Made by a program: the position numbers and the translations under genes. A DNA stretch of 64,000 nt from Hymenobacter artigasi. Lineage in GTDB: Bacteria; Bacteroidota; Bacteroidia; Cytophagales; Hymenobacteraceae. The notes under the pieces are model-generated. The model was not told the DNA's origin and made no database searches. It saw only the letters and a list, made by a program, of their open reading frames with translations. Position 1 is the stretch's first letter. Every line of letters starts with the position of its first letter. The stretch is taken from assembly GCF_012275535.1 (NCBI RefSeq), contig NZ_JAAVTK010000004.1, positions 310,001 to 374,000 of the forward strand, read 5' to 3'. This document shows, one piece after another, positions 1-64,000 of the stretch.

Positions 1-954
1 AAAAACCGGCTCCTGCACCCGCACCGAAATGGCGGCGATGATGCTGGCCCGGATGTCGGCCGCGTCGTAGTCCTTCTTGTAGAACTCGCGCACGGCCTTC
101 ACCACGGCCTCGCGGAAGGCAGCCAGGTGGGTGCCGCCCTGGGTGGTGTACTGGCCGTTCACGAACGAGTAATACTCCTCGCCGTAGTCGTTGCCATGGG
201 TCATGGCCATCTCAATATCCGGGGCTTTGAGGTGGATGATGGGGTAGCGCAGGTGCTCCACGTCGGCCTTGCGGGCGAGCAGGTCGAGCAGGCCGTTTTC
301 GGAGTAATACTTCTGGCCGTTGAAGTTGATGGTGAGGCCAGCGTTGAGGTAAACGTAGTTCCAGATTTGATTTTCGAGGTACTCCGGAATGAAGCGGTAG
401 TTCTTGAAAATCGTATCGTCGGGCTGGAACGTGACGAGCGTGCCGTTGCGCTGGCTGGTTTTGGTGGGCTTGGGGTCGCCCACCAGGTTGCCCTGGGCAA
501 ACTCGGCGGCCTTAAGGATGCCCTCACGCACGCTCTGGACAAGGAAGTAACCGCTGAGGGCGTTCACGGCCTTGGTGCCCACGCCGTTGAGGCCCACCGA
601 CTTTTGAAATACCTTACTATCGTACTTGCCGCCGGTGTTGATTTTGCTCACCACATCGACCACCTTGCCCAGCGGAATGCCCCGGCCGTAGTCGCGCACC
701 TGCACCCGGCTGTCGGAAATTTTGATGTCGATGGTGCGGCCGTGGCCCATCACGTACTCATCGATGCAGTTATCGACGACTTCCTTCACGAGCACATAAA
801 TGCCGTCGTCGTACGCCGAGCCGTCGCCGAGCTTGCCGATGTACATGCCGGGCCGCAGGCGAATGTGCTCGCGCCAGTCCAGCGAGCGGATACTGTCTTC
901 GTTGTAGCCGTGGTCGGCGGCGGCCGGGGCGAGCGGCAATTGTTCGTCGTTCAT
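1..954 (-). CDS. parE: DNA topoisomerase IV subunit B (partial, C-terminus beyond window)
   Basis: This is the ATPase subunit of the type II topoisomerase that decatenates chromosomes. The reading frame starts at an ATG (complement 952-954) and stays open for 318 codons to the window edge, so the C-terminal part is missing. The GHKL ATPase fold is clear: RPGMYIGKL at residues 34-42, the N-box EVVDNCIDE at 58-66, the DYGRGIP box at 88-94 and [13 protein letters not shown] at 121-133. The sequence around the first box ([20 protein letters not shown]) follows the Bacteroidetes ParE pattern rather than GyrB, which normally has a GLEAVRKRP-type sequence there. It is divergent from the AI-2E-type gene to its right. 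Family assignment is firm; ParE over GyrB is recognised from memory of the family. Confidence 0.93.
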
Positions 955-1156
955 CTAAAAAATCCGTAAGGAGGGCAGTTCTGGGGTAAAATAACGCAGA
1001 AAACAGCGGCATGGCAAGCCCACTGCTGCCAGTAAGCTTAGCCAGTCCCGCCAAATTATTTAGTTTTCAACAGCACTGCTACCGTCCCGGTTCACGGGCC
1101 GGGGGGCCAGTCGCCCGTTTTTCTGCTTCCCTCCTACTGCTTATCGCCCAACGAAT

Positions 1157-2353
1157 ATGTTTCCCCGCCCCAATCTCATCAACCAGCCGCGCAACTTGCC
1201 CACGCCCGCCCAAAACCAGGCACCGGCCGAGGTGAAGCAGTCGCCGGTAATCCACTATACTTTTCTCCTGATTGGGTTGTCGCTGCTGGTGTATGTGCTG
1301 CATAAGCTGGATGGCGTGCTGCTGCCCATCCTCTTTGCCGGGCTGCTGGCAGTGCTACTGCTGCCGCTGGTGCTGCGGCTGGAAAAGTGGAAATTCACGC
1401 GCATCTGGGCCATTATTGTGACGCTGCTGCTGCTAGTGGCGGCGCTGGTGGGTTTGTTCTACCTTTTCGGCACGCAGCTGATGACGCTGCGCGACGAGCT
1501 GCCCAAGCTCCAGGCAAAATCACTGGTGTACTTCGACCAGATTCAGCAATGGGCCAGCGAGAAGTTCGGCTACCACCCCATGAGCAAGGACGAATTGATT
1601 GACTCGTCGATGAAATCGGTGAAGAAATCGGCGGGCGGCTACCTGGGCTCCACGCTCAGCATGACGGCCGCCGTGCTGAGCGTAACCACGCTGATTCCGA
1701 TTTATATTTTCTGCTTTTTGTATTACCGCGACCACATGCGGCAGTTTATGTTCCGCTTCGTGGCCCCCGACAAGCGCACCACCGTGCTGCATACCATGGA
1801 CAGCATTCAGACCGTGGTGCAGGCCTATATTCAGGGGCTACTCACGGTGATTGTGGTGGTGTCGGTGCTCAATGGCATCGGGCTGCTGCTGCTGGGGGTG
1901 AAATTCGCCATTTTCTTTGCCGTGTTTGCTTCCGTGCTGGCCGTTATTCCCTACATCGGCATCATGGTGGGCTCGGCCATTCCGGCGCTGGTGACGCTGG
2001 TCGAAACCGGCTCGCCGGGCAAGGCGGCGGCCGTGGTGGGCGTGTTTATGTTCGTGCAGTTTCTGGAAGGCAACTTCATCACGCCCATGATTACGGGCTC
2101 GAAAGTGAGCATTAACCCCATGGCCGCCATCGTTGCCTTGATTTTGGGCGGCGAGCTGTGGGGCACGCCGGGCATGATTCTGAGCATTCCGCTGGTAGCG
2201 GTGCTCAAAGTGGTGTTCGATGCCAGCAAAGCCACCGAGCCCTGGGGCTTTCTGCTCGGCGACGTGACCGATGGCGAGGACACGCAAAACGACACCTCGG
2301 ACGACAAGCCGGGCTTTTTTGCGAAGGCCTGGCGCATGATAAAGCGGATGTAG
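1157..2353 (+). CDS. AI-2E family transporter (PerM/YdiK-like membrane protein)
   Basis: A 398-residue integral membrane protein of the AI-2E/PerM family, whose members are putative exporters of small molecules; the substrate cannot be read from sequence. Two hydrophobic segments lie at about residues 35-75, a third at about 80-105, then a long periplasmic-type loop (MTLRDELPKLQAKS...) and a C-terminal cluster of membrane segments (about 175-350). The late segments contain the family-typical stretches GIGLLLLGVKFA, IPYIGIMVGSAIPALV and EGNFITPMITGSKVSINP. A short acidic cytoplasmic tail (DVTDGEDTQNDTSDDK) precedes the stop. The gene stands alone, divergent from parE, and a short palindrome (2354-2372) follows its stop directly. 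Confidence 0.9.
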   Translation: MFPRPNLINQPRNLPTPAQNQAPAEVKQSPVIHYTFLLIGLSLLVYVLHKLDGVLLPILFAGLLAVLLLPLVLRLEKWKFTRIWAIIVTLLLLVAALVGLFYLFGTQLMTLRDELPKLQAKSLVYFDQIQQWASEKFGYHPMSKDELIDSSMKSVKKSAGGYLGSTLSMTAAVLSVTTLIPIYIFCFLYYRDHMRQFMFRFVAPDKRTTVLHTMDSIQTVVQAYIQGLLTVIVVVSVLNGIGLLLLGVKFAIFFAVFASVLAVIPYIGIMVGSAIPALVTLVETGSPGKAAAVVGVFMFVQFLEGNFITPMITGSKVSINPMAAIVALILGGELWGTPGMILSIPLVAVLKVVFDASKATEPWGFLLGDVTDGEDTQNDTSDDKPGFFAKAWRMIKRM

Positions 2354-2372
2354 CGCGGACTTTTAGTCCGCG
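2354..2372. repeat. Short palindrome with CTTTTAG centre
   Basis: CGCGGACT, TTT and AGTCCGCG form a perfect 8-bp stem directly after the stop of the AI-2E-type gene. There is no T-run, so it is not a classic terminator. The TTTAG-type centre resembles the palindromes near 4034, 4587 and 8740, which suggests an intergenic REP-like family. Confidence 0.6.
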
Positions 2373-2417
2373 AGTGGCTGGCTATTTCGTGCGCGGGCTA
2401 GAACCACGTTACGGCAC

Positions 2418-3962
2418 ATGCAACCTTCTACCGGGCTAAGTTTGTTAGCTTTCCTTTCTGACCACCTTCCGTGCCGCGCTTTGTACGCCATCATCGACCT
2501 TGAAACCACCGGCGGGCAGCCCACCCAGGACCGCATCACCGAAATAGCCATCTACATTCACGACGGGGAGAAGATTGTGGACGAGTACGCTACGCTGCTC
2601 AACCCCGGCCGGAGCATTCCGCCGTTCATCACCCAGCTCACGGGCATCACCAACGACATGGTGAGTGACGCGCCCAAGTTCCACGAAGTGGCCCGCAAGG
2701 TGGTGGAAATGACCGAAGGCTGCGTGTTCGTGGCCCACAACGTGCGCTTTGACTACTCATTTCTGAAGAAGGAATTTGCCGACCTCGGCTATAACTACTC
2801 GCGCAAAACGCTGTGCACCGTGCGCCTGTCGCGCAGCCTCATCCCGGGCCAGCCCAGCTACAGCCTGGGCAAGCTGTGCCAGAGCATCGGCATCCCGCTC
2901 GAAGGGCGGCACCGCGCCGCCGGCGATGCCCACGCCACTGCCCTGCTCTTCGGCAAGCTCCTCAAAATCACCACCGAAACCGAGGACCTCCCCCACGGCA
3001 CCGACACCAGCCACACCCTGGCCCGCGTGGATGCCCTGGCTCCTTCCGGCCAGGCGGCCAGCGCCAAAAAGCCCTCGCCCAAGCGTGTGGCCGCCGTGCA
3101 AACCGCCATTCGGGAGGCGCTGATGCCGCCGCTGCTGCCGGCGGCGGTAGTAGCCAGCCTGCCGCAGGCCACGGGCGTGTACTACTTCCACAACGAGGCC
3201 GGGGAAGTGATTTACGTGGGCAAAAGCATCAATATCTACAAGCGCATTCAGCAGCATTTTGCCATTGATGTGAAGTCGCGCAAGAGCCTGGAATTTAAGA
3301 ATTCCATTGCTGACATTACCTGGGAGCTGACCGGTTCGGAGCTGGTGGCATTGCTGTATGAGTCGCACCTGATTAAGCAGATGAAACCGGCCTACAACCG
3401 GGCGCAGCGGCGCTCGGTATTTCCGGCGGGCATCTACCTGCGCACCAACGAGGACGGCTACAAGGTGCTGGCCTATGGCCGCGCCGATGCCCGCAACGCC
3501 GAAATTCCCATTATCGCGCTCGGCAACCAATACAAGGCGCAGGGATTTCTGTACCATAAAGTGGCCAAGTACAACCTCTGCCAGAAGCTGTGCGGGTTGT
3601 ATAAAACGCCCGGCGCGTGCTTCGACTACCAAGTGCACCGCTGCCAGGGGGCCTGCGTGGGCCAGGAGCCGCCCGAGAGCTACAACCTGCGCGTGGACGA
3701 GGCCATCGACAGCATCAGCTACGAGCACGAATCGTTCGTAGTCATCGGCCCGGGCCGCACGGAACTGGAAAAGAGCATCGTGCTGGTGGAAAATGGCCGC
3801 TACTGCGGCTTCGGCTACGTAGATGAAACGTTCTCGGCGCGCAAACTGGCCGATTTTCGGGATGTAATTAAGGGCTATACTGATAATAAGGACGTGCAGC
3901 AGATTATCCGCAACCACCTGCGCACCAAGCGCAAGGGCGAGCGGGTGAAGGTTTTTGGATGA
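2418..3962 (+). CDS. DEDDh exonuclease / GIY-YIG nuclease fusion (DnaQ-UvrC/Cho-like)
   Basis: A two-nuclease protein of 514 residues, expected to act in DNA repair. The N-terminal exonuclease domain (about 22-190) shows the DEDDh motifs: IIDLETTGG (D27, E29), HNVRFDYSFL, and HRAAGDAHATALLF with the final His and Asp. A Pro/Ala-rich linker leads to a GIY-YIG domain (about 250-330, GVYYFHNEAGEVIYVGKS), like that of UvrC and Cho. The C-terminal third is the UvrC-like tail seen in this family. The ATG at 2418 adds 21 residues without conservation; related proteins start at the equivalent of 'YAIIDLETTGG', so a TTG start at 2481 is a real alternative. This fusion is widespread in Bacteroidetes. 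Its natural substrate is not shown by the sequence. Confidence 0.9.
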   Translation: MQPSTGLSLLAFLSDHLPCRALYAIIDLETTGGQPTQDRITEIAIYIHDGEKIVDEYATLLNPGRSIPPFITQLTGITNDMVSDAPKFHEVARKVVEMTEGCVFVAHNVRFDYSFLKKEFADLGYNYSRKTLCTVRLSRSLIPGQPSYSLGKLCQSIGIPLEGRHRAAGDAHATALLFGKLLKITTETEDLPHGTDTSHTLARVDALAPSGQAASAKKPSPKRVAAVQTAIREALMPPLLPAAVVASLPQATGVYYFHNEAGEVIYVGKSINIYKRIQQHFAIDVKSRKSLEFKNSIADITWELTGSELVALLYESHLIKQMKPAYNRAQRRSVFPAGIYLRTNEDGYKVLAYGRADARNAEIPIIALGNQYKAQGFLYHKVAKYNLCQKLCGLYKTPGACFDYQVHRCQGACVGQEPPESYNLRVDEAIDSISYEHESFVVIGPGRTELEKSIVLVENGRYCGFGYVDETFSARKLADFRDVIKGYTDNKDVQQIIRNHLRTKRKGERVKVFG

Positions 3963-4033
3963 GCTGAGTTATTTCACGGTAGAATAGGCCAGTGTTATAT
4001 GAAGTCCCGATTTGCATTCGGCCCCACACTTTG

Positions 4034-4087
4034 CCCGGCGCTTTAGCGCCGGGATTGAGGCATTTACTTTTCACGGGGCTTTAGCCC
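4034..4087. repeat. REP-like palindromes, left flank of RAYT gene
   Basis: Two palindromes: 4034-4053 (CCCGGCGC, TTTA, GCGCCGGG) and 4076-4087 (GGGCTTTAGCCC). The second contains the stop codon of the adjacent transposase gene. Both recur in inverted orientation on the other side of that gene (4555-4566 and 4587-4606), the arrangement expected for REP sequences mobilised by a RAYT. Confidence 0.75.
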
Positions 4088-4539
4088 TTGCTGGATTCCG
4101 AGCCAGTTACGTCCGGCGCAATTTCCAGCCCTTTAAAAAGAAGCTCGCATTCTTCAGTAAAGCTCATGGATTGGTGGTGCGTTTCCTGGCCGGCAATGTA
4201 TGCCCGTACCCGCGCCAGCCCGGAAGGGCTGACAGAGCCGGCCCAGTATTCTGACTGCCAGCGGAATGGTCCGGATGCGATAAAGCCCTGCTGATTTAGC
4301 CAATGGCTGGACTCTCCCTTGAGCAATTGAATGACTTTCGCCAGGGTTTGGTCGGGAGCGAGGGCGAAGAGGATGTGGACGTGGTCGGCGAAGCCATTCA
4401 CATCGGTAAGGCGAATATTCTGGCGGTTAGCCTGCTCGCGCATATGCTGATACAAGGTAGTGCGAATGGCAGCGGTAAGCCAGGGATGACGCTGATGGGT
4501 GGCCCAAACCGCGTGAATCCAGATAGCGGTGTAAGGCAT
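4081..4539 (-). CDS. REP-associated tyrosine transposase (RAYT, IS200/IS605-like TnpA)
   Basis: A 152-residue single-strand DNA transposase of the Y1 HUH family. The HUH motif is HVHILF (H53, H55) and the catalytic tyrosine lies in VRAYIAGQETHH (Y114), matching the YIxxQ signature of RAYT proteins. The length is normal for the family and the frame is intact, so it may be active. The gene is bracketed by REP-like palindromes in opposite orientations. Unlike insertion sequences, RAYTs usually do not move themselves but are linked to dispersal of REP elements. Start ATG at complement 4537-4539. Confidence 0.9.
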   Translation of the reverse strand: MPYTAIWIHAVWATHQRHPWLTAAIRTTLYQHMREQANRQNIRLTDVNGFADHVHILFALAPDQTLAKVIQLLKGESSHWLNQQGFIASGPFRWQSEYWAGSVSPSGLARVRAYIAGQETHHQSMSFTEECELLFKGLEIAPDVTGSESSKG

Positions 4540-4554
4540 AGCATGCGATGGGAA

Positions 4555-4701
4555 GGGCTAAAGCCCGATAAAATATTGCTGGTTAACCCGGCGCTAAAGC
4601 ACCGGGCAAAGGATAGAAGCGGCAATGAAGCGAAAATATTGGTTAACCCTTCGCTAAAACGCCGGGCAAAGGCAAAGAAGCGGCAATGAGGCGAAATCGC
4701 C
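4555..4701. repeat. REP-like palindromes and 60-bp tandem duplication, right flank of RAYT gene
   Basis: GGGCTAAAGCCC (4555-4566) is followed by two direct copies of a roughly 60-bp unit beginning near 4581 and 4641. Each has a REP-like palindrome (4587-4606, CCCGGCGCTAAAGCACCGGG; 4647-4666, a decayed copy) followed by GGGCAAAGG...GAAGCGGCAATGA(A/G)GCGAAA. The same CCGGGCAAAG edge occurs inverted at about 4029-4053 on the other side of the gene. Confidence 0.75.
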
Positions 4702-4716
4702 AGAAACCAACAATCA

Positions 4717-4757
4717 AAAAAACGGGCCGCCGAAACTGGTTCAGCGGCCCGTTTCAA
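4717..4757 (-). terminator. Rho-independent terminator of acs
   Basis: Read on the minus strand just after the acs stop, AAACGGGCCGCTGAACC pairs with GGCGGCCCGTTT around a short loop and is followed by a run of T. The GC-rich stem with one mismatch and the U-tract are typical of an intrinsic terminator. Confidence 0.8.
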
Positions 4758-4771
4758 ATGTAGTGGAGGAT

Positions 4772-6685
4772 TTATTTCTTCCCCGCCAGAATCTCCTCCA
4801 CCACCAGCGGGTCGAGCAGCGTGGTTACGTCGCCGAGGTTGCTGGTTTCGCCTTCGGCCACTTTGCGCAGGATGCGGCGCATGATTTTGCCGGAGCGGGT
4901 TTTGGGCAGGCCCGATACGATTTGAATCTTGTCGGGCTTGGCGATGCGGCCTATTTCGGCCACCACGGCTTCGATGATGCTGGCTTCGGCCATTTGCAGG
5001 TCGAGGTCGGTGGTGGGCACGCCGTTTTTGCAGATGACGTAGGCGTAGATGCCCTGGCCTTTTACGTCGTGCGGGTAGCCCACCACGGCGCTTTCCACCA
5101 CGTAGTCGCTTTGGTTAATGGCGTTTTCGATTTCGGCAGTGCCGAAGCGGTGGCCCGAAACGTTGATGACGTCATCGACGCGGCCGATGATGCGGTAGAG
5201 GCCGTTTTCGTCGCGGCGGGCCCCATCGCCGGTGAAGTAGTAGCCGGGATAGGGCGTGAAATACGTTTGGCGGGCGCGCTCGTGGTCGCCCCAGGTGGTG
5301 CGGATGACGCCCGGCCAACTGCCTTTGATGGCCAGGTAGCCTTCCTGGTCGTTGCCTTCGATTTCGGTGCCGTCCTGGTTCAGGAGCACGGGCTGCACGC
5401 CGGGCAGCGGCAGGCCGGCGCGGGCGGGCACGCTGGGCGTGATGCCGGCCATTGCCGAAATCATGATGCCGCCGGTTTCGGTTTGCCACCAGGTGTCCAC
5501 GATGGGGCAGCGGCCCTTGCCCACGTGCTGGTGGTACCAGTGCCAGGCCTCTTCGTTGATGGGCTCGCCCACCGACCCGAGAATGCGCAGGCTGCTGAGC
5601 GAGTACGACAGCACGTTATCAATGGGCGTGGCCATGAGGCTGCGGATGGCCGTGGGTGCGGTGTAGAAAATGGTAACGTGGTGCTTGTCAATCACCTCCC
5701 AGAAGCGGCCCGCCGATGGGAACGTGGGTACGCCCTCAAACAGCAGCGTGGTGCTGCCGGCCAGCAGCGGACCATAGAGGCCGTAGGTGTGCCCCGTGAC
5801 CCAGCCGATGTCGGCAGTGCACCAGTACACGTCGTTCTCTTCCACCTGAAACACGTTGCGGAAGGTGTAATCGGCCCAGACCATGTAGCCGGCTTGGCTG
5901 TGCACCACGCCTTTGGGCTTGCCGGTGCTGCCACTGGTGTAGAGGATGAAGAGCGGGTCTTCGGCGGCCATTTCCTCGGCCGGGCAGTCCTTGGACACGT
6001 CCTTCACCTCGTCGTGGTACCACACGTCGCGGCCTTCCTTCAGCTGCACGGGCCAGCCGGTGTGCTCTATCACGATAACGCGGCGCACGCTGGGGCAGAA
6101 CTCCAGGGCCTCATCGACCACGCTCTTGACGGGAATTTGCTTGGGCCCGCGCTCCAGGGCATCGGCGGTGAGCACGAAGGCCGCCTGGGCGTCGTTGATA
6201 CGGTCGGCGATGGCGGTGGCTGAGAAACCGGCGAAAATGACGCCGTGCACCGCCCCAATGCGGGCACAGGCCAGCACGGCAATGGCCAGGCTCGGAATCA
6301 TGGGCATGTAGAGCACCACGCGGTCGCCCTTCTGCACGCCATTTTTCTTCAACACATTGGCAAACTGGCACACTTGCGTGTGCAGCTCGCGGTAGGTGAG
6401 GCGCAGGTGGCGGGTTTTGGGGTCGTTGGGCTCGAAGATGATGGCCAGCTTGTTGGCGCGCTGCTCGAGGTGGCGGTCGAGACAGTTTTCGGTGAGGTTG
6501 AGGGTGGCCCCATCAAACCAACGGCTTTCGCCGGCGGGCGAAAACTCGCCGCTGCGCACGGTATCCCACTTTTTGCGCCAGGTGAAGGGCTCCGCAGCGG
6601 CGGCCCAGAAGGCATCGGGGTCGGCCACAGACTGCTGGTAGTCGGCGTGGTATTCTTCGAGGGTACGGGTTCGGATTGCAGACAT
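4772..6685 (-). CDS. acs: Acetyl-CoA synthetase (AMP-forming)
   Basis: Converts acetate, ATP and CoA to acetyl-CoA through acetyl-AMP. The 637-residue length is standard. Adenylation motifs are intact: TSGSTGKPKGV near residue 250, DTWWQTETGG near 400, YYFTGDGARRDENG and GRVDDVINVSGHR near 500. The C-terminal PKTRSGKIMRR near 597 carries the lysine that is the usual target of acetylation control. It is the last gene of a minus-strand series behind prpE, a receiver and a transporter-kinase fusion, a context like the CrbS/CrbR 'acetate switch'. The leader before the ATG is a string of 7-bp direct repeats (6691-6725). A hairpin terminator follows. Confidence 0.97.
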   Translation of the reverse strand: MSAIRTRTLEEYHADYQQSVADPDAFWAAAAEPFTWRKKWDTVRSGEFSPAGESRWFDGATLNLTENCLDRHLEQRANKLAIIFEPNDPKTRHLRLTYRELHTQVCQFANVLKKNGVQKGDRVVLYMPMIPSLAIAVLACARIGAVHGVIFAGFSATAIADRINDAQAAFVLTADALERGPKQIPVKSVVDEALEFCPSVRRVIVIEHTGWPVQLKEGRDVWYHDEVKDVSKDCPAEEMAAEDPLFILYTSGSTGKPKGVVHSQAGYMVWADYTFRNVFQVEENDVYWCTADIGWVTGHTYGLYGPLLAGSTTLLFEGVPTFPSAGRFWEVIDKHHVTIFYTAPTAIRSLMATPIDNVLSYSLSSLRILGSVGEPINEEAWHWYHQHVGKGRCPIVDTWWQTETGGIMISAMAGITPSVPARAGLPLPGVQPVLLNQDGTEIEGNDQEGYLAIKGSWPGVIRTTWGDHERARQTYFTPYPGYYFTGDGARRDENGLYRIIGRVDDVINVSGHRFGTAEIENAINQSDYVVESAVVGYPHDVKGQGIYAYVICKNGVPTTDLDLQMAEASIIEAVVAEIGRIAKPDKIQIVSGLPKTRSGKIMRRILRKVAEGETSNLGDVTTLLDPLVVEEILAGKK

Positions 6686-6690
6686 TTTTT

Positions 6691-6725
6691 TGAGTTAGGA
6701 GTTAGGAGTTGAGAGTTAGGAGTTG
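6691..6725. repeat. 7-bp direct repeats in acs leader
   Basis: Imperfect tandem copies of GAGTTAG / GAGTTGA lie immediately upstream of the acs start codon. They would form part of the 5' untranslated region. Confidence 0.6.
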
Positions 6726-6775
6726 GCAAGGGGCAGCAGATGGGGCTTGCCCTCGGCTTGGCGCGGTGCGGTGCG

Positions 6776-8701
6776 CTAGGCGGAGGCTTTGGCCGTGAAA
6801 GCCAACCCCAGGCCGCGCCGCTGTAGGTCGGCGCGGATTTCATCCAGAATCAGGGGGTCGTCGATGGTGGCGGGCAGGGTAAAATCTTCGCCGTCGGCGA
6901 GCTGGCGCATGGTTTTGCGAAGGATTTTGCCGGAGCGGGTTTTGGGTAGGCGCTTCACCACCAGCGCGGCGCGGAAGCAGGCCAATGCCCCGATTTGGGC
7001 GCGCACGTTGGCCACCAAGTCTTTTTCGAGCTGCTCCTCTCCTATCGTCTGGCCGTCTTTCAGCACCACCAAGCCCACGGGCACCTGGCCGCGCAGCTGG
7101 TCGGCGATGCCCAATACGGCGCATTCGGCTACGGCCGGGTGGGCGGCCAGGATTTCCTCAATCTCGCCGGTGCTGAGGCGGTGGCCGGCCACGTTGATGA
7201 CGTCATCGACGCGGCCCATGATGTAGGTGTAGCCATCGTCGTCGCGGTAGCCCCCGTCGCCGCTGAGGTAGTAGCCGGGGTAGGCACTGAGGTAGGCTTC
7301 GCGGAAGCGGACGTCGTCGTTCCAGAGCGTGGGGAAGCAGCCAGGAGGCAGCGGCAGCTTCACCGCCACCAGGCCGGTGGTGCCGGCGGGCACGGGCTGG
7401 CCGGCCTCGTCCAGGATATGCACGTCGTAGCCAGGCACAGGGTGGCCGGCACTGCCGGCGCGGGGGGCGGGCATTTCTTCCAGCCCGGCCAGCGTGGCCA
7501 GCATGGGCCAGCCGCTTTCGGTTTGCCACCAATGGTCCACTACCGGCACGCCCAGTAGGTGGCCGGCCCAGGCGTAGGTAGCGGGGTCGCAGCGCTCGCC
7601 GGCCAGGAAAAGGTGGCGCAGGCTGCTCAGGTCGCACTTTTTGGCCAGCAGCCCTTCCGGGTCTTCCTTCTTGATGGCCCGGATGGCGGTGGGCGCGGTG
7701 AACATCGCGTTGACGCGGTACTGCGCCACAATGCGCCAGAAGGTGCCGGCATCGGGCGTGCGTACGGGCTTGCCTTCGAAGAGCACGGAGGTGCAGCCCC
7801 GCAGTAGCGGCCCGTACACGATGTAGGAATGCCCCACGGCCCAGCCAATATCCGAAGCGGAGAAGATGACCTCGCCGGGCGCGAGGTCATACACGGTTTT
7901 CATGCTGAAGAACAGGGCTACGGCGTGGCCGCCGTGGTCGCGCACCACGCCCTTTGGCCGGCCAGTGGTGCCGCTGGTATACAGGATGTAGAGCGGGTGC
8001 GTGGCGGGCAAGGACACGGCGGGAACCGGGGCGGCGCGCAGCAATTCCTGGTAGTCGAGGTCGCGGCCGGGCTGCATCTCGGCGGTCACGAAATCGCGCT
8101 GGCACACCACGACATGGTCTGGCTGGAAGGTGGCTTTGGCCAAGGCTTCCTCCACCAGCGGCTTGTAGGGAATCACGCGGTCGAACTCCATGCCGCCCGA
8201 AGCGCAGATGATAACGCGGGGCCGGGCATCGTCTATTCTCACCGCCAGCTCGTGCGGCGCGAACCCTCCAAACACCACCGAATGCACGGCCCCGAGGCGG
8301 GCGCAGGCCAGCATGGCCACCACGGCCTCGGGCATGTTGGGCATGTAGATGAGGACGCGGTCGCCCATTTCCACGCCCAGCGCGCGCAGGCCGCCGGCCA
8401 GGCGGGCAGTAAGGTCCAGCAACTCGGCGTAGGTGTAGGTGCGCTGGGTGTGGGTCACGGGCGAGTCGTAAATCAGGGCCGGCTGGTGGGCACGGCCCTG
8501 CTCCACCTGCCAGTCGAGGCAGAGAAAGCTGGTGTTCAGCTCGCCGCCTTTGAACCAGCGGTAGAAGCCGTTAGCATCCTGGCTGAGAGGTTCGGTGGGC
8601 TTTTTGTCCCAGTGCAGGTGGGCGGCCTGGGCAGTCCAGAACCCGGCCGGGTCGGCCAGACTGGCGGCGTGGGTGGCGGCGTAAGAGCAGGCTGGTTTCA
8701 T
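6776..8701 (-). CDS. prpE: Propionyl-CoA synthetase-like acyl-CoA synthetase
   Basis: An AMP-forming acyl-CoA synthetase of 641 residues, starting at MKPACSY (ATG complement 8699-8701). The frame is open further upstream, but that extension reads through the palindrome at 8730-8800 and is not protein-like. Motifs: TSGTTGRPKGV near 240, DHWWQTESGW, YYLSGDGGYRDDDG, GRVDDVINVAGHR, and PKTRSGKILRK near 587. The stretch around FSASDIGWAVGHSYIVYGPLL is the PrpE/ACSS3 pattern rather than Acs. It probably activates propionate or a similar short acid next to acs, giving the pair complementary ranges. Substrate specificity is inferred from family resemblance only. Confidence 0.88.
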   Translation of the reverse strand: MKPACSYAATHAASLADPAGFWTAQAAHLHWDKKPTEPLSQDANGFYRWFKGGELNTSFLCLDWQVEQGRAHQPALIYDSPVTHTQRTYTYAELLDLTARLAGGLRALGVEMGDRVLIYMPNMPEAVVAMLACARLGAVHSVVFGGFAPHELAVRIDDARPRVIICASGGMEFDRVIPYKPLVEEALAKATFQPDHVVVCQRDFVTAEMQPGRDLDYQELLRAAPVPAVSLPATHPLYILYTSGTTGRPKGVVRDHGGHAVALFFSMKTVYDLAPGEVIFSASDIGWAVGHSYIVYGPLLRGCTSVLFEGKPVRTPDAGTFWRIVAQYRVNAMFTAPTAIRAIKKEDPEGLLAKKCDLSSLRHLFLAGERCDPATYAWAGHLLGVPVVDHWWQTESGWPMLATLAGLEEMPAPRAGSAGHPVPGYDVHILDEAGQPVPAGTTGLVAVKLPLPPGCFPTLWNDDVRFREAYLSAYPGYYLSGDGGYRDDDGYTYIMGRVDDVINVAGHRLSTGEIEEILAAHPAVAECAVLGIADQLRGQVPVGLVVLKDGQTIGEEQLEKDLVANVRAQIGALACFRAALVVKRLPKTRSGKILRKTMRQLADGEDFTLPATIDDPLILDEIRADLQRRGLGLAFTAKASA

Positions 8702-8729
8702 AGCGGGTGGGATTTGGGGGTGGTGGGAT

Positions 8730-8800
8730 GTAGCACATGCTTTAGCTTGTGCGGCGTTGAACGGATTCGGCACGCGAGCACAAGCTAAAGCATGTGCTAC
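8730..8800. repeat. Perfect 22-bp inverted repeat between prpE and receiver gene
   Basis: Arms 8730-8751 and 8779-8800 are exact reverse complements (GTAGCACATGCTTTAGC...), separated by 27 bp. The arms contain GCTTTAGC, like the other palindromes in this half of the window. In the prpE/receiver transcript it would fold into a strong hairpin without a U-tract. Confidence 0.8.
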
Positions 8801-8807
8801 GGGAACG

Positions 8808-9185
8808 TTACGTCGCCACGCCCAGCAGCTCCCGCACTTTCTCCATGAGCTGGCGGGTGCTGAACGGCTTGGGAATGTATAAATCGGCCCCGACTTCATA
8901 GCCCTTCTGCACGTCGGCCTCACGGCTTTTGGCCGAGAGGAAAATGACCTTGGTACCGGCGCGGTCGGGGCGCTGGCGCAGCTGGCGGCACACCTGCAGG
9001 CCATCAACATCGGGCATCATGATGTCCAGCAGAATGAGGTCGTAGGCGGTCTGGTCGATGGCGGCCAGGGCTTCGGTACCGTTGCGGGCAATGCCGACCT
9101 GGAAGCCATTCTTGCGCATCAGAAATTCGAGCGACATGACGATGTTGGGCTCATCATCGACAATGAGAATGTGGGGCGTTTTCAT
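8808..9185 (-). CDS. Single-domain response regulator (receiver only)
   Basis: A 125-residue CheY-like receiver starting at MKTPHILIVDDEPN (ATG complement 9183-9185). An upstream in-frame start would add 11 residues not seen in receivers. The acidic pair (VDD), phospho-acceptor Asp in LILLDIMMPD, the Ser of FLSAKS and the Lys of YIPKPF are all present, so it should be phosphorylatable. There is no DNA-binding domain, unlike CrbR of proteobacteria. It lies 57 bp downstream of the transporter-histidine kinase gene and is the likely partner of that kinase; the next step in signalling is not visible here. Confidence 0.92.
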   Translation of the reverse strand: MKTPHILIVDDEPNIVMSLEFLMRKNGFQVGIARNGTEALAAIDQTAYDLILLDIMMPDVDGLQVCRQLRQRPDRAGTKVIFLSAKSREADVQKGYEVGADLYIPKPFSTRQLMEKVRELLGVAT

Positions 9186-9242
9186 GGGTGGTGAGGCAGG
9201 AAAGAGAACAATAGGCACGGGGTGGGCAAGGGTAGTAAATGG

Positions 9243-12062
9243 TCATGCTTCGCTCCGCGCTACATGACGTTTCGGGTCGTACTCCGTTTCTTCCGGACCG
9301 CTTCCCGCCAGCGGCAGCTCGATGAAGAAGCGGGCCCCCTGCTCCAGGCTGCTTTCGACCCAGATGCGGCCGTGGTGCAGCTCTACAATTTTGCGGGTGA
9401 TGGCCAAGCCCAGGCCGGTGCCTTCGGGCTTGCGGGTGGTCTGGTGCTGGGCCTGGTAGAACTTGTCGAAGATGAGGTGCTGGGCGGCGGGCGAGATGCC
9501 CCGGCCGTTGTCTTCCACGCAAAGCAGGAGCACATCGGCGGTGGGCCAGGCCAGTACCGCGATGCGGCCCTGGCCGTCGGGCCGGCAGGCTTTGATGGCG
9601 TTGGAAAGCAGGTTGACGAGCACCTGCATCAGGCGGTCGCGGTCGGCGTGGAGCACGGGCAGGTCGGCGGGCACGTCGACGTGCAGGGCGATGTGCTTGT
9701 CGCGCAGCAGCTGGCCTACAATGTCGAGAGCTTCGGCCACCAGCTCGTTCACTGCTATCGGGGCGCGGTCGAGGGTGGCTTGGCCGCTTTCAAACTTCTC
9801 CAAATCGAGCACCAGGGAGATGAGGCGGGTGAGGCGCTCGGCCTCGCGGCCGATGGTGAGCTGAAAGCGCAGGCGCTCCTCCTCCTCCAAATCGGGGTTA
9901 TCGGCCAGAATTTCGGCCAGCGCGCGGATGCTGGTAAGCGGCGTGCGCAGTTCGTGCGTCACAGTGTAGAGAAATTCGTCTTTGCGGTGGTCGAGGGCCT
10001 GCAGCTGGTCGTAGGCGGCGCGCAGCTCGTCGGTGAGGCGCTGGAGCTGGCGGCTCTGCTTCTGCAGCTGGCGGTTGGCTTCGAGCAATTGCTGGCTTTC
10101 CTTGAGAATGCCCACCACGCTGTCGTAGCTGATTTGCTCGGCCCCGGCCACCGAGGCCACCAGCATGCGGGCGCTGGCCGGGCCCAGGCTGCCGGCCAGC
10201 AGCTTCTCGGCGTAGGTGAGCAGGCGCGGGTCGGCCGTGGTGAGGTGGTGAGGTGGTGAGGTGGTGAGTTCCTCCGAAGGTGAAGGCGGCATTGCGTCGG
10301 GGAACCGTGTGGCGAAGGTGCGCAGGGCCTGGTTGGTGCGCTTCTTCCCGAGGAAGCCGAGCAGTAGGGCACGCACGTCGGGAAATGGGGTGCGGCCCTG
10401 CCAGCCGGCCACTTCCTCGGCCAGGCTGCGACGCGTGAATACGTCCACGAACACGTCGGCCTGCCGCAGCTCCAGCGCCGTGGGCGGCCAGGCCAGCGAG
10501 AGGCCCACGTAGAGGCCGATATTGAAAAACCAGCTCCAGAACAGCCCGTGCGAGAGGTAATCGAGCCCATCGAGCCCAAAGAGCGAAAACGGCCGCAAGC
10601 CGCTGATGCCGCCCAGGCCCTCGGTCAGAATGGACTCGGGCAGCCGCCCCGGCCCTACCAGCGTGGGCAGCACCAGCGTGAAAAACCACACCGCAAACCC
10701 CGCCAGCAGCCCCACTGTGGCCCCGCGCCGGGTCCCGCCCTTCCAGTACAGCCCGCCCAGCACGGCGGGCACAAACTGCGCCACCGCCGCGAACGATACC
10801 AGACCGGTATTCACCAGCGGCAGGGCTTTGCCCACCTCGGCGTAGTAGCCGTAGGACAGCAGCAGCACCAGCACTACGGCCAAGCGGCGGCTTTCGAGGG
10901 CAACGCGGCCCAGGTAGGCAAACCAGCGCGTCTGGCCTTCGGGCCGGGCCGAGGGCACGCGCACCAGTACCGGCATCAGCAAGTGGTTGCTCATCATCAC
11001 GCTCAGGGCAATGGTTTCGACGATAATCATGCTGCTGGCCGCCGACAAGCCCCCCAGGTACGTGAGCAGCGCCAGCCACGAATGCCCCGCCGCCAGCGGC
11101 AGGGCCAGCACGTAGGTATCGGCGTCGATGCCCGTGTGGCCCAGCTTCAGCATGCCCCCAAAGGCCACCGGCAGCACAAACAGGTTGATGATGATGAGGT
11201 AGAGCGGAAACAGCCACATGGCCTTGCGCAGGTGGTTTTCGTCCACGTTCTCCACCACCGCCACCTGAAACTGCCGGGGCAGCAGCAGAATGGCCGACAT
11301 GCTGAGCACGAGCAGCGTGAACCACTCGGCCCCGCTCGTACCCGAGCCGCGCAGTGTGAACAGCTGCCGCAGGGCCGGCACGGCCGCCGCCTGGTCGAAC
11401 ACGTCGGTGAAGCCGTGAAACAGCCCAAACGTGACGAAAGCCCCCAGCACCAGAAATGCCACCAGCTTCAGCACGCTTTCCACGGCCACGGCCAGCACAA
11501 TGCCCTCGTGCCGCTCGGTAGCCTCTACCGAGCGCACCCCGAACAGGATGGTGAACACCGCCAGCGCGCTCGTGGTGTAGAGGGCCGTGGTATCGGCCGG
11601 GCCGCCCACGCCCGCGCCACTCCCGGTAAGGGTGACGAACGAAGCCGCAATTGCTTTGATTTGCAGGGCGATGTAGGGCACAATGCCCAGCACGCACACC
11701 ACCGTAACCAGCGCGCCCAACGCCGCGCTCTTGCCATAGCGGGCCGAAATAAAATCGGCAATGGAGGTGAGCCGCTGCTGCCGGCTCACGCGGATAATCT
11801 TGCGCAGCACCAGCCACCACACCGGGGCCAGCAGCGTGGGCCCCAGGTAAATGCCCACAAACTCCAGCCCGTTGTGCGCGGCCCGGCCCACCGAGCCGTA
11901 GTACGTCCAGGCCGTGCAGTACACGGCCATGCTCAGGGCGTACACGTAGGGGTTGCTCACCAGGCTTTTCCGGGCGGCCGAACGGCGCTCGGCGGCGTAG
12001 GCCACGCCGAAAAGCAGGACCAGGTAGCCGAAGGAAAAGCCGATGACGAGCAGCCTGGACAT
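9243..12062 (-). CDS. Sodium:solute symporter-histidine kinase fusion (CbrA/CrbS-like)
   Basis: A 939-residue membrane sensor. The first roughly 500 residues form a sodium:solute-symporter (SLC5) fold with about 13 hydrophobic segments. A linker (about 500-640) and coiled coil (QLQKQSRQLQRLTDEL) lead to a histidine kinase with the H-box VTHELRTPLTS near 702. The ATPase domain has the N-box LLSNAIKA, then DNGRGIS and GTGLGLAI. The architecture matches CbrA/CrbS, sensors tied to acetate, amino-acid or carbon supply, and the nearby acs and prpE fit that role. Four 8-bp tandem repeats lie in the linker (10237-10268), where copy-number change would break the frame between the transporter and kinase halves. 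Confidence 0.93.
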   Translation of the reverse strand: MSRLLVIGFSFGYLVLLFGVAYAAERRSAARKSLVSNPYVYALSMAVYCTAWTYYGSVGRAAHNGLEFVGIYLGPTLLAPVWWLVLRKIIRVSRQQRLTSIADFISARYGKSAALGALVTVVCVLGIVPYIALQIKAIAASFVTLTGSGAGVGGPADTTALYTTSALAVFTILFGVRSVEATERHEGIVLAVAVESVLKLVAFLVLGAFVTFGLFHGFTDVFDQAAAVPALRQLFTLRGSGTSGAEWFTLLVLSMSAILLLPRQFQVAVVENVDENHLRKAMWLFPLYLIIINLFVLPVAFGGMLKLGHTGIDADTYVLALPLAAGHSWLALLTYLGGLSAASSMIIVETIALSVMMSNHLLMPVLVRVPSARPEGQTRWFAYLGRVALESRRLAVVLVLLLSYGYYAEVGKALPLVNTGLVSFAAVAQFVPAVLGGLYWKGGTRRGATVGLLAGFAVWFFTLVLPTLVGPGRLPESILTEGLGGISGLRPFSLFGLDGLDYLSHGLFWSWFFNIGLYVGLSLAWPPTALELRQADVFVDVFTRRSLAEEVAGWQGRTPFPDVRALLLGFLGKKRTNQALRTFATRFPDAMPPSPSEELTTSPPHHLTTADPRLLTYAEKLLAGSLGPASARMLVASVAGAEQISYDSVVGILKESQQLLEANRQLQKQSRQLQRLTDELRAAYDQLQALDHRKDEFLYTVTHELRTPLTSIRALAEILADNPDLEEEERLRFQLTIGREAERLTRLISLVLDLEKFESGQATLDRAPIAVNELVAEALDIVGQLLRDKHIALHVDVPADLPVLHADRDRLMQVLVNLLSNAIKACRPDGQGRIAVLAWPTADVLLLCVEDNGRGISPAAQHLIFDKFYQAQHQTTRKPEGTGLGLAITRKIVELHHGRIWVESSLEQGARFFIELPLAGSGPEETEYDPKRHVARSEA
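10237..10268. repeat. Four tandem copies of an 8-bp unit inside the transporter-kinase gene
   Basis: The unit GTGGTGAG (minus strand CTCACCAC) is repeated four times without error and encodes the SPPHH-LTT repeat near residues 599-609 of the fusion protein. The unit length is not a multiple of three. Confidence 0.85.
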
Positions 12063-12065
12063 TTT

Positions 12066-12182
12066 TTTAATTAAAAATTATGAATTAAGAATTAAAAATT
12101 CAGGGTGTAATAAGTGCATCTGTTTGGGTTGAGTACAGACCTAACTTCCATTTTTAATTCTGCCTTCTTAATTTTTAATTCC
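12066..12182. repeat. AT-rich intergenic strip with AATTAAAAATT-type repeats
   Basis: Between the transporter-kinase and the small membrane protein gene, short AT-only motifs (AATTAAAAATT, GAATTAAGAATT, TTTTTAATTC) recur in both orientations. A similar strip precedes ald (about 22,834-22,943). It probably holds the promoter of the transporter-kinase gene, but no clear -33/-7 pair can be picked. Confidence 0.5.
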
Positions 12183-12416
12183 TCCTCGCGTCAGCCAGGC
12201 GGTTAAGCCTACCAGCGCAATCCAGGTCAGCAGCACATAGAGGTACAGTACCGGCACGCCGCCCACGCGCCCGTCGTGGTCGAACAAGCCCAGCAGCGGG
12301 TAATTGAGCAGCACCCCGAACAGCACCGCGATGAACAGCAGGCGCGGCCCCCGGCGCGGCGCGGGGCGGTCGGCGGGCACGAGATTGGGCAGGGAGTTAT
12401 CGGGAGCGTCGGACAT
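12168..12416 (-). CDS. Small two-helix membrane protein (DUF3311-like)
   Basis: An 82-residue protein starting at MSDAPDNSLPN (ATG complement 12414-12416). After a Pro-rich cytoplasmic head it has two hydrophobic helices (LLFIAVLFGVLLNYPLLGLF and VLYLYVLLTWIALVGLTAWL) joined by a loop with GGVPVLYLY, and a basic tail. This resembles the DUF3311-type small subunits that accompany sodium:solute symporters. Its position just upstream of the symporter-kinase gene on the same strand fits such a partner role, which is an inference. The 105-bp gap between them is AT-rich. Confidence 0.75.
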   Translation of the reverse strand: MSDAPDNSLPNLVPADRPAPRRGPRLLFIAVLFGVLLNYPLLGLFDHDGRVGGVPVLYLYVLLTWIALVGLTAWLTRGGIKN

Positions 12417-12449
12417 GATAGCGGGGCAGCTTGGGATGGCCAATCTAAG

Positions 12450-12487
12450 AAAAAGTCCGCCGGGCGCGGGGCCCGGCGGACTTTCAC
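12450..12487 (-). terminator. Rho-independent terminator of the MFS transporter gene
   Basis: On the minus strand, AAAGTCCGCCGGGC and GCCCGGCGGACTTT pair into a strong stem around a short GC-rich loop, then TTTTTCTTAG follows. It lies directly downstream of the 12510 stop. The T-run is on the minus strand. Confidence 0.8.
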
Positions 12488-12509
12488 CTGGTCGCAGCGC
12501 GCGAACGGG

Positions 12510-13994
12510 TTAAGCGGCGGGCTGCTGCTCGTCAATCAGCTTCACGTTGCGCACGTCCTTCATCAGGGCCATACCAATGATGAAACAGATGAGGGCAATG
12601 GTGACCGGGTAAACCAGGCCCAACAGACTGCTATGCTCTTTGGCGAAGGTGCCGGCCGGCTGGGCGGCGGCCCACACGCCGATGGACGTGGCAATGAGGG
12701 GCACAAAGCCGCCAAACACGCCGTTACCAATGTGGTACGGCACCGACAGGGAGGTGTAGCGCACGCTGGTCGGGAACAGCTCGACCAGGTAAGCCGCGAT
12801 GGGGCCGTACACCATCGTTACGAACGTAACGAGGCAGAACACCATGGCAATCATGCCCGGGATGTTGGGCGTGAGGGCCTTCATCACGGCGGGCACGGCT
12901 TTGCCGGCGGCATCTACCGTGGCGGGCGTAATTTCCGAGAGTGGTCCGGCAAACGCCTTCAGGCCATAAAAAAGCGGAACGGTGAACAGGGCTCCGCAAA
13001 TCATACCGGTCATGATGATGCGCTTGCGGCCAATGCGGTCGGACAGCGAGCCGAAGTACACGAACAGCGGCGTGCCCAGCAGCATGGCCACCACCATCAC
13101 GATACTGGAATTCACGATGTCGAGCTTAAGCGTGGCATTCATGAATGTGAAGGCTTGAAACTGGCTGGTGTAGAAAATAACGCCCTGGCCCATGGTCACG
13201 CCAAAGAGGGCGATGAGGACGAGGCGACGGTTCACGGGGTTCATGAACGAATCGCGCAGGGGGCTTTTGCTGGTGGTGCCAGTGGCCTTGGCCTTGGCAA
13301 ACAGCGGCGACTCGTGCAGCTGGCGGCGGATGTAGTACGAAGCCACCAACAGGAAGCCCGAAAGCAGGAACGGAATGCGCCAGCCCCACTCCTTAAACGC
13401 ATCCTCCCCCATCAGCTTGCGGGTGATGAGAATAACCGAAATGCTGAGGATGAGGCCGCCGGTAGCCGTTATCTGGATAAAGCTGGTGAAGTAGCCCCGC
13501 TTGGCATCGGGGGCATACTCGGCCACGTAGGTCGCGGCCCCGCCGTATTCGCCGCCCAGGGCCAGGCCCTGCAACAGGCGCAGCACCACCACAATGGCCG
13601 GCGCGGCCAGCCCGATTTTGTCGTAACTCGGGATAAGGCCGGTGATAAACGTGGCCCCGCCCATAATCAGCAGCGTAACGAGAAAGGTATACTTGCGGCC
13701 AATCATGTCGCCGAGCCGGCCAAAGAACATGGCCCCGAATGGCCGCACCACGAAACCAGCCCCAAATACGGCCAGCGCCCCCAGCAGCGTGTCTTCAATC
13801 TTGCCTTTCGAGCCAAACAGCACCGGCCCGATGATAGCCGCCAGCGAACCGAAAATGTAAAAGTCGTACCACTCGATGACCGTGCCTACCGACGAGGCCG
13901 TGATAACCTTCCAGATGGTGCTGGTGGAGGTGGTGTTGTTATCGTGCGCAACCGCAGTGTCAGCCACGTAGGGCGGGTTTAGACTCTGTTCCAT
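12510..13994 (-). CDS. MFS transporter, metabolite:H+ symporter (MHS) family
   Basis: A 494-residue secondary transporter with 12 predicted membrane segments. MHS-family marks include GTVIEWYDFYIFGSLA near residue 37, FVVRPFGAMFFGRLGDMIGRK (the loop 2-3 GRxGDxxGRK motif), LQGLALGGEYGGAATYVAEYAP, and a second GSLSDRIGRKR in the C-terminal half. Relatives include ShiA, ProP and KgtP, which take up shikimate, osmolytes or dicarboxylates; the substrate here is unknown. Its place between the acetate module and a porin gene suggests carboxylate uptake, which is an inference. A hairpin terminator follows. Confidence 0.93.
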   Translation of the reverse strand: MEQSLNPPYVADTAVAHDNNTTSTSTIWKVITASSVGTVIEWYDFYIFGSLAAIIGPVLFGSKGKIEDTLLGALAVFGAGFVVRPFGAMFFGRLGDMIGRKYTFLVTLLIMGGATFITGLIPSYDKIGLAAPAIVVVLRLLQGLALGGEYGGAATYVAEYAPDAKRGYFTSFIQITATGGLILSISVILITRKLMGEDAFKEWGWRIPFLLSGFLLVASYYIRRQLHESPLFAKAKATGTTSKSPLRDSFMNPVNRRLVLIALFGVTMGQGVIFYTSQFQAFTFMNATLKLDIVNSSIVMVVAMLLGTPLFVYFGSLSDRIGRKRIIMTGMICGALFTVPLFYGLKAFAGPLSEITPATVDAAGKAVPAVMKALTPNIPGMIAMVFCLVTFVTMVYGPIAAYLVELFPTSVRYTSLSVPYHIGNGVFGGFVPLIATSIGVWAAAQPAGTFAKEHSSLLGLVYPVTIALICFIIGMALMKDVRNVKLIDEQQPAA

Positions 13995-14050
13995 ACTGTT
14001 TTAGTCAAGAAAAAGGGTTAGCAAAGCAAGAAGAAGCAACAAGCCGGGGC

Positions 14051-15544
14051 CTACAGGAATACCTGCGTTTGCAGCGAGATTTCGGGGCGGTACTGCACAT
14101 CGTTCAGGTTGGTGAAGTCGGGCCGGGCGCGGTAGTTGATGGTCACTTTGGCGTTATGGCCATCGAGCAGCACGTTCAGGCCCGCATCGGTGATGTTCAC
14201 GCCCTGGGTATCGCCGGCGCTGTTTTTCAGGCCCTCGTAGTTGGCGTGCTGGTAGGCGATGTAGGGTTGCAGGCGGGCCTTGGCACCGAGCGTATTCTTA
14301 GGCAGCAGGAAGCCCACCTGCCCGTAGAAAACTCCCCCCGTGCCCGACAGTGGGACGGCGTTGCCACGCAGGGCGCTGGCACCGTAACCGGGGTTCTCGG
14401 CCCCCACAAAGCGCACGTGGTTTGGGCCCATGTTGTAGTTGTAATACACGCCGTAGAGCGTGATGGCCGTGCGGGAAGCCGTATCGAGCGGCACGTCGTA
14501 AAAGGCATCGAAGCCCAGCATCACCATATCGTGCTTATTGGTAGCGATGGTGCCAAACGGGTCGGCCGCCACGCCGGGCGTCACGGCGACGGCGCTGCCG
14601 GCCGTGCGCGAGTACATGGCGTCCTTGTTATACAAAAAGCCCGTGCCGATGCTGAAAACCCGCTTCGTGCCCAGGTAAGTACCCTGGGTGTAAGGCAGCA
14701 GGTTCGCCTCGGGCTCCAGGAAGTTATAGCTGAAGTAGCCCTGGTATACGTGGCTGGTATTCTGGGGGTTGTAGTTGGCTACGCCGGTGCCGGTGCTCAC
14801 CCCACCCGTGGTAGTGCCCAGGCTGAGCGGGTTGCTGGCCTGGTTGGTCAGGAAAGCGTCGTCCATGGCCACGCGGTAGTCGAACTTACCGATGCGGCCT
14901 TTGGCGTAGATGCCCAGCCAGCGCGCAAACTGGTCGGTTTGCTCAATGGTGGGGAAGTTGGTGAGCGGCAGGTCCATCGGCAGAATGCTGGTAGTGCTGG
15001 CGTTGGTGAGGCGCGAGATGCCGTTGTAGTAGTGCAGGCCCGCGCCCAGGCTCAGGTACTTGTTCACCTTGTACTCCGTCACGGCTTCGTGAATGAAGAA
15101 CTGCGGCTTTTTGCCGTCGGTGGTGGGGGCCACGCCGCCGCTCACGGCGTTCTGGTTATTGATGCCCAGGTGCGTGTACACCAGGAACCGGGGGTTCAGC
15201 TGGGCCATTACCACCATGCGCGAGCGGCGCAGGCCGAAATCGACCTGGCTCGATTTGGGTACGCCGGGGGCGCGCAGCGTGCCGGTGTTGTTCTCGGTGT
15301 AGCGGGCATAAACCTGCGTCCAGAGCAGGATTCGCACGTATTTGGAGCCGTCGGGCGAGAGGTTCATCTTCAGGCCCCCGCCGTAGGGAGCCGACTTGGT
15401 AGGCGCGGCCGGCGCGGGAGCCGGGGCCGGGGCGGCCGGCGGCGGCGAGGTCGGATTACCGACGGGTGGCGGCTGCACCTGGGCCGACACCGCTTCGGCG
15501 GCCAGCAGCGCAGTAAGGGTCAGCGCGTAGCGAGAAAATTGCAT
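14051..15544 (-). CDS. Outer-membrane porin (phosphate-selective porin O/P-like barrel)
   Basis: A 497-residue protein starting at MQFSRYALTLTALLAAEAVSAQ, a clean signal peptide (ATG complement 15542-15544); the frame is open upstream without a signal sequence, so this start is preferred. A Pro/Ala-rich spacer (PPPVGNPTSPPPAAPAPAPA) links to a barrel of alternating strands ending in FL, typical of outer-membrane proteins. RYTENNTGTLRAPG, GLRRSRMVVMAQLNPRF and FIHEAVTEYKVNKYLSLGAG fit the porin O/P type. It sits 56 bp downstream of the MFS gene on the same strand, so porin and inner-membrane transporter may serve one nutrient. Confidence 0.82.
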   Translation of the reverse strand: MQFSRYALTLTALLAAEAVSAQVQPPPVGNPTSPPPAAPAPAPAPAAPTKSAPYGGGLKMNLSPDGSKYVRILLWTQVYARYTENNTGTLRAPGVPKSSQVDFGLRRSRMVVMAQLNPRFLVYTHLGINNQNAVSGGVAPTTDGKKPQFFIHEAVTEYKVNKYLSLGAGLHYYNGISRLTNASTTSILPMDLPLTNFPTIEQTDQFARWLGIYAKGRIGKFDYRVAMDDAFLTNQASNPLSLGTTTGGVSTGTGVANYNPQNTSHVYQGYFSYNFLEPEANLLPYTQGTYLGTKRVFSIGTGFLYNKDAMYSRTAGSAVAVTPGVAADPFGTIATNKHDMVMLGFDAFYDVPLDTASRTAITLYGVYYNYNMGPNHVRFVGAENPGYGASALRGNAVPLSGTGGVFYGQVGFLLPKNTLGAKARLQPYIAYQHANYEGLKNSAGDTQGVNITDAGLNVLLDGHNAKVTINYRARPDFTNLNDVQYRPEISLQTQVFL

Positions 15545-15682
15545 GGGTTTGTGGGAATAGTTGGAAAAGAGAGCAGCAAAACCAGCGCGGCCTATTGGAA
15601 GTCGCCAATCAGTTTCCCCAAACCTATACATTCCCGGCCCGATGCCGCCGCGCGGGCTATAGTTGCGCCCCGCAGCTATAGC

Positions 15683-16105
15683 TCAGCTCCCCCGGAACCG
15701 TTCCCAACGAATCACCATAAACTTGTCGCCCAGCTCCGTTACCATCATACCAGCCCCTTTCAGGTTGCCGGGCTGTTGAAAAAACTCTGCCAGCTCCTTG
15801 TGGTTGAGTATTTTATAGGTCGGATGATAGTCGGGCTGGCGCGGGGCTTTCACGCCATATTTCTTCACCCAGTTCATCACGCTCACGTGGCTCACGCCCA
15901 GCAGGCGCTCAATCTCGCGGTAGCTCACGCCCTCGATGTAGAGCTGCAACGCCTTGATGACGTAGTAGCTATCTACCTCGCGGCCCACCTTAGCCACCGT
16001 ATAGTGGTAGCCGCACGCCCGGCACTTAAACCGTTGCCGTCCGCTGATAACGCCACTTTTGGTGGCTTCGTCCGAATCACACTTTGGGCAGGTGGGCGCA
16101 TTCAT
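15683..16105 (-). CDS. IS1 InsA-like zinc-ribbon/HTH protein without transposase catalytic domain
   Basis: A 140-residue protein with a zinc ribbon (C6-x2-C9 and C28-x2-C31) followed by a helix-turn-helix (YYVIKALQLYIEGVSYREIERLLGVSHVSVMNWVKKYG), as in the N-terminal part of IS1-type transposases. The rest (about 50 residues) is not a DDE catalytic domain and no InsB frame follows. The ATG at complement 16103-16105 is preferred over a TTG three codons upstream. It is either a remnant or, more likely from the intact frame, a domesticated DNA-binding protein; related stand-alone proteins are common in this group as far as I recall. No terminal inverted repeats are visible. Confidence 0.75.
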   Translation of the reverse strand: MNAPTCPKCDSDEATKSGVISGRQRFKCRACGYHYTVAKVGREVDSYYVIKALQLYIEGVSYREIERLLGVSHVSVMNWVKKYGVKAPRQPDYHPTYKILNHKELAEFFQQPGNLKGAGMMVTELGDKFMVIRWERFRGS

Positions 16106-16194
16106 AGGGCACAATCAGTTGGAGAGACACCCAAAGCTACAGTTATTTACCAAACATATATCAGTTTAGCAAATATATCGTCTCCGCTGCATAC

Positions 16195-17151
16195 TCAGCC
16201 GCCCGTCAACACCGTTGCCAGCAGCGCATCCACGGCCAGGGCCAGCCGGCGCATATCGAGCCGGGCCAGGGTGTCGGTGGTTTGGTGGTAACTCTGGTTG
16301 CGGTAAAAAGCGGTGTCCGTGAGCAGCACCGCCGGATAATCAAACTTCCAATAGTTGAGATGGTCGGAAAAGTCGATGCCCGGCAGCCAGGCCGGGGCCT
16401 TGAAGCGTTTCACGGGCAGCCCGGCCACCTGCCGGTACCGCCGGGCAAAGCGCCGCCCAAAAGGCCCGTTGCCAAATTTCTGGGCCACCGTTACGTAGTT
16501 GCCCCGGCTGCCATAGATGAATTTCAGCGGCCCGATGGGGTAGTGCTGCGAGCCCCGGCGGTCGTCGTAGTAGCCCAGCATTTCGAGCGCCACCATGCCG
16601 CGCACCGGTATTCCGGCCGCTTTCAAGGCAGCCGCGTGCACGTAGCTGCCCATGTTTGCCGTGCGGAAAAACGGCGGCTCCTCCAGCGTGTAGGCCACCA
16701 GCTCGATGCGGTACGGCAGGCTGGCCTGCTGGCCCAGCAGGCGGGCCAGCTCCAGCAGGGCCGCCACGCCGGTGCCGTTGTCGTCGGCCCCCGGCTGCTC
16801 GCCACACACGTCGTAGTGCGCTCCTATTACCAGGCGCGGGCCAGCCGCCGGACCGAAGGTGCCCAGCACGTTGCGGTAGGTGCGGCCCTGCACCTGGTAG
16901 GGCTGCTCCCCCACTTCGTGCGCGCCGGCCGCCCGCAGCCGTCCTGCCACGTAATCCGCCACCGAATCGAGTACGGCTGGGTGCGTGTAGTTGCGCGGCT
17001 GCGGCATAGTGGTGAGATACGTGAGGTGCTGGCGCAGCCGGGCGGTGTCGGCGGCAGCTACGGAGCGGGGCGGCACCACCTGGGCCAGCGCGGGCCGCCC
17101 CGGCAGCAATAGCAATAGCAATAGCAGCAGCGTCGGTAAAATCGTTTTCAT
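16195..17151 (-). CDS. M28 family zinc metallopeptidase (secreted)
   Basis: A 318-residue exported peptidase. The N-terminus MKTILPTLLLLLLLLLPGRPALAQ is a signal peptide cut after ALA or AQ. The M28 zinc ligands and catalytic acids are in place: GAHYD (H111, D113), GADDNGTG (D122/D123), TLEEPPF (E156, E157), EMLGYYDD, and the last His in YHQTTDT (H289). M28 enzymes are aminopeptidases or carboxypeptidases, and the sequence does not settle which. It is a single gene with a strong inverted repeat (17213-17312) upstream of its start. Confidence 0.92.
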   Translation of the reverse strand: MKTILPTLLLLLLLLLPGRPALAQVVPPRSVAAADTARLRQHLTYLTTMPQPRNYTHPAVLDSVADYVAGRLRAAGAHEVGEQPYQVQGRTYRNVLGTFGPAAGPRLVIGAHYDVCGEQPGADDNGTGVAALLELARLLGQQASLPYRIELVAYTLEEPPFFRTANMGSYVHAAALKAAGIPVRGMVALEMLGYYDDRRGSQHYPIGPLKFIYGSRGNYVTVAQKFGNGPFGRRFARRYRQVAGLPVKRFKAPAWLPGIDFSDHLNYWKFDYPAVLLTDTAFYRNQSYHQTTDTLARLDMRRLALAVDALLATVLTGG

Positions 17152-17212
17152 GCCAGCAAGCTACTCAACCTCGTTGCATTGCATTTTGAAGCTGTTTAGC
17201 AAGTCTTGAAAT

Positions 17213-17312
17213 CTGTCATCCTGAGCTTGCGAAGGACCTTATCTCCGCTGAACGACACTTGTTCGACGAAATACCAAGCATGAGAAGGTCCTTCGCAGGC
17301 TCAGGATGACAG
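17213..17312. repeat. 28-bp inverted repeat, GTCATCCTGAGC family, copy 1
   Basis: Arms 17213-17240 and 17285-17312 are reverse complements with one mismatch (CTGTCATCCTGAGCTTGCGA and the rest), around a 44-bp loop. It lies between two divergently transcribed genes. The same outer sequence recurs at 26059-26180. Confidence 0.85.
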
Positions 17313-17395
17313 ACCCGTAAAAGAATCGGCTTTTTAGACAGCTTCTTTATAATAGGCCCGGGGCTGTCGTTTTTTACTTCGCGACCTGGGTTAAG

Positions 17396-17403
17396 TAGCT
17401 TTG
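17396..17403 (+). promoter_or_regulatory. Possible Bacteroidetes -7 element (TAGCTTTG)
   Basis: TAGCTTTG matches the Bacteroidetes TAnnTTTG box, with a T-rich -33-like stretch (17371-17375) about 20 bp upstream and the flavin reductase ATG 27 bp downstream. Based on consensus only. Confidence 0.4.
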
Positions 17404-17429
17404 GTCACTCAACCCACCGTCCTACGCTA

Positions 17430-18353
17430 ATGCTCGCGCCCAAGCCCGCTTTCCACTCCCTCACCCCCGCCGACCTCACCCCCGCCCAGTGGCACCCTTT
17501 CCTGGTGGGAGCCGTGGCCCCGCGCCCGGTGGCCTTCGCCAGCACCATCGACGCCGAGGGCCGCGTGAACCTGAGCCCCTACAGCTTTTTCAACGCCTTC
17601 AGCTCCAACCCGCCCATCCTCGTGTTTTCGCCCGCCAACCGCGTGCGCGACAATAGCCAGAAGCACACCCTGCAAAACGTGCGCGAGGTTGCTGAAGTCG
17701 TCATCAACATCTGCGACTTCGCGCTGGTGGAGCAGATGTCACTGTCCAGCACCGAGTACGGCAAGGGCGTGAATGAATTTACCAAAGCCGGCCTCACCGA
17801 GTTGGCATCGGAGTTGGTGCGCCCGCCCCGCGTGGCCGAAGCGCCGGCCGCCTTCGAGTGCGTGGTGGAGCAGATTATTGAGCTGGGCAAGAATAACGGG
17901 GCCGGCAACCTCATCATCTGCCGGGTGGTGCGAGCGCATTTTCGCCAGGATATTCTGCTGCCCGATGCCAACGGCATCGACCCGTTTAAGCTCGACGCCG
18001 TGGCCCGGCTGGGCGGCGACTGGTACTGCCGGGCCAGCGGCAGCAGCCTTTTCGAGGTGCCCAAGCCCAACCGCCACATCGGCATCGGCATCGACCAGTT
18101 GCCCGAGCACCTGCGCACCTCCGACGTGCTCACCGGCAACGAACTGGGCCGCCTCGCCAACATCGAGCACAATGCCCTGCCTACGCCCGAACAAGTCGAG
18201 GAATTCAAAACCGAGCCCATGGTGGCCTACCTGCTCAACAAGCACCGCGACGATGCTCCAGAGCTGGAGCGGCAGCTGCTACAGCTGGGCCGCCAGCTGC
18301 TGGCCGAAGGGCGGCTGGTGGAGGCGTGGCAAGCACTGTTGCTCAAAAGCTGA
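17430..18353 (+). CDS. Flavin reductase-like (FMN-binding split-barrel) protein
   Basis: A 307-residue protein of the flavin reductase/FMN-binding split-barrel family. The first roughly 200 residues carry the fold: PFLVGAVAPRPVAFASTIDAEGRVNLSPYSFFNAF is the FMN-binding start, followed by PPILVFSPA and QNVREVAEVVINIC. The C-terminal 100 residues (TSDVLTGNELGRLANIEHN onward) are an extension found in the longer members. It probably reduces or binds flavin; no substrate can be named. A possible Bacteroidetes promoter lies just upstream. The gene is followed 113 bp later by fhs on the same strand. Confidence 0.88.
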   Translation: MLAPKPAFHSLTPADLTPAQWHPFLVGAVAPRPVAFASTIDAEGRVNLSPYSFFNAFSSNPPILVFSPANRVRDNSQKHTLQNVREVAEVVINICDFALVEQMSLSSTEYGKGVNEFTKAGLTELASELVRPPRVAEAPAAFECVVEQIIELGKNNGAGNLIICRVVRAHFRQDILLPDANGIDPFKLDAVARLGGDWYCRASGSSLFEVPKPNRHIGIGIDQLPEHLRTSDVLTGNELGRLANIEHNALPTPEQVEEFKTEPMVAYLLNKHRDDAPELERQLLQLGRQLLAEGRLVEAWQALLLKS

Positions 18354-18466
18354 TAATGGCCCCAATTGGGAAGCCATCCGGGAGCTGACTCAAAATGGAT
18401 GCTCGGGTGGGCTACACAAAAGACGACCTTTTCTGTTGCCCTACTCAAAACACTCACCCCCGCCGC

Positions 18467-20134
18467 ATGTCCGACATTTCCATTGCCGAATCCGTAGTCC
18501 TACCGCCCATTAAAGAGGTGGCCGCCCGCCTGGGCATTTCCGAGGACGACCTGGAGCCCTATGGCCGCCACAAGGCCAAGCTCCCCCTGCACCTGATTGA
18601 CCCGGCAAAGGTGGCCGCCAGCAAGTTGATTCTCGTCACGGCCATCACCCCCACCCCGGCCGGCGAGGGCAAAACCACGGTGTCCATCGGCCTGGGCGAC
18701 GGGCTGCACAAGCTAGGCAAAAAGGCCGTGGTGGTGTTGCGCGAGCCCTCGCTGGGGCCCGTTTTCGGGGCCAAGGGCGGGGCTACCGGCGGCGGCCGCT
18801 CGCAGGTGAGCCCAATGGCAGACATCAACCTGCACTTCACCGGCGACTTCAACGCCGTGGAAAAGGCCAACAACCTGCTGGCCGCCCTGCTCGACAACGC
18901 CATCCAGACGCCCAACCACCCGCTCAACATCGACCCGCGCACCGTGCTCTGGAAACGCTGCCTCGACCTGAACGACCGCAGCCTGCGCCAAATCATCATC
19001 GGGCTGGGCGGCAAAGCCAACGGGGTGATGCGCTCCGACGGCTTCAACATCACGGCCGCCTCAGAGGTGATGGCCATCCTGTGCCTGGCCACCAGCCTGC
19101 CCGACCTCAAGGCCAAGCTCGGCAACATCCTGGTGGCGTTCAGCTACGATAACAAGCCCATTTACGCCCGCCAGCTGCAGGCCGAGGACGCCATGGCCAT
19201 TCTGCTGCGCGACGCGCTGAAGCCCAACCTGGTGCAAACCCTGGAGCAAACTCCCGCCCTGGTGCACGGCGGCCCCTTCGCCAACATTGCCCAGGGCACC
19301 AACACGGTGCTGGCCACCCGCATGGGCCTCTCGCTGGGCGACTACGTGGTGACGGAAGCCGGTTTCGGGGCCGACCTCGGGGCTGAGAAGTTTCTCAACA
19401 TCAAGTGCGGCTACGCGGGCCTGGCCCCCGCCGCCGTGGTGCTGGTAGCCACCGTGCGCGCCCTGCGCCACCACGGCGGTGCCCCCGCGGCCGAGCTCAA
19501 CACCCCCGACCTGGCCCGCTGTGAGCGGGGCTTTGCCAACCTGGCTAAGCACATCGAAAACGCCCAGAAGTTCGGCTACCAGCCCGTGGTGGCCATCAAC
19601 CACTTCGTGACCGATACGCCCGAAGAAGTGGCCCTGGTGCAGCTGCTGTGCCAGGCCCTCGGTGTGGAGGCCGTCCTCAGCACCAGCTGGGCCGACGGCG
19701 GTGCCGGTGCCACCGCCTTGGCCGAGGCCGTATTGGCCAACATTGCCCAAGGCACCAACCACCTGCGCCCCCTCTATGCCTGGGACCAGCCGGTGAAAGC
19801 CAAAATTGAAACCATTGCTCGCGAAGTGTACGGCGCAGTCGGGGTCGACTACACGGCCCAGGCCGAAGCCGACCTGCGCCGCATCGACCGCCTGGGCCTG
19901 GCCGGGCTGCCCATTTGCATGGCCAAAACCCAAAAATCGTTTTCCGACAACGAGAAGCTCATCGGCCGGCCCGAAGGCTTCCGCGTCACCGTGCGCGAGT
20001 GTGAGCTGGCGGCCGGCGCGGGCTTCCTCATCCCCATCCTCGGCACGCTGCTGCGCATGCCGGGCCTGCCGCCCGTGCCCGCTTCCACCGGCATGGAAAT
20101 CGACGACAACGGGGTGATTACGGGGTTGTCGTAG
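18467..20134 (+). CDS. fhs: Formate-tetrahydrofolate ligase
   Basis: Makes 10-formyl-tetrahydrofolate from formate, THF and ATP in one-carbon metabolism. 555 residues from MSDISIAESV (ATG 18467), the usual length; a 24-residue upstream extension of the frame is not family-like. The nucleotide loop TPTPAGEGKTT lies near residues 60-72, and the family stretches REPSLGPVFGAKGGATGGG, FTGDFNAVEKANNLL, KRCLDLNDR and EAGFGADLGAEKF are intact. It may be co-transcribed with the flavin reductase upstream. Confidence 0.96.
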   Translation: MSDISIAESVVLPPIKEVAARLGISEDDLEPYGRHKAKLPLHLIDPAKVAASKLILVTAITPTPAGEGKTTVSIGLGDGLHKLGKKAVVVLREPSLGPVFGAKGGATGGGRSQVSPMADINLHFTGDFNAVEKANNLLAALLDNAIQTPNHPLNIDPRTVLWKRCLDLNDRSLRQIIIGLGGKANGVMRSDGFNITAASEVMAILCLATSLPDLKAKLGNILVAFSYDNKPIYARQLQAEDAMAILLRDALKPNLVQTLEQTPALVHGGPFANIAQGTNTVLATRMGLSLGDYVVTEAGFGADLGAEKFLNIKCGYAGLAPAAVVLVATVRALRHHGGAPAAELNTPDLARCERGFANLAKHIENAQKFGYQPVVAINHFVTDTPEEVALVQLLCQALGVEAVLSTSWADGGAGATALAEAVLANIAQGTNHLRPLYAWDQPVKAKIETIAREVYGAVGVDYTAQAEADLRRIDRLGLAGLPICMAKTQKSFSDNEKLIGRPEGFRVTVRECELAAGAGFLIPILGTLLRMPGLPPVPASTGMEIDDNGVITGLS

Positions 20135-20233
20135 AGCCCAGCGGTTGCCGGCAGGGCCGCTGGCCTGATTGGCCGGAGCGCAGCTGTTTTCGTAAACCGG
20201 GACATTTCCCCAACCATCGCCATCCCGTCCACC

Positions 20234-20926
20234 ATGCCCAAAACCACCAGACCCCGCGTTATCTGCCACATGATGAGCTCGCTCGACGGGCGCACCATTC
20301 TCAGCCGCTGGGGCCAGTCGCCCGATACGAAGGAGTACGAAGCCACCGCGGCCACCTTTGAGGCCGATGCCTGGATGTGCGGCCGCGTGACCATGGAAAA
20401 GGACTTCACCAAAGGCCTGGCCCCCAACCTGCAACCCGTGAGCCACCCGCTCGACCGCCTGGATTTCGTGGCCGACTACACCGCCACATCCTTCGCCATC
20501 GCCGTGGACGCCCACGGCAAGCTGGGCTGGAAATCCGGCTCCATCGACGACGACCATCTCATCACCATCCTCAGCGAGCAGGTGAGCGACGAATACTTGG
20601 CCTACCTGCGCAACCAGGGCGTTTCCTACCTCTTCGGCGGCAAGAAAGAGCTTGATTTAACGCTGGTGCTCGACAAGCTGGGCCGCCTCTTTCCCATCAA
20701 AACTATCCTGCTGGAAGGCGGCGGCCATATCAACGGCTCAATGCTCAAAGCTGGGCTGATTGACGAACTCAGCCTGCTGCATTTCCCCGTCATTGATGGG
20801 GCGGCCACTTCGGCCACCATTTTTGAGCAGGGTGAAAACCCGGGGCCGGCGGCGCAATTGAAATTAATTAGCGTGGAGCAGCGGCCGCATGGGGTTATTT
20901 GGCTGCGGTATGAAGTGGCGGCTTAG
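20234..20926 (+). CDS. RibD C-terminal-domain reductase (dihydrofolate reductase-like fold)
   Basis: A 230-residue stand-alone RibD_C protein, the NADPH-dependent reductase fold of riboflavin biosynthesis and DHFR. Marks include RPRVICHMMSSLDGRTI at the start, DAWMCGRVTMEKDF, and the dinucleotide-binding end KTILLEGGGHINGSMLKAGLIDEL. There is no deaminase domain, so it is not full RibD. The position 99 bp after fhs is compatible with a folate or pterin role, but this is only context. Confidence 0.87.
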   Translation: MPKTTRPRVICHMMSSLDGRTILSRWGQSPDTKEYEATAATFEADAWMCGRVTMEKDFTKGLAPNLQPVSHPLDRLDFVADYTATSFAIAVDAHGKLGWKSGSIDDDHLITILSEQVSDEYLAYLRNQGVSYLFGGKKELDLTLVLDKLGRLFPIKTILLEGGGHINGSMLKAGLIDELSLLHFPVIDGAATSATIFEQGENPGPAAQLKLISVEQRPHGVIWLRYEVAA

Positions 20927-20932
20927 AATGCC

Positions 20933-21589
20933 TTAAGATTCAATGTTCAGCGACAGAATAATCTTACCGCCGCTTTCCTTGTAAACCAAAACTTCTGCTA
21001 AAACTAAATCGGCAATGTCATGGCCCCAAATGCCGTAGGTTCCATTAGTATGGTTCCTATTATAGGTCGTGGTTCGCTTTTCAGCAGGAATTGTTTTAGT
21101 GGTAGCAGTACGCTCTTCCTCCTCGTAAATCTTGTAGTAAGCCCTGCTGATATCTCGTAAAAGCTGCGCTCTGGTGAACCCTATTTTTGATTCTGCATCA
21201 AATCGAAATTCCTTTGCCAATGGATAATCAATCACAATTGTGACCTTTTTTTCAGGAATAACTATTTTGTTTGCATCAACAAGTTTTGAGATTTCACTTT
21301 CGGGATTTTCGATACTGGCCCAAGGAATCAAGCCATTTGCAAATTCCTTTTTATCGTCAGTTCTAACTTCGAAGGAGATGTTATTAAGTAACTCCCCATA
21401 ACCATTAGTTTGCCTTTTTGAATAAGCTGTTTCTTTTGCACGTAATGCTGTGATATAATCCGTCAAACTATCAGCAGAAGCTACTGGGGCTTGCTTAGAA
21501 TCGTCTTTCTTACTTTCCCCACAGCCAAGTAGCGAGATACATAAGCCAAGAAAAATCAGCGGGAAAAGCGCTTTACTATTAGCTTTCAT
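20933..21589 (-). CDS. Predicted lipoprotein of unknown function, AT-rich
   Basis: A 218-residue protein with a lipoprotein signal: MKANSKALFPLIFLGLCISLLGC, with LLGC as lipobox. Not recognised beyond that. The mature part is charged and mostly soluble (LTDYITALRAKETAYSKR, VTIVIDYPLAKEFRFDAESK, FTRAQLLRDISRAYYKIYEEEERT). It ends with a region that could bind a partner (GIWGHDIADLVLAEVLVYKE). Base composition is markedly more AT-rich than all neighbours, which points to recent acquisition or a fast-evolving gene. Its stop lies 6 bp from that of the convergent RibD-like gene, and its start is 11 bp downstream of the ald stop. Confidence 0.8.
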   Translation of the reverse strand: MKANSKALFPLIFLGLCISLLGCGESKKDDSKQAPVASADSLTDYITALRAKETAYSKRQTNGYGELLNNISFEVRTDDKKEFANGLIPWASIENPESEISKLVDANKIVIPEKKVTIVIDYPLAKEFRFDAESKIGFTRAQLLRDISRAYYKIYEEEERTATTKTIPAEKRTTTYNRNHTNGTYGIWGHDIADLVLAEVLVYKESGGKIILSLNIES

Positions 21590-21600
21590 TCCGCAACAAA

Positions 21601-22827
21601 TTAATTGCGCACCGCAATCAACAAACCCAACTCCTTATACCGCAAATTAAATTTCTTCGCAATCATCGCATTCGTCAGTGAGCCTCGGTAGATATACACG
21701 CCGCTGCGGAAATGCTCGTTGGTGAACAGCACTTCGTTGATGCCGCCGTGCTGGCTGATTTCCTGGAGGATGGGCGTGAAGATGTTGCTCAGCGCGTTGG
21801 TGGCGGTGCGGGGCACGCGGGAGGCGATGTTGGGCACGCAGTAGTGCACCACGTCGTATTTGCGGAAAATGGGGCTGCTGTGGCTGGTCATCTCGCTGGT
21901 TTCGAAGCAGCCGCCCTGGTCGATGCTCACGTCGATGATGACAGAGCCGGAGGCCATGCTGGCCACCATTTCCTCGGGCACCATGAAGGGAATGCGGCCG
22001 TCTTCCACTGCCAGCGCGCCGATGACCACATCGGCCCGGCGAATTTGCTGGCTGAGCGCGAACGTGTCCAACGTGCTGGTGTAGAGCTGCATGCCCAGGT
22101 TGTGCTTGAGGCGGCGCAGCTTGTAGAGGTGGTTGTCGAACACTTTCACCTCGGCCCCGAGGCCGGTGGCGGCGCGGGCGGCGTACTCGGCCACCGTGCC
22201 GGCCCCGAGAATGACCACCTGCGACGGCGGCACGCCCGTGATGCCACCCAGAATGATGCCCTTGCCCTCGTTGGAACGGGCCAGGTATTCGGCCGCAATC
22301 AGCATCACCGTTGAGCCCGCGATTTCGCTCATGGCGCGCACTACGGGGCGGGCCCCGCTGGGATCTTTCATCAGCTCAAAGCCGATGGCGTTGATTTTTT
22401 TGCGCGAGAGGGCCGAAATGTATTCCTGCGTCATGGAGCCCATCTGGAGGGCCGAAATCAGGGTTTGGCCGGAATGCAGCAGCTCAATTTCTTCGAGCGT
22501 GGGCGGGGCTACTTTCAGCAGAATATCGGCTTTGAACACCTCCTCGGTGGAGTAGGCAATCTGCGCGCCGGCTTCGGAGTAATCGTGGTCGGCGTACTTA
22601 CTGGGCTCGCCCGCACCGGCCTCCATCACTACTTCGTGGCCGGCCGAAACGAGGTGCTGCACGGCTTCGGGCGTCAGGCCGAGGCGGTTTTCCTGGAGCG
22701 AGGTTTCGCGTGGCATCCCGATGAAGAGCTTGCGCTTGCGCGTTTCCACGGCCAGCATCGATTCCTGCGTGAAATAGGCGCGGCTGGTGGCCAAGGACTC
22801 AAAACCGGAGGGTAGCTGCTCGGGCAT
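21601..22827 (-). CDS. ald: Alanine dehydrogenase
   Basis: Reversible NAD-dependent deamination of L-alanine to pyruvate. 408 residues. The AlaDH/PNT N-terminal domain includes IGMPRETSLQENRLGLTPEAV and GHEVVMEAGAGEPSKYADHDY. The NAD-binding Rossmann motif is VVILGAGTVAEYAARAA, followed by EVKVFDNHLYKLRRL. The C-terminal part has VIIDVSIDQGGCFETSEMTSHSSP and YCVPNIASRVPRTATNALSN. The N-terminal extension of about 35 residues is seen in Bacteroidetes members. An AT-rich strip (22,828-22,943) upstream probably holds the promoter. Confidence 0.95.
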   Translation of the reverse strand: MPEQLPSGFESLATSRAYFTQESMLAVETRKRKLFIGMPRETSLQENRLGLTPEAVQHLVSAGHEVVMEAGAGEPSKYADHDYSEAGAQIAYSTEEVFKADILLKVAPPTLEEIELLHSGQTLISALQMGSMTQEYISALSRKKINAIGFELMKDPSGARPVVRAMSEIAGSTVMLIAAEYLARSNEGKGIILGGITGVPPSQVVILGAGTVAEYAARAATGLGAEVKVFDNHLYKLRRLKHNLGMQLYTSTLDTFALSQQIRRADVVIGALAVEDGRIPFMVPEEMVASMASGSVIIDVSIDQGGCFETSEMTSHSSPIFRKYDVVHYCVPNIASRVPRTATNALSNIFTPILQEISQHGGINEVLFTNEHFRSGVYIYRGSLTNAMIAKKFNLRYKELGLLIAVRN

Positions 22828-22833
22828 TTTAGA

Positions 22834-22943
22834 AAATTATAAATTATAAATTACGAATTAAAAATCTTGAAACAATTAATAATCACTGGGCATATCGGAA
22901 TATGCGAGGGCAATTTTTAATTCTTAATTAATAATTTTTAATT
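22834..22943. repeat. AT-rich strip with AATTATAAATT / TAATTTTTAATTC repeats
   Basis: Short AT-only direct and inverted motifs between ald and tsaE, similar to the strip at 12,066-12,182. In this GC-rich sequence it stands out; it probably carries the ald promoter and ends at the tsaE stop region. Confidence 0.5.
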
Positions 22944-23361
22944 CAATCTCCCGGGTTTCATCCGGCAATACCAGCACGCGCACTTCGAGGTAGGGCACGG
23001 GCAAAAGTGCCGCCACGCGGGCCGGCCATTCTACCAAACAAAGATACCCGGAATCGAGGTACTCCGTTGCGCCCATCTGCTCGGCTTCGACGATGGAGTC
23101 AATCCGGTAGAAGTCGAAGTGGTAAATAGGCGTGTCGCGGGCATCGCGGTACTCGTTTACGAGGGAAAACGTGGGGCTGCTCACGTCATCAACCACGCCC
23201 AGCGCACCGGCCAGCGCCCGGATGAGCGTGGTTTTGCCGGCCCCCATCTCGCCCTCAAAGGCCACCACCGAACAGCCGGCTTCGGCAATGGCCGCCTGCA
23301 GGCGGGTGGCGGCAGCGGGCAGGTCCGCCAGGGAAGGAACGGTGAGGATAAGGGGATGCAT
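22924..23361 (-). CDS. tsaE: tRNA threonylcarbamoyladenosine biosynthesis ATPase TsaE
   Basis: The ATPase of the t6A37 tRNA modification complex (TsaB-TsaD-TsaE). 145 residues from MHPLILTVPS (ATG complement 23359-23361); the frame is open for 21 more codons upstream without family similarity. The Walker A loop is GEMGAGKTT (about 37-45), with SSPTFSLVNEY and YHFDFYRID following as in the family, and the late motif LCLVEWPAR near the C-terminus. Cytoplasmic, essential in many bacteria. Confidence 0.95.
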   Translation of the reverse strand: MHPLILTVPSLADLPAAATRLQAAIAEAGCSVVAFEGEMGAGKTTLIRALAGALGVVDDVSSPTFSLVNEYRDARDTPIYHFDFYRIDSIVEAEQMGATEYLDSGYLCLVEWPARVAALLPVPYLEVRVLVLPDETREIELKIIN

Positions 23362-23575
23362 TGGGCGAAAATACCGCCGTAATGGCAGAAACGGGTAGCT
23401 TTTTTTGGAATATCGCCGGCTCAACTACACCTTTACACTTTGGCGGGGCCGCTAAGCAGTTCATTCCAAAGGCTATATCTGTGGCTTTGGAAAGCGGGCT
23501 TTGTGCGGGCCACCCACCGGCCGGGGACTCCTGTTTCCCGGCTTCTTCCTCCGATTTCTACCCAATCGCTACCCG

Positions 23576-26035
23576 ATGCCCCATTTTTACCCGCGCTGGT
23601 CTGGCAGAGGCACAACCGGTTTTTACCCGTTGCTGCTCGCCGGAATCAGTTGTTTCGCACCTTTGGCCGGCCAAGCCCAGAGCCGCTCCACGCTGAGCGG
23701 GACCGTGAGCAGCGCCGCTGGCGTGCCCGTGGAGTTTGCCACCGTAACCCTGCACCGCGCCACCGATTCGGTGGCCGTAAAATCTGAGCTCAGCGACGAG
23801 CAGGGCCGGTTCCAGCTGGAGGCGGCGGCGGGTGGCTCCTACCGGGTTTCGGTGGCGCAGGTGGGGTTTGCCTGGTACTGGAGCCCGGTGTATGCGCTGC
23901 CGGTGGCCGGCCTGGCCGTGCCGGCTATCCGCTTGGCAACCAGCCAAGCTACTACCCTGAAGGAAGTGACCGTAACGGCCCGCAAGCCCCTGTTTGAGCA
24001 CCTGGCCGACCGCACCGTGGTGAATGTGGCCGACAGCCCGCTCACGGCCGGGGCCACCACGCTGGAGGTGCTGACCCGCGCGCCGGGCGTGACCCTGGCC
24101 GGAGATGATATCCTGGCCCTGCGCGGCCGCCTGGGCCTGCTGGTGGTCATCGATGGCAAGCGCGTGCCCCTCACCGGCACGGAGCTGGCCGACTACCTCA
24201 GGGCCCTGCCCGCCGAGCAGCTGCAAAGCATCGACCTGATTACCAACCCACCGGCGCAGTACGACGCCCAGGGCGGCGCGGGCGTGATTGACATTCACCT
24301 AAAAAAGGACCAGCGCCTGGGCACCAACGGCAGTGCCAACGCCAGCTACGGACGGGGCGAGTACGGCAAATTCGTGGGCGGCTTCGGGCTCAATCACCGG
24401 CGCAAACGCCTGAACCTGTACGGCAACTATGCTTACACCGACCGGCACGGGTTTGTGCGGGTCGATTTCAACCGGCAGTTTGGGGCCACGGCGCTGCTGC
24501 CGGCCGCCAGCAGCGTGCAGGCCAACGAGCAGCTGTCGTGGCTGCGCTCGCACAGCGGGAAAGTCGGGCTGGATTTGACGCTTTCCAAACGCACGCAGCT
24601 CGGCGTTTCGGTCACCGCGCTGGCCAGCCAGACCACGAACACGACCACCAATCAGACCCAGCTCTACAACGCGGCCGGCGAAGCGGCCGACCACTATTCT
24701 GCGGCGGTAGCGCAGGACATCAACCGGCCCAACGGCAGCGCCAACCTCAACCTGCGCCACGCCTTCGCCGACTCGGCCACGGCCGCCGCCCTCACCGCCG
24801 ACGCCGACTACGCCCGCTACCACACCACCCGCCTGATGGCGCTCAATACGTATTTCGACGCGCCGGCCCGGCCTTCTACCCTGCTCACCGGCGACCAGCG
24901 CAACAACCTGAGCATTGGGGCGGCGAAGGTTGATTTCAGCCTGCCCCTGCCCCACCGCACACGCCTGGAAACCGGCGCAAAGGTGACCCGGGTACAGACC
25001 GATAACGACGCCGTTTTTTGGTTCAACGGCGCTTTTAGCCCGGCCCTTTCGAGCAGCTTTCAGTACCGCGAAAACGTGAATGCCGCGTATGTGAGCCTGA
25101 AGGGTGCGGCCGCCCAAACCACCTGGCAGGCGGGCCTGCGCGCCGAGCAGACCAATACGCAGGCCGATTTTACGGGCGAAGCCAGCCGTGAGCGGCACTA
25201 CCTCAACCTGTTTCCCAGCGCCACGGTACAGCGCACGCTCAGCACCCGGCACGCGCTGGGCCTGGCCGTGGCCCGGCGCATCGACCGTCCCAACTACGCG
25301 CAGCTGAACCCATTGCGGGCCTATCTCGACGCAACTTCCTATAGCGCCGGCAACCCCGATTTGGTGGCCCAGACCAGCTATTCGGTCGAGCTCACGCACA
25401 CTTACCGCCAGAAGTTCATCAGCGCCCTGGCCTATGCCCGCACCGACCAGCCCATTGTGAACGTGGTGCTGCCCGCCCCCGACGGCGGCCGCCTGGTGGT
25501 GAACCGCAACGTGAACCTGAGCACCCTGCACAACTACAGCCTCACCCTCACCGCGCCCCTGGAGCTCAGCAAATGGTGGACGCTCTACGCCAACGGCACC
25601 TTCTATTACGCGCGCTACGTGGGCTACCTGGCCGGCACCGCCCTCGACCGGGGCCAGCTGGCCTGCACCCTCACCGCCAACAATAGCTTCACAATGCCGG
25701 GCGGCTGGTCGGTCGATGTGAACGGGCTCTACGAGTCACGGGAAGTGTATGGGTTTGAGGTTATCCGGCCACGCGGCCAGGTATCGGCGGGGCTGCAAAA
25801 AAGCATCTGGAAAAAGCAGGGCACCCTGCGCCTGAACGCGGCCGACATTTTCTATACCACGCCCCTGCGCATTACCTCCACCTACGCCGGCTTCACCGAA
25901 ACCTTCTTTACCCGGCAGGACTCGCGGGTGGTTACGGCGGCCCTCACCTACCGTTTCGGCAGCAGCAAAGTGACGGCCGCCCGCAAGCGCGCCGCCGGGG
26001 CCGACGAGGAGCTGCGCCGCGCCGCCGGACAGTAG
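23576..26035 (+). CDS. TonB-dependent-receptor-like outer-membrane beta-barrel protein
   Basis: An 819-residue outer-membrane protein starting at MPHFYPRWSGRG (ATG 23576), with a signal peptide ending in LAGQAQS. Order of parts: carboxypeptidase-regulatory-like Ig domain (about 35-115, LSGTVSSAAGVPVEFATVTL), plug domain (about 125-240, KEVTVTARKPLFEH...TTLEVLTRAPGV...DDILALRGR), then an OMP barrel of the type with short strands (LNLYGNYAYTDRHGF). No SusD-like partner is next to it, so it does not look like a glycan-uptake locus. The ligand is unknown. A 26-kb inverted repeat follows the gene. Confidence 0.88.
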   Translation: MPHFYPRWSGRGTTGFYPLLLAGISCFAPLAGQAQSRSTLSGTVSSAAGVPVEFATVTLHRATDSVAVKSELSDEQGRFQLEAAAGGSYRVSVAQVGFAWYWSPVYALPVAGLAVPAIRLATSQATTLKEVTVTARKPLFEHLADRTVVNVADSPLTAGATTLEVLTRAPGVTLAGDDILALRGRLGLLVVIDGKRVPLTGTELADYLRALPAEQLQSIDLITNPPAQYDAQGGAGVIDIHLKKDQRLGTNGSANASYGRGEYGKFVGGFGLNHRRKRLNLYGNYAYTDRHGFVRVDFNRQFGATALLPAASSVQANEQLSWLRSHSGKVGLDLTLSKRTQLGVSVTALASQTTNTTTNQTQLYNAAGEAADHYSAAVAQDINRPNGSANLNLRHAFADSATAAALTADADYARYHTTRLMALNTYFDAPARPSTLLTGDQRNNLSIGAAKVDFSLPLPHRTRLETGAKVTRVQTDNDAVFWFNGAFSPALSSSFQYRENVNAAYVSLKGAAAQTTWQAGLRAEQTNTQADFTGEASRERHYLNLFPSATVQRTLSTRHALGLAVARRIDRPNYAQLNPLRAYLDATSYSAGNPDLVAQTSYSVELTHTYRQKFISALAYARTDQPIVNVVLPAPDGGRLVVNRNVNLSTLHNYSLTLTAPLELSKWWTLYANGTFYYARYVGYLAGTALDRGQLACTLTANNSFTMPGGWSVDVNGLYESREVYGFEVIRPRGQVSAGLQKSIWKKQGTLRLNAADIFYTTPLRITSTYAGFTETFFTRQDSRVVTAALTYRFGSSKVTAARKRAAGADEELRRAAGQ

Positions 26036-26058
26036 CGCCTGCGGAGAAATAAGTACGG

Positions 26059-26180
26059 CTGTCATTCTGAGCATTCTGCGAATCAAGCAGCGACGAAGGA
26101 GACCTTATTACGTTTGCGCTGGACGTGCTTACTGCCAGTTTTTCTGGCGTGACAAGGTCCTTCGCTACGCTCAGGATGAC
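26059..26180. repeat. Inverted repeat, GTCATCCTGAGC family, copy 2 (degenerate)
   Basis: CTGTCATTCTGAGC...CGAAGGAGACCTT (26059-26106) faces AAGGTCCTTCGCTACGCTCAGGATGAC (26154-26180, shown in part by family match). The outer sequences match copy 1 at 17213-17312, but one arm carries about 20 extra bases. Confidence 0.7.
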
Positions 26181-26264
26181 AACCCTCCAGGTTCTTCATT
26201 TTTATTAAGCGCGGCGGCTTTTACCTTCGTGGGCCGAAGCGGCATTCATTTCTCCGTTTTCCCC

Positions 26265-27521
26265 ATGCAAGTATCCAAGATGGCAGCCGGCCTTATCGGC
26301 TCCGAAATCATTCGAATTGGCAACCAGGTAAGCGAGCAGGTGCGCCAGGGCGCGAACATCTGCAACCTGACTATCGGTGATTTTGACTCCAAGATTTTTC
26401 CGATTCCGGCCGGTCTTACGGCTGGCATTGTCGCGGCCTACCAGGCCGGCATGACCAACTACCCGCCCGCCGCCGGCATGGGCGAGCTGCGCGACAGCGT
26501 ATCGGCCTTCCTGAAAACCCGCCAGGGCCTGGACTACGGCCCCAATGACATTCTGATTGCCGGCGGCTCGCGCCCGCTCATCTACGCCACCTACCGTGCC
26601 CTGCTGGACGAAGGCGACAAGGCTATTTTCCCGCTGCCCAGCTGGAACAACAACCACTACTGCCACCTTGTAGGGGCCACGCCGGTTGCCGTACCCACGC
26701 TGCCCGAAAACGACTTCATGCCCACGGCCGCCGACCTGGCCCCGCACGTGGCCGGTGCCACGCTGCTGGCCCTGTGCTCGCCGCTGAACCCCACCGGCAC
26801 CTTATTCACCAAGGAAGGCCTGGAAGAAATATGCGACCTGGTGATTGCCGAAAACAAGCGCCGTGGTCCCGACGAAAAGCCGCTCTACATCCTCTACGAC
26901 CAGATTTACTGGCTCCTCACCTTTGGCGATGCCAAGCACTACGACCCCGTAAGCCTGCGCCCCGAGCTGCGCGATTACGTCATCTACATCGACGGTACGT
27001 CGAAGTGCTTTGCCGCCACCGGCGTGCGCGTGGGCTACAGCTTCGGGCCGACCGGCATTATCGAGAAGATGAAGTCCATCCTGGGCCACGTTGGGGCTTG
27101 GGCCCCCAAAGCCGAACAGGTGGCCATGGGTAAATTCCTGCCTCAGACCGCTGCCGTTGATGAGTTCCTGACCAGCATTAAAGGCCGCCTGCAAAGCTCC
27201 CTGACTGCGCTGTTCGACGGCTTGAAGGAGCTGAAAGCCCAGGGCTGCCCCGTCGATGCCGTGGCACCAGCCGGGGCCATCTACCTCACCGCCAAAATCG
27301 ACGTGCTGGGCCGCACCGCCCCCGACGGCACCGTGCTCACCACCACCGCCGAGCTCACCTCCTACCTCATCGCCGAAGCCAAGCTGGCGCTGGTGCCCTT
27401 CAGCGCCTTCGGCTCGCCGGCCACCGAGCCCTGGTTCCGCGCCTCGGTGGGAGCCGAAACGGTGGAGTCTATTGCGGCCGCACTGCCACGCCTGAAAGCG
27501 GCCTTGGATAAGCTGAAATAG
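26265..27521 (+). CDS. PLP-dependent aminotransferase (class I/II)
   Basis: A 418-residue fold-type I aminotransferase, starting at MQVSKMAAGLIGSE (ATG 26265). The sequence TNYPPAAGMGELRDSVSAFL binds the PLP phosphate region, CSPLNPTGT holds the conserved Asn, YDQIYW the Asp/Tyr pair, and IDGTSKCFAATGVRVGYS contains the Schiff-base lysine near 247. The C-terminal WFRASVG has the carboxylate-binding Arg. The sequence does not single out a substrate; aspartate or aromatic/branched acids are possible. It is a single gene. A TACCTTCG sequence at 26222-26229 resembles a Bacteroidetes -7 box. Confidence 0.9.
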   Translation: MQVSKMAAGLIGSEIIRIGNQVSEQVRQGANICNLTIGDFDSKIFPIPAGLTAGIVAAYQAGMTNYPPAAGMGELRDSVSAFLKTRQGLDYGPNDILIAGGSRPLIYATYRALLDEGDKAIFPLPSWNNNHYCHLVGATPVAVPTLPENDFMPTAADLAPHVAGATLLALCSPLNPTGTLFTKEGLEEICDLVIAENKRRGPDEKPLYILYDQIYWLLTFGDAKHYDPVSLRPELRDYVIYIDGTSKCFAATGVRVGYSFGPTGIIEKMKSILGHVGAWAPKAEQVAMGKFLPQTAAVDEFLTSIKGRLQSSLTALFDGLKELKAQGCPVDAVAPAGAIYLTAKIDVLGRTAPDGTVLTTTAELTSYLIAEAKLALVPFSAFGSPATEPWFRASVGAETVESIAAALPRLKAALDKLK

Positions 27522-27673
27522 CTTATTGCCGGATAAAAGAGCGGTAGTCTGACACGAAGTGGTGCGACGAAGCCCGGTGGGCAATTCGTCGCACCATCTG
27601 TTTTTGGGTCATTGCCAAAAGGAAGCCCCTTTCCCGCTAAGAAGCAGTTTAAGTTAGCGAAGAATACCGCTGG

Positions 27674-27757
27674 AACGGTGTAGAGACGCATCTTTGCGTC
27701 TTGTCGTTGAAGGAAATCGCCCAACGACAAGACGCAAAGATGCGTCTCTACACCGTT
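27674..27757. repeat. Perfect 36-bp inverted repeat
   Basis: Arms 27674-27709 and 27722-27757 are exact reverse complements around a 12-bp loop. Each arm also contains the internal repeat AGACGCA...TGCGTCT, so it can fold in more than one way. It has no coding content and no T-run. Confidence 0.85.
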
Positions 27758-27839
27758 TGAAATCAGAAGAATTGACTCAAACGGCTTCTAAAGTTCGGGA
27801 TATAAAAAGGAGTCCGGTGCCGCTTTGAGCTGCCTGCTT

Positions 27840-27904
27840 CCGAAACCCATGCAGCCCCGCCGGGACGCCTTTCAGGTGCCCTGGCGGGGCTGCATGGGTT
27901 TCGG
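27840..27904. repeat. 22-bp inverted repeat
   Basis: Arms 27840-27861 (CCGAAACCCATGCAGCCCCG and CC) and 27883-27904 are exact reverse complements around 21 bp. It could act as a bidirectional transcription stop although no U-tract follows closely. Confidence 0.75.
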
Positions 27905-27990
27905 CGGCTGGTGTTTTTGTTGCTGGTTTAAGCATGCTCCGGTCCGAATCGCATACACGTCGACAGCTCAATAAATCGGGAATTCAACGA

Positions 27991-28024
27991 CTCTATTTTT
28001 CAGATTATCGTCTGATAAATAGAG
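27991..28024 (+). promoter_or_regulatory. Putative enhancer (UAS) dyad for sigma-54 promoter A
   Basis: CTCTA-N24-TAGAG with the inner core TTTTCAGA-TTATCG-TCTGATAA. The dyad centre (28007.5) lies 83.5 bp upstream of the first G of the -24 box. The same placement is found at three other promoters of the locus, and the site at 32948-32981 is 25/34 identical. Confidence 0.75.
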
Positions 28025-28089
28025 TGCGGATGGTTTTCAATTTTTAACAAAAAACTGATTATCAATTATATAACAACTGTTTTGTGTTT

Positions 28090-28104
28090 TGGCACTTCCT
28101 TGGC
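28090..28104 (+). promoter_or_regulatory. Sigma-54 (RpoN) promoter A, upstream of receiver/OPX operon
   Basis: TGGCAC-TTCCTTG-GC: GG at 28091-28092 and GC at 28103-28104, the required GG-N10-GC spacing. Transcription should start near 28115, about 13 bp before the ATG at 28129. It shares TTGGCAC-N4-TTNGCC with promoters B, C and D in this window. Confidence 0.8.
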
Positions 28105-28128
28105 CTTGCCCCGGCCAAACGAACTACC

Positions 28129-28713
28129 ATGCTTAACAAAACTGAAAAAATATTCCTGGTCGACGACGACCCTTATTGCCGCTGTTTGATAGAGCATGCG
28201 GTGCGCAGCCATGGCTATAGCGACGTGCACCTGTTTGAAAGCGGCGGGGCCTGCCTGGATGCGCTCATCGAGGAACCCGATATTATTTTTCTGGACCAGA
28301 GCATGGGCAGCGTGTCGGGCACCGACGCCCTGCGGGCCATCAAGCGCTTCAACCCCGATACCTACGTGGTGCTCGTGAGTGGGCAGCGCCACGTGCAGGT
28401 AGCCGTGGATTCCCTCAAGCTTGGGGCGTTCGACTACGTGGTCAAGGACGACCACCTCACCACCCGGCTCATCACGGTGCTCGACAAAATTGGCACGGTG
28501 AGCCAGCTGCTGGCCCAGCGCCAGGCACCTCAGCCCTCGCGGCTTAAGGCCTTCTTTTCCTCCTTTTCCAGGCCGGCACCCGTGGTGGGTGCGCCTTCCC
28601 TTTCCAATACCCCTCATGATTCAATTAGTACACCTTCGCGGCCCACTGGGTCTGATTCTCTTGCTCGCACTTGGCTTGCTGAGCAGCTGCACCCAAAACC
28701 TGTTCACTACTAA
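28129..28713 (+). CDS. Response regulator (receiver domain with Pro/Ser-rich tail)
   Basis: First gene of the sigma-54-controlled plus-strand polysaccharide operon. 194 residues: a receiver (1 to about 120) with VDDDP, phospho-acceptor Asp in IIFLDQSMGS, Ser in VLVSGQ and Lys in DYVVKDDH, then a roughly 70-residue Pro/Ser-rich tail without known domain. The start MLNKTEKIF (ATG 28129) fits the predicted transcript start. The last 98 bp overlap the OPX gene in another frame, an unusually long overlap. It probably links a histidine kinase or phosphorelay to export or synthesis, not to DNA binding. Confidence 0.88.
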   Translation: MLNKTEKIFLVDDDPYCRCLIEHAVRSHGYSDVHLFESGGACLDALIEEPDIIFLDQSMGSVSGTDALRAIKRFNPDTYVVLVSGQRHVQVAVDSLKLGAFDYVVKDDHLTTRLITVLDKIGTVSQLLAQRQAPQPSRLKAFFSSFSRPAPVVGAPSLSNTPHDSISTPSRPTGSDSLARTWLAEQLHPKPVHY

Positions 28714-29368
28714 AAAGGCGCTGCCGGCACCAAGTACCCTCGACGTGGGCCCGGGCTATCAGTACCACCTGCGCAAGGACGACAAAGTCAGCCTCAGCGT
28801 GTGGGACCACGAGGAGTTGAGCGTGGGCTCCATCTACGGGCACTACAGCGTGAACGAAATAGAGGGCAAATGGCTGCTGGTGGACGCCACCGGCGGCCTG
28901 AACGTGCCCAAGGTGGGCTCCTACCACGTGGAGGGCCTTACGGTGCCCGAGGCGGAGGAAATGCTGGAGAAAGTACTGAGCAAGTGGATTGTGAACCCGC
29001 AGCTGACCCTGAAAGTGCTGAACATGGAAGCCACCGTGCTGGGCGAAGTAGGCATTCCCGGCAAGCAGCGCTTTGAGAAAGAGCGCAACACCCTGGTGGA
29101 GGTGCTGGGCAAGGCCGGCGACTTTGGCGCCTACGCCGACAAGCGCCATGTGAAAGTGCTGCGCCAGGATGCCACCGGCACCAAAACCACCGAAGTAGAC
29201 CTGACCCAGCTCAGCAGCTTCGAGCGCAACAACCTAGTGATTGTGCCCGGTGACGTGGTGTACGTACCGGCCAAAAACGGCAAGCAGTTCGACCGCAAAG
29301 CGCCGTCGGTGCTGGGCATTGCCTCCATCGTGAGCACCATTCTCATTCTGACCCGCTTCTTCTTATAA
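28616..29368 (+). CDS. Polysaccharide export lipoprotein (OPX/Wza-like)
   Basis: A 250-residue outer-membrane polysaccharide export protein. The signal ends in LLALGLLSSC (lipobox Cys25), giving a lipid anchor. The poly-export domain (about 45-130) has GPGYQYHLRKDDKVSLSVWDHEEL and the SLBB-type domain follows (ATVLGEVGIPGKQRFEKERNTLVEVLGKAGDF). A hydrophobic C-terminal helix (SVLGIASIVSTILILTRFFL) is typical of OPX proteins of Bacteroidetes and would insert in the outer membrane. Start ATG 28616 lies inside the receiver gene; the PCP gene follows 10 bp after the stop. Confidence 0.93.
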   Translation: MIQLVHLRGPLGLILLLALGLLSSCTQNLFTTKKALPAPSTLDVGPGYQYHLRKDDKVSLSVWDHEELSVGSIYGHYSVNEIEGKWLLVDATGGLNVPKVGSYHVEGLTVPEAEEMLEKVLSKWIVNPQLTLKVLNMEATVLGEVGIPGKQRFEKERNTLVEVLGKAGDFGAYADKRHVKVLRQDATGTKTTEVDLTQLSSFERNNLVIVPGDVVYVPAKNGKQFDRKAPSVLGIASIVSTILILTRFFL

Positions 29369-29378
29369 TCCCTTTCCA

Positions 29379-31526
29379 ATGAGCGAATTGAAACAAACCT
29401 CCCGCCTGCTGCGCCCCTTGTGGCGGGGCCTGCCCGTGGTGCTGGTGTGCCTGGGCCTGAGCCTGGCCGCCGCCTGGCAATACCTGCGCTACGCCACGCC
29501 GATGTACGAAAGCACGGCCAAAATCAAGCTGGCCGACGTGAACGAAGGGGCCATGAACACGACCCTGATTAAGAACCTGGACGCCTTCTCGGGCACCGAC
29601 CGCAGCAGCGCCGAAGCCGAGCTGGTGCGCTCGCCCCTGCTGCTGGGCCGTGCGCTGGACCGCCTGTCCTTCGCCTTCGACCTGAGCACCTACCGCGTGG
29701 GCAAGCTGCGCACCACCGAAATGTACCGCGCCAGCCCTTTTCGGGTGGCACTGACGCTGCGCAACCCGAAGTGGGCCGAGAAGGCCATCGACCTGCGCAT
29801 CGACGCCGCCGGGGCCCTGACGCTGACCGCGCCATCGGGCGAAGTGGTGAGCGGCCGCCTGGGCCAGCCCATGCAGCTAACCGGCGCGGAAGTAACCATT
29901 ACCCGCAACGAGGAGCAGCTGAAAAACCGCCCCGACGTGCCCCTCGCCGACCACTACCGCCTGGTGCAGCACGACCGTGGCCAGCTGATTGAGGCCCTCG
30001 GCAGCCAGCTCGACGTGAGCAGCACCGACCACAACGTGCCCGTGCTGCGCATCAGCTACCAGAGCCCGGTGCCCCAGAAGGCCGCTGACTTGGTAAACGC
30101 CCTCACGGCCGTATATCTGGATGATTACCTGGCTACTAAGTACAAGGTGGTGAATGCCACCTCGCAGTCGATTGCCGAGCAGCTGAAGACCGTGCGCCGC
30201 ACACTCTCGCACTCGGAAGACACCGTGGAGCAATACCGCGACAAGAAGAGCATCGTTAACATCAAGCAGGAAACCGAAACTGACCTGCGCAAGATTGCGG
30301 AGCTGAAAATCCAACGCGCCAACATCCAGATGAGCCTGGCCGCCGCCAACGACCTCTACCGCTACATGACCAACGGGAAGGACCACGCCCTGGCGCTGGC
30401 CCCCAACTTCGAGACGTTCAACGACTTGCTCTCGACGGATATCATCAAGAAAATCAAGGACCTGCAGGCGGAAAAGCACGACCTGCTGCTGCGCTTCACG
30501 CCCGAAGATGCCCAGGTGCAAACCGTGGACCTGAAGCTGGCCGACCTCAACAGCTACCTGCTGGAAAGCATCCGGAACACGCGCACCAGCCTCACCATCC
30601 GCGCCCGCGACATCGACCGCACCATTCGGCAGTCGCAGGGCGTGTTTACGGGCCTGCCCACCCGCGAGAAAGATTTGGCCATTCTGGAGCGTGATTTTCA
30701 GCTGAATGAGAAGCTGTATACCTTCCTGCGGGAAAAGGAAACCGAAGCGGAGATTGCCAAGGCCACGCCCATTTCCTACCACCGCGTGATTGCCGATGGC
30801 CTGGTACCCACCGAGCCCACCTCCCCGCACCGGGGCTTCGTGCTGCTGGTGTCCGGCTTTTTGGGCCTGCTGGTGGGCTCGCTGCTGGCCTACCTGATTG
30901 CGGGCGTGAGCGCGACGCCGGGCGATGCTTACGCGGTGCAAAAAGAGGCTTCTACGCCACTGGCGGCCACTATTCCGCATTTGGGCGAAGACCTGGAAGG
31001 CCAGCTGGCCTTCTTCAAGCAGCTGGCCACGCGGCTGGCGCTCAAGGGCTTCTTCGTGCCCGGCAGCAAGCTGGTGGTGAGTGCTTTCTCGAACAAGGAA
31101 GGGCAGTCGTTTTTCTTTGAGCACCTGCGGCAGGCGTTGGCCTTGCAGGGCCTGAAAGTGCGCGCCCTGGTGCTGCGCGATGCGACGTCGCCAAACCCCG
31201 ACGCCCAGCCCGATGAGCTGCTGCTTATCCAAAACCTGACCCTGGCCCAGGACAGCCACGCCCTGGCTGTGATGACCGGTGCGCAGGCCAACCTGTTCGT
31301 CATCGACAGCCGCACCACGCCCACCGCCCGCCTCGCCGAGCTGGACCTGCTGGTGGCCGAATACCAGCTGCCCAATGTGCAGCTCTGCCTGAACCGCGAC
31401 GGCTACGACCCCGGCTTCCTGCGCATCGCGGCCCGCCGCCTGCGCCGCTGGACCCGCCACGTCCCGCAAGCTGCCGCCGAACCCACGGGCCTGCCCCTGC
31501 CCGCCGGCCTCGACCTGCAAGCATGA
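29379..31526 (+). CDS. Polysaccharide co-polymerase (Wzz/GumC-like) with degenerate tyrosine-kinase-like domain
   Basis: A 715-residue inner-membrane chain-length/export protein. Membrane segments near 17-37 and 485-510 bracket a large periplasmic domain with coiled coils (EQLKTVRRTLSHSEDTVEQY, RTIRQSQGVFTGLPTREKDL). The cytoplasmic C-terminal part (about 540-700) has the shape of a BY-kinase domain. Where a Walker A loop is expected it reads SAFSNKEGQSFFFEHLRQAL, without GKS/T, and there is no Tyr-rich tail. It is therefore probably not a kinase. It overlaps the flippase gene by 4 bp (ATGA) and is the central export gene of this arm. Confidence 0.9.
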   Translation: MSELKQTSRLLRPLWRGLPVVLVCLGLSLAAAWQYLRYATPMYESTAKIKLADVNEGAMNTTLIKNLDAFSGTDRSSAEAELVRSPLLLGRALDRLSFAFDLSTYRVGKLRTTEMYRASPFRVALTLRNPKWAEKAIDLRIDAAGALTLTAPSGEVVSGRLGQPMQLTGAEVTITRNEEQLKNRPDVPLADHYRLVQHDRGQLIEALGSQLDVSSTDHNVPVLRISYQSPVPQKAADLVNALTAVYLDDYLATKYKVVNATSQSIAEQLKTVRRTLSHSEDTVEQYRDKKSIVNIKQETETDLRKIAELKIQRANIQMSLAAANDLYRYMTNGKDHALALAPNFETFNDLLSTDIIKKIKDLQAEKHDLLLRFTPEDAQVQTVDLKLADLNSYLLESIRNTRTSLTIRARDIDRTIRQSQGVFTGLPTREKDLAILERDFQLNEKLYTFLREKETEAEIAKATPISYHRVIADGLVPTEPTSPHRGFVLLVSGFLGLLVGSLLAYLIAGVSATPGDAYAVQKEASTPLAATIPHLGEDLEGQLAFFKQLATRLALKGFFVPGSKLVVSAFSNKEGQSFFFEHLRQALALQGLKVRALVLRDATSPNPDAQPDELLLIQNLTLAQDSHALAVMTGAQANLFVIDSRTTPTARLAELDLLVAEYQLPNVQLCLNRDGYDPGFLRIAARRLRRWTRHVPQAAAEPTGLPLPAGLDLQA

Positions 31527-32797
31527 ACCCAACCCTGAACACGATGCTACCGAAGCCGCTCCGGGCCCTGCGCCTGGAGCGGCTTCGGCTGTCGCCGCGC
31601 TACTGGGTGGTGGCGGGCCAGGCCACGGTGAGCGCCACCAGCTTTCTGACCAACATCTTCATTGCCAGGCTGTGCGGCCTGGCCACCTTTGGCGAGTACA
31701 GCGCCTGGCAGCTGGTGCTGCTGCTGCTGCTGGCGGTGCAGGGGGCCGTTATCACGCAGCCCATGCAGGTGGTGGTGGGCGCGCTGCCCGCCACCCGCCG
31801 GGCCGCCTACCAGCAACTGCTGCTGGCGCTGCAGCTGATTTTTAGCCTGCTGGCGGTGGCGGGTGTGGTGGCGGGCGCCCGCCTGCTGCCCCAAGCCGCT
31901 GCGGTGCTGCCGGCTTTTGTGGTGCTGCTGGCCGCCACCGGGGGGCAGGATACGCTTCGCAAGCTGCTGCTGGCCGATGGCAAAGTGCAGGCGGCCCTGG
32001 CCAGCGACGTGCTCTCGGCCGGCGGGCAGCTGCTGGTGCTGCTGGCCCTGGCGCTCGGCCCCCAACCGGCCACGCTGGCCCAGGTGATGTGGGCCGTGGG
32101 CCTCACCACCGTGCCGGCGCTGCTGCTGGGCGGGCGGGTGCTGGGCGCGTGGCCCAGCCTGCGCGGCCTGCGCCGCTTTGGGCGGCGGCACTGGCGGCAG
32201 GCGCGCTGGCTACTGCCCACGTCGCTGCTCCAGTGGGGCTCGGCCAACGTGCTGCTGGTGTTTGCGGGCTGGGCGGGCTCGCCGGCCATGCTGGGCGTGC
32301 TGCGGCTGGCCCAAACGGCCATGGGCATCTTCAACCTGGGGCTGCAGGCGGTGGAGAATTATGCGTTGCCGCGCCTCAGCCAGAGCTTCTACCAAGCGCC
32401 CCAGCTGTTTGGCAAGCAGCGGGCGGCGCTGGCCCGCAAGATGCTGCTGGCGGCCGTGCCGGTACTGGCGCTGCTGGCCCTGGCGGCCGGGCCGCTGGTG
32501 GCGCGCTTCGGTCCGGCGGGCGGCAGCCAGTACGCTGATTTGCTGCGCTGGTGCTGTCTGCTCTACGTGGTGATTCTGCTGGTGTACCCGCTCCGGCTCA
32601 CCATCCGCCTGCAGGCCGATTCGCGCCATTATTTCGTGGGCTACGTGCTCAGCATCGTGGCTTCGCTGCTATCGGTGCGCTGGCTCACGGGGCACTACCA
32701 GGCCAGCGGCGTGGTGCTGGGCTGGCTGCTGGCCCAGCTGGTGCTGGGCGGCTACTGGGCGCTGGCCCTGCGCCGCACCGCGCCGGTGGTCAGGTGA
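31523..32797 (+). CDS. Oligosaccharide flippase-like membrane protein (Wzx type)
   Basis: A 424-residue protein with about 12 hydrophobic segments, beginning SPRYWVVAGQATVSATSFLTNIFIARLCGLATFGEYSAWQ in parts, the usual start of polysaccharide flippases (MATE/MOP superfamily). It would move lipid-linked repeat units across the inner membrane. It overlaps the PCP gene by 4 bp and so is translationally coupled to it. A second flippase gene lies at 43387-44796, so the locus has two. Confidence 0.88.
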   Translation: MNPTLNTMLPKPLRALRLERLRLSPRYWVVAGQATVSATSFLTNIFIARLCGLATFGEYSAWQLVLLLLLAVQGAVITQPMQVVVGALPATRRAAYQQLLLALQLIFSLLAVAGVVAGARLLPQAAAVLPAFVVLLAATGGQDTLRKLLLADGKVQAALASDVLSAGGQLLVLLALALGPQPATLAQVMWAVGLTTVPALLLGGRVLGAWPSLRGLRRFGRRHWRQARWLLPTSLLQWGSANVLLVFAGWAGSPAMLGVLRLAQTAMGIFNLGLQAVENYALPRLSQSFYQAPQLFGKQRAALARKMLLAAVPVLALLALAAGPLVARFGPAGGSQYADLLRWCCLLYVVILLVYPLRLTIRLQADSRHYFVGYVLSIVASLLSVRWLTGHYQASGVVLGWLLAQLVLGGYWALALRRTAPVVR

Positions 32798-32935
32798 TAA
32801 GCAGTATGGGGTGTAAAGATGCAAGGCGTTGCGTATCTACATCTTGGCTAACAATCCTTTACCAACAATATGTCGCCCGTCGGGGCTCAGTGAATCTGCT
32901 TTGCGTAGCTCCTGAAAAACAACAATTGTGGGGGC

Positions 32936-32993
32936 TGATTGAAATAGCTCCACTTTTCAGACGATACTCTGAAAAGTGGAGCTATTTCAATCA
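32936..32993 (+). promoter_or_regulatory. Putative enhancer (UAS) dyad for sigma-54 promoter B
   Basis: A perfect 26-bp inverted repeat with a 6-bp centre. The inner CTCCA-N24-TGGAG (32948-32981) with core TTTTCAGA-CGATAC-TCTGAAAA resembles the site at 27991-28024; the centre CGATAC is nearly the reverse complement of the other site's TTATCG. The dyad centre (32964.5) is 83.5 bp upstream of the -24 GG, the same distance as at promoter A. Confidence 0.78.
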
Positions 32994-33046
32994 AATCTAT
33001 ATCAATACTTACTGAATATCAATACATTAATTCGATTAACAAGTTC

Positions 33047-33061
33047 TGGCACCGCGTTGGC
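33047..33061 (+). promoter_or_regulatory. Sigma-54 (RpoN) promoter B, upstream of GT4/polymerase genes
   Basis: TGGCAC-CGCGTTG-GC: GG 33048-33049 and GC 33060-33061 with N10 spacing, in the extended context CTGGCAC-N4-TTGGCCTT shared with promoter A. Predicted start near 33072, about 65 bp before the ATG at 33137. Confidence 0.8.
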
Positions 33062-33136
33062 CTTAGCCACTGCCAAACGAATTGCCACGCCGAACAGCGC
33101 GCACCCAAGCCTACTGCTCGTCACTTAGTAACTACC

Positions 33137-34267
33137 ATGAAAATCATTCACTTAATCCTCGGCAAAGCCAACCCCGAACGCATGAACGGGGTGAACAAGG
33201 TGGTGCACGCGCTGGCCACCCAGCAGCAGCGCGCCGGGGCCGATGTGGCCGTGTGGGGCATCACCGCCGACCTCAGCGAAAACTACCCGGCCCGCGAGTT
33301 TGCGACCCGGCTGTTTCCGGCGCAGCGCAACCCGTTTGGGGTGGCCAAAGCGCTGCTGGCAGCTCTGGACGAGCTGAGCCGCGGCTCGGCGGTGGTGCAT
33401 TTGCACGGGGCGTTTATTCCGGCGTTTTATACGCTGGCGCGGCGGCTCACGGCGCTCGACATCCCGTATGTGCTCACGCCGCACGGCAGCTACAGCCCGG
33501 CGGCCCGGCGCAAAAGCTGGCTCACCAAGCTGGCCTACGCATTTTTGTTTGAGGGCTACCTGCTGCGGCACTCGGCACGGGTCCACTGCCTGGGCCTGAG
33601 CGAGGTAACGGGCGTGGAGCACATGAGCCACACCGTGCGCACCAGCCTGATGCCCTACGGCTTTGAGCCGCCCCAGGCGGTGCTGCCCCTGTTTCCGGCC
33701 GCGCGGGGCCGCTTCCGGGTGGGCTTCTGCGGCCGGCTCGATGACAACCACAAGGGCCTGGACTGCCTGCTGGCCGGCTTCGCCGAATTTGCCCGGCTGG
33801 TGCCCGAGGCCGAGCTGTGGGTAATTGGCGACGGCCCCGACCGCCAACTGGTGGCCGACTGGGCCGCCGAAGCCCCGGAAGGCTCGGTGCAGCTGCTGGG
33901 CAGCCGCTACGGCGATGAGAAAATTGCCCTGCTGGGCCAGCTCGATGTATTTGCTCACACCTCCCACTACGAGGGCCTGCCCACCGCCGTGCTCGAAGCC
34001 GTGGCCCTGGGCATACCGTGCGTGGTGACCGAGGCCACCAACCTGGGCAGCTACGTGCGCGAGTTTGGCTGCGGCGAAGTGTTGGCCACCGCCAGCCCGG
34101 CCCTGCTCACCGATGCCCTGCACCGCCTGTACGCCCAATGGGCCGCTGCCCCGGCCGAAACCGAGGCGCTGGCCCTGCGCTGCCGCCGCATGGTGCGCAC
34201 CGCCTTCAGCTGGCCCAACCTGCTGCCCGCCTACGAACAAATGTACCAGGAAGCCCTCGCGGCCTAA
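33137..34267 (+). CDS. Glycosyltransferase family 4
   Basis: A 376-residue GT-B glycosyltransferase. The N-terminal half has MNGVNKVVHALATQQQRAGADV and LTPHGSYSPAARRKSWLTKL; the C-terminal half has RVGFCGRLDDNHKGLDCLL and the donor-binding EGLPTAVLEAVALGIPCVVTEA near 279, with the E-x7-E pair. It adds a sugar to the lipid-linked repeat at the cytoplasmic membrane face; which sugar is not readable. It is the first gene of the unit behind sigma-54 promoter B and is followed 7 bp later by the polymerase-like gene. Confidence 0.93.
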   Translation: MKIIHLILGKANPERMNGVNKVVHALATQQQRAGADVAVWGITADLSENYPAREFATRLFPAQRNPFGVAKALLAALDELSRGSAVVHLHGAFIPAFYTLARRLTALDIPYVLTPHGSYSPAARRKSWLTKLAYAFLFEGYLLRHSARVHCLGLSEVTGVEHMSHTVRTSLMPYGFEPPQAVLPLFPAARGRFRVGFCGRLDDNHKGLDCLLAGFAEFARLVPEAELWVIGDGPDRQLVADWAAEAPEGSVQLLGSRYGDEKIALLGQLDVFAHTSHYEGLPTAVLEAVALGIPCVVTEATNLGSYVREFGCGEVLATASPALLTDALHRLYAQWAAAPAETEALALRCRRMVRTAFSWPNLLPAYEQMYQEALAA

Positions 34268-34274
34268 CTTATTT

Positions 34275-35576
34275 ATGGCCAAACCTCTACCTTCCGCCGC
34301 GCCGCACCGGGTGTTTCTGCGCACCATGGGCGGGCTGCTCACCCTGATTGTGCTCATCAAGCTCGCCGGCTTTTTTGCCTGGAACGATGACATTGGCGTC
34401 ACCCGTATCCTGAAGCTGGTGACCCGCCTGGGCATGACGGCCGCCGTCATCGGCGCGTATTCGCTGATAATCCGCCGGGGCGCGGTGGACTCGTTTCGCT
34501 GGCGCAACAGCCCGGTGCCGCTGCTCTACGGGGCCTACCTGGCGCTGGGGCTGGCCTCGCTGCTCTGGTCGCGCAACCCCGGCTACTCGTTTCTGCAGTG
34601 GATGATGGACATGGAAAGCCTCGTGTTTGCCTACTACTTCGTGAAGTGCTTTTTGCTGCTCAAGGAGTTTTTCCCGGATAGCCAGGTGCGCTTTTACCAC
34701 GTGCTGGGCAATGCCGTGTTCGTGATTCTGCTGGTGTTTCTGGTGGGTGCGCTGGTAGCGCCCGACGTGTTTTACCGCCTCACCCACGGCGGCGAGGAGG
34801 CCCGCCTGGGCGGCTACCTTATGAATCCCAACGAGCTGGGCATGCTGTGCGTGGTGGGCATTGCCTGCCTCATGTTTGACTTGCAGCGCCACCACCGCAC
34901 GGTGCTCACGGTGGTTAAAATCGGGCTGCTGCTGCTGGCGCTGGTGCTCACCGGGTCGCGCTCGTCGCTGGTGGGGTTTGTGCTGGTGCTGTTTTTCCAT
35001 ATCAGGCAGGCGGGCAACCCGCGTATTAAGTGGGCTGCCAATGCGGCCGTGCTGCTGGGCGTAGTGGCCCTGGTACCGCTGCTCTTCATCAAGCAGGGCG
35101 GGCTGGAGGAAGTGCTGAGCATGACCGGCCGGCTGCCCTTCTGGCACGCGCTGCTCACGGAGGCGCTGCCCCGCGAGCCGCTGCTGGGCTACGGCTTCAT
35201 GCGCATCAGCTACGGCGAGTATTTCCAGAGCGTGCACACCTACGCCGCCCAGATGGCCCACAACACCTTCATTCAGGTGCTGCTGAACCTGGGGCTGGTG
35301 GGCTTCACCATTGCCATGCTCCAGCTGGGCTTCACCATCCGGGCCTTCGTGCGGCAGGCCGACCCGCAGGTGCGGCTGCTGGGGGCGGGCCTGCTCATCC
35401 CCATTCTCATCAATTCCTTCACCGAGTTCGGCATTTTTGGCATGACGAACTATGGCATCCTGTTCTATCAGTTCCTCATCTTTTTCGGCAGCCTGCACTA
35501 CCACGCCCGGCTCTCGCCCGGCGAGCAGCTCTGGCTGCACCGCCGCCGCCCCGAGCTGGCCCTGGCCGTAGCCTGA
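34275..35576 (+). CDS. O-antigen ligase/polymerase family protein (Wzy type)
   Basis: A 433-residue membrane protein with about 11 hydrophobic segments, starting at MAKPLPSAAPHRV (ATG 34275); the open frame upstream overlaps the GT4 gene and is not protein-like. The Wzy_C signature lies around NPNELGMLCVVGIACL and LTGSRSSLVGFVLV, with the large outer loop holding GYGFMRISYGEYFQSVHTYAAQMAHNTFIQVLLNLG in parts (the H-N pair is family-typical). It would polymerise or ligate repeat units outside the inner membrane. A second such protein is encoded at 50318-51871. Confidence 0.9.
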   Translation: MAKPLPSAAPHRVFLRTMGGLLTLIVLIKLAGFFAWNDDIGVTRILKLVTRLGMTAAVIGAYSLIIRRGAVDSFRWRNSPVPLLYGAYLALGLASLLWSRNPGYSFLQWMMDMESLVFAYYFVKCFLLLKEFFPDSQVRFYHVLGNAVFVILLVFLVGALVAPDVFYRLTHGGEEARLGGYLMNPNELGMLCVVGIACLMFDLQRHHRTVLTVVKIGLLLLALVLTGSRSSLVGFVLVLFFHIRQAGNPRIKWAANAAVLLGVVALVPLLFIKQGGLEEVLSMTGRLPFWHALLTEALPREPLLGYGFMRISYGEYFQSVHTYAAQMAHNTFIQVLLNLGLVGFTIAMLQLGFTIRAFVRQADPQVRLLGAGLLIPILINSFTEFGIFGMTNYGILFYQFLIFFGSLHYHARLSPGEQLWLHRRRPELALAVA

Positions 35577-35682
35577 GCTGACCCCAGGCGCACTCAATTG
35601 CCCAACCGTTACTGTTTCCACCAGTATATTACCTAAACCACGCTCCTGCCATTCGAAAACACCCCCTTTGCCCCTGCTCCGC

Positions 35683-36270
35683 ATGCCTGATTCGCCCTCC
35701 GACTTCGATGATAGCGCCGACCAGCGCCGCCGCGCGGTGGCCTGGATAGTAGCCCTCACGGCCAATATTCCGCCGCCGGCATCGCACCGCTACGCGCGGC
35801 AGCAGCTGGCACGCTACCAACGGGGCGACATCACCTTCGCCCAGCTTGTGGTGCTGCTGGATACCAACGTGTACCAGCTCCTGTACCGCAGCCGGGCCAC
35901 CTATCGCCCCAGCGAGGCGCAGCTGCGGGAGATGCTCGCGCTGGCCCGCCTCCACAATTCCCGCAAGAATATTACGGGGCTGCTGCTCTACAGCGAGGGC
36001 ATTTTTGTGCAGGTGATAGAAGGGCCCGAAGCCGAGATTCGGGAGCTGTATGCCCGCATTCAGTGCGACTCCCGGCACACGCAGGTAGAAACGGTGAGCG
36101 AAGGCCTCTTACCCAGGCGCCAGTTTGCCGAATGGAGCATGGACTTTGACCTGGCCGAAGCGCCCGAAGTGGAGCGGGTGCTCGGCGCAATCAGGACCCA
36201 GCATCCGCTGCCCGCGCTCTCCGTCGTCAATACCCGCCTACAGACGCTGCTCCAGGCGTTTATCGGCTGA
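35683..36270 (+). CDS. BLUF-domain blue-light photoreceptor
   Basis: A 195-residue protein with a C-terminal BLUF domain (about 62-155) that binds FAD and senses blue light. The photocycle residues are present by alignment to AppA: Tyr68 (LLYRS), Asn92 (HNSRKNITG), Gln110 (FVQVIEG), and Trp151/Met153 (EWSMDF). About 60 residues precede it (RYARQQLARYQRGDITFAQL), helical and without known domain. There is no EAL, cyclase or DNA-binding output, so it must act through a partner. It lies 106 bp after the polymerase gene and 167 bp before the hybrid kinase, all on the plus strand. Start ATG 35683. Confidence 0.93.
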   Translation: MPDSPSDFDDSADQRRRAVAWIVALTANIPPPASHRYARQQLARYQRGDITFAQLVVLLDTNVYQLLYRSRATYRPSEAQLREMLALARLHNSRKNITGLLLYSEGIFVQVIEGPEAEIRELYARIQCDSRHTQVETVSEGLLPRRQFAEWSMDFDLAEAPEVERVLGAIRTQHPLPALSVVNTRLQTLLQAFIG

Positions 36271-36437
36271 TGGCCGGCCGCCGGGCCAGTGGCCCCGCGG
36301 CGTTATCCACGAATTTTTCCTATGCTTTTCCCCTGCCTCATCCTGGGCAGGGCAGCCCTTTGCACCCTCATCGGCCACCTGCTTACCGGCGGTAACTCCG
36401 GGCTAAAGGTGCGTTCGCCAACCCAACTTTTTGCTCC

Positions 36438-39155
36438 ATGAAACCTACCTTTTGCCCCCCGGCTGCGGCCCCATCCTGCCGCACGGCGCTGGCGGCCGCC
36501 GAGCAGCGCATTCAGCAGCTCACGGCGGCCCTGGCGCAGGCCCGCAAGGGCGAGCAGCTGGTGGATCAGCTCGCCAACCGGCTGCACGAAGGCCTGCTGC
36601 TGCTGGATGCCACGGGGGCCATTGTGCTGGCCAACCAGCGGTTTTTCAGCTTGCTGGGGCTGGCCGATGCGCCGGCCGCCTGGCACGGCCAGCCCTTGCG
36701 CGGCCTGGCGGCCCAGGTGCAGCCCCTGGTGGCCGCGCCCGCCGACCTGGTGCGCTGGGCCGAGCACGCGCCGCACACGCTGCCCCAGGGCCGGCCGGGA
36801 TTGCTCCGGCTCAAGGGCGGCGCGGTGCTGGCTTGTGAGCTAAGGCCGGCGGCGGCTGATGCGGGCCCGGCCGGTACCTGGCTGCTCACGCTGCGCGACG
36901 TGAGTGAGCAGCAGCAGCAGCTGGCAGCCCTGCAGTCGATTTCCAATATTCTCTACGAAAACCCCAGCCCGATTGTGCGCATCGGGGCCAACCAGCAGCA
37001 GCTTTATGCCAACCCGGCCGCCCGGCGCGTGGGCCTGCGCCTGTCGCGGCCCGAGCAGGTGCGGCTGCAGAAGCAGCTGCGCTGCGCCGCCGCCGCCGCC
37101 CTGGCGCAGGCCACGGCCCAGCAGCTCGAAGTATCGATGGGCGAGTCGCTATACAGCGTGGCCGTGATGCCGTTTCCGCGGGAAGGCTACGTCAACCTGT
37201 ATTTTTCCGACATCTCGGAGCGCGAAAACGTGCGGCGGCAGCTGGCCGAGCATCAGCAGTTTACCCAGCAGGTGCTCGACACCATTCCCGCCCTGGTTTT
37301 TGTGCGGGATACGAAGCAGAAACTGGTTTTTCAGAACCCGGCCATGCAGAGCCTGATGGCCAGCTCCGGCATGGCGAGGCCCGACGCCGTGCCCCCGGAT
37401 AGCGTGCTGGCCCGGGAGCTGGCCGGGTACGCGGCCGCCGACGCGCAGGTGCTGGCCACGGGCCGGCAAATAGCCGTCGAAGAGCCCCACACCCTGCTCA
37501 ATGGCACCACCCACTGGTTTTATACCGTGAAGCGCCCCCTGCACCGGCCCGATGGCACAGTGCACGTACTGGGCGTGAGCACTGACATCACGGCCCTGAA
37601 GCATAGCCGGCAAACCCTGGAGCGCAGCGAAAAGCAGTACCGCGACCTGATGAACTACAGCCAGGCCCTCATCGGCACCTGTGACATGCAGGGCACAGTC
37701 ATCACCGCGAATCCGGCCCTGGCCCGCCTGCTGTGCGAAGATGCGGCCAAGATGGTCGGCACGTCGGTAACCGTGCACATGACGGAGGAAGACCGCGAGG
37801 GCTTTTCATTTTACCTGGAGCAGATTGCCCGCACCGGTGAGGCAGCGGGGGTGTTACCGGTGCATCCCCGCGGCAGCGACCAGCTGCGCTACCTACACTA
37901 CCACAACTATGTGGTGCGCGAGCCTGGCCAGGAGCCCTACATTGTATCGCACGGCCACGATATTACCGAGCGGGTATTGGCCAGCAAGGAGCTAAAGCGG
38001 GCCAAGGAAGCCGCCGAGGCCGCCGTGCTGGCCCGCGAAAACTTCCTGGCCAACATGAGTCACGAAATCCGCACGCCCATGAACGGCGTGCTGGGCGTGG
38101 CCAATTTGCTGGCTAAAACGTCCCTCAGCCCCGAGCAGCAGGAGTACCTGCGCATCATCCGCCGTTCGGGGCAGCACCTGCTGGCGGTGCTCAACGATGT
38201 GCTCGACATGGCCAAAATCGCCTCCGGCAAGCTGGAGCTGAATCTGGAATCGTTTAATCTGTGTGATTCGGTGACGCATGCCTTACAGCCGCTGGCCTTG
38301 CAGGCCCTGGAAAAGGGCCTGCGCTTCGAGGGGAAGCCGCTGAGCGCCACCTGCCCCTACCCCATGGTGCAGGCCGATGCCCACCGCCTGAACCAGATTA
38401 TGCTGAACCTGGTGAGCAACGCCATCAAATTCACGCCGGCGGGCGGACGGGTGAAAGTACAGAGCGAGCTACTGGGCGAAACCGCCGACACGCTCACCGT
38501 GCGGTTTCGCGTGACCGACACGGGCCTGGGCATGCTCCCCGAAGTGCAGGCACGCATCTTCGAAAGCTTCACCCAGGCCTACGCCGATACGGCGCGGCAT
38601 TTTGGGGGCACGGGCCTGGGCCTGAGCATCAGCCGAGGCCTGGTAGAGCAGATGGGCGGTGAGCTGACGGTAACCAGCGCCCCCCGCGTGGGCAGCTCCT
38701 TCGCCTTCAGCCTCACGCTGGCCAAGGCCGTGGTGCCGGCCGCAGAAAGCCTGGCGGAAGCCTTCGACACCGGCGTGCTGGCCGGCTTGCGGGTGCTGCT
38801 GGTGGAAGACAACGACATCAACCGCTTCGTGGCCCGGTGCACCATGCAGGAATGGGGCGTGGTGGTGACCGAAGCCGAGGATGGCGCCAGCGGGGTGGCC
38901 CGGTTTGCCCAGGAGCCCTTCGACCTGGTACTGATGGACATTCAGATGCCCGGCATGAGCGGCCTGGACGCCACGGCCATCATTCGGGCCCATCCCGAGC
39001 CGGCGCGGGCCGCCGTGCCCATCCTGGCCCTCACGGCCAACGCCTTCCACGCCGACCACGAGCGCTACCGCGCCGCCGGCATGAACGACTGCCTGGCCAA
39101 GCCCTTCGAAGAAGCCGAGCTCTACACCAAGCTCCTGAAGCTGCTGCGCTACTAA
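36438..39155 (+). CDS. Hybrid histidine kinase with multiple PAS domains and C-terminal receiver
   Basis: A 905-residue, apparently cytoplasmic sensor kinase. A short coiled coil (RTALAAAEQRIQQLTAAL) is followed by about four PAS-like segments (about 45-165, 175-265, 275-395, 405-520). The HisKA domain has FLANMSHEIRTPMNG (His about 542). The ATPase domain has LVSNAIKFTPAGG, DTGLGM and GTGLGLSI. The receiver (about 785-905) has LVEDNDIN, phospho-acceptor Asp in LVLMDIQMP (about 834) and the Lys in CLAKPF. Having both H and D, it should feed a phosphorelay through an HPt protein; one is encoded at 58976-59401. There are no obvious membrane segments, so the signal is intracellular. Confidence 0.94.
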   Translation: MKPTFCPPAAAPSCRTALAAAEQRIQQLTAALAQARKGEQLVDQLANRLHEGLLLLDATGAIVLANQRFFSLLGLADAPAAWHGQPLRGLAAQVQPLVAAPADLVRWAEHAPHTLPQGRPGLLRLKGGAVLACELRPAAADAGPAGTWLLTLRDVSEQQQQLAALQSISNILYENPSPIVRIGANQQQLYANPAARRVGLRLSRPEQVRLQKQLRCAAAAALAQATAQQLEVSMGESLYSVAVMPFPREGYVNLYFSDISERENVRRQLAEHQQFTQQVLDTIPALVFVRDTKQKLVFQNPAMQSLMASSGMARPDAVPPDSVLARELAGYAAADAQVLATGRQIAVEEPHTLLNGTTHWFYTVKRPLHRPDGTVHVLGVSTDITALKHSRQTLERSEKQYRDLMNYSQALIGTCDMQGTVITANPALARLLCEDAAKMVGTSVTVHMTEEDREGFSFYLEQIARTGEAAGVLPVHPRGSDQLRYLHYHNYVVREPGQEPYIVSHGHDITERVLASKELKRAKEAAEAAVLARENFLANMSHEIRTPMNGVLGVANLLAKTSLSPEQQEYLRIIRRSGQHLLAVLNDVLDMAKIASGKLELNLESFNLCDSVTHALQPLALQALEKGLRFEGKPLSATCPYPMVQADAHRLNQIMLNLVSNAIKFTPAGGRVKVQSELLGETADTLTVRFRVTDTGLGMLPEVQARIFESFTQAYADTARHFGGTGLGLSISRGLVEQMGGELTVTSAPRVGSSFAFSLTLAKAVVPAAESLAEAFDTGVLAGLRVLLVEDNDINRFVARCTMQEWGVVVTEAEDGASGVARFAQEPFDLVLMDIQMPGMSGLDATAIIRAHPEPARAAVPILALTANAFHADHERYRAAGMNDCLAKPFEEAELYTKLLKLLRY

Positions 39156-39167
39156 GGAGGTAGTCGG

Positions 39168-39254
39168 TATTAAGTAGTCAGTAATCAGATTTCAGCTATC
39201 TAAAAATCAGTCCATTGGTTTCTGTCTGACTACCAATTATTAACTACTTAATAC
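39168..39254. repeat. 12-bp inverted repeat after the hybrid kinase gene
   Basis: GTATTAAGTAGT (39168-39179) and ACTACTTAATAC (39243-39254) are exact reverse complements, with further partial pairing (GTAGTC...GACTAC) between them. Intergenic; function unknown. Confidence 0.55.
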
Positions 39255-39331
39255 ATTGAATTTTAGCTGCTAACATCGGAAATACCCGGCACTGGTCTAC
39301 CACGGTGCTTTGGAATTTGTCATCTCCTGCC

Positions 39332-39988
39332 ATGAAAATCACAGCTTTTCTTCGTTGCAGCTTGCTGGCCTTTGCCGCGGTGGCCTGTGTGGCACCCGGC
39401 CACGTGCTGCAGCACCTGCCTTCGGCTGTCAATACCCACCTGCTGCCACCCCTGGAGCCCGTTGTGGCAACGGATGCGCTGAGCAACGCCGACAGCACAT
39501 CGCACGATGACCGGCTGCGCTTGTTCCAAAACGAGATTTACCGCAACGTGGCGGAGCCAACCAGCATGACCAGCCTGGGCTCGGCCCTGCTGCAGGTGCC
39601 CGAAGTTGAGGTGAAGCGTACCGGCCGTGTGCTGCAAGTGGTTCAGCTGCTTACCATGCTCACGCCCAGCCTTGTGGGCCTGCCGCTGGAAACCTACCAG
39701 ACCACCCTCACGGCCCGGGTGCAAATCCGGGACCTGCAAGGCAAAGTACTGGGCGAATACGAAGGCCACGGGCAGGCCAGGGTGCGGGTGGCGATGTACT
39801 ACGGCTATTCGCAGGGCAGCGCCCCCGGCCTGTCCGATGCCCTGGCCCTGCGCATGGCCCTGGCCCAGATTCGGCAGCAGCTCGACACGGCGGCTACCCG
39901 CCTGCGGCCGCTGCTGGTGGCCGCAGGCCCGGTCGTGACCACCGGCGGGCACCCCGCTTCCCCGGTTTCAGCCGCTGGCCTGCATTAG
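39332..39988 (+). CDS. Exported protein of unknown function (possible lipoprotein)
   Basis: Not recognised. 218 residues from MKITAFLRCSLLAFAAVACV (ATG 39332). The hydrophobic start ending in AVAC could be a lipobox, otherwise a plain signal peptide. The mature part is mixed, with a predicted helix (DRLRLFQNEIYRNVAEP), a strand-rich middle (VEVKRTGRVLQVVQLLTML, TTLTARVQIRDLQGKVLGEY) and an Ala-rich helical end. The last part resembles secreted domains that respond in a repeat of outward strands, but no family can be named. It lies between the hybrid kinase and a thioredoxin-like gene on the same strand. Confidence 0.75.
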   Translation: MKITAFLRCSLLAFAAVACVAPGHVLQHLPSAVNTHLLPPLEPVVATDALSNADSTSHDDRLRLFQNEIYRNVAEPTSMTSLGSALLQVPEVEVKRTGRVLQVVQLLTMLTPSLVGLPLETYQTTLTARVQIRDLQGKVLGEYEGHGQARVRVAMYYGYSQGSAPGLSDALALRMALAQIRQQLDTAATRLRPLLVAAGPVVTTGGHPASPVSAAGLH

Positions 39989-40078
39989 CGCTACCTGTCG
40001 CGGCATCGCATAATCCTCCGATTGGAAGCCGGGCCGCCACCTTATGACTACCCCCTTTCTTTTTACCACCCTATTTAC

Positions 40079-41644
40079 ATGGCTGCATTTATACATTTAC
40101 GCACATTTTTAGCACTGATTACTTGCCTGTTGACTGCTCCGCTACTGAGCTATGGCCAGGCCGGCAACGCCGTAGCCGGCCTGGCCGTGCTCACCGGCCG
40201 GGTGAGCGGCGCTACCACCGATTCGGTGGTGGTGTCGCTGCGCGAGAACCTGCTTGAGCCGGCGGAAAAACTATTCCGCGTTCGCCTGAGCAGCAAGGGC
40301 GAGTTCCGGTTGGCCGTGCCCGTGAGCGGCCCCACCAAGGCCGATTTGGTGTACGGCGACGACGTGGCCCCGCTCTTTCTGGACCCCGGCACCGACATGG
40401 ACGTGCGCTTCAAGGGCAGCGACATGGCCGGCACCTTAAAATTTAAAGCCAACAACGTGCCCACGGGCCTGGCCACCAAGCTGCGCAACGGCGCCAGCCT
40501 GACCGACGAGCAGCGCCACCGCCAACAGGCCGCCAACGCCAACAACTACCTGGTGGAAGCCGATGCCCAGTTTGTGGAAAACGACGGCTTCCAGGTACTA
40601 CCCGACAATATTCAGCTCTACGAAGCGCCGTTCCTGTCCTTTCTGGAGTATCGCCGCAAGCACGAGTTCGAGTTTCTGGAAGACCACGCGGCTAAGCAGT
40701 CGTTCACGCAGGATTTCTACAACTATGCCCACGCCGAAGTGGTGTACGCCTACGCCAACGACAAGCTGACGTTTCAGGACCTGCGCGAGCAGGTAGTGAA
40801 CACCGAAGGCCGCCTGAAAATGGCCCCCAACTACTACAATTTTCTGCGCGAGCCCGGCCTGCTCAACGAGCCCAACGCCGCACAGAGCGAGCTCTACCAC
40901 GAATTCCTGCTCAACTACGTGCATTTTGCCGTGGCCCAGGACCACCACCAGCGCACCGACCCCGACTTCTACCCCGCCTGCTACGCGCTGGCCAGCAAGA
41001 AGCTTACCGGCCAGTCGCGGGCCGTTATTCTGGGCCGGGTGCTGCAGGAATCCTTCCGCTTTGGGCACGTGAAGCAGGCCGCCACCATGCTGGCCGACTT
41101 TCGCAACTACGACCTGAAAACGCCGTTTTACCCCGGCTTGCTGGCCGATTTCAACCAGCACAAGGACTTCGCCATTGGCGCGCCGGCCCCGGATTTCACG
41201 CTGGCCTCGGCCACCGGCGACACCGTGCACCTGCACGATTTTGTGGGCCAGCTGGTGTACCTCAACTTCTGGAAAACCACCAACGGCCTCTGCCTGCGCG
41301 ACCTGGCCTATGCCCAGGACCTGATGCACCGGTTCGAGGGCAAGAACATTGTCTTTATAAATATTGCGCTGGATGAAAACGAGCAGGCCTGGCGCCAGCT
41401 GGTGGCCGCCAAAAAGCTGCCCGGCGTGCAGCTGCACCTTGGCGGTGGCCTGCGCTCAGCCCTGGCGCAGGCCTATGCCCTGCAGGACGTGCCCACCTAC
41501 CTACTGGTGGGCGAAGACGGCACCTTCCTCAATATCAGACCCAAGCGCCTGAGCAGCCGCGCCGCCGTAGACGAAATCAGCGAGTCGTTCGGCAAAGCCA
41601 GTACCTATACGATGGCCATTGAGCTGGCCGCCGGCAAGAAATAA
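40079..41644 (+). CDS. TlpA-like thioredoxin-fold protein lacking the CxxC motif
   Basis: A 521-residue exported protein starting at MAAFIHLRTFLALITCLLTAPLLSYGQ (ATG 40079), a signal peptide. The N-terminal half has a beta-rich domain (TDSVVVSLRENLLEPAEKLF) and a helical middle like DUF4369-type TlpA partners. The C-terminal thioredoxin-like domain (about 365-510) has APAPDFTLASATGDTVHLHDFVGQLVYLNFW. Where the redox CxxC should follow the Trp it reads KTTNGLC with only one Cys, so disulfide chemistry in the usual way is unlikely. The cis-Pro strand (LQDVPTYLLVGEDG) is intact. The role in the locus is unknown. Confidence 0.85.
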   Translation: MAAFIHLRTFLALITCLLTAPLLSYGQAGNAVAGLAVLTGRVSGATTDSVVVSLRENLLEPAEKLFRVRLSSKGEFRLAVPVSGPTKADLVYGDDVAPLFLDPGTDMDVRFKGSDMAGTLKFKANNVPTGLATKLRNGASLTDEQRHRQQAANANNYLVEADAQFVENDGFQVLPDNIQLYEAPFLSFLEYRRKHEFEFLEDHAAKQSFTQDFYNYAHAEVVYAYANDKLTFQDLREQVVNTEGRLKMAPNYYNFLREPGLLNEPNAAQSELYHEFLLNYVHFAVAQDHHQRTDPDFYPACYALASKKLTGQSRAVILGRVLQESFRFGHVKQAATMLADFRNYDLKTPFYPGLLADFNQHKDFAIGAPAPDFTLASATGDTVHLHDFVGQLVYLNFWKTTNGLCLRDLAYAQDLMHRFEGKNIVFINIALDENEQAWRQLVAAKKLPGVQLHLGGGLRSALAQAYALQDVPTYLLVGEDGTFLNIRPKRLSSRAAVDEISESFGKASTYTMAIELAAGKK

Positions 41645-41679
41645 GCGCGGGGTCAGGCCGCGTTGCGCAGTGCCGCACG

Positions 41680-42408
41680 CTACCGCCGCATCGAAGCCCC
41701 GGACGCTACCACCACCCCCGTCATGGCCGCCGATAGCGCGGTGACGACAATCTCGAAATTATCGAGGGCAAAATCGGCCAGTAGCAGGCGCAGCAGCAGC
41801 AGCGCCAGGGCCGTGCCGCTGGCCAGCAGCCAGTAGCGCCCAATGGTGCCGGCCGGCACGGTGGCCACCGCCAGCTGGGGCAGCCGCCACACAAACCGCA
41901 GCAGCAGCCCGGCCCCGAGGGTGGACGTCAACACCGCGAGCACCACGAACACCGCCGGCGAAAACGGCCCGATATGCAGGTGCGCTTTCAGCCACGGCAA
42001 GTACGGCACCAGCTGGCCCCGGCGGTGCGTGAAGCTGTCCCAGACAAGATGCGTGGCCGCCCCGATGATAATGCTCAGCAGCACCACCGCGTAGTGCCGG
42101 CGGAAGTAGCGCCCCCAATCTCCGTGCTGAAACCGCGCCAGCCGCTGCCGCAGGAATCGGGGCAGGTGCGCAATCAGCGGGTCGCGCACCACGCCATGAA
42201 ACAGAAACGCCAGCCCCAGCGAAATGGGGCAGCTGAAATACAGAATACTGGCCCAGGTATGGCTGTGCCCGTTGTGCAGTCCCAGCCGCAGAAACTTCTC
42301 AAAATCGGGGGCAATGCTGCCGATAATCAGTCCCGTAGCCGATAGCCGGGTTTTGTGGTGGCGCAGCAGCGGTAGCACCGCCGCAACGTGAAACAGGGTA
42401 AAAGGCAT
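41680..42408 (-). CDS. DUF4184 family membrane protein
   Basis: A 242-residue integral membrane protein of the DUF4184 family. Characteristic pieces: MPFTLFHVAAVLPLLRHHK at the start, GSIAPDFEKFLRLG, GHSHTWASILYFSCPI, and THLVWDSFTHRRGQLVPYLPWL. The conserved His and Asp residues resemble those of membrane-bound metal-dependent hydrolases such as LexA-regulated YdjM, so metal binding is plausible. Function is not known. It is separated from the GT14 gene upstream by 72 bp with a small palindrome (42443-42461), and probably has its own promoter. Confidence 0.88.
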   Translation of the reverse strand: MPFTLFHVAAVLPLLRHHKTRLSATGLIIGSIAPDFEKFLRLGLHNGHSHTWASILYFSCPISLGLAFLFHGVVRDPLIAHLPRFLRQRLARFQHGDWGRYFRRHYAVVLLSIIIGAATHLVWDSFTHRRGQLVPYLPWLKAHLHIGPFSPAVFVVLAVLTSTLGAGLLLRFVWRLPQLAVATVPAGTIGRYWLLASGTALALLLLRLLLADFALDNFEIVVTALSAAMTGVVVASGASMRR

Positions 42409-42480
42409 CGGCAGGAAAAAAACGGAACGGCAAAGAACAACCCTTCAGCGCACAGCTGAAGTACAAGCGGGGGGCCCGGC

Positions 42481-43374
42481 CTATGCCGCCAGCCCCGGGC
42501 CCATGGGCCATAGGGCCGCTGAGGTGCGGTGCGCGGCATCCAGCGCATCCAGCACGGCGGGGTCCGACGCCAGCGCAAACTTGCGGGCCCAGAGCTTGGG
42601 CGAGGCCAGCAGGGCCGGCAGGTCGGCGCGGGTGAGGGTGCGGGGACTGGGGCCGCCGCCGGCCCAGTCGATGTAGCGCATGTTGTCGTTGACAATGGTG
42701 GGGCGGAGCGGCGAATTATACAGGATGGTGTGAATCAGGAACTCGTCGGAGCCCCAAGTGAGGCGGGCAAAGCGGCGCAGGCGCGGCTGGCGGTCTAGGA
42801 AGGCGAGCAGGTAGGTAGCGGCGGCGCGGCTGAGCGTGTACCAGCCGCCCATATTGCCGCCGTGCAGCACGTAGGGCAAAGGAAACCGCCGCTTGGGCAG
42901 TAGGGCATTGAGGACTTTCTGCACGGCGTGGCTCCCGGCAAACGGAAATTCCGTGAGGTGATAGCGCTCCACGCGGCGCGCGTTGGCCTGCCACCAGGCC
43001 GAGCCCAGCGGCTCACACTCGATGAAGGACTGCCCTGCCTGCTGCTGAAAAAACCGATGAATCTGCTCGGCCGATTTCAGCGGATAGTCCTGGCCGCTCA
43101 GCACATTGATGAAGTCGTATCGGGCGGGGTGGGCCAGGATTTCGAGGCTGCCCGCCAGCACCACGTTGGTCAGGCTGTAGCCGCCCCATTGCACGTCGAG
43201 GCGGGTGCGGGTGAAGAACACGCCGGGCTGGTTTTGCAGGAAGGCGAAGGGCGCCAAATCGGCTTTTTTATCGACGTGGACGTAGCAATCGGCATTGGGG
43301 TGCGTCAGGGCAGCGAGCAGGCGCGCCAGCTGCGCGGGGCCCTGGTGCGTGAGAATAAGATGGGCAATACGCAT
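42481..43374 (-). CDS. GT14-like beta-1,6-N-acetylglucosaminyltransferase (core-2/I-branching family)
   Basis: A 297-residue glycosyltransferase of the branching-enzyme type. Marks: MRIAHLILTHQGPAQLARLL, YVHVDKKADLAPF, FTRTRLDVQWGGYSLTNVVL, FINVLSGQDYPLKSAEQIHRF, YVLHGGNMGGWYTLSRAAATYLL and WGSDEFLIHTILYNSP. Family members transfer GlcNAc or xylose to sugar acceptors without a metal DxD. It probably decorates or branches the exopolysaccharide. It starts 12 bp after the flippase stop (43387) and is the last glycosyltransferase of the long minus-strand arm. Confidence 0.9.
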   Translation of the reverse strand: MRIAHLILTHQGPAQLARLLAALTHPNADCYVHVDKKADLAPFAFLQNQPGVFFTRTRLDVQWGGYSLTNVVLAGSLEILAHPARYDFINVLSGQDYPLKSAEQIHRFFQQQAGQSFIECEPLGSAWWQANARRVERYHLTEFPFAGSHAVQKVLNALLPKRRFPLPYVLHGGNMGGWYTLSRAAATYLLAFLDRQPRLRRFARLTWGSDEFLIHTILYNSPLRPTIVNDNMRYIDWAGGGPSPRTLTRADLPALLASPKLWARKFALASDPAVLDALDAAHRTSAALWPMGPGLAA

Positions 43375-43386
43375 GTGGAGAGTCGA

Positions 43387-44796
43387 TTAGCGGTTGGGCG
43401 TGGGCGTGGGGCGACTCATATCCCAGGCTGCTGCTTCGGGGGCGGGTGCCAACATGGCCCGGCCCGACAGGCGTCGGAACAGGCGTTGGATTTCCAGCAG
43501 CCCATCTCGCAGGATGTCCGGAATGGCAATGGGCAGGGACTTATTCAGCAGAAAGTAGCCAAACACAAACCCGGACACGATGGTGGGCAGGCTGGCCAGC
43601 GCCACGCCGTAGATGTTGTGGCAGAAATGAATGCCGATGAAGTCGCCGGCCACGTTCACGGCCAGCATCAGCAGCACCTTCAGCAGGTTCAGGCGGGGCT
43701 TGTTCAGCACGTCGAGGGCCACGCCGCTGAAGCGGTCGATGGGAAAAAGCACGGCCATGGCAATGGCGATGCGGAGAAGGTTGGCCGCCTCGGTGCCGGC
43801 GTATTTGCTGCCCCCGATGAGGCGAATCGGCACGTCGGCCAGTAGCACGGTGGCCACTATCACGGGTAGCAGCAGCCAGGTGAGCAGGCCCGCGTTGCGC
43901 CGGATAATGCGGGCCATTTCCGGGGTATCGCCCTGGTTGAAGGCGGCCGAGAGCGAGGGCATGGCCGTGGCCATGAAGCTGCGCAGCGGAATTTCAATAA
44001 TTTCCATGAAGCGCTGGGCCAGGTTGTACACCGCCAGCGGGGCCGGCCCGAGCAGGAAGTTGATGATGAACGTATCGGAGCTGCGCAGCAGGCTGGAGCC
44101 GATGTAGCTGCCCACGCTGTACTTGCCGAAATGGCTCAGCTCCCGCACGCAGGCCGCCGTGCGGGCCGGCAGGTCGCCGATGCGCGTCCAGCCCATGAGC
44201 AGGGCCACGAGGCTGGTGAGCGCGGCGGCCGCGAGGTTGCAGTACAGCACCCGCTCCAGCGTGGTTTGGTGCAGCAGCATGAGCGTGATAATGCCTAGGA
44301 TAAACGTGCCCTGCGTGAGCAGCCGCAGGTAGAGCAGCTTGTCGAACCGCAGCTGGGCCTGCAGCACGCACGCCGCCAAAAACGACGGCAGCGTGAGCAC
44401 AAACGTGACCGGAAACCACTTAATAAACAGCGCCAGGCTGATATTGGCCACCGGGCCGGGCCACAGCCGGGCCAGCAGCGCCAGCGCAATCAGCGTGCCG
44501 GTGATGAGCAGGGCCAGCACCCAGGTCGAGCCCACTACCTCGGCCGCCCGGGCCCGCGCCGCGCCCGAATACGAGCGAATAAACGCCGTGGTGATGCCCC
44601 CGGCCCGCAGCGCATCGCCCAGGCCCAAAATAGAAATAAAGAACACCCAGGCCCCGATTTCCTGTACCGGCAAGGCCCGAAACAGCAGCGAAACCGACAC
44701 CACCGTGAGCCCCGACGCCACCAGATTGCCGGCCAGCGACAGCGCCTGGTTGTTGCGCAGCAATGGCTTGAGCTTGTTGAGGAAGGGAATTTTCAT
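43387..44796 (-). CDS. Polysaccharide flippase (Wzx/MOP superfamily), second copy
   Basis: A 469-residue membrane protein with about 12-14 hydrophobic segments, starting at MKIPFLNKLKPLLRNN (ATG complement 44794-44796). The upstream open frame reads the 23-bp inverted repeat and is not used. Family marks: NQALSLAGNLVASGLTVVSVSLLFRAL, RAGGITTAFIRSYSGAA, FGKYSVGSYIGSSLLRSSDTFIINFLLG in parts and ALDVLNKPRLNLLKVL. It would flip lipid-linked units. Its sequence differs clearly from the 31523 flippase, so it is not a recent duplicate. Confidence 0.9.
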   Translation of the reverse strand: MKIPFLNKLKPLLRNNQALSLAGNLVASGLTVVSVSLLFRALPVQEIGAWVFFISILGLGDALRAGGITTAFIRSYSGAARARAAEVVGSTWVLALLITGTLIALALLARLWPGPVANISLALFIKWFPVTFVLTLPSFLAACVLQAQLRFDKLLYLRLLTQGTFILGIITLMLLHQTTLERVLYCNLAAAALTSLVALLMGWTRIGDLPARTAACVRELSHFGKYSVGSYIGSSLLRSSDTFIINFLLGPAPLAVYNLAQRFMEIIEIPLRSFMATAMPSLSAAFNQGDTPEMARIIRRNAGLLTWLLLPVIVATVLLADVPIRLIGGSKYAGTEAANLLRIAIAMAVLFPIDRFSGVALDVLNKPRLNLLKVLLMLAVNVAGDFIGIHFCHNIYGVALASLPTIVSGFVFGYFLLNKSLPIAIPDILRDGLLEIQRLFRRLSGRAMLAPAPEAAAWDMSRPTPTPNR

Positions 44797-44849
44797 GCGG
44801 CAGGAAATCAGAGTAAAAAGTGCTTTGCGGCTATCCGGGCCGGACCGAA

Positions 44850-44913
44850 ACTTTCCCTGAGCTGACAGGCTTACCGCGTTGGAACGCAACAAGCCTGTCA
44901 GCTCAGGGAAAGT
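44850..44913. repeat. Perfect 23-bp inverted repeat upstream of flippase gene
   Basis: Arms 44850-44872 (ACTTTCCCTGAGCTGACAGG and CTT) and 44891-44913 are exact reverse complements around an 18-bp loop. It sits in the leader of the flippase transcript, after the 51-codon ORF. Confidence 0.8.
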
Positions 44914-44945
44914 CGATTGATTGGGGCGGCTTATTTATCGGTGGC

Positions 44946-45101
44946 TTAGTGGGCCGCCGGACGACGCATGCTGCGGCCGTTCTTCATGTAGCTACGAACA
45001 TGCTTTTGATAGGCCGAAGGCTTTCCGAAGCCTAAAATGTTGATGGCGTTAGCAGTTGGCGCGAAGAACAGGATGGCGAGAATGATGGTGAGGGTACGCA
45101 T
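44946..45101 (-). CDS. Small secreted basic protein, 51 residues, unknown function
   Basis: An ATG (complement 45099-45101) opens a 51-codon frame ending in TAA (complement 44946-44948). The first part, MRTLTIILAILFFAPTANA, is a textbook signal peptide with an A-x-A cut site. The mature roughly 32-residue peptide (INILGFGKPSAYQKHVRS, then YMKNGRSMRRPAAH) is strongly basic. Base use is coding-like. It lies between a GT2 gene and the flippase gene, all on the minus strand. No family is recognised; it could be a structural, matrix-associated or regulatory peptide. It is easily missed by gene finders because of its size. Confidence 0.65.
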   Translation of the reverse strand: MRTLTIILAILFFAPTANAINILGFGKPSAYQKHVRSYMKNGRSMRRPAAH

Positions 45102-45311
45102 GATTTGGATAGGGAAAGTGTGAATTCATTTAAAAAAGTGTGGTGAGGGTAACGACGATGGCGACCGGGAGCACGGCTTCCGCGTCCGGGCCAAATTCGG
45201 ATTATCTTACATTATTTCAAGTGTTTATGGTTGATATAAACCCAGGCGACGTGCTTTGGGTCGGTGATAAGCGGGGGCCGCTGCCTGAAGCATGACCTCC
45301 TGTTTGGGTGC

Positions 45312-46481
45312 CTATTGCGCGGTGGCTACAGCGGCGCGCTGGGCCTTATCCCAGGCGGCCGGCTGGGCCTTGCGCACGAAGCGCCAGAAGCCCTGGAACA
45401 CAGCCACGTTCATCATCGTGAAGTAGAGCGGCACCAGCAGCGGGCCCGCCGCCCGGCCCCGCGCCGCCAAGCGCCAGCCCAGCCCGGCCGCCGCATAAAA
45501 CCCCAGCTGCGCCGCCAGCAGGATGGCGTACCAGCCGCCCTGGTGCATGGCCAGCAGGCCGTTCAGCGGCAGTAGCAGCGCCAGCAGCAGTGGCGTGAGG
45601 CTCCAGCGCAGCACCCGGTGCGACACGTACAGAAACGCCACCACCGGCTGCCGCAGCGGGTTGAGCAGCGCCGGCAGCCGGCTCATGGCCTGCCAGCCGC
45701 CCGCGCAGATGCGCACCTTGCGCTTCATCTCCTCCCCCAGCGAAAAGGACGGCGGCTCCATGGCATAGGCCCGGGACTCGTACACCACGCGGTAGCCGGC
45801 GTTCACGATGCGCATAGACTGCACGAAATCGTCGAGAATGGTATCCGCTTCCAGCGGCTTGAAGAGCTCGGTGCGGAAGGAAACCAGCTCGCCCGCCGCG
45901 CCCATCAGGCTGTGAATGTCCGAGTCGCAGCGCTTGAGCAGCGATTCGTATTTCCAGTACAGGCCCTCCCCCGCGCCCGACGGGCTGCCGTCGGCCTGCA
46001 CCCGCTTCTCGCCCGACACGGCCCCCACTTGCGGGTCGGCGTAATGCTTCACCAGTTCGCGCACGGCCTCGGGGTTGAGCAGGGTGTTGCAGTCGGTGAA
46101 GACCACGCAGGGCGTGCTCACGTAGCGAATGGCGCGGTTTTCGGCCATTGACTTGCCACCCCGGGCCGGCAGGTGCAGGTGCCGCACGGTGGGAAAGCGC
46201 GCCAGTACCTCGCCCGAATTATCGTCGGAGCCGTCGGTGATGAACAGTAGCTGCAGCTTCTCGGCCGGATAATCCAGGGCCAGGCAGTTGCGGACTTTGG
46301 CAGCCAGGATATCGGCCTCGTTATACGCCGGCACTACCAGCGTGACCTCGGGCTCGAAAGCAGGCTGCAGGGCTGGCCGGCGGCCACGCGCCAGCTTCGC
46401 CCAGGCCCAGACTATCAGCCCATAGCCCAGATAGGTATACAGCACCACGGCCAGAAACAGCCAGAAAAGGAAGGTTAGCAT
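45312..46481 (-). CDS. Glycosyltransferase family 2, membrane-anchored
   Basis: A 389-residue GT-A glycosyltransferase with an N-terminal membrane helix (MLTFLFWLFLAVVLYTYLGYGLIVW) and two or three C-terminal helices. Catalytic marks: VTLVVPAYNEADIL, LFITDGSDDNSGEV, the metal-binding-type FTDCNTLLNPEAV, acceptor region ILDDFVQSMRIV and KRKVRICAGGWQ, which is the Q/R-x-x-R-W-like processive-type position. It may make a linear polymer or add a single sugar. It starts 42 bp after the acyltransferase gene's stop and is part of the minus-strand arm. Confidence 0.92.
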   Translation of the reverse strand: MLTFLFWLFLAVVLYTYLGYGLIVWAWAKLARGRRPALQPAFEPEVTLVVPAYNEADILAAKVRNCLALDYPAEKLQLLFITDGSDDNSGEVLARFPTVRHLHLPARGGKSMAENRAIRYVSTPCVVFTDCNTLLNPEAVRELVKHYADPQVGAVSGEKRVQADGSPSGAGEGLYWKYESLLKRCDSDIHSLMGAAGELVSFRTELFKPLEADTILDDFVQSMRIVNAGYRVVYESRAYAMEPPSFSLGEEMKRKVRICAGGWQAMSRLPALLNPLRQPVVAFLYVSHRVLRWSLTPLLLALLLPLNGLLAMHQGGWYAILLAAQLGFYAAAGLGWRLAARGRAAGPLLVPLYFTMMNVAVFQGFWRFVRKAQPAAWDKAQRAAVATAQ

Positions 46482-46523
46482 CGTTCGATGATTTTTAGTG
46501 GAATGATTGATTGGCCGCGCCGC

Positions 46524-47219
46524 TCAGCGGCCGAGATTCGGCGCCAGGCCGGTGGGTTTTTCCCACATTGCCGTGGCCGCGCTGTACTGGCGTAGAATGC
46601 GCGCCGGGTTGCCGCCCACCACCGAGTAGGGCGGCACGTCCTTGGTGACCACGCTGCCGCCGGCCACCACGGCGTGCTTGCCGATGCGCACGCCGGCCGT
46701 AATCACGGCGTTGGCCCCAATCCAGACGTCGTCTTCCACCACAATTTCGGCCGCCGTACACTGCTGGTAGCGGATGGGCTTCGTCACGTCCGCGTAGCCG
46801 TGGTTCATGCCCGAAAACACAACGTTCTGGGCAATAATCACGTCGTTGCCGATGCGTAGCGGGCCAATCAGCACGTTGGCGATACCCACCAGGGTACGCG
46901 CCCCAATCACGATGCCGCCCATGCCGTTAGCCACCGTGGTATAGTCTTCAATAATGGAATCGGCGCCCAGCACGAAGGCATTGAAGGGAATCAAATCGCG
47001 GCGCACGCGGCGCAGCAGCGAGCCGCGCCCATAAGTGTGCACGAAGGGGTTGGCAAGCCACTTCACCCACCAGCGGGGCCGCGCCCGCCGCGGCTGAAAC
47101 AGCAGGTACGCGGCCAGCTTTTTCAGCCGCGGGTCGCGCTTGATGCGGCTGGCAAAGCTGCCTTTTTGCGGCTCAGCTGGGGTGGCAGTCGGGCTGGCTG
47201 GGGTAAGAGTTGCGGCCAT
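46524..47219 (-). CDS. Hexapeptide-repeat acyltransferase (LbH, WcaF-like)
   Basis: A 231-residue left-handed beta-helix acyltransferase. The hexapeptide ladder runs through IIEDYTTVANGMGGIVIGARTLVG and IGNDVIIAQNVVF (about 95-150), then VVEDDVWIGANAVITAGVRIG and the C-terminal VVAGGSVVTKDVPPYSVVGGNPARIL. Such enzymes O- or N-acetylate sugars with acetyl-CoA. The start at 47219 (MAATLTPASP) has an A/T-rich upstream strip; an ATG at 47255 would add 12 residues and lies almost at the edge of the repeat array. It is followed 42 bp later by the GT2 gene. Confidence 0.9.
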   Translation of the reverse strand: MAATLTPASPTATPAEPQKGSFASRIKRDPRLKKLAAYLLFQPRRARPRWWVKWLANPFVHTYGRGSLLRRVRRDLIPFNAFVLGADSIIEDYTTVANGMGGIVIGARTLVGIANVLIGPLRIGNDVIIAQNVVFSGMNHGYADVTKPIRYQQCTAAEIVVEDDVWIGANAVITAGVRIGKHAVVAGGSVVTKDVPPYSVVGGNPARILRQYSAATAMWEKPTGLAPNLGR

Positions 47220-47259
47220 TGGGTTAGTTGAGAATGGTGGGATAGCGGGAGGCATATCC

Positions 47260-47446
47260 CCGGTCTGACCGCCCTAGGCGGTCTGACCGGTTGTCGTTGT
47301 TTATTGCGGCCGGTTGTCGTTGTCTATGCGACCGGTTGTCGTTGTTTATGCCACCGGTTGTCGTTGTTTATGCCACCGGTTGTTGTCGTTGTCTACCGGA
47401 ACGTGCTGGCGACAACCGGTCAGACCGCCTAGGGCGGTCAGACCGG
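47260..47446. repeat. Minisatellite of 22-bp units framed by a perfect 37-bp inverted repeat
   Basis: Outer arms 47260-47296 and 47410-47446 are exact reverse complements; each contains its own hairpin ACCGCC-CTA-GGCGGT. Between them lie five copies of CCGGTTGTCGTTGTTTATGC plus CA/GA (starts at 47287, 47310, 47332, 47354 and 47376, the first and last altered). There are no spacers and no open frame of interest. It lies inside the minus-strand operon; the stop codon of a 32-codon ORF is within the right arm. Confidence 0.9.
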
Positions 47447-47536
47447 GGGTTCCTCGTCCTGGCTGGCGCGCAGGCCTTTCCAGAAGCCATAGCCGAGGCA
47501 AAGCAGGGCGGGCAGGGCGATGATTTCCCAGGGCAT
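47438..47536 (-). CDS. Possible 32-residue membrane peptide
   Basis: ATG (complement 47534-47536) to TGA (complement 47438-47440). The product MPWEIIALPALLCLGYGFWK then GLRASQDEEPPV has one hydrophobic helix and an acidic end. It starts 11 bp after the stop of the GT2 gene, consistent with translational coupling. The stop codon is supplied by the repeat element at 47260-47446. Size and lack of homologues make it uncertain. Confidence 0.4.
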   Translation of the reverse strand: MPWEIIALPALLCLGYGFWKGLRASQDEEPPV

Positions 47537-47547
47537 GATGAGGCGAG

Positions 47548-48744
47548 CTAAGTGGGGCGGCTGGCCGTGGCGGCGTGCGGCGTGGGCAGGAAGGACGTTT
47601 TGGCTTTTTTGAGCTGGAGCAGGGCCAGCGCCATGGCCCCCAGCGCCACCGGCAGGTGCGCGGCGGCCAGCGCCACCTGCCTACTGTAGAGGCGGCGGGG
47701 CAGCGCCAGCAGCAGCGCAGCGCCGGTGCCCAGCAGCAGCGCCGCCCAAAAGCCCGGCGTGGGGCCAAAAGGCAGTATCCACGACATGAGCACCAGCAGC
47801 GTGAGCAGGCCCAGCAGCAGCACCCGGGGCAGCAGCGCGGTCTGCACTATTTTGTCGAAAAACTCCCAGTTGCCGCGCCCCAGCTGCCGGAAGCCTTCGC
47901 CGGAATACTTCAGCAGGAACTCCCACTGGGCGGCCATCCAGCGGGTGCGCTGGGTGCCGAACACGGCGGCGCTGCCAATCTTTTCGTCATACACCAACGC
48001 TTCCGGCAGGTAGGCGATTTTCACCCGGTCGCGCAGGATGCGGAAGTCCAGTTCCTTGTCCTCGCCGGGCGTGTCGCCGATGTCCTGCAGCAGGCTTTTG
48101 AGGTAGTCGTATTCAAAGGCCATGCCTGAGCCGATGAGCGACGGCGACATGCCCAGCCGGGCGTGGCCCAACCGGAAAATGTGGTTATTAATTTCCTCGT
48201 TGCAGGCATCGAGCACGGCAAATGGTGAATCCAGATTTTTGGCGGTGCGGTGGCCCTGCACCACCCGGTTGCCGGCCGCGAAAGCGTCGTTCACCTGCGT
48301 CAGGAAATCAGCCCCCATCACATTGTCCACGTCCAGAATCACTGCCACATCATATTGGTCGGCGGGCAGGGCGGTGAGGGCGGCGAGCAGGGCCTTGCCC
48401 TTGGTGCTTTGGGCAAAATTGACCTCGACCACGTTCACGCCGTCGGTCTTCAGCGCAGCTACCGTGCTGGCTTGCAGGCCGTCGGCAACGACGCAGACAT
48501 CGGCGGGGCCGGCGTAGGCGTGGGCCAGGGCGGCGGGGGCGGTTTCCCGAATTACGGCATCGGCGTGGTAGGCGGGCATGAGCACGCACATGCGGCGGGG
48601 CGGGCCGCTTACGGCGCTGGCGAGGCGCGGGCGAGCCGGCAGGTGCCCCGCCAGCGCAAAAGCCAGCAGGTACAACACGTTTAGCAGGAGGTAGGCGGCG
48701 GCCACGTACAGCGGCAGGCCGGCCCAGAAAAGCAGGCTATTCAT
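47548..48744 (-). CDS. Glycosyltransferase family 2, multi-span membrane protein
   Basis: A 398-residue GT2. N-terminal helix ([22 protein letters not shown]), catalytic part with [36 protein letters not shown] (DxD), [25 protein letters not shown] and [12 protein letters not shown] (the R-W of the Q/RxxRW motif), then three or four C-terminal helices. This is the layout of cellulose-synthase-like or hyaluronan-synthase-like processive enzymes, though shorter. It overlaps the acyltransferase gene upstream by 8 bp. Confidence 0.92.
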
Positions 48745-49366
48745 GGCGCAGGTTTTTGATGGGTTTGGCCGGCACGCCGCCTACCAGCGTGTAGGGTGCC
48801 ACGTCTTTGGTGACCACCGCGCCGGCGGCCACGGCCGCCCCCTCTCCTATCGTCACGCCCTTGAGGACCGTGGCGCCCATGGCAATCCAGACGTTGTCGT
48901 GGATGCGGATGGCCCCGGTTTTGCCAGCCGAAAAGTGGCTGGCAGCATCGTGAAAATCATCATCCATGATGACGACATTGGGCCCGATGCGGACGTTGCG
49001 GCCGATATCCACCCCGATGCTGACGGAAATGTGCGCGCCGTTGATGCGTGAGTTGTCGCCCACGCGCAGCACCGCGCCCCGGCTCACGAAGATTTTAGCC
49101 CGCTGAATATCAGACCAGATGCGTACCTGGTCGCCCAGAATGACGCGGCCCGCGTTGCGAAACAGCGGCCGGCCCTTCACCGAAACCTGTTTGCCGAGCT
49201 GGGTATTATGCAGGTAGAAGCGGGCCGCCGCCATCTTCAGCAGGCCCGCGCCCAAATCACGCACCACGCCGAAGGCCAGGCCCAGCTTGCTCAAGTCGGG
49301 TTGCTGCTGCTGGAGCAGGGCCAGCCGCTGCACCAGCAGTGGCCGAAAATCAGATACCACAGTCAT
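48737..49366 (-). CDS. Hexapeptide-repeat acyltransferase
   Basis: A 209-residue left-handed beta-helix acyltransferase of the WbbJ/maltose O-acetyltransferase type. The helix coils cover [55 protein letters not shown] and [21 protein letters not shown]; the end [20 protein letters not shown] is the usual CoA-side loop. It probably acetylates a sugar of the repeat unit. It overlaps the GT2 gene downstream by 8 bp and starts 5 bp after the stop of the GT2 gene upstream. Confidence 0.92.
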
Positions 49367-49371
49367 GGCGT

Positions 49372-50280
49372 TCAGACGGAAAGAAAGTGGTTGTGATGAA
49401 CATTATGCGGCTGCAAGTGCCAGCGCAGGCCGCGCCACAGGGCCCGCAGGTGGTCGTGCCGGGCATTGAGCAGGAAGGAGAGCGAATGCCTGGGCACGGC
49501 CACCAGCAGGAAAAACAGAACCCCGCTCCAGAGCTGCCAGCCCCGCACGTTGCGGCGCATAAACAGCAGCCGGTTGCGGTACATGTAGTGGGTTTTCAGC
49601 ACCGAGGCCTTGCCCACCGACACCGATTCCTTGTGCAAAACCGTGGCCGCGCCCACGTAATGGCATTCGTATCCGGCGCGCCGCACCATCTGGCACCAGT
49701 CGTGCTCCTCGTAGTAGAGGAAGTACAGCTCCGGCATCAGCCCCACCTCGCGGATGACGCGCATCGGCAGCATCATGGCCGCGCCGTGGGCCAGGCCGGT
49801 GGCGAAGGAGCCGTTGTGCTGGCCCACATCCGGCTCGCGGCTGCCAATGGTGCGGCCCCGGCCCGTCCAGGGGTTTATGCCCGCGCAGCCGGCGTACTGG
49901 ATGAGGCCGGCGGAGTGGTAGTAGCGGATTTTGGGAGAAGCGATGCCGGCCTGCGGGTTGGTTTCGAACAGCGCCACCAGCGGTTCCAGCAGGCCGGGGG
50001 CCACTTCGGTGTCGTTGTTGAGGAAGAAAACGTACTTGCCCCGGGCCGCTGCCACACCCAGGTTATTGCCCCCCGCGAAGCCCAGGTTGTGGGAAGAGCG
50101 GATGAGGTTTATCTCCGGAAATTGGGCGGCTATCGGGTCCGGGCTTTGCGTGGGCGAGGCGTTGTCGACCACAATCACTTCGTAGTTGGAATAGGTCAGC
50201 AGCCGCAGCGAGGCCAGCAGCTCGCAGGTGATGCCGGGCTGGTTGTAGTTGACGGTGATGATGGAAACGAGGGGCTGCAT
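49372..50280 (-). CDS. Glycosyltransferase family 2 (rhamnosyltransferase-like)
   Basis: A 302-residue GT-A enzyme starting at [16 protein letters not shown] (ATG complement 50278-50280). The open frame extends upstream, but that stretch translates the palindrome at 50315-50415 and cannot be conserved. Marks: [44 protein letters not shown] (DxD-like), [15 protein letters not shown] and [17 protein letters not shown]. The pattern is of the RfbF/WbbL rhamnosyltransferase-like subfamily. A C-terminal amphipathic/hydrophobic region ([14 protein letters not shown]) anchors it to the membrane. Confidence 0.92.
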
Positions 50281-50314
50281 GGGGACGGGATTGGGAGTGA
50301 TGTCGGGTAAAAAG

Positions 50315-50415
50315 CCGTCATGCAGAGCGCAGCGAAGCATCTCGCGTGCCGCCACTAATTCTACTAATTGAGTCATCATTGCACGCGAGATGCTTCGCTG
50401 CGCTCTGCATGACGG
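50315..50415. repeat. 101-bp palindromic element, copy 1 (perfect 35-bp arms)
   Basis: Arms 50315-50349 (CCGTCATGCAGAGCGCAGCG and 15 more) and 50381-50415 are exact reverse complements around a 31-bp loop. It overlaps the 3' end of the O-antigen ligase gene. A second, shortened copy lies in the same orientation at 51906-52000. Confidence 0.9.
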
Positions 50416-51871
50416 GCTGTTCAGCATGACGCTCCGCATACCCCTTATCCAGCGCCGGCCCCAGAAAAACGAAGGCCCAGCCGATGTACACAATCATGGC
50501 CGAGGGCATCTGATTCATGACTTCGTTGCCGTAGCTGCCCATCAGAATGCCCATGAACCCGGCGGTGAGGGCCAGCAGCTTTTGCCGCAGCAGCGGGTCG
50601 CGGATGCGCCAGACGATGCCGCAGCTTTTGCCCAGGATGTAGAGCATCATGCCAAACCAGATGAGGAAGCCCACGATGCCGTACATGGCCCACACTTTCA
50701 CGAAGTAGCTGTCGGGCGCGATGGTGGAGAGGTATTTATCGGCGTTGTACTTCTCGCCCCACATGCCAATCACGCCCACGCCGCCGCCGAAGGGCCGGGG
50801 CCCCAGGTACTCGCGCAGCTTGGCCTGGTTGCGCAGGCGCACTTGCAGCGAGGGGTCGTTGGGGTCGAGGGAGGTGCGCATGCGGGCCACGCTGGGGTTG
50901 GCGTTGCCGATGGTGGTGTACTTGAGCACCCCAAACGCGCCCACGGCCAGCGCGCCGCCCAGCACCAGCACCTTCACCTGCTTGCTGAGCACGAGGTACA
51001 TAAACACGCCCGCGATAAGTACGAACATGGCCCCGCGCGTGCCCGAAATCAGCATGCCTTCCAGGCAGAGGGCGCTGGCAATCCCGAAAACCACCCGCTT
51101 CCACCACTTGAACGGGCCCAGCGCCAGCACCAGGCACACCACGCAAACGTGCGCCTGCGACGCCCCGAACTGCGCCGCCTCGCTGTAGTACGAAAACACC
51201 CGCAGCACCCCGAACAGGATGTGCGTTTTGGCCGCGCCCGAATCGAGCCAGAACTGCTCGGCCGCATCCGGCCCGAAGGCCTTTTGCTTGAGGCCGTAGA
51301 GCGCCCCGGCTACCGAGAAGAAGATGACCAGCGTGAGGAAAAGCTTGAGGTCTTTGGCCCGATAGAACAGCATCATGGCCAGCGGCACGCTCAGAAACCA
51401 GTAGAACGTGGTGCCGCGCATCTCATAGTACCAGCCCAGAATGCTGGCCCCGGCGGGGTTCCCAATTTCGAACACCGTGATGACGAACCAGGCCAGGCCC
51501 AGCTTGCACAGGTCGTTGTTCACCCGCGACCAGTCGGCCACTTCCCGGTTGCGGTGGAAGATAACGGCCAGCCACACCAGCACCAGAATACCGTCCATGC
51601 CCAGCCCAAACGGCGCGCCCTTCAGGTGCCGGTTGATGGTCATCACCAGAAAGCAATACACGATAAAAGCCACCACGCCCAGGCGCGGATGCTGAAACAG
51701 CGCCGCCAGACACAGCACCGCAAGGGGCAGGCCCACCAGCAGGCCGGGTATCATAATGCCCATTCGGCTAGCCAGCCAGCCCGTGCCCAGCGCCACTAGC
51801 ACGGCCCCCGGCAGCAAAAGCTGGCGGCCCAGGGCGGGGCTGAGGGATATGGGGAGGGACAGGGCTTTCAT
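50318..51871 (-). CDS. O-antigen ligase/polymerase-like membrane protein, second copy
   Basis: A 517-residue protein with about 12 hydrophobic segments starting at MKALSLPISLSPALG (ATG complement 51869-51871). Family marks: VVAFIVYCFLVMTINRHLKG, SILGWYYEMRGTTFYWFLSVP, ISGTRGAMFVLIAG (the TG-S/T-R motif), and the outer loop with RLRNQAKLREYLGPRPFGGGVG. The last roughly 32 residues (MQSAAKHLACND and on) are a translation of the palindromic element at 50315-50415, so the natural C-terminus has been replaced. It is flanked on both sides by copies of that element. Confidence 0.9.
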   Translation of the reverse strand: MKALSLPISLSPALGRQLLLPGAVLVALGTGWLASRMGIMIPGLLVGLPLAVLCLAALFQHPRLGVVAFIVYCFLVMTINRHLKGAPFGLGMDGILVLVWLAVIFHRNREVADWSRVNNDLCKLGLAWFVITVFEIGNPAGASILGWYYEMRGTTFYWFLSVPLAMMLFYRAKDLKLFLTLVIFFSVAGALYGLKQKAFGPDAAEQFWLDSGAAKTHILFGVLRVFSYYSEAAQFGASQAHVCVVCLVLALGPFKWWKRVVFGIASALCLEGMLISGTRGAMFVLIAGVFMYLVLSKQVKVLVLGGALAVGAFGVLKYTTIGNANPSVARMRTSLDPNDPSLQVRLRNQAKLREYLGPRPFGGGVGVIGMWGEKYNADKYLSTIAPDSYFVKVWAMYGIVGFLIWFGMMLYILGKSCGIVWRIRDPLLRQKLLALTAGFMGILMGSYGNEVMNQMPSAMIVYIGWAFVFLGPALDKGYAERHAEQPVMQSAAKHLACNDDSISRISGGTRDASLRSA

Positions 51872-51905
51872 GGGGGATTGGAGTGGGATTGGTAAGCTTA
51901 ATTGA

Positions 51906-52000
51906 CCGTCATGCAGAGCGCAGCGAAGCATCTCGCGTGTGGCAGTAATTCAATCGTCAGGGATTAGTGGTGGCACGCGAGATGCTGTGCTCTGCATGAC
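51906..52000. repeat. Palindromic element, copy 2 (right arm with internal deletion)
   Basis: The left arm 51906-51939 is identical to copy 1 over 34 bp. The right arm 51974-52000 lacks 5 bp (CGAGATGC-TGTGC instead of CGAGATGCTTCGCTGCGC). It fills the gap between the PCP gene and the ligase gene. Confidence 0.85.
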
Positions 52001-52010
52001 AGTCTGTTTT

Positions 52011-54164
52011 TCAAGCAGTTTTGCTCTTTTCGATGGGGATAATCAAGTCCGTACTATCATAGCGGGCCACGCCGCAGAGCACGATTTCCACTGGCGCGGC
52101 GGTGGCGGCGCGGAGGTCGGCCACGGCTTGCTGGTCGGTGGGTTTCCAGCTGCGGCTGGCTTTGAGGGTGAGCAATACCAGGCTCAATTCCGGGAATAGG
52201 GTGACGGGGTAAGTGGCTTCGAGCAGGGCCGGGAATTCGATGAGCACCAGCTGCACATCGGCGGCGCGGGGCTGGGTGAGCTCGGCCAGGTTCCAGCGGT
52301 GCAGGGTGGCTTGCGCGGGCGAGTAGTAGCGGGTATAGTCGTTGGCCGGGCCGGCGTCGGTGCCTTCGGGGTAGAGGGCCAGCGTGGGCAGGCCGCCGGC
52401 ATTGCAGCTGTGAGCCAATGACTGAACGACCGTGGTTTTGCCCTCCTGGCGCAACGGGCTCAGCACGCCGGCCACAAAGGGCCGGGCGGGCACGGCGCTC
52501 ACCCGGCGCAGCACTTGCCGGGCCAGGTGCTCGGCGGCGGCGTGCTCGTAGCTGTGGTCGCGGAGCTTGGAGGCTTGGGCGGGCTTTTTGGTTTTTTTGA
52601 AGGGGTGGGTGGGGTGCGCCGGCAGCAGGCCCAGCACCGGCAGGCCGGTCTGTGCCTGCGCCACCGCGGGCATCCGCAGCGATTTATCCAGCAGGCCCAT
52701 GCCCAGCAGGGTGGCCGCCACAAAGAAAAAGCCGCCAAACGCCCCGCCCGCCACCAGCATTAGGCGCTTGCCGCCCTTGTCCTGCGAGGGCAGAAAAGGC
52801 GGCGCTACGATTTTGAGATTGGTGGTCAGCTCATTGTTTTGCTGCGAGGCCTTGCTGTCGTTGAGGCTGGTGAACAGGGCGAAATAGGTTTTCTGGGTCA
52901 GGTCGATTTCCCGCTCGATGCGCTTGAGCATGGCCCCGAGGGGGGCCATTTTGTGGTATTCTGCCATAAACTCGCCCTTGCGGCGGCCCATCACCTCCAG
53001 CTTGGCCTTGTTTTCGGTGGCTTCCAGCATGTTTTTCACCCATTCATCGAGCAGGCCCTTGCTGGGAATGCCCTCCACGGAGTTGAGCTGGGCATAATGG
53101 TCGTTGAGGGTGGTGCGGATGGCCAGCACGGTTTCGGCGGCCTGCACCTGCAACTGCTGGGTGCGCGGCGCGGCATCGGTTTCCTGCTGCCGGGCAAACA
53201 GCTGCTGGTTAGCTATTTCCGTATTGAGGCTTTCCAGGTGCTTGCGCTGGCGCAGCAATTCGGCACTGCTGAGCAGCGACGCGCCCCGGCCGGCCAGCTT
53301 CTTGTCCACGGCGGCCAGGGACGCCAGGGCCCCCGCGTACTGCATCTCAATCTTGTTGATGTCGGAGTACAGGTACTCCCGCTCGCCGGCGATGTACTTC
53401 GTCTGCTCGTAGTAGTTGATGATGTTGTTGTCGCGGTTGAAGACCAGGAACTTCTCCTCCGCGTCGTTCAGGCGCTTCAGGGCCTTTTCGCTTTCCACCT
53501 CGTAGTAGCGGATTACGGCGGCCGTCTGGCTCATGCGCAGGCTGCGGTACTCGGCCAGAAACACCTGCGTGGTGAGCGCCAGCGTGGCCCGGCAAATGGC
53601 GGCGTCCTCGGTTTCCAACTCCAGCTTTATCAGGTCGCTGCTGTTGATGCGGGTGGCATTCACCTTGCCCAGCGCCTCCACCGAATACACGGGGTCGTGC
53701 GAGTTCAGCAGGCGGTACAGCTCGTTGGTGTCGTTGGCGCTGGCGTAGGCCGTCACGTTGCGCTGGGTGGCGGCCAGCGTGGGGCCGGTGAGCTGCCGGC
53801 GCAGCGCGGCTGGCAGCAGTGCCCGCATCCGCGAGAGCGAGGCCCAGCTCAATTGGGTGGCGTCCAGCTCCTTCAGTTGCAGGTGGCTGGCCAGCAGGTA
53901 GCAGGCGGCCTGCTCCTTGGTTTCGCGCGATTTTATCAGCGACAGCAGGTTATCGAAGGCGTTGCTGGTTCGGAAATAGTCGCTCTCCGAGTTGCCCGTG
54001 AGCGAGTAGCCCGAGGCAATACCGGTATAAATAGTGGTTTCCGAAGCGTAGGATTTGGCCTCGTGGCGGGTGAAATAAAACAGCGAGCCGCCCAGCGCCA
54101 ACGGCACCGCGAGCAGCAGTTTCCAGTTTTTCAACAGGAGGCGCAGGATGTCGGTGGGGCTCAT
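52011..54164 (-). CDS. Polysaccharide co-polymerase with degenerate BY-kinase-like domain, second copy
   Basis: A 717-residue chain-length/export protein. Membrane segments near 14-32 and 472-495 enclose a coiled-coil-rich periplasmic part (EKALKRLNDAEEKFLVFNRD, RQRKHLESLNTEIANQQLFA). The cytoplasmic part has a Walker A-like SPLRQEGKTTVVQSLAHSC near 571. The following Walker A' and B motifs are lost: LALYPEGTD replaces the usual LLIDxD, and LVLIEFPALL replaces LIDxPP. No Tyr-rich tail exists. It may still bind nucleotide but is probably not a kinase. It overlaps the TolC-like gene upstream by 4 bp. Confidence 0.9.
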   Translation of the reverse strand: MSPTDILRLLLKNWKLLLAVPLALGGSLFYFTRHEAKSYASETTIYTGIASGYSLTGNSESDYFRTSNAFDNLLSLIKSRETKEQAACYLLASHLQLKELDATQLSWASLSRMRALLPAALRRQLTGPTLAATQRNVTAYASANDTNELYRLLNSHDPVYSVEALGKVNATRINSSDLIKLELETEDAAICRATLALTTQVFLAEYRSLRMSQTAAVIRYYEVESEKALKRLNDAEEKFLVFNRDNNIINYYEQTKYIAGEREYLYSDINKIEMQYAGALASLAAVDKKLAGRGASLLSSAELLRQRKHLESLNTEIANQQLFARQQETDAAPRTQQLQVQAAETVLAIRTTLNDHYAQLNSVEGIPSKGLLDEWVKNMLEATENKAKLEVMGRRKGEFMAEYHKMAPLGAMLKRIEREIDLTQKTYFALFTSLNDSKASQQNNELTTNLKIVAPPFLPSQDKGGKRLMLVAGGAFGGFFFVAATLLGMGLLDKSLRMPAVAQAQTGLPVLGLLPAHPTHPFKKTKKPAQASKLRDHSYEHAAAEHLARQVLRRVSAVPARPFVAGVLSPLRQEGKTTVVQSLAHSCNAGGLPTLALYPEGTDAGPANDYTRYYSPAQATLHRWNLAELTQPRAADVQLVLIEFPALLEATYPVTLFPELSLVLLTLKASRSWKPTDQQAVADLRAATAAPVEIVLCGVARYDSTDLIIPIEKSKTA

Positions 54165-54916
54165 TTGGCGGGGGCGGTCATCAGGACGGAGATTTTGCCG
54201 CCGACGAAGTCTTCGAGGACCATGAAGGCGGTTTCGTACCGGCTGCGGGCATTTTGCTGCTCGATGGCGGCGTTTATGTATCGGTCATTCAGCTGCGACA
54301 CCTCGCCAAGCAGCATTTCGCCGGCCTTGAACTGCTTCTCAGCCAGCTGGTAGTTTATCTGGGCCGAGTAGTAAGCCTGTTGGCGCAGGGCCAGCACTTT
54401 GTGGTCGAGCAGCACGTTTTGGTACAGCTCAATGATGGACTGGCGCAGGCCGTCTTCCTGGGCCTGCTGCAAGTGCTCGAGCTTCTGGTATTGCAGCTGC
54501 TGGCGGTTTATCTGGTTGCGCCGGCTCAGGAGCCGGTCCAGCGGCAGGTTCAGGTTGATGGCCGTGGAATAATGCGTCTGCGACGAGGTGGTGCCGGCGT
54601 TGGGCAGCAGGCTTTGGTCGGCCACAGTCACGCTGGCAATGTTGCCGTAGCCGAAGTTATTTGAGAGGATAATACTGCTCAGAATGGCCTTGCGGGCCAT
54701 TTGCAGGTCTTCATGCGTAATGCGCTGGTCGGTTTTAATGGCTTCGAGCGCGGCCGAGTGCTGCACGGCGGCGGCCACCAGCAGCGGCAGCGCCACCGCC
54801 GGATTCTCGAAAAAAGCAGTTTGCCACGCCTCCGGCGGTGGTGCCGCTGCCTGGCCCAGGCCCGGCAGCACCAGCCCCAGCAGGCCCAGCAACAGCAGCA
54901 CAAATGGCTTCATCAC
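54161..54916 (-). CDS. Half-length TolC-family outer-membrane protein
   Basis: A 251-residue exported protein (signal [23 protein letters not shown]). The mature part resembles one OEP repeat of TolC-like efflux proteins: long helices ([60 protein letters not shown]) around a short beta-hairpin ([15 protein letters not shown]). Normal TolC proteins have two such repeats in about 430-480 residues. It might trimerise to a half-channel, hexamerise, or partner the OPX protein. It overlaps the PCP gene (ATGA-type) and the sugar transferase gene by 4 bp each. Confidence 0.82.
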
Positions 54917-56079
54917 ACGTTCTCCTTTTGGAACAGCGCCGGAATGGTGCGCAGCAGAATTTCGAGGTCTTTGCGCAGCGAGTGGTGCCGGGCGTACTCA
55001 TTATCAAGGCCTTTGCGCTCGGCCTCCGACATCTCGCCGCCCTTGCCGCGCTTCATCACCTGCCACAGGCCTGTGATGCCCGCTGGCGCAATAAACCGGG
55101 CCGCAAACTGGTCCGTCATCAGCTTTTCGGCCTCATACAGCGGCAGCGGGCGGTTGCCCACAATGGCCATGTCGCCGCGCAGCACGTTCCAGAGCTGCGG
55201 CAGCTCGTCAATACTGGTGTTGCGGATGAAATGCCCCACGCGGGTGATGCGCGGGTCGTTGGCAATTTTCACGAAGGCCGCGCCGCCCTGCGCCTTTTTA
55301 TCGAGCCAGTACTGCTTCTCGCAAATCGCTGCGCCCGTGTCGTTGAAGAGCAGGCTTTGGCACCGGCCCGTGCCGCCGAGCGCGCAGGCCGCGCACAGCC
55401 CCGCCGCCGCCACTGGGGCCGCAGCAGGTGCCACGGCGTACTGGTTCAGGCTTTTCATCGAGGCCAGCAGCTGGTCGGCATCCGGGCGCATCGAGCGGAA
55501 CTTCCAGAACTTAAACACCTTGTAACCCGTGCCCACCCGGTACGAAAAGTAAAACACCGGGCCCTTTGATTCGAGCCGCACCAGCGCGGCCACCACCAGC
55601 AGCAGCGGCGAAAGCAGCACCAGCGCCGTGGCGGCGCACACAATGTCGAAGGCGCGCTTGCCCGGCGTTTTGCGGAAGGCGTAGTGGCTGGCCGCTTCGG
55701 GCGCGGCGGCCCGGTTCACGAAATAAATGCGCGCCAGCAGCTCCTTGTGGGCCATATGCGGGGGCAATACCTCCGCAATGCCCAGCAGCAGCGTATGGGC
55801 GGCCGGGGTCAGGTCGGCGTTAGCCAGCCAGAAAATGGGGCACGCCACGGCCAGCTCCTTTTTCAGCAGCCGCATCAGCTCCAGCCCCAGGCGGGAAGTG
55901 AGGGGCGCGGCGTCGATGATGGCCTCAAAAGCGCGTTCGGGCTGCTGGCACAGGGCCACCATGCGGGCGGCGCTGTCGATGTGCAGCACCACCAGGTCGT
56001 CGGCGTAGGTCTGCTGGAAGCGGGCGGCTTCCTCGGCATCGGCCGAGAGGTAAACGACGGTTTTTAGGGCCTTGGTCAT
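54913..56079 (-). CDS. Priming sugar-phosphate transferase with N-terminal degenerate receiver
   Basis: A 388-residue polyprenyl-phosphate sugar phosphotransferase (WbaP/EpsL-type), which loads the first sugar-phosphate on undecaprenyl phosphate. Residues 1 to about 120 look like a receiver that keeps Asp56 (FEAIIDAAP) but lacks the acidic pair and the late Lys. A hydrophobic hairpin (about 143-168) precedes the catalytic domain: [10 protein letters not shown], then an insert with C229, C232, C240 and C253, then [30 protein letters not shown] and GITGLWQV. The Cys cluster may bind metal. It is 12 bp downstream of a receiver gene, which suggests signal-dependent control of priming. Confidence 0.92.
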
Positions 56080-56091
56080 CGGTCGCGGGGC

Positions 56092-56469
56092 TTAAAAGCT
56101 GAGCTTGCGCATCATGTTTTTCAGGCGCAGGTCCAGCTCTTCGGGGTTGAAGGGCTTCACCATGTAGTCGTCGGCCCCGTGGCGCAGGCACTGGATTTTG
56201 CTGCTGCTCTCTTCCTTGCCCGAAAGCATGATGAGGGGCACGTGCCGGTGCAAGACACTGGTGCGCAGGCGCTTGATAAAGGCCGGGCCGTTCATCACGG
56301 GCATCTCGTAGTCGGCCACAATGGCGTCCACCTCGTGGCCGTCGTCCAGCCATTGCATTGCCGCCTGGCCGTTGGGCTGCGGCACCACCAGGTACTCATC
56401 CTCGAAATAGCGCTTCAGAATGAGTTGGATAGTAGGCTCGTCGTCGACGACCAGTAAAGTTTTTTTCAT
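56092..56469 (-). CDS. Response regulator (receiver only, CheY-like)
   Basis: A 125-residue single-domain receiver: VVDDEPTIQ, phospho-acceptor Asp in AIVADYEMP, Ser in IMLSGKEE and Lys in YMVKPFN all present. There is no output domain. It sits 12 bp upstream of the priming sugar transferase, which itself begins with a receiver-like domain, so the two may interact; this is an inference. It could be phosphorylated through the HPt protein encoded at the head of the operon. Confidence 0.92.
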   Translation of the reverse strand: MKKTLLVVDDEPTIQLILKRYFEDEYLVVPQPNGQAAMQWLDDGHEVDAIVADYEMPVMNGPAFIKRLRTSVLHRHVPLIMLSGKEESSSKIQCLRHGADDYMVKPFNPEELDLRLKNMMRKLSF

Positions 56470-56518
56470 GTTTGCAGAAGGTTATAAAATCGGGTAACCG
56501 GCAGCCGGTCAGCTGTTT

Positions 56519-57700
56519 TCACTTGTATTCGATGGCCAGCTCAAATGCCGGATTAAGGCGCTGCTTTCGCTCCCCTCCCGCACTGCGCGGCACTTGCTGC
56601 AGGTAGAGCTGCTCGACCTGCCGGGTCATGGCCTCGGCCGTGAAGCCCGCCTGAATGGTCTGGTAGGCGTGCGCGCCCAGCGTGCGGCGCAGCTCCTGGC
56701 TGCTGGCCAGCTGCTGAATGGCGGCGGCCAGCTGCGCGGGCGCTTTAATGGGCACGAGCAGCCCGTTCACGCCGTGCTCAATAATTTCCTTGGTGGCCTC
56801 AATACTGCTGGCAATGACCGGCTTACCCATGGCCATCGCCTCCAGAATGCCAATGGGCAGGCCTTCCCACAGCGAAGGCAGGCAGTAGATATCCAGCGCC
56901 TGCAGCACGTCGGGAATGTCCTGGCGGAAATCGGTAAAAATGACCTTCGCTTCAATGCCCAGCGCCCGGGCCAGCTGCTGCGCCCCGGCCTTCAGGTCGC
57001 CGTTGCCCACTAGCAAAAACTTCACGTTGAGGCCCGCCGGCAGGGCCGCCACGGCCCGCAGCATGGTGAACGGGTCCTTCTGGGCCGTCATGCGGGCGAT
57101 GTAGCCCACCAGCACCACGTCGGGGGCAATGCCCAGCTCGGCGCGCACGTTGTAGGTGCGCAGGCTGGGGTTGAAGCGGTGCAGGTTGATGCCGTTTTTG
57201 ATGACGACGGCGCGGGTCATATCGCTGAATTTCAGCCCGTCGCGCCGGTTGCTTTCCGATACGCAGATGGTGGTGCCGGCCTGCCGCATCAGCAGCTTCT
57301 CGGCCAGCTGACAGGCTTTGCGGGCCAGCGGCTTCTGGTCGAGGTGAAACGACCAGCCGTGCACCGTGTAGATGACGGGCAGGCCCAGCTGCCTGGCGGC
57401 CCAAAACGTGTTGGAATGCGCCCGCGTGCCGTGGGCGTGCACCAGGTCTATCCGCTCCTCGCGCAGCAGCCGTTTCACCCGCCGCCAGGTGGCAACGTTG
57501 AAGGGCCGCTCGGTGTGGATGACGTGGGTTCTGACGCCCATGGCCATGAGCCGGTCAATCATGGGGCCGGGCGTGAACGAGAGCACCACGGGCTCAAACT
57601 GCGACTTATCCAGGGCCTGCACCAGGTCCAGGACGTGCGTTTCGCCGCCCCCAACCTGCCCCTGCCGAATGGTTTCCAGTACTCGTATTTTGCTTGGCAT
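56519..57700 (-). CDS. Glycosyltransferase family 4
   Basis: A 393-residue GT-B enzyme starting at MPSKIRVLETIRQGQVGGGE (ATG complement 57698-57700); a longer frame upstream is Gly/Pro/Arg-rich and overlaps the next gene. Marks: GGGETHVLDLVQAL, DLVHAHGTRAHSNTFWAARQ, YTVHGWSFHLDQ, GYIARMTAQKDPFTML and the donor site EGLPIGILEAMAMGKPVIAS with its E-x7-E pair. Donor and acceptor are not readable from sequence. It belongs to the minus-strand polysaccharide operon. Confidence 0.94.
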   Translation of the reverse strand: MPSKIRVLETIRQGQVGGGETHVLDLVQALDKSQFEPVVLSFTPGPMIDRLMAMGVRTHVIHTERPFNVATWRRVKRLLREERIDLVHAHGTRAHSNTFWAARQLGLPVIYTVHGWSFHLDQKPLARKACQLAEKLLMRQAGTTICVSESNRRDGLKFSDMTRAVVIKNGINLHRFNPSLRTYNVRAELGIAPDVVLVGYIARMTAQKDPFTMLRAVAALPAGLNVKFLLVGNGDLKAGAQQLARALGIEAKVIFTDFRQDIPDVLQALDIYCLPSLWEGLPIGILEAMAMGKPVIASSIEATKEIIEHGVNGLLVPIKAPAQLAAAIQQLASSQELRRTLGAHAYQTIQAGFTAEAMTRQVEQLYLQQVPRSAGGERKQRLNPAFELAIEYK

Positions 57701-57741
57701 AAGGGGGTAGGCGAAGGTGGTAAGCGTTGGGGAAACAATGG

Positions 57742-58971
57742 TTAGCAAGACGGGGCCAGGGCCGGCACCAGGGCCGCCGGGGCCGGGCTCACGGCCCGCA
57801 CGGCGGCGTAGAGCCTGGCCACGCTGGCCGCCCAGGTGTGGCTTTGGGCCAGGGCCACGCCACGGGCGGCGCGCTCGGGGTCGGGCGCTACCAGCACCTG
57901 CGCCAGCTGGGCCAGCCACTCGTACTGGTTGCCCGCCAGGTAGGCGTAGTCGGCAAACACTTCCATGGTGCGGGTGCGGGTGGCCACCACGGGCCGGCCC
58001 ATGGCCAGGTACTCGTCAATTTTGAGCGGGTAGTTGCCCTGCGTCACGTCGTTCACGGCCTGCGGATTGATGCACACATCGAAATGCTGCACGTAGGCCG
58101 GCAGCTGCGCGGGCGTTTTATTGCCCAGAAAATGCACGTTGGGTAGCCCGTGCAGGGCGCTTTGCCGGAAGTCCGCGTCCTCGGGGCCCACCAGCACCAG
58201 GTGGTAGTCGGGGCGCTTGCGGGCCAGGGCCAGCAGCAATTCCAGGTCGAGCCGCACGGTGGTCAGAAACCCGGTGTAGCCGATGCGTGGCAGCGGCACG
58301 GCGGCCAGGTCGGCGGGCACTTCGTGCCGGGTTTCGGCCTGGTAAAGGGCCAGCACGCAGCCCTGGCCAATGTCGTAGCTGTGCGGGTTGGTGCGGTGGG
58401 CGTAGTCGGTCAGGTACGCCGAGTTGGCCGCCACCACGTCGGCCTGCTGCAACAGCCGCGCTTCCGCCGCCGGCCCGTGCCGCCGGAAATACGGCACCGT
58501 CACCATGTAGTCGCGCAGGTAATAAATGAACTTGCGGGGCCTGAGCAGCCGCTTCAACTCGGTGCCCTGGAAGATGAGGCCGTCCTGCAACAGGTAGGGC
58601 GCATCGAAGCCCAGGGTGCGGGCAGCTTTGCGAATGCTACGGGCCAGCAGCCACGCGTTCAGCTTATTACCCATCGAAAACAAGCGGGCCGAGGCCAGCC
58701 AGTTGATGGACAGCGCCAGGCAATTGGGGGTGCACAGCCACACGTTGGGCTCAACGTAGGTAAGCCCCTGGGCCCAACCCAGCAGCACCCGAAAGCGCTG
58801 GCGCACCGCCGGCCGCCGAAAACCCAGCACCAACGCACTGACATCCAGGGGCATATTCACGTACAGCACCCGGTTGTGCCGGGCAAACTCCCGGGCCAGG
58901 TTGCGGGCGTTGGTCCCCAGCTTCAGGTCCCAGTCCTGCTGGCACAGCATGATGATGTTTTCCTGGTTCAT
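57742..58971 (-). CDS. GT-B glycosyltransferase (GT4/GT1-like)
   Basis: A 409-residue enzyme starting at MNQENIIMLCQQDWDLKLGT (ATG complement 58969-58971); the upstream extension overlaps the HPt gene. Marks: ARNLAREFARHNRVLYVNMP, FIYYLRDYMVTVPYFRRHGP, VVAANSAYLTDYAHR, RIGYTGFLTTVRLDLELLLALA in parts, PNVHFLGNKTPAQLPAYVQHFDVCINP and NYPLKIDEYLAMGRPVVATRT. This is the pattern of biofilm-type or mannosyl glycosyltransferases with a P-x-K-x-x-E-Y donor motif. It starts 4 bp after the HPt stop, so the two are co-translated. Confidence 0.9.
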   Translation of the reverse strand: MNQENIIMLCQQDWDLKLGTNARNLAREFARHNRVLYVNMPLDVSALVLGFRRPAVRQRFRVLLGWAQGLTYVEPNVWLCTPNCLALSINWLASARLFSMGNKLNAWLLARSIRKAARTLGFDAPYLLQDGLIFQGTELKRLLRPRKFIYYLRDYMVTVPYFRRHGPAAEARLLQQADVVAANSAYLTDYAHRTNPHSYDIGQGCVLALYQAETRHEVPADLAAVPLPRIGYTGFLTTVRLDLELLLALARKRPDYHLVLVGPEDADFRQSALHGLPNVHFLGNKTPAQLPAYVQHFDVCINPQAVNDVTQGNYPLKIDEYLAMGRPVVATRTRTMEVFADYAYLAGNQYEWLAQLAQVLVAPDPERAARGVALAQSHTWAASVARLYAAVRAVSPAPAALVPALAPSC

Positions 58972-58975
58972 ACCG

Positions 58976-59401
58976 TCAGGCCGCCAGGCGCAGCTCCTGC
59001 TCAAAAAGCCGCACCACCACGTCGGTCGTCGTGGCCACCACCCGCAGAATGGCCAGCAGCTCCAGCTTGTCGCGGTGCTGGAAGGCAATGAGCTCCATCT
59101 CTTTAAGCAGGCCGGTGCTGGGCTCGATGCGCAGGTTGCCGAAGGTGGATTTCAGGCTGTGGGCGTGGTAAGCAATGGTCACCCAGTCCTCATCTTCGAT
59201 GGTCGCTTTGAGCTGCGCAATCTGCCCGGGCACCTTGTTCACAAACATCGACTGCATTTCCCGCACAAACGCGGGGTTATTAGCCAGCTTGCCCAGCCCG
59301 GAAAAATCATATAGCGGCCGCGCTGCCGGAGGCATTGTTTCAGCGGCCATAAGATGACCAGGGTTCAGGGGAACGGTTTGGAAGTGGGCCTGGGTTTGCA
59401 T
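58976..59401 (-). CDS. HPt (histidine phosphotransfer) protein
   Basis: A 141-residue HPt-domain protein and the first gene of the long minus-strand operon. The phosphorylatable His lies in AYHAHSLKSTFGNLR, a standard HPt motif, in a helical bundle formed by LYDFSGLGKLANN, FVREMQSMFVNKVPGQIAQL and STGLLKEMELIAFQHR. It should pass phosphoryl groups between the hybrid kinase (36438-39155) and receivers. The start at 59401 (MQTQAHFQT) has the A/T-rich upstream expected in Bacteroidetes; an ATG at 59461 lies 34 bp after the predicted sigma-54 transcript start and would also fit, and one at 59350 is possible. Confidence 0.85.
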   Translation of the reverse strand: MQTQAHFQTVPLNPGHLMAAETMPPAARPLYDFSGLGKLANNPAFVREMQSMFVNKVPGQIAQLKATIEDEDWVTIAYHAHSLKSTFGNLRIEPSTGLLKEMELIAFQHRDKLELLAILRVVATTTDVVVRLFEQELRLAA

Positions 59402-59506
59402 GTTCAGTTGTAATAGTGAGAGGGATATACCAGGAGAAAGTGCCTGGGGGCGGGCTACCATAGCACGCCCCAGCTGAAGCAGCGGGCCTGGCCTGCCGGC
59501 TGCAAG

Positions 59507-59521
59507 GCTAACGGGGTGCCA
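59507..59521 (-). promoter_or_regulatory. Sigma-54 (RpoN) promoter C, upstream of HPt operon
   Basis: Minus strand TGGCAC-CCCGTTA-GC: GG at 59520-59519, GC at 59508-59507, N10 spacing, in the context TTGGCAC-N4-TTAGCCTTGC. Predicted start near 59495. It should drive the roughly 17-kb minus-strand operon. Confidence 0.8.
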
Positions 59522-59585
59522 AAAGATTTTTATTTGATATGTATTTTAAAATCAATTATTTATAAATACATCTATCCTGCAAAAA

Positions 59586-59620
59586 CTCCATCTTATAGAG
59601 TAAGCATCCAACATCTGGAG
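59586..59620 (-). promoter_or_regulatory. Putative enhancer (UAS) dyad for sigma-54 promoter C
   Basis: Read toward the promoter: CTCCAGATGTTGGA...GATGGAG, i.e. CTCCA-N25-TGGAG centred at 59603, 83 bp upstream of the -24 GG. It is 25/35 identical, in the same orientation relative to the promoter, to the dyad of promoter D (60013-60047). Confidence 0.65.
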
Positions 59621-60012
59621 CGTGGGCAGTTGGCTCCTTTACTTTGCTGCGCGTATTGCCAGCACAGCTCACTAAACCCAACTGGCAGACCGTCGGCCGG
59701 CAGCCTCAGAGAGGCGACGTATCGGTAATAGAACCGGGTGACCAGAACGCTGAAGCCCGGCTGGGACAACGCTCGTTGACCAGGCATCGACCCAGCCGGG
59801 CTTCAAAAATTAATAATTCCCGGATTTCGCCACCAACGCCTCGCCGCCAACAGCAGGCTGCCCACCCGCAAAGAGCCGTCTGAAACGCACGCGTTTCAGG
59901 CCCCGCTTCAGGGCTCCCCTGCTGCACTCAGCTGCTATCGCATGAGGTCCGCCATCGTCAGGCCCGCCTCTCCCATCCTGCTTTGTTGCAAAAGAAGCGC
60001 GCCAGACTACCA

Positions 60013-60047
60013 CTCCAGATGCTGGAAAGCCTCTCCACACGGTGGAG
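60013..60047 (+). promoter_or_regulatory. Putative enhancer (UAS) dyad for sigma-54 promoter D
   Basis: CTCCAGATGCTGGA...GGTGGAG, CTCCA-N25-TGGAG centred at 60030, 82 bp upstream of the -24 GG. It shares the block CTCCAGATG[CT]TGGA with the dyad of promoter C. Confidence 0.65.
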
Positions 60048-60110
60048 ATGAGGCCAAGGACACCATTATTAAAGCATTAATTTTCAGTTACTTAAAAATT
60101 ATATTTTCTT

Positions 60111-60125
60111 TGGCACCCCATTCGC
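60111..60125 (+). promoter_or_regulatory. Sigma-54 (RpoN) promoter D, upstream of kinase-fusion operon
   Basis: TGGCAC-CCCATTC-GC: GG 60112-60113, GC 60124-60125, N10 spacing, preceded by an AT-rich strip. The predicted start (about 60137) falls on the ATG at 60138, so the message would be leaderless or nearly so. Confidence 0.75.
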
Positions 60126-60137
60126 CCTGGGGCTGGC

Positions 60138-62606
60138 ATGACTCATTCGCTACCCGTTTCCGACCACACCACCGACCCGGCCGATTTGCCCGCGCTGCTG
60201 GCCCGCCTGGGCTACGCTCCGGTAGCCACTGGCGGGGTGCGCCTGCGGGGCTGCCCCAACCCCGACGGCAGCCTGCGCTGGCTGTGGCCCACCACCCTGC
60301 GGCAGCCCCTGTTTCTGGAGCTGTACAACGCGGCATCGCCCAAGGCGCGGCTGTTTAGCGCCTTCGTGCGGCTGGTGTTTTTCTGCCGGCTGCAGGGGGT
60401 GTTTTTTCGGCGTTTGCCGGGGCAGTTTGCGGCAACCGGCCAGCAGGTGTGGCCCCGGGCCGATTTTGCCTTGTTTACCGGTACGCCCGGCCCCAACCGC
60501 AAGGCGGTGTGCTGCTACGCATTGGCCCCCGGCCAGCTGGTGTTTGCCAAGCTGCCGCTGGGCCCCGTTTCGGCCGAAAAAGTGCAGGCCGAAACCACTA
60601 CCCTGCTCCACCTGAACCAGCGCGGCTTCACCCGGTTCGACCTGCCCCGGGTGCTCGATTACGAGCCCGGCCACCTGCTGCAAAGCAGCGTGCAGGTGCC
60701 CGGCGCCCGGCGCGCCACGCGCTTCGGGCCGGCCCACGCCAGCTGCCTCCAGGAACTGCTGGCCACCACGGGCACGCGGCAGCCCCTGGCCGCCAGCAAC
60801 TGCTGGGAAAGCATTACCGGGCAGGTAGCCGAGCTGCAGGAGCTGAGCGAAACGCGGGTGCCCTTCGGCCTGCGCACCAAGCTCCGGCACCTGCTCGCCA
60901 CCCTCGACCCCAACCAGGAAATCTCGGTCGGCTTTGCCCACGGCGACTTCACGCCCTGGAACTGCTGGCTGGGGCCCGAGAAGCTGGCCATCTACGACCT
61001 GGAGCTGGCCCTGCCCGAAGCCTCGCTGCTCTACGACCTGTTCCATTTTGAGGTGCAGCAGGCCCTGCTCACCACGCGCCGGTCGGCGGTTGATATCCGG
61101 ACGCAGGCGCTGGCCACGGCCCAGCGGCACTTTGCCACGGTGCCGGCGGCCGAGTTAGGCGTGGCCTGGCAGCTGTATCTGCTGCACCAGGTGGCAACCG
61201 GGGCGCTGCTCTACCACGCCCAAACGGCCTGGCACCCGCAGGTGAGCTGGCTGCTGAACGGCTGGAACGCCCTGCTCACCCTGGAGCTGGCCCCCGCCAT
61301 GGAGCACCGCCAGCTGGCCATTTTCGACCTGCTCGACTACGTGCAGCTGCTGGGCCAGCCCGGCGTGGTGCTCAAGCCCCGCGCCGCCAACGCCTACTAC
61401 CCCGCCCCATCTTCCGACCTCGACCTGCTGCTGGAGGAAGCCGATATGGAAGCGGGCGTGCACTTCCTGCGCCATTATCCGCTGGCGCAATCGGCGGTGC
61501 TGCGGCCGGCCGCGCACATGCAGTCCGTCGATTGCCTGTTTCAGGATGGCTCCCTGCTGTCCGTCGACCTGCTGCACCAGCTCGAGCGCATGGAGCTGCG
61601 CCTGCTCGATGCCGAGGCCGTGCTGAGCCAGGCCGAGCGGGCCGTGGCCGGCGTGCCCGTGCCCAGCCTACGCGACGATTTTGTGTACACCTGGCTGTTC
61701 TACTGGCTCAACCAGAGCAACCTGCCGCTGAACCATTTGCGGCATTTCCAGCAGCTGGCCGCCGGGCAGCAGGCGGCGCTGCTGGCCCACCTCACCGCCG
61801 CCTACGGCCTCACCTTCCACAGCCTGGCCGAGGCCAGCGTGTACGTGCCGGCCAAGGCCGAGCACCTGGCCTTCACCCTGCGCCAGGCCCAGGCCAATGG
61901 CCGGCTCCACCGCTGGGCGCGCGGCCTACGCTACCTGCTGAGCACGGCGGTGGAGTTTGGGCGGCCGGGCGGCCTCATCATCACCTTCAGCGGGGTCGAT
62001 GGCGCGGGCAAGTCCACGGTGATTGAGCACGTGAAGGAGCGGCTCGAAAAGAAGTGGCGCAAGCGCGTGGTGGTCATCCGCCACCGGCCGTCGGTGCTGC
62101 CCATCATCAGCGCCTGGAAGTATGGCAAGCAGGGTGCCGAGGCGCGCAGCGTGCAGAACCTGCCCCGCCAGGGCCAGAACTACAGCCTGGGCTCGTCGCT
62201 GGCCCGCTTTGCCTACTACTATGTCGATTATGTTTTTGGCCAGGCCGTTATCTGGCTCCGGCACACCCGGCGCGGCCACGTCGTGCTCTACGACCGGTAT
62301 TATTTCGACTTCATCAACGACGGCCGGCGCAGCAACATCGACCTGCCCGCCCGCCTCACGCAAGCGCTCTACGCCTTGGTGAATAAGCCCCGGCTCAACT
62401 TCTTCCTCTACGCCGACCCGCAGGAGATTCTGCGCCGCAAGCAGGAGCTTTCGGCCAGCACCATCACCCAGCTCACGCAGCAGTACAAAACGCTGTTTGG
62501 CCAGCTTGGGGCCCGCTACCGCGACTCGCGCTACGTGCCCATCGAAAACCAGGATTTGGACACCACGCTGGCCCTGATTGGCCAGTACATCCAGCAGGAA
62601 ATTTAA
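60138..62606 (+). CDS. Three-domain fusion: APH-like kinase, nucleotidyltransferase-like domain, thymidylate-kinase-like domain
   Basis: An 822-residue cytoplasmic protein, not recognised as a named enzyme. Residues about 1-330 resemble aminoglycoside/choline phosphotransferases: the Brenner-type FAHGDFTPWNCW near 267 and IYDLELA (metal site) near 290. The middle (about 400-480) has SSDLDLLLEEADM, a nucleotidyltransferase-type acidic pair, followed by CLFQDGSLLSVDLL. Residues about 610-822 are P-loop kinase of the thymidylate kinase type: ITFSGVDGAGKSTVIEHVKE, VVIRHRP, LYDRYYFDFINDGRRSN and FFLYADPQEILRRKQEL. It probably activates or phosphorylates a sugar or lipid precursor. It is the first gene behind sigma-54 promoter D. 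Confidence 0.85.
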   Translation: MTHSLPVSDHTTDPADLPALLARLGYAPVATGGVRLRGCPNPDGSLRWLWPTTLRQPLFLELYNAASPKARLFSAFVRLVFFCRLQGVFFRRLPGQFAATGQQVWPRADFALFTGTPGPNRKAVCCYALAPGQLVFAKLPLGPVSAEKVQAETTTLLHLNQRGFTRFDLPRVLDYEPGHLLQSSVQVPGARRATRFGPAHASCLQELLATTGTRQPLAASNCWESITGQVAELQELSETRVPFGLRTKLRHLLATLDPNQEISVGFAHGDFTPWNCWLGPEKLAIYDLELALPEASLLYDLFHFEVQQALLTTRRSAVDIRTQALATAQRHFATVPAAELGVAWQLYLLHQVATGALLYHAQTAWHPQVSWLLNGWNALLTLELAPAMEHRQLAIFDLLDYVQLLGQPGVVLKPRAANAYYPAPSSDLDLLLEEADMEAGVHFLRHYPLAQSAVLRPAAHMQSVDCLFQDGSLLSVDLLHQLERMELRLLDAEAVLSQAERAVAGVPVPSLRDDFVYTWLFYWLNQSNLPLNHLRHFQQLAAGQQAALLAHLTAAYGLTFHSLAEASVYVPAKAEHLAFTLRQAQANGRLHRWARGLRYLLSTAVEFGRPGGLIITFSGVDGAGKSTVIEHVKERLEKKWRKRVVVIRHRPSVLPIISAWKYGKQGAEARSVQNLPRQGQNYSLGSSLARFAYYYVDYVFGQAVIWLRHTRRGHVVLYDRYYFDFINDGRRSNIDLPARLTQALYALVNKPRLNFFLYADPQEILRRKQELSASTITQLTQQYKTLFGQLGARYRDSRYVPIENQDLDTTLALIGQYIQQEI

Positions 62607-62615
62607 GCGGCCACC

Positions 62616-63347
62616 ATGAAATCTCTCCTCGAAAAATGGGTGCGCCGGCGCAACCCGCACTTTGCCCTGCACCCCCGCGTGAGCAGCGCCGTGCTGCTGG
62701 GCTTCGGCTTCCAGACGGCCCTGAGCCTGCTGCGCGGCGGCCAACTGTGGCTGCGCGGCCGGGCCAGCGGCGGGGCCATGCTGGGCCAGGGCGTCCGGTT
62801 TCAGTACCTGGGGCTCATTCGCTTTGGGAAGTTCCTGAAAACGGGCGATAACGTGCGCTTCAGCGGCCTGGGTACTGATGGGCTGACGCTGGGCGACAAC
62901 GTGAGCATCGGCGCTTTCAGTCAGGTCATTGTCTCGACTTCGCTCAGCGAGCCGGGCCGGTTTATCCGGGTGGGCAGCCGGGTGGGCATCGGCGAGTTTG
63001 CCTACCTGGGCGGCGGCGGTGGCCTGAGCATCGGCGACGACTGCATCATCGGCCAGTACTTCAGCTGCCACCCCGAAAACCACCGGCACGCCGAGTTCGA
63101 CACGCTCATCCGCCTGCAGGGCGTGGTGCGCCAGGGCATCAGCATCGGAGCCAACTGCTGGATTGGCAGCAAAGTAACCGTGCTCGACGGCGTGACCATT
63201 GGCGCGGGCTGCGTGGTGGCTGCTGGCGCCGTGGTCACGCGCCCGGTGCCGGCCGGCTGCGTGGTGGCGGGCGTGCCGGCCCGCATCATCGCCTACCGCG
63301 AACCGGCCGAAACCGCCGCCGCCGAATTAGTCAACGCACTCGCATGA
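62616..63347 (+). CDS. Hexapeptide-repeat acyltransferase
   Basis: A 243-residue left-handed beta-helix acyltransferase. A roughly 70-residue N-terminal amphipathic part precedes the ladder: LGDNVSIGAFSQVIVS, VGSRVGIGEFAYLGGGG, IGDDCIIGQYFSCHPENH, ISIGANCWIGSKVTVLDGV and the end VVTRPVPAGCVVAGVPARII. It likely acetylates a sugar in the polysaccharide. It starts 9 bp after the fusion-kinase stop and overlaps the next GT by 4 bp (ATGA). Confidence 0.92.
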   Translation: MKSLLEKWVRRRNPHFALHPRVSSAVLLGFGFQTALSLLRGGQLWLRGRASGGAMLGQGVRFQYLGLIRFGKFLKTGDNVRFSGLGTDGLTLGDNVSIGAFSQVIVSTSLSEPGRFIRVGSRVGIGEFAYLGGGGGLSIGDDCIIGQYFSCHPENHRHAEFDTLIRLQGVVRQGISIGANCWIGSKVTVLDGVTIGAGCVVAAGAVVTRPVPAGCVVAGVPARIIAYREPAETAAAELVNALA

Positions 63348-64000
63348 ACACCGTATTAATCACCGCCTACGCCGTCAATCCCTACAAAGGCTCGGAAGAC
63401 GGCATGGGCTGGAATTTCATCCTCCAGGCCGCCCGCTTCCAGAAAGTGGTGGCCGTGACGCGCCGCAACAACGGCCCGCACATTGTGCGCTACCTGGCCG
63501 AAAACCCCGCCGTGGCCGCCCAGGCCGCCCGCGTAGAGTTTCTCTATTTCGACCTGCCCGCCTGGACGCGCTGGTGGAAAAAAGGCCCGCTGCTCTCGCT
63601 CATCTACTTCTATATGTGGCAGCTGGGCCTGGCCCTGTGGCTGCGCGCCCGCCGCCCGGCCGTGGACGTGGTGCACAACCTCAACTTCCATAACGACTGG
63701 ACACCCAGCTTCCTCTGGCTGCTGGGCCGGCCGCTGGTGTGGGGGCCCATCGGGCACCACCCGCCCATTCCGGCCAGCCACCTGGCCCGCTACGGCGCGG
63801 TGGCCTTCTGCAAAGACCGCCTCATTGGCAGCCTGAAGCATTTTTTCTGGCACCTCGACCCTTTTTTGTGGCTGACGCGCCGCACCGCCCGCCGCGTGCT
63901 GTGCATGAACTCGACCGCCGGTCACCGCCTGGGCCGCCCCGCTTCGGCTTTTGAAATTATGCCCTCGGTGGCCATTGACCTGCCGGCCGCCGCAGGGGAG
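63344..64000 (+). CDS. Glycosyltransferase (GT4-like), partial at window edge
   Basis: The frame opens at ATG 63344, overlapping the acyltransferase stop, and stays open for 219 codons to the window end, so the C-terminus is missing. The N-terminal domain reads MNTVLITAYAVNPYKGSEDG, MGWNFILQAARFQKVVAVTRRN, VVHNLNFHNDWTPSFLWLLG, PLVWGPIGHHPPIPASHL and RRVLCMNSTAGHRLGR, the acceptor half of GT-B enzymes in the GT4 clan that begin with the A-x-x-PxxGSE motif. The catalytic donor half lies beyond the window. Confidence 0.88.
   Translation, partial: MNTVLITAYAVNPYKGSEDGMGWNFILQAARFQKVVAVTRRNNGPHIVRYLAENPAVAAQAARVEFLYFDLPAWTRWWKKGPLLSLIYFYMWQLGLALWLRARRPAVDVVHNLNFHNDWTPSFLWLLGRPLVWGPIGHHPPIPASHLARYGAVAFCKDRLIGSLKHFFWHLDPFLWLTRRTARRVLCMNSTAGHRLGRPASAFEIMPSVAIDLPAAAGE

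Follow-up and report, generated by a model that had tools for sequence, protein, structure and literature searches.

Two described systems offer precedents for the protein studied here. In Campylobacter, Cj1415-1418 make CDP-phosphoramidate 3'-phosphate for the capsule (PMC11800397). For pseudomycoidin, a kinase and a nucleotidyltransferase-like enzyme form a pair that adds phosphates and hexose (PMC9266682). APH-like kinases are also listed in the lipocone paper, where they appear only in a figure key (PMC12419801). A search of the open-access literature (PMC) found no description of the fusion reported below, or of a pair of an APH-fold kinase and an NT-TMPK protein in polysaccharide loci, and an earlier examination of this DNA from its letters alone (to be referred to as the sequence-only reading) had likewise known no characterised enzyme with this domain order. 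The component superfamilies are known, while their combination, conservation and linkage across phyla appear to be undescribed.

Little is known of the chemistry of the biofilm and slime polymers made by environmental Bacteroidota. We describe here a three-domain protein that is encoded in an exopolysaccharide cluster of these bacteria. On balance we favor its being a cytoplasmic trifunctional enzyme of a Wzx/Wzy exopolysaccharide pathway, responsible for phosphorylating a substituent of the repeat unit and probably also for its nucleotide activation.

Overall organization of the fusion protein

The window, the whole stretch of 64,000 nucleotides of Hymenobacter artigasi DNA that was analyzed, contains the triple-fusion gene at 60138..62606 on the + strand (ATG at 60138, stop at 62606), as indicated by the open reading frame, family, model, fold and conservation evidence. 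The coding composition is strong, with GC contents of 0.70/0.44/0.89 at the three codon positions, and the reading frame is kept in all checked full-length homologues. The protein of 822 residues consists of an APH-fold kinase, a polymerase-β-like nucleotidyltransferase fold and a thymidylate-kinase-fold P-loop kinase, in this order. Full-length homologues with the same three domains in the same order were retrieved from the genome collection at 80 loci, in many Bacteroidota families. The fusion is a conserved family found across the Bacteroidota, with separate-gene equivalents, and not a one-off.

The AlphaFold2 model of the full protein, built on a 26-sequence alignment, has a pLDDT of 87.6 and a pTM of 0.82. 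The only domain detected in the window protein by the Pfam search is Thymidylate_kin. Structure prediction and fold search recovered all three folds of the kinase, nucleotidyltransferase and thymidylate-kinase-like fusion that had been proposed from the sequence, and the motifs quoted for it are present (HGDFTPWN, residues 268-275; DLEL, 287-290; SSDLDLLL, 425-432; the P-loop, 619-626; and DRY, within DRYYFD, 719-724). Conservation of the active sites was counted over 81 full-length proteins. The key catalytic residues are kept across this set, most of them invariant, and all three sites are therefore probably catalytically active.

A conserved exopolysaccharide cluster

The order of genes around the fusion is nearly fixed in the 80 full-length loci. 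A histidine kinase, a response regulator, Wza, Wzc, Wzx, a glycosyltransferase and Wzy precede the fusion, and a hexapeptide transferase, two glycosyltransferases, a DUF1972 glycosyltransferase and a polyprenyl-phosphate sugar transferase follow it. In the 57 loci with five or more genes on either side of the fusion, a glycosyltransferase is found in 57, the DUF1972 glycosyltransferase in 55, another glycosyltransferase in 54, Wzx in 52, Wzc, Wzy and the hexapeptide transferase in 51 each, and Wza in 49; two kinds of glycosyltransferase fell into one cluster when the proteins of the 80 loci were grouped, and the count for that cluster covers both. A sequence pattern for the AYACEP-GSE glycosyltransferase proved too strict to give a count and does not enter these figures. 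The hexapeptide-repeat family adjoins the fusion in 69 of the 80 loci. The hosts include Hymenobacter, Flavobacterium, Chryseobacterium, Fulvivirga, Saprospiraceae and Balneolaceae. Across the Bacteroidota, a Wzx/Wzy-type exopolysaccharide cluster has the fusion as one of its conserved genes. The polysaccharide setting put forward in the sequence-only reading is thus borne out, by the survey of the 57 loci as well as by the copies of Wza, Wzc, Wzx, Wzy and the glycosyltransferases in the window.

The locus in the window

As judged from the cluster HMM matches, the ancestral cluster is present in this genome but is split by about 24.5 kb. One half, with the response regulator at one end and Wzy at the other, occupies about 28.1-35.6 kb, all on the + strand. 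It comprises the response regulator (28129..28713, E value of 1.6e-50, counted from an in-frame ATG that follows the ORF start listed at 28084), a Wza-type polysaccharide export protein of the Poly_export/SLBB family (28589..29368, 8e-100), a Wzc/Wzz-type chain-length protein (29379..31526, 2e-271), a Wzx-type flippase (31523..32797, 7.1e-134; Polysacc_synt_3), the glycosyltransferase of the conserved cluster (33137..34267, 4.4e-116), and a Wzy-type polymerase/ligase (34065..35576, 1.1e-197; Wzy_C), whose listed start is probably too far upstream. A histidine kinase of the cluster type (36438..39155, + strand, 8.4e-150) and a minus-strand polysaccharide unit are located between the two halves.

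The other half begins with the fusion at 60.1 kb and extends beyond the window, with the DUF1972 glycosyltransferase, NtrC and a histidine kinase in L129. The direct neighbor of the fusion, conserved in this position, is a hexapeptide-repeat (O-acetyltransferase-like) gene (62616..63347, + strand; Pfam Hexapep, 1.5e-13). It is followed by a GT4-type glycosyltransferase with the motif AYAVNPYKGSE (63344..64000, + strand), which runs off the window and is complete at L129:3345-4595.

A sigma-54-like -24/-12 element, TTTGGCACCCCATTCGC, is found before the fusion gene (60109..60125, + strand). Similar elements precede the divergent minus-strand polysaccharide unit (59507..59523, - strand) and the upstream half of the ancestral cluster (28088..28104, + strand). 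Sites of the form TTTGGCAC-N4-TT-N-GC occur 3 times in the window, against 0.04 expected, and a similar element is positioned 28 bp before the start codon of the fusion in 6 of 11 Hymenobacter loci. The genome has an rpoN gene, and an NtrC-type sigma-54 activator is present in some of the fusion loci. A generic scan for sigma-70 promoters gave nothing useful. Control of exopolysaccharide-linked genes by sigma-54 and an NtrC-like protein has a precedent in the Proteobacterial PEP-CTERM/EpsH system (PMC1569441). The suggestion that the fusion heads a polysaccharide unit holds in this genome, where a + strand unit begins with the fusion gene and a conserved promoter-like element precedes it by 28 bp, but not in most relatives, where the gene is within the operon, between Wzy and the acetyltransferase-like gene.

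Separate-gene forms

Some other genomes encode the APH-like kinase in a gene of its own, and the second and third domains form one NT-TMPK protein. In nine loci of the Bacteroidota phylum (L130-L134, L138-L140 and L175), the two genes are adjacent or separated by a few genes. Either gene may come first, and in some cases a glycosyltransferase gene intervenes. As genomes with the separate genes have only 1 to 13 PF01636 genes each, we estimate that an APH neighbor would be found within 5 kb by chance in no more than a few per cent of cases. The pairing is also observed, in various orders, in plasmid exopolysaccharide loci of Leisingera, Agrobacterium and Legionella, with the homology of both partners confirmed by HMM in all three. 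Among 72,556 plasmid records, the Leisingera APH query matched 5, and NT-TMPK is present in 5/5. A search of phages gave no match. GT4-type glycosyltransferase genes similar to the one at 63344..64000 accompany the separate-gene form as well.

The only exception found is L176, where a TMPK homologue stands alone, with no APH or polysaccharide genes nearby. Moreover, the relatives in L135 and L136 have no TMPK domain. The three activities are thus not strictly inseparable. A Streptomyces plasmid cluster (L164) has one APH-like and one TMPK-like gene; a 271-residue protein with a GDLD motif in the same cluster was considered as a separate nucleotidyltransferase, and profile comparison gave no support for this.

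The three activities are fused in one lineage and co-located in varied orders elsewhere, which is strong evidence that they serve one pathway. The survey of gene neighbors proposed in the sequence-only reading found both a near-fixed order of the exopolysaccharide cluster, in the 80 loci, and this shuffled arrangement in other genomes.

The N-terminal kinase domain

The first domain (residues about 36-385; 60243..61292, + strand) has the APH/choline-kinase fold. With the full model, Foldseek finds choline kinase (2ckq_B, E value of 2.1e-6 over 338 columns), APH(3')-IIa (1nd4, 3.9e-6) and LicA of pneumococcus (4r7b, 2.2e-5 or better). The domain shares with the APH/choline-kinase superfamily (PF01636, LicA, choline kinase) the overall fold, the HGDxxxxN catalytic loop (HGDFTPWN in the window protein), the Lys-Glu pair (K138 and E152) and the metal-binding D287xE289. 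In comparison, the fusion has a family-specific FxGTPGxxR/N loop near the N terminus and an extra N-terminal segment, and is joined to two other enzymes. A first segment without an ATP site would have told against the sequence-only reading, but the ATP-site residues are kept. K138, E152, D270, N275 and D287 are invariant in 81/81 proteins, as is E289, and H268 occurs in 75, with Gln at this position in the other 6.

The relationship is less evident at the level of sequence profiles. Pfam APH matches 12 of 26 aligned relatives (E values up to 0.1, best 1.5e-8), and some of the separate-gene kinase homologues exceed the PF01636 gathering cut-off, whereas the window protein is below detection in the Pfam search. 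Profile searches against the PDB gave weak kinase matches for this domain and nothing reliable for the nucleotidyltransferase domain, so that fold comparison was needed for both.

The nucleotidyltransferase-fold domain

The second domain (residues 386-611; 61293..61970, + strand; K413, D427xD429 and D477) has a polymerase-β-like nucleotidyltransferase fold. Folded alone, residues 386-612 give a pLDDT of 95.4. A first pass with this domain in Foldseek was weak (best E value of 1.1e-3), with nucleotidyltransferases among the matches listed. Structure alignment gives a Z score of 10.3 with ANT(2'')-Ia (5cfu; rmsd of 3.5 for 153 aligned residues), and Z scores of 9.9 for MenT1, 8.9 for JHP933 and 8.3 for LnuA, the top rows being nucleotidyltransferases. 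The possibility that the middle segment has some other fold, raised in the sequence-only reading, is at odds with the match to ANT(2'')-Ia. LicD/fukutin-type transferases, of the same superfamily, are not among the fold matches listed for this domain.

The likeness to polymerase-β-like nucleotidyltransferases (ANT(2'')-Ia, LnuA, MenT, PF14907) includes the helical C-terminal part of the fold and the acidic D-x-D pair with a third Asp (D427, D429 and D477), invariant in 81/81 members of the fusion family. There are two differences, however. The canonical hG[GS] motif is absent, with no conserved G/S pair at positions 411-416 in the 81 proteins, and its place is taken by a Lys (K413, in 79/81). 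Moreover, there is no significant match to a Pfam family; for PF14907 (NTP_transf_5), one of 26 members matched, at an E value of 0.011, below the gathering score.

The absence of hG[GS] leaves nucleotide transfer by this domain putative, and bears on the main alternative to a nucleotide-activated substituent. The fusion could act directly on the undecaprenyl-linked oligosaccharide, with no soluble nucleotide-activated donor. The first kinase would then place a phosphate on a sugar hydroxyl, to be extended by the other two domains. A transferase fold without G[GS] need not move nucleotides, and a phosphorylated peptide may receive hexose from PsmN, which is annotated as a nucleotidyltransferase (PMC9266682). 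The strict conservation of the fusion beside glycosyltransferases and Wzx is also consistent with this possibility, as is a hydrophobic helix (residues 68-82) in the model and sequence, which is accompanied by basic residues and could touch the membrane. On the other hand, a clear membrane anchor is absent from the protein, and the third domain keeps nucleotide-kinase-like phosphate-binding residues, which usually serve a small phosphorylated acceptor. We regard such direct decoration as possible but somewhat doubtful.

As the best folds are those of ANT(2'')-Ia, APH(3')-IIa, LnuA and the MenT toxins, an antibiotic-modifying or toxin-type enzyme could also be considered. These are superfamily folds shared at only 7-15% identity, however, and the gene is in a conserved biosynthetic operon with no resistance or toxin-antitoxin context, which makes such a role most improbable.

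The thymidylate-kinase-fold domain

The third domain (residues 611-822; 61968..62603, + strand) contains the P-loop GVDGAGKS (619-626), RHRP (648-651), DRYYFD (719-724) and R767/K768/E770. The window protein scores 31.2 bits with PF02223 (cut-off 27), and Pfam Thymidylate_kin matches 26/26 aligned members. Thymidylate kinases are found by Foldseek with the full model at E values of about 1e-6, and VIA-align superimposes residues 611-822 on T. thermophilus TMPK (5x7j) with a Z score of 19.6 and an rmsd of 2.9 for 178 aligned residues. D621, G624, K625, R650, P651, D719, R720, D724, R767, K768 and E770 are invariant in 81/81 proteins. The domain therefore has the fold, the P-loop, the DRY motif and the basic LID residues of thymidylate kinases (PF02223/TIGR00041).

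There are clear differences from these enzymes, however. With the dTMP-kinase equivalog TIGR00041 the fusion scores 28.7 bits, far under the cut-off of 83.25. One arginine contacts thymine in dTMP kinases (TMPK). The position aligned to this residue (ADR motif) is residue 695, as assigned from a low-identity profile alignment with a canonical Tmk (L167), and is Tyr in 75/81 and Phe in 6/81 proteins. The same alignment shows that the residues handling phosphate are kept. In addition, a conserved basic RHRP stands where TMPK usually has an EP motif, there is a conserved RFxYYY motif, and the domain is the C-terminal part of a fusion. The third domain appears to have no thymine-binding arginine, and with the phosphate residues retained its acceptor is probably a phosphorylated compound other than dTMP.

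These observations bear on two further explanations. The domain might be an ordinary nucleotide kinase that recycles NMP freed by the transferase domain or the glycosyltransferases, with the first two domains alone modifying the polymer. The close fold, the retained P-loop, DRY and LID residues and the relatives without a TMPK domain (L135 and L136) are consistent with recycling. The equivalog score, Tyr/Phe695 and the replacement of the EP motif by RHRP argue against it, and a dedicated copy would be redundant given the housekeeping NMP kinases; we consider it unlikely. A dTMP kinase, or another housekeeping enzyme present in the cluster by chance, is scarcely credible. The fusion gene is the sole Pfam Thymidylate_kin match in its own genome, but most relatives of the same genus lack the fusion and likewise show only deoxynucleoside-kinase-like matches, which argues that the fusion is not the substitute for Tmk. 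Moreover, the gene is fixed in exopolysaccharide operons. Assignment as a dTMP kinase was rejected on the score, residue 695 and these relatives.

Proposed function

In the trifunctional enzyme favored here, the three domains would work one after another on a single small molecule or lipid-linked sugar. The first kinase would phosphorylate a hydroxyl. The transferase would attach a nucleotidyl or other phospho-group to the phosphorylated product, and the TMPK-like domain would add a second phosphate, onto the phosphorylated product or its nucleotide. Either a glycosyltransferase encoded by a conserved neighboring gene or the transferase domain of the fusion would attach the resulting phosphorylated, probably nucleotide-activated substituent to the repeat unit, ahead of flipping by Wzx. 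The sequence scan found no long hydrophobic helix, which suggests action in the cytoplasm before flipping. We infer the order of the steps, the acceptor and the donor. In the 80-locus survey, the recurrent genes of the cluster include neither a separate cytidylyltransferase nor one for NDP-sugar synthesis, which counts against this explanation.

More tentatively, the fusion and its separate-gene equivalents may constitute an undescribed pathway of several phyla, in which a kinase, nucleotidyl transfer and a second kinase give a new nucleotide-activated phospho-donor for exopolysaccharides. Many matrices of environmental bacteria would then have a phosphorylated substituent in common that has gone unrecognised. 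If the fusion makes an activated phospho-donor, it would represent a precursor enzyme of a new class. Its three transferase sites, apparently intact, and its place in a stable polysaccharide operon point to one defined, testable chemical step, and the separate-gene forms in Proteobacteria offer an independent experimental route.

Comparison with known systems

The cluster as a whole is similar to Wzx/Wzy-dependent exopolysaccharide clusters, with Wza, Wzc, Wzx, Wzy, glycosyltransferases, a polyprenyl-phosphate sugar transferase and an O-acetyltransferase-like gene. It differs in that the triple fusion is among its conserved genes; the literature search found no description of a cluster with the fusion.

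At the level of the enzymes, the comparisons are analogies only. In the pseudomycoidin pair PsmK/PsmN, a kinase and then an enzyme annotated as a nucleotidyltransferase act successively. The substrate there is a peptide, however, there is no P-loop TMPK, and PsmK is an HprK-type kinase. Cj1415-Cj1418 of Campylobacter have the same logic of a kinase, nucleotidyl transfer and a second kinase, leading to an activated phospho-donor for a surface polysaccharide. In comparison with the fusion, they are encoded by separate genes and include an amide-releasing step, and their enzyme families are unrelated to the three domains described here.

Organization of the polysaccharide genes

In the source genome, the conserved exopolysaccharide cluster of Bacteroidota is present in two halves, at 28084–35576 and from 60138 onwards in the window, separated by a gap of roughly 24.5 kb. 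A second polysaccharide unit, on the minus strand and with its own Wzc-like, Bac_transf and Wzx-like genes, is located between them.

Three near-identical sigma-54-like −24/−12 elements (28088–28104 and 60109–60125 on the plus strand, 59507–59523 on the minus strand) are found in the entire window, compared to 0.04 expected, and there are no others. Each is positioned at the start of a different polysaccharide unit. The source genome carries an rpoN gene, and a gene for an NtrC-type activator is located downstream, at 7443–8789 of the source-genome locus that extends beyond the window (L129).

Variations among the relatives

The usual gene order is interrupted in four loci (L073, L078, L103 and L120) by a gene for a protein of about 2000–2300 residues, directly upstream of the fusion gene. 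Two other relatives (L135:9328–10932 and L136:9239–11143) have the APH domain and a partial or whole NT domain and lack the TMPK domain. Both are still close to cluster-type genes, and may represent partial decay or a two-step version.

An exopolysaccharide locus on a Streptomyces plasmid (L164) also has APH-like and TMPK-like genes. It encodes a 271-residue protein with an FKHL...GDLD motif (11591–12403), which was considered as a possible separate nucleotidyltransferase; sequence comparison gave no support for this assignment.

Distribution in Hymenobacter

A canonical dTMP kinase was not found in the source genome or in most of its Hymenobacter relatives. The top matches to the dTMP kinase model TIGR00041 in these genomes (loci L168 and L170–L174) are deoxynucleoside-kinase-like proteins (MHIAIVGNIGAGKTTL).

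The fusion gene itself is sporadic across the genus. In Hymenobacter swuensis (L009) it is located on a plasmid of 299,298 bases (NZ_CP007144.1, 131646–132197). The cluster is therefore accessory, and possibly mobile.
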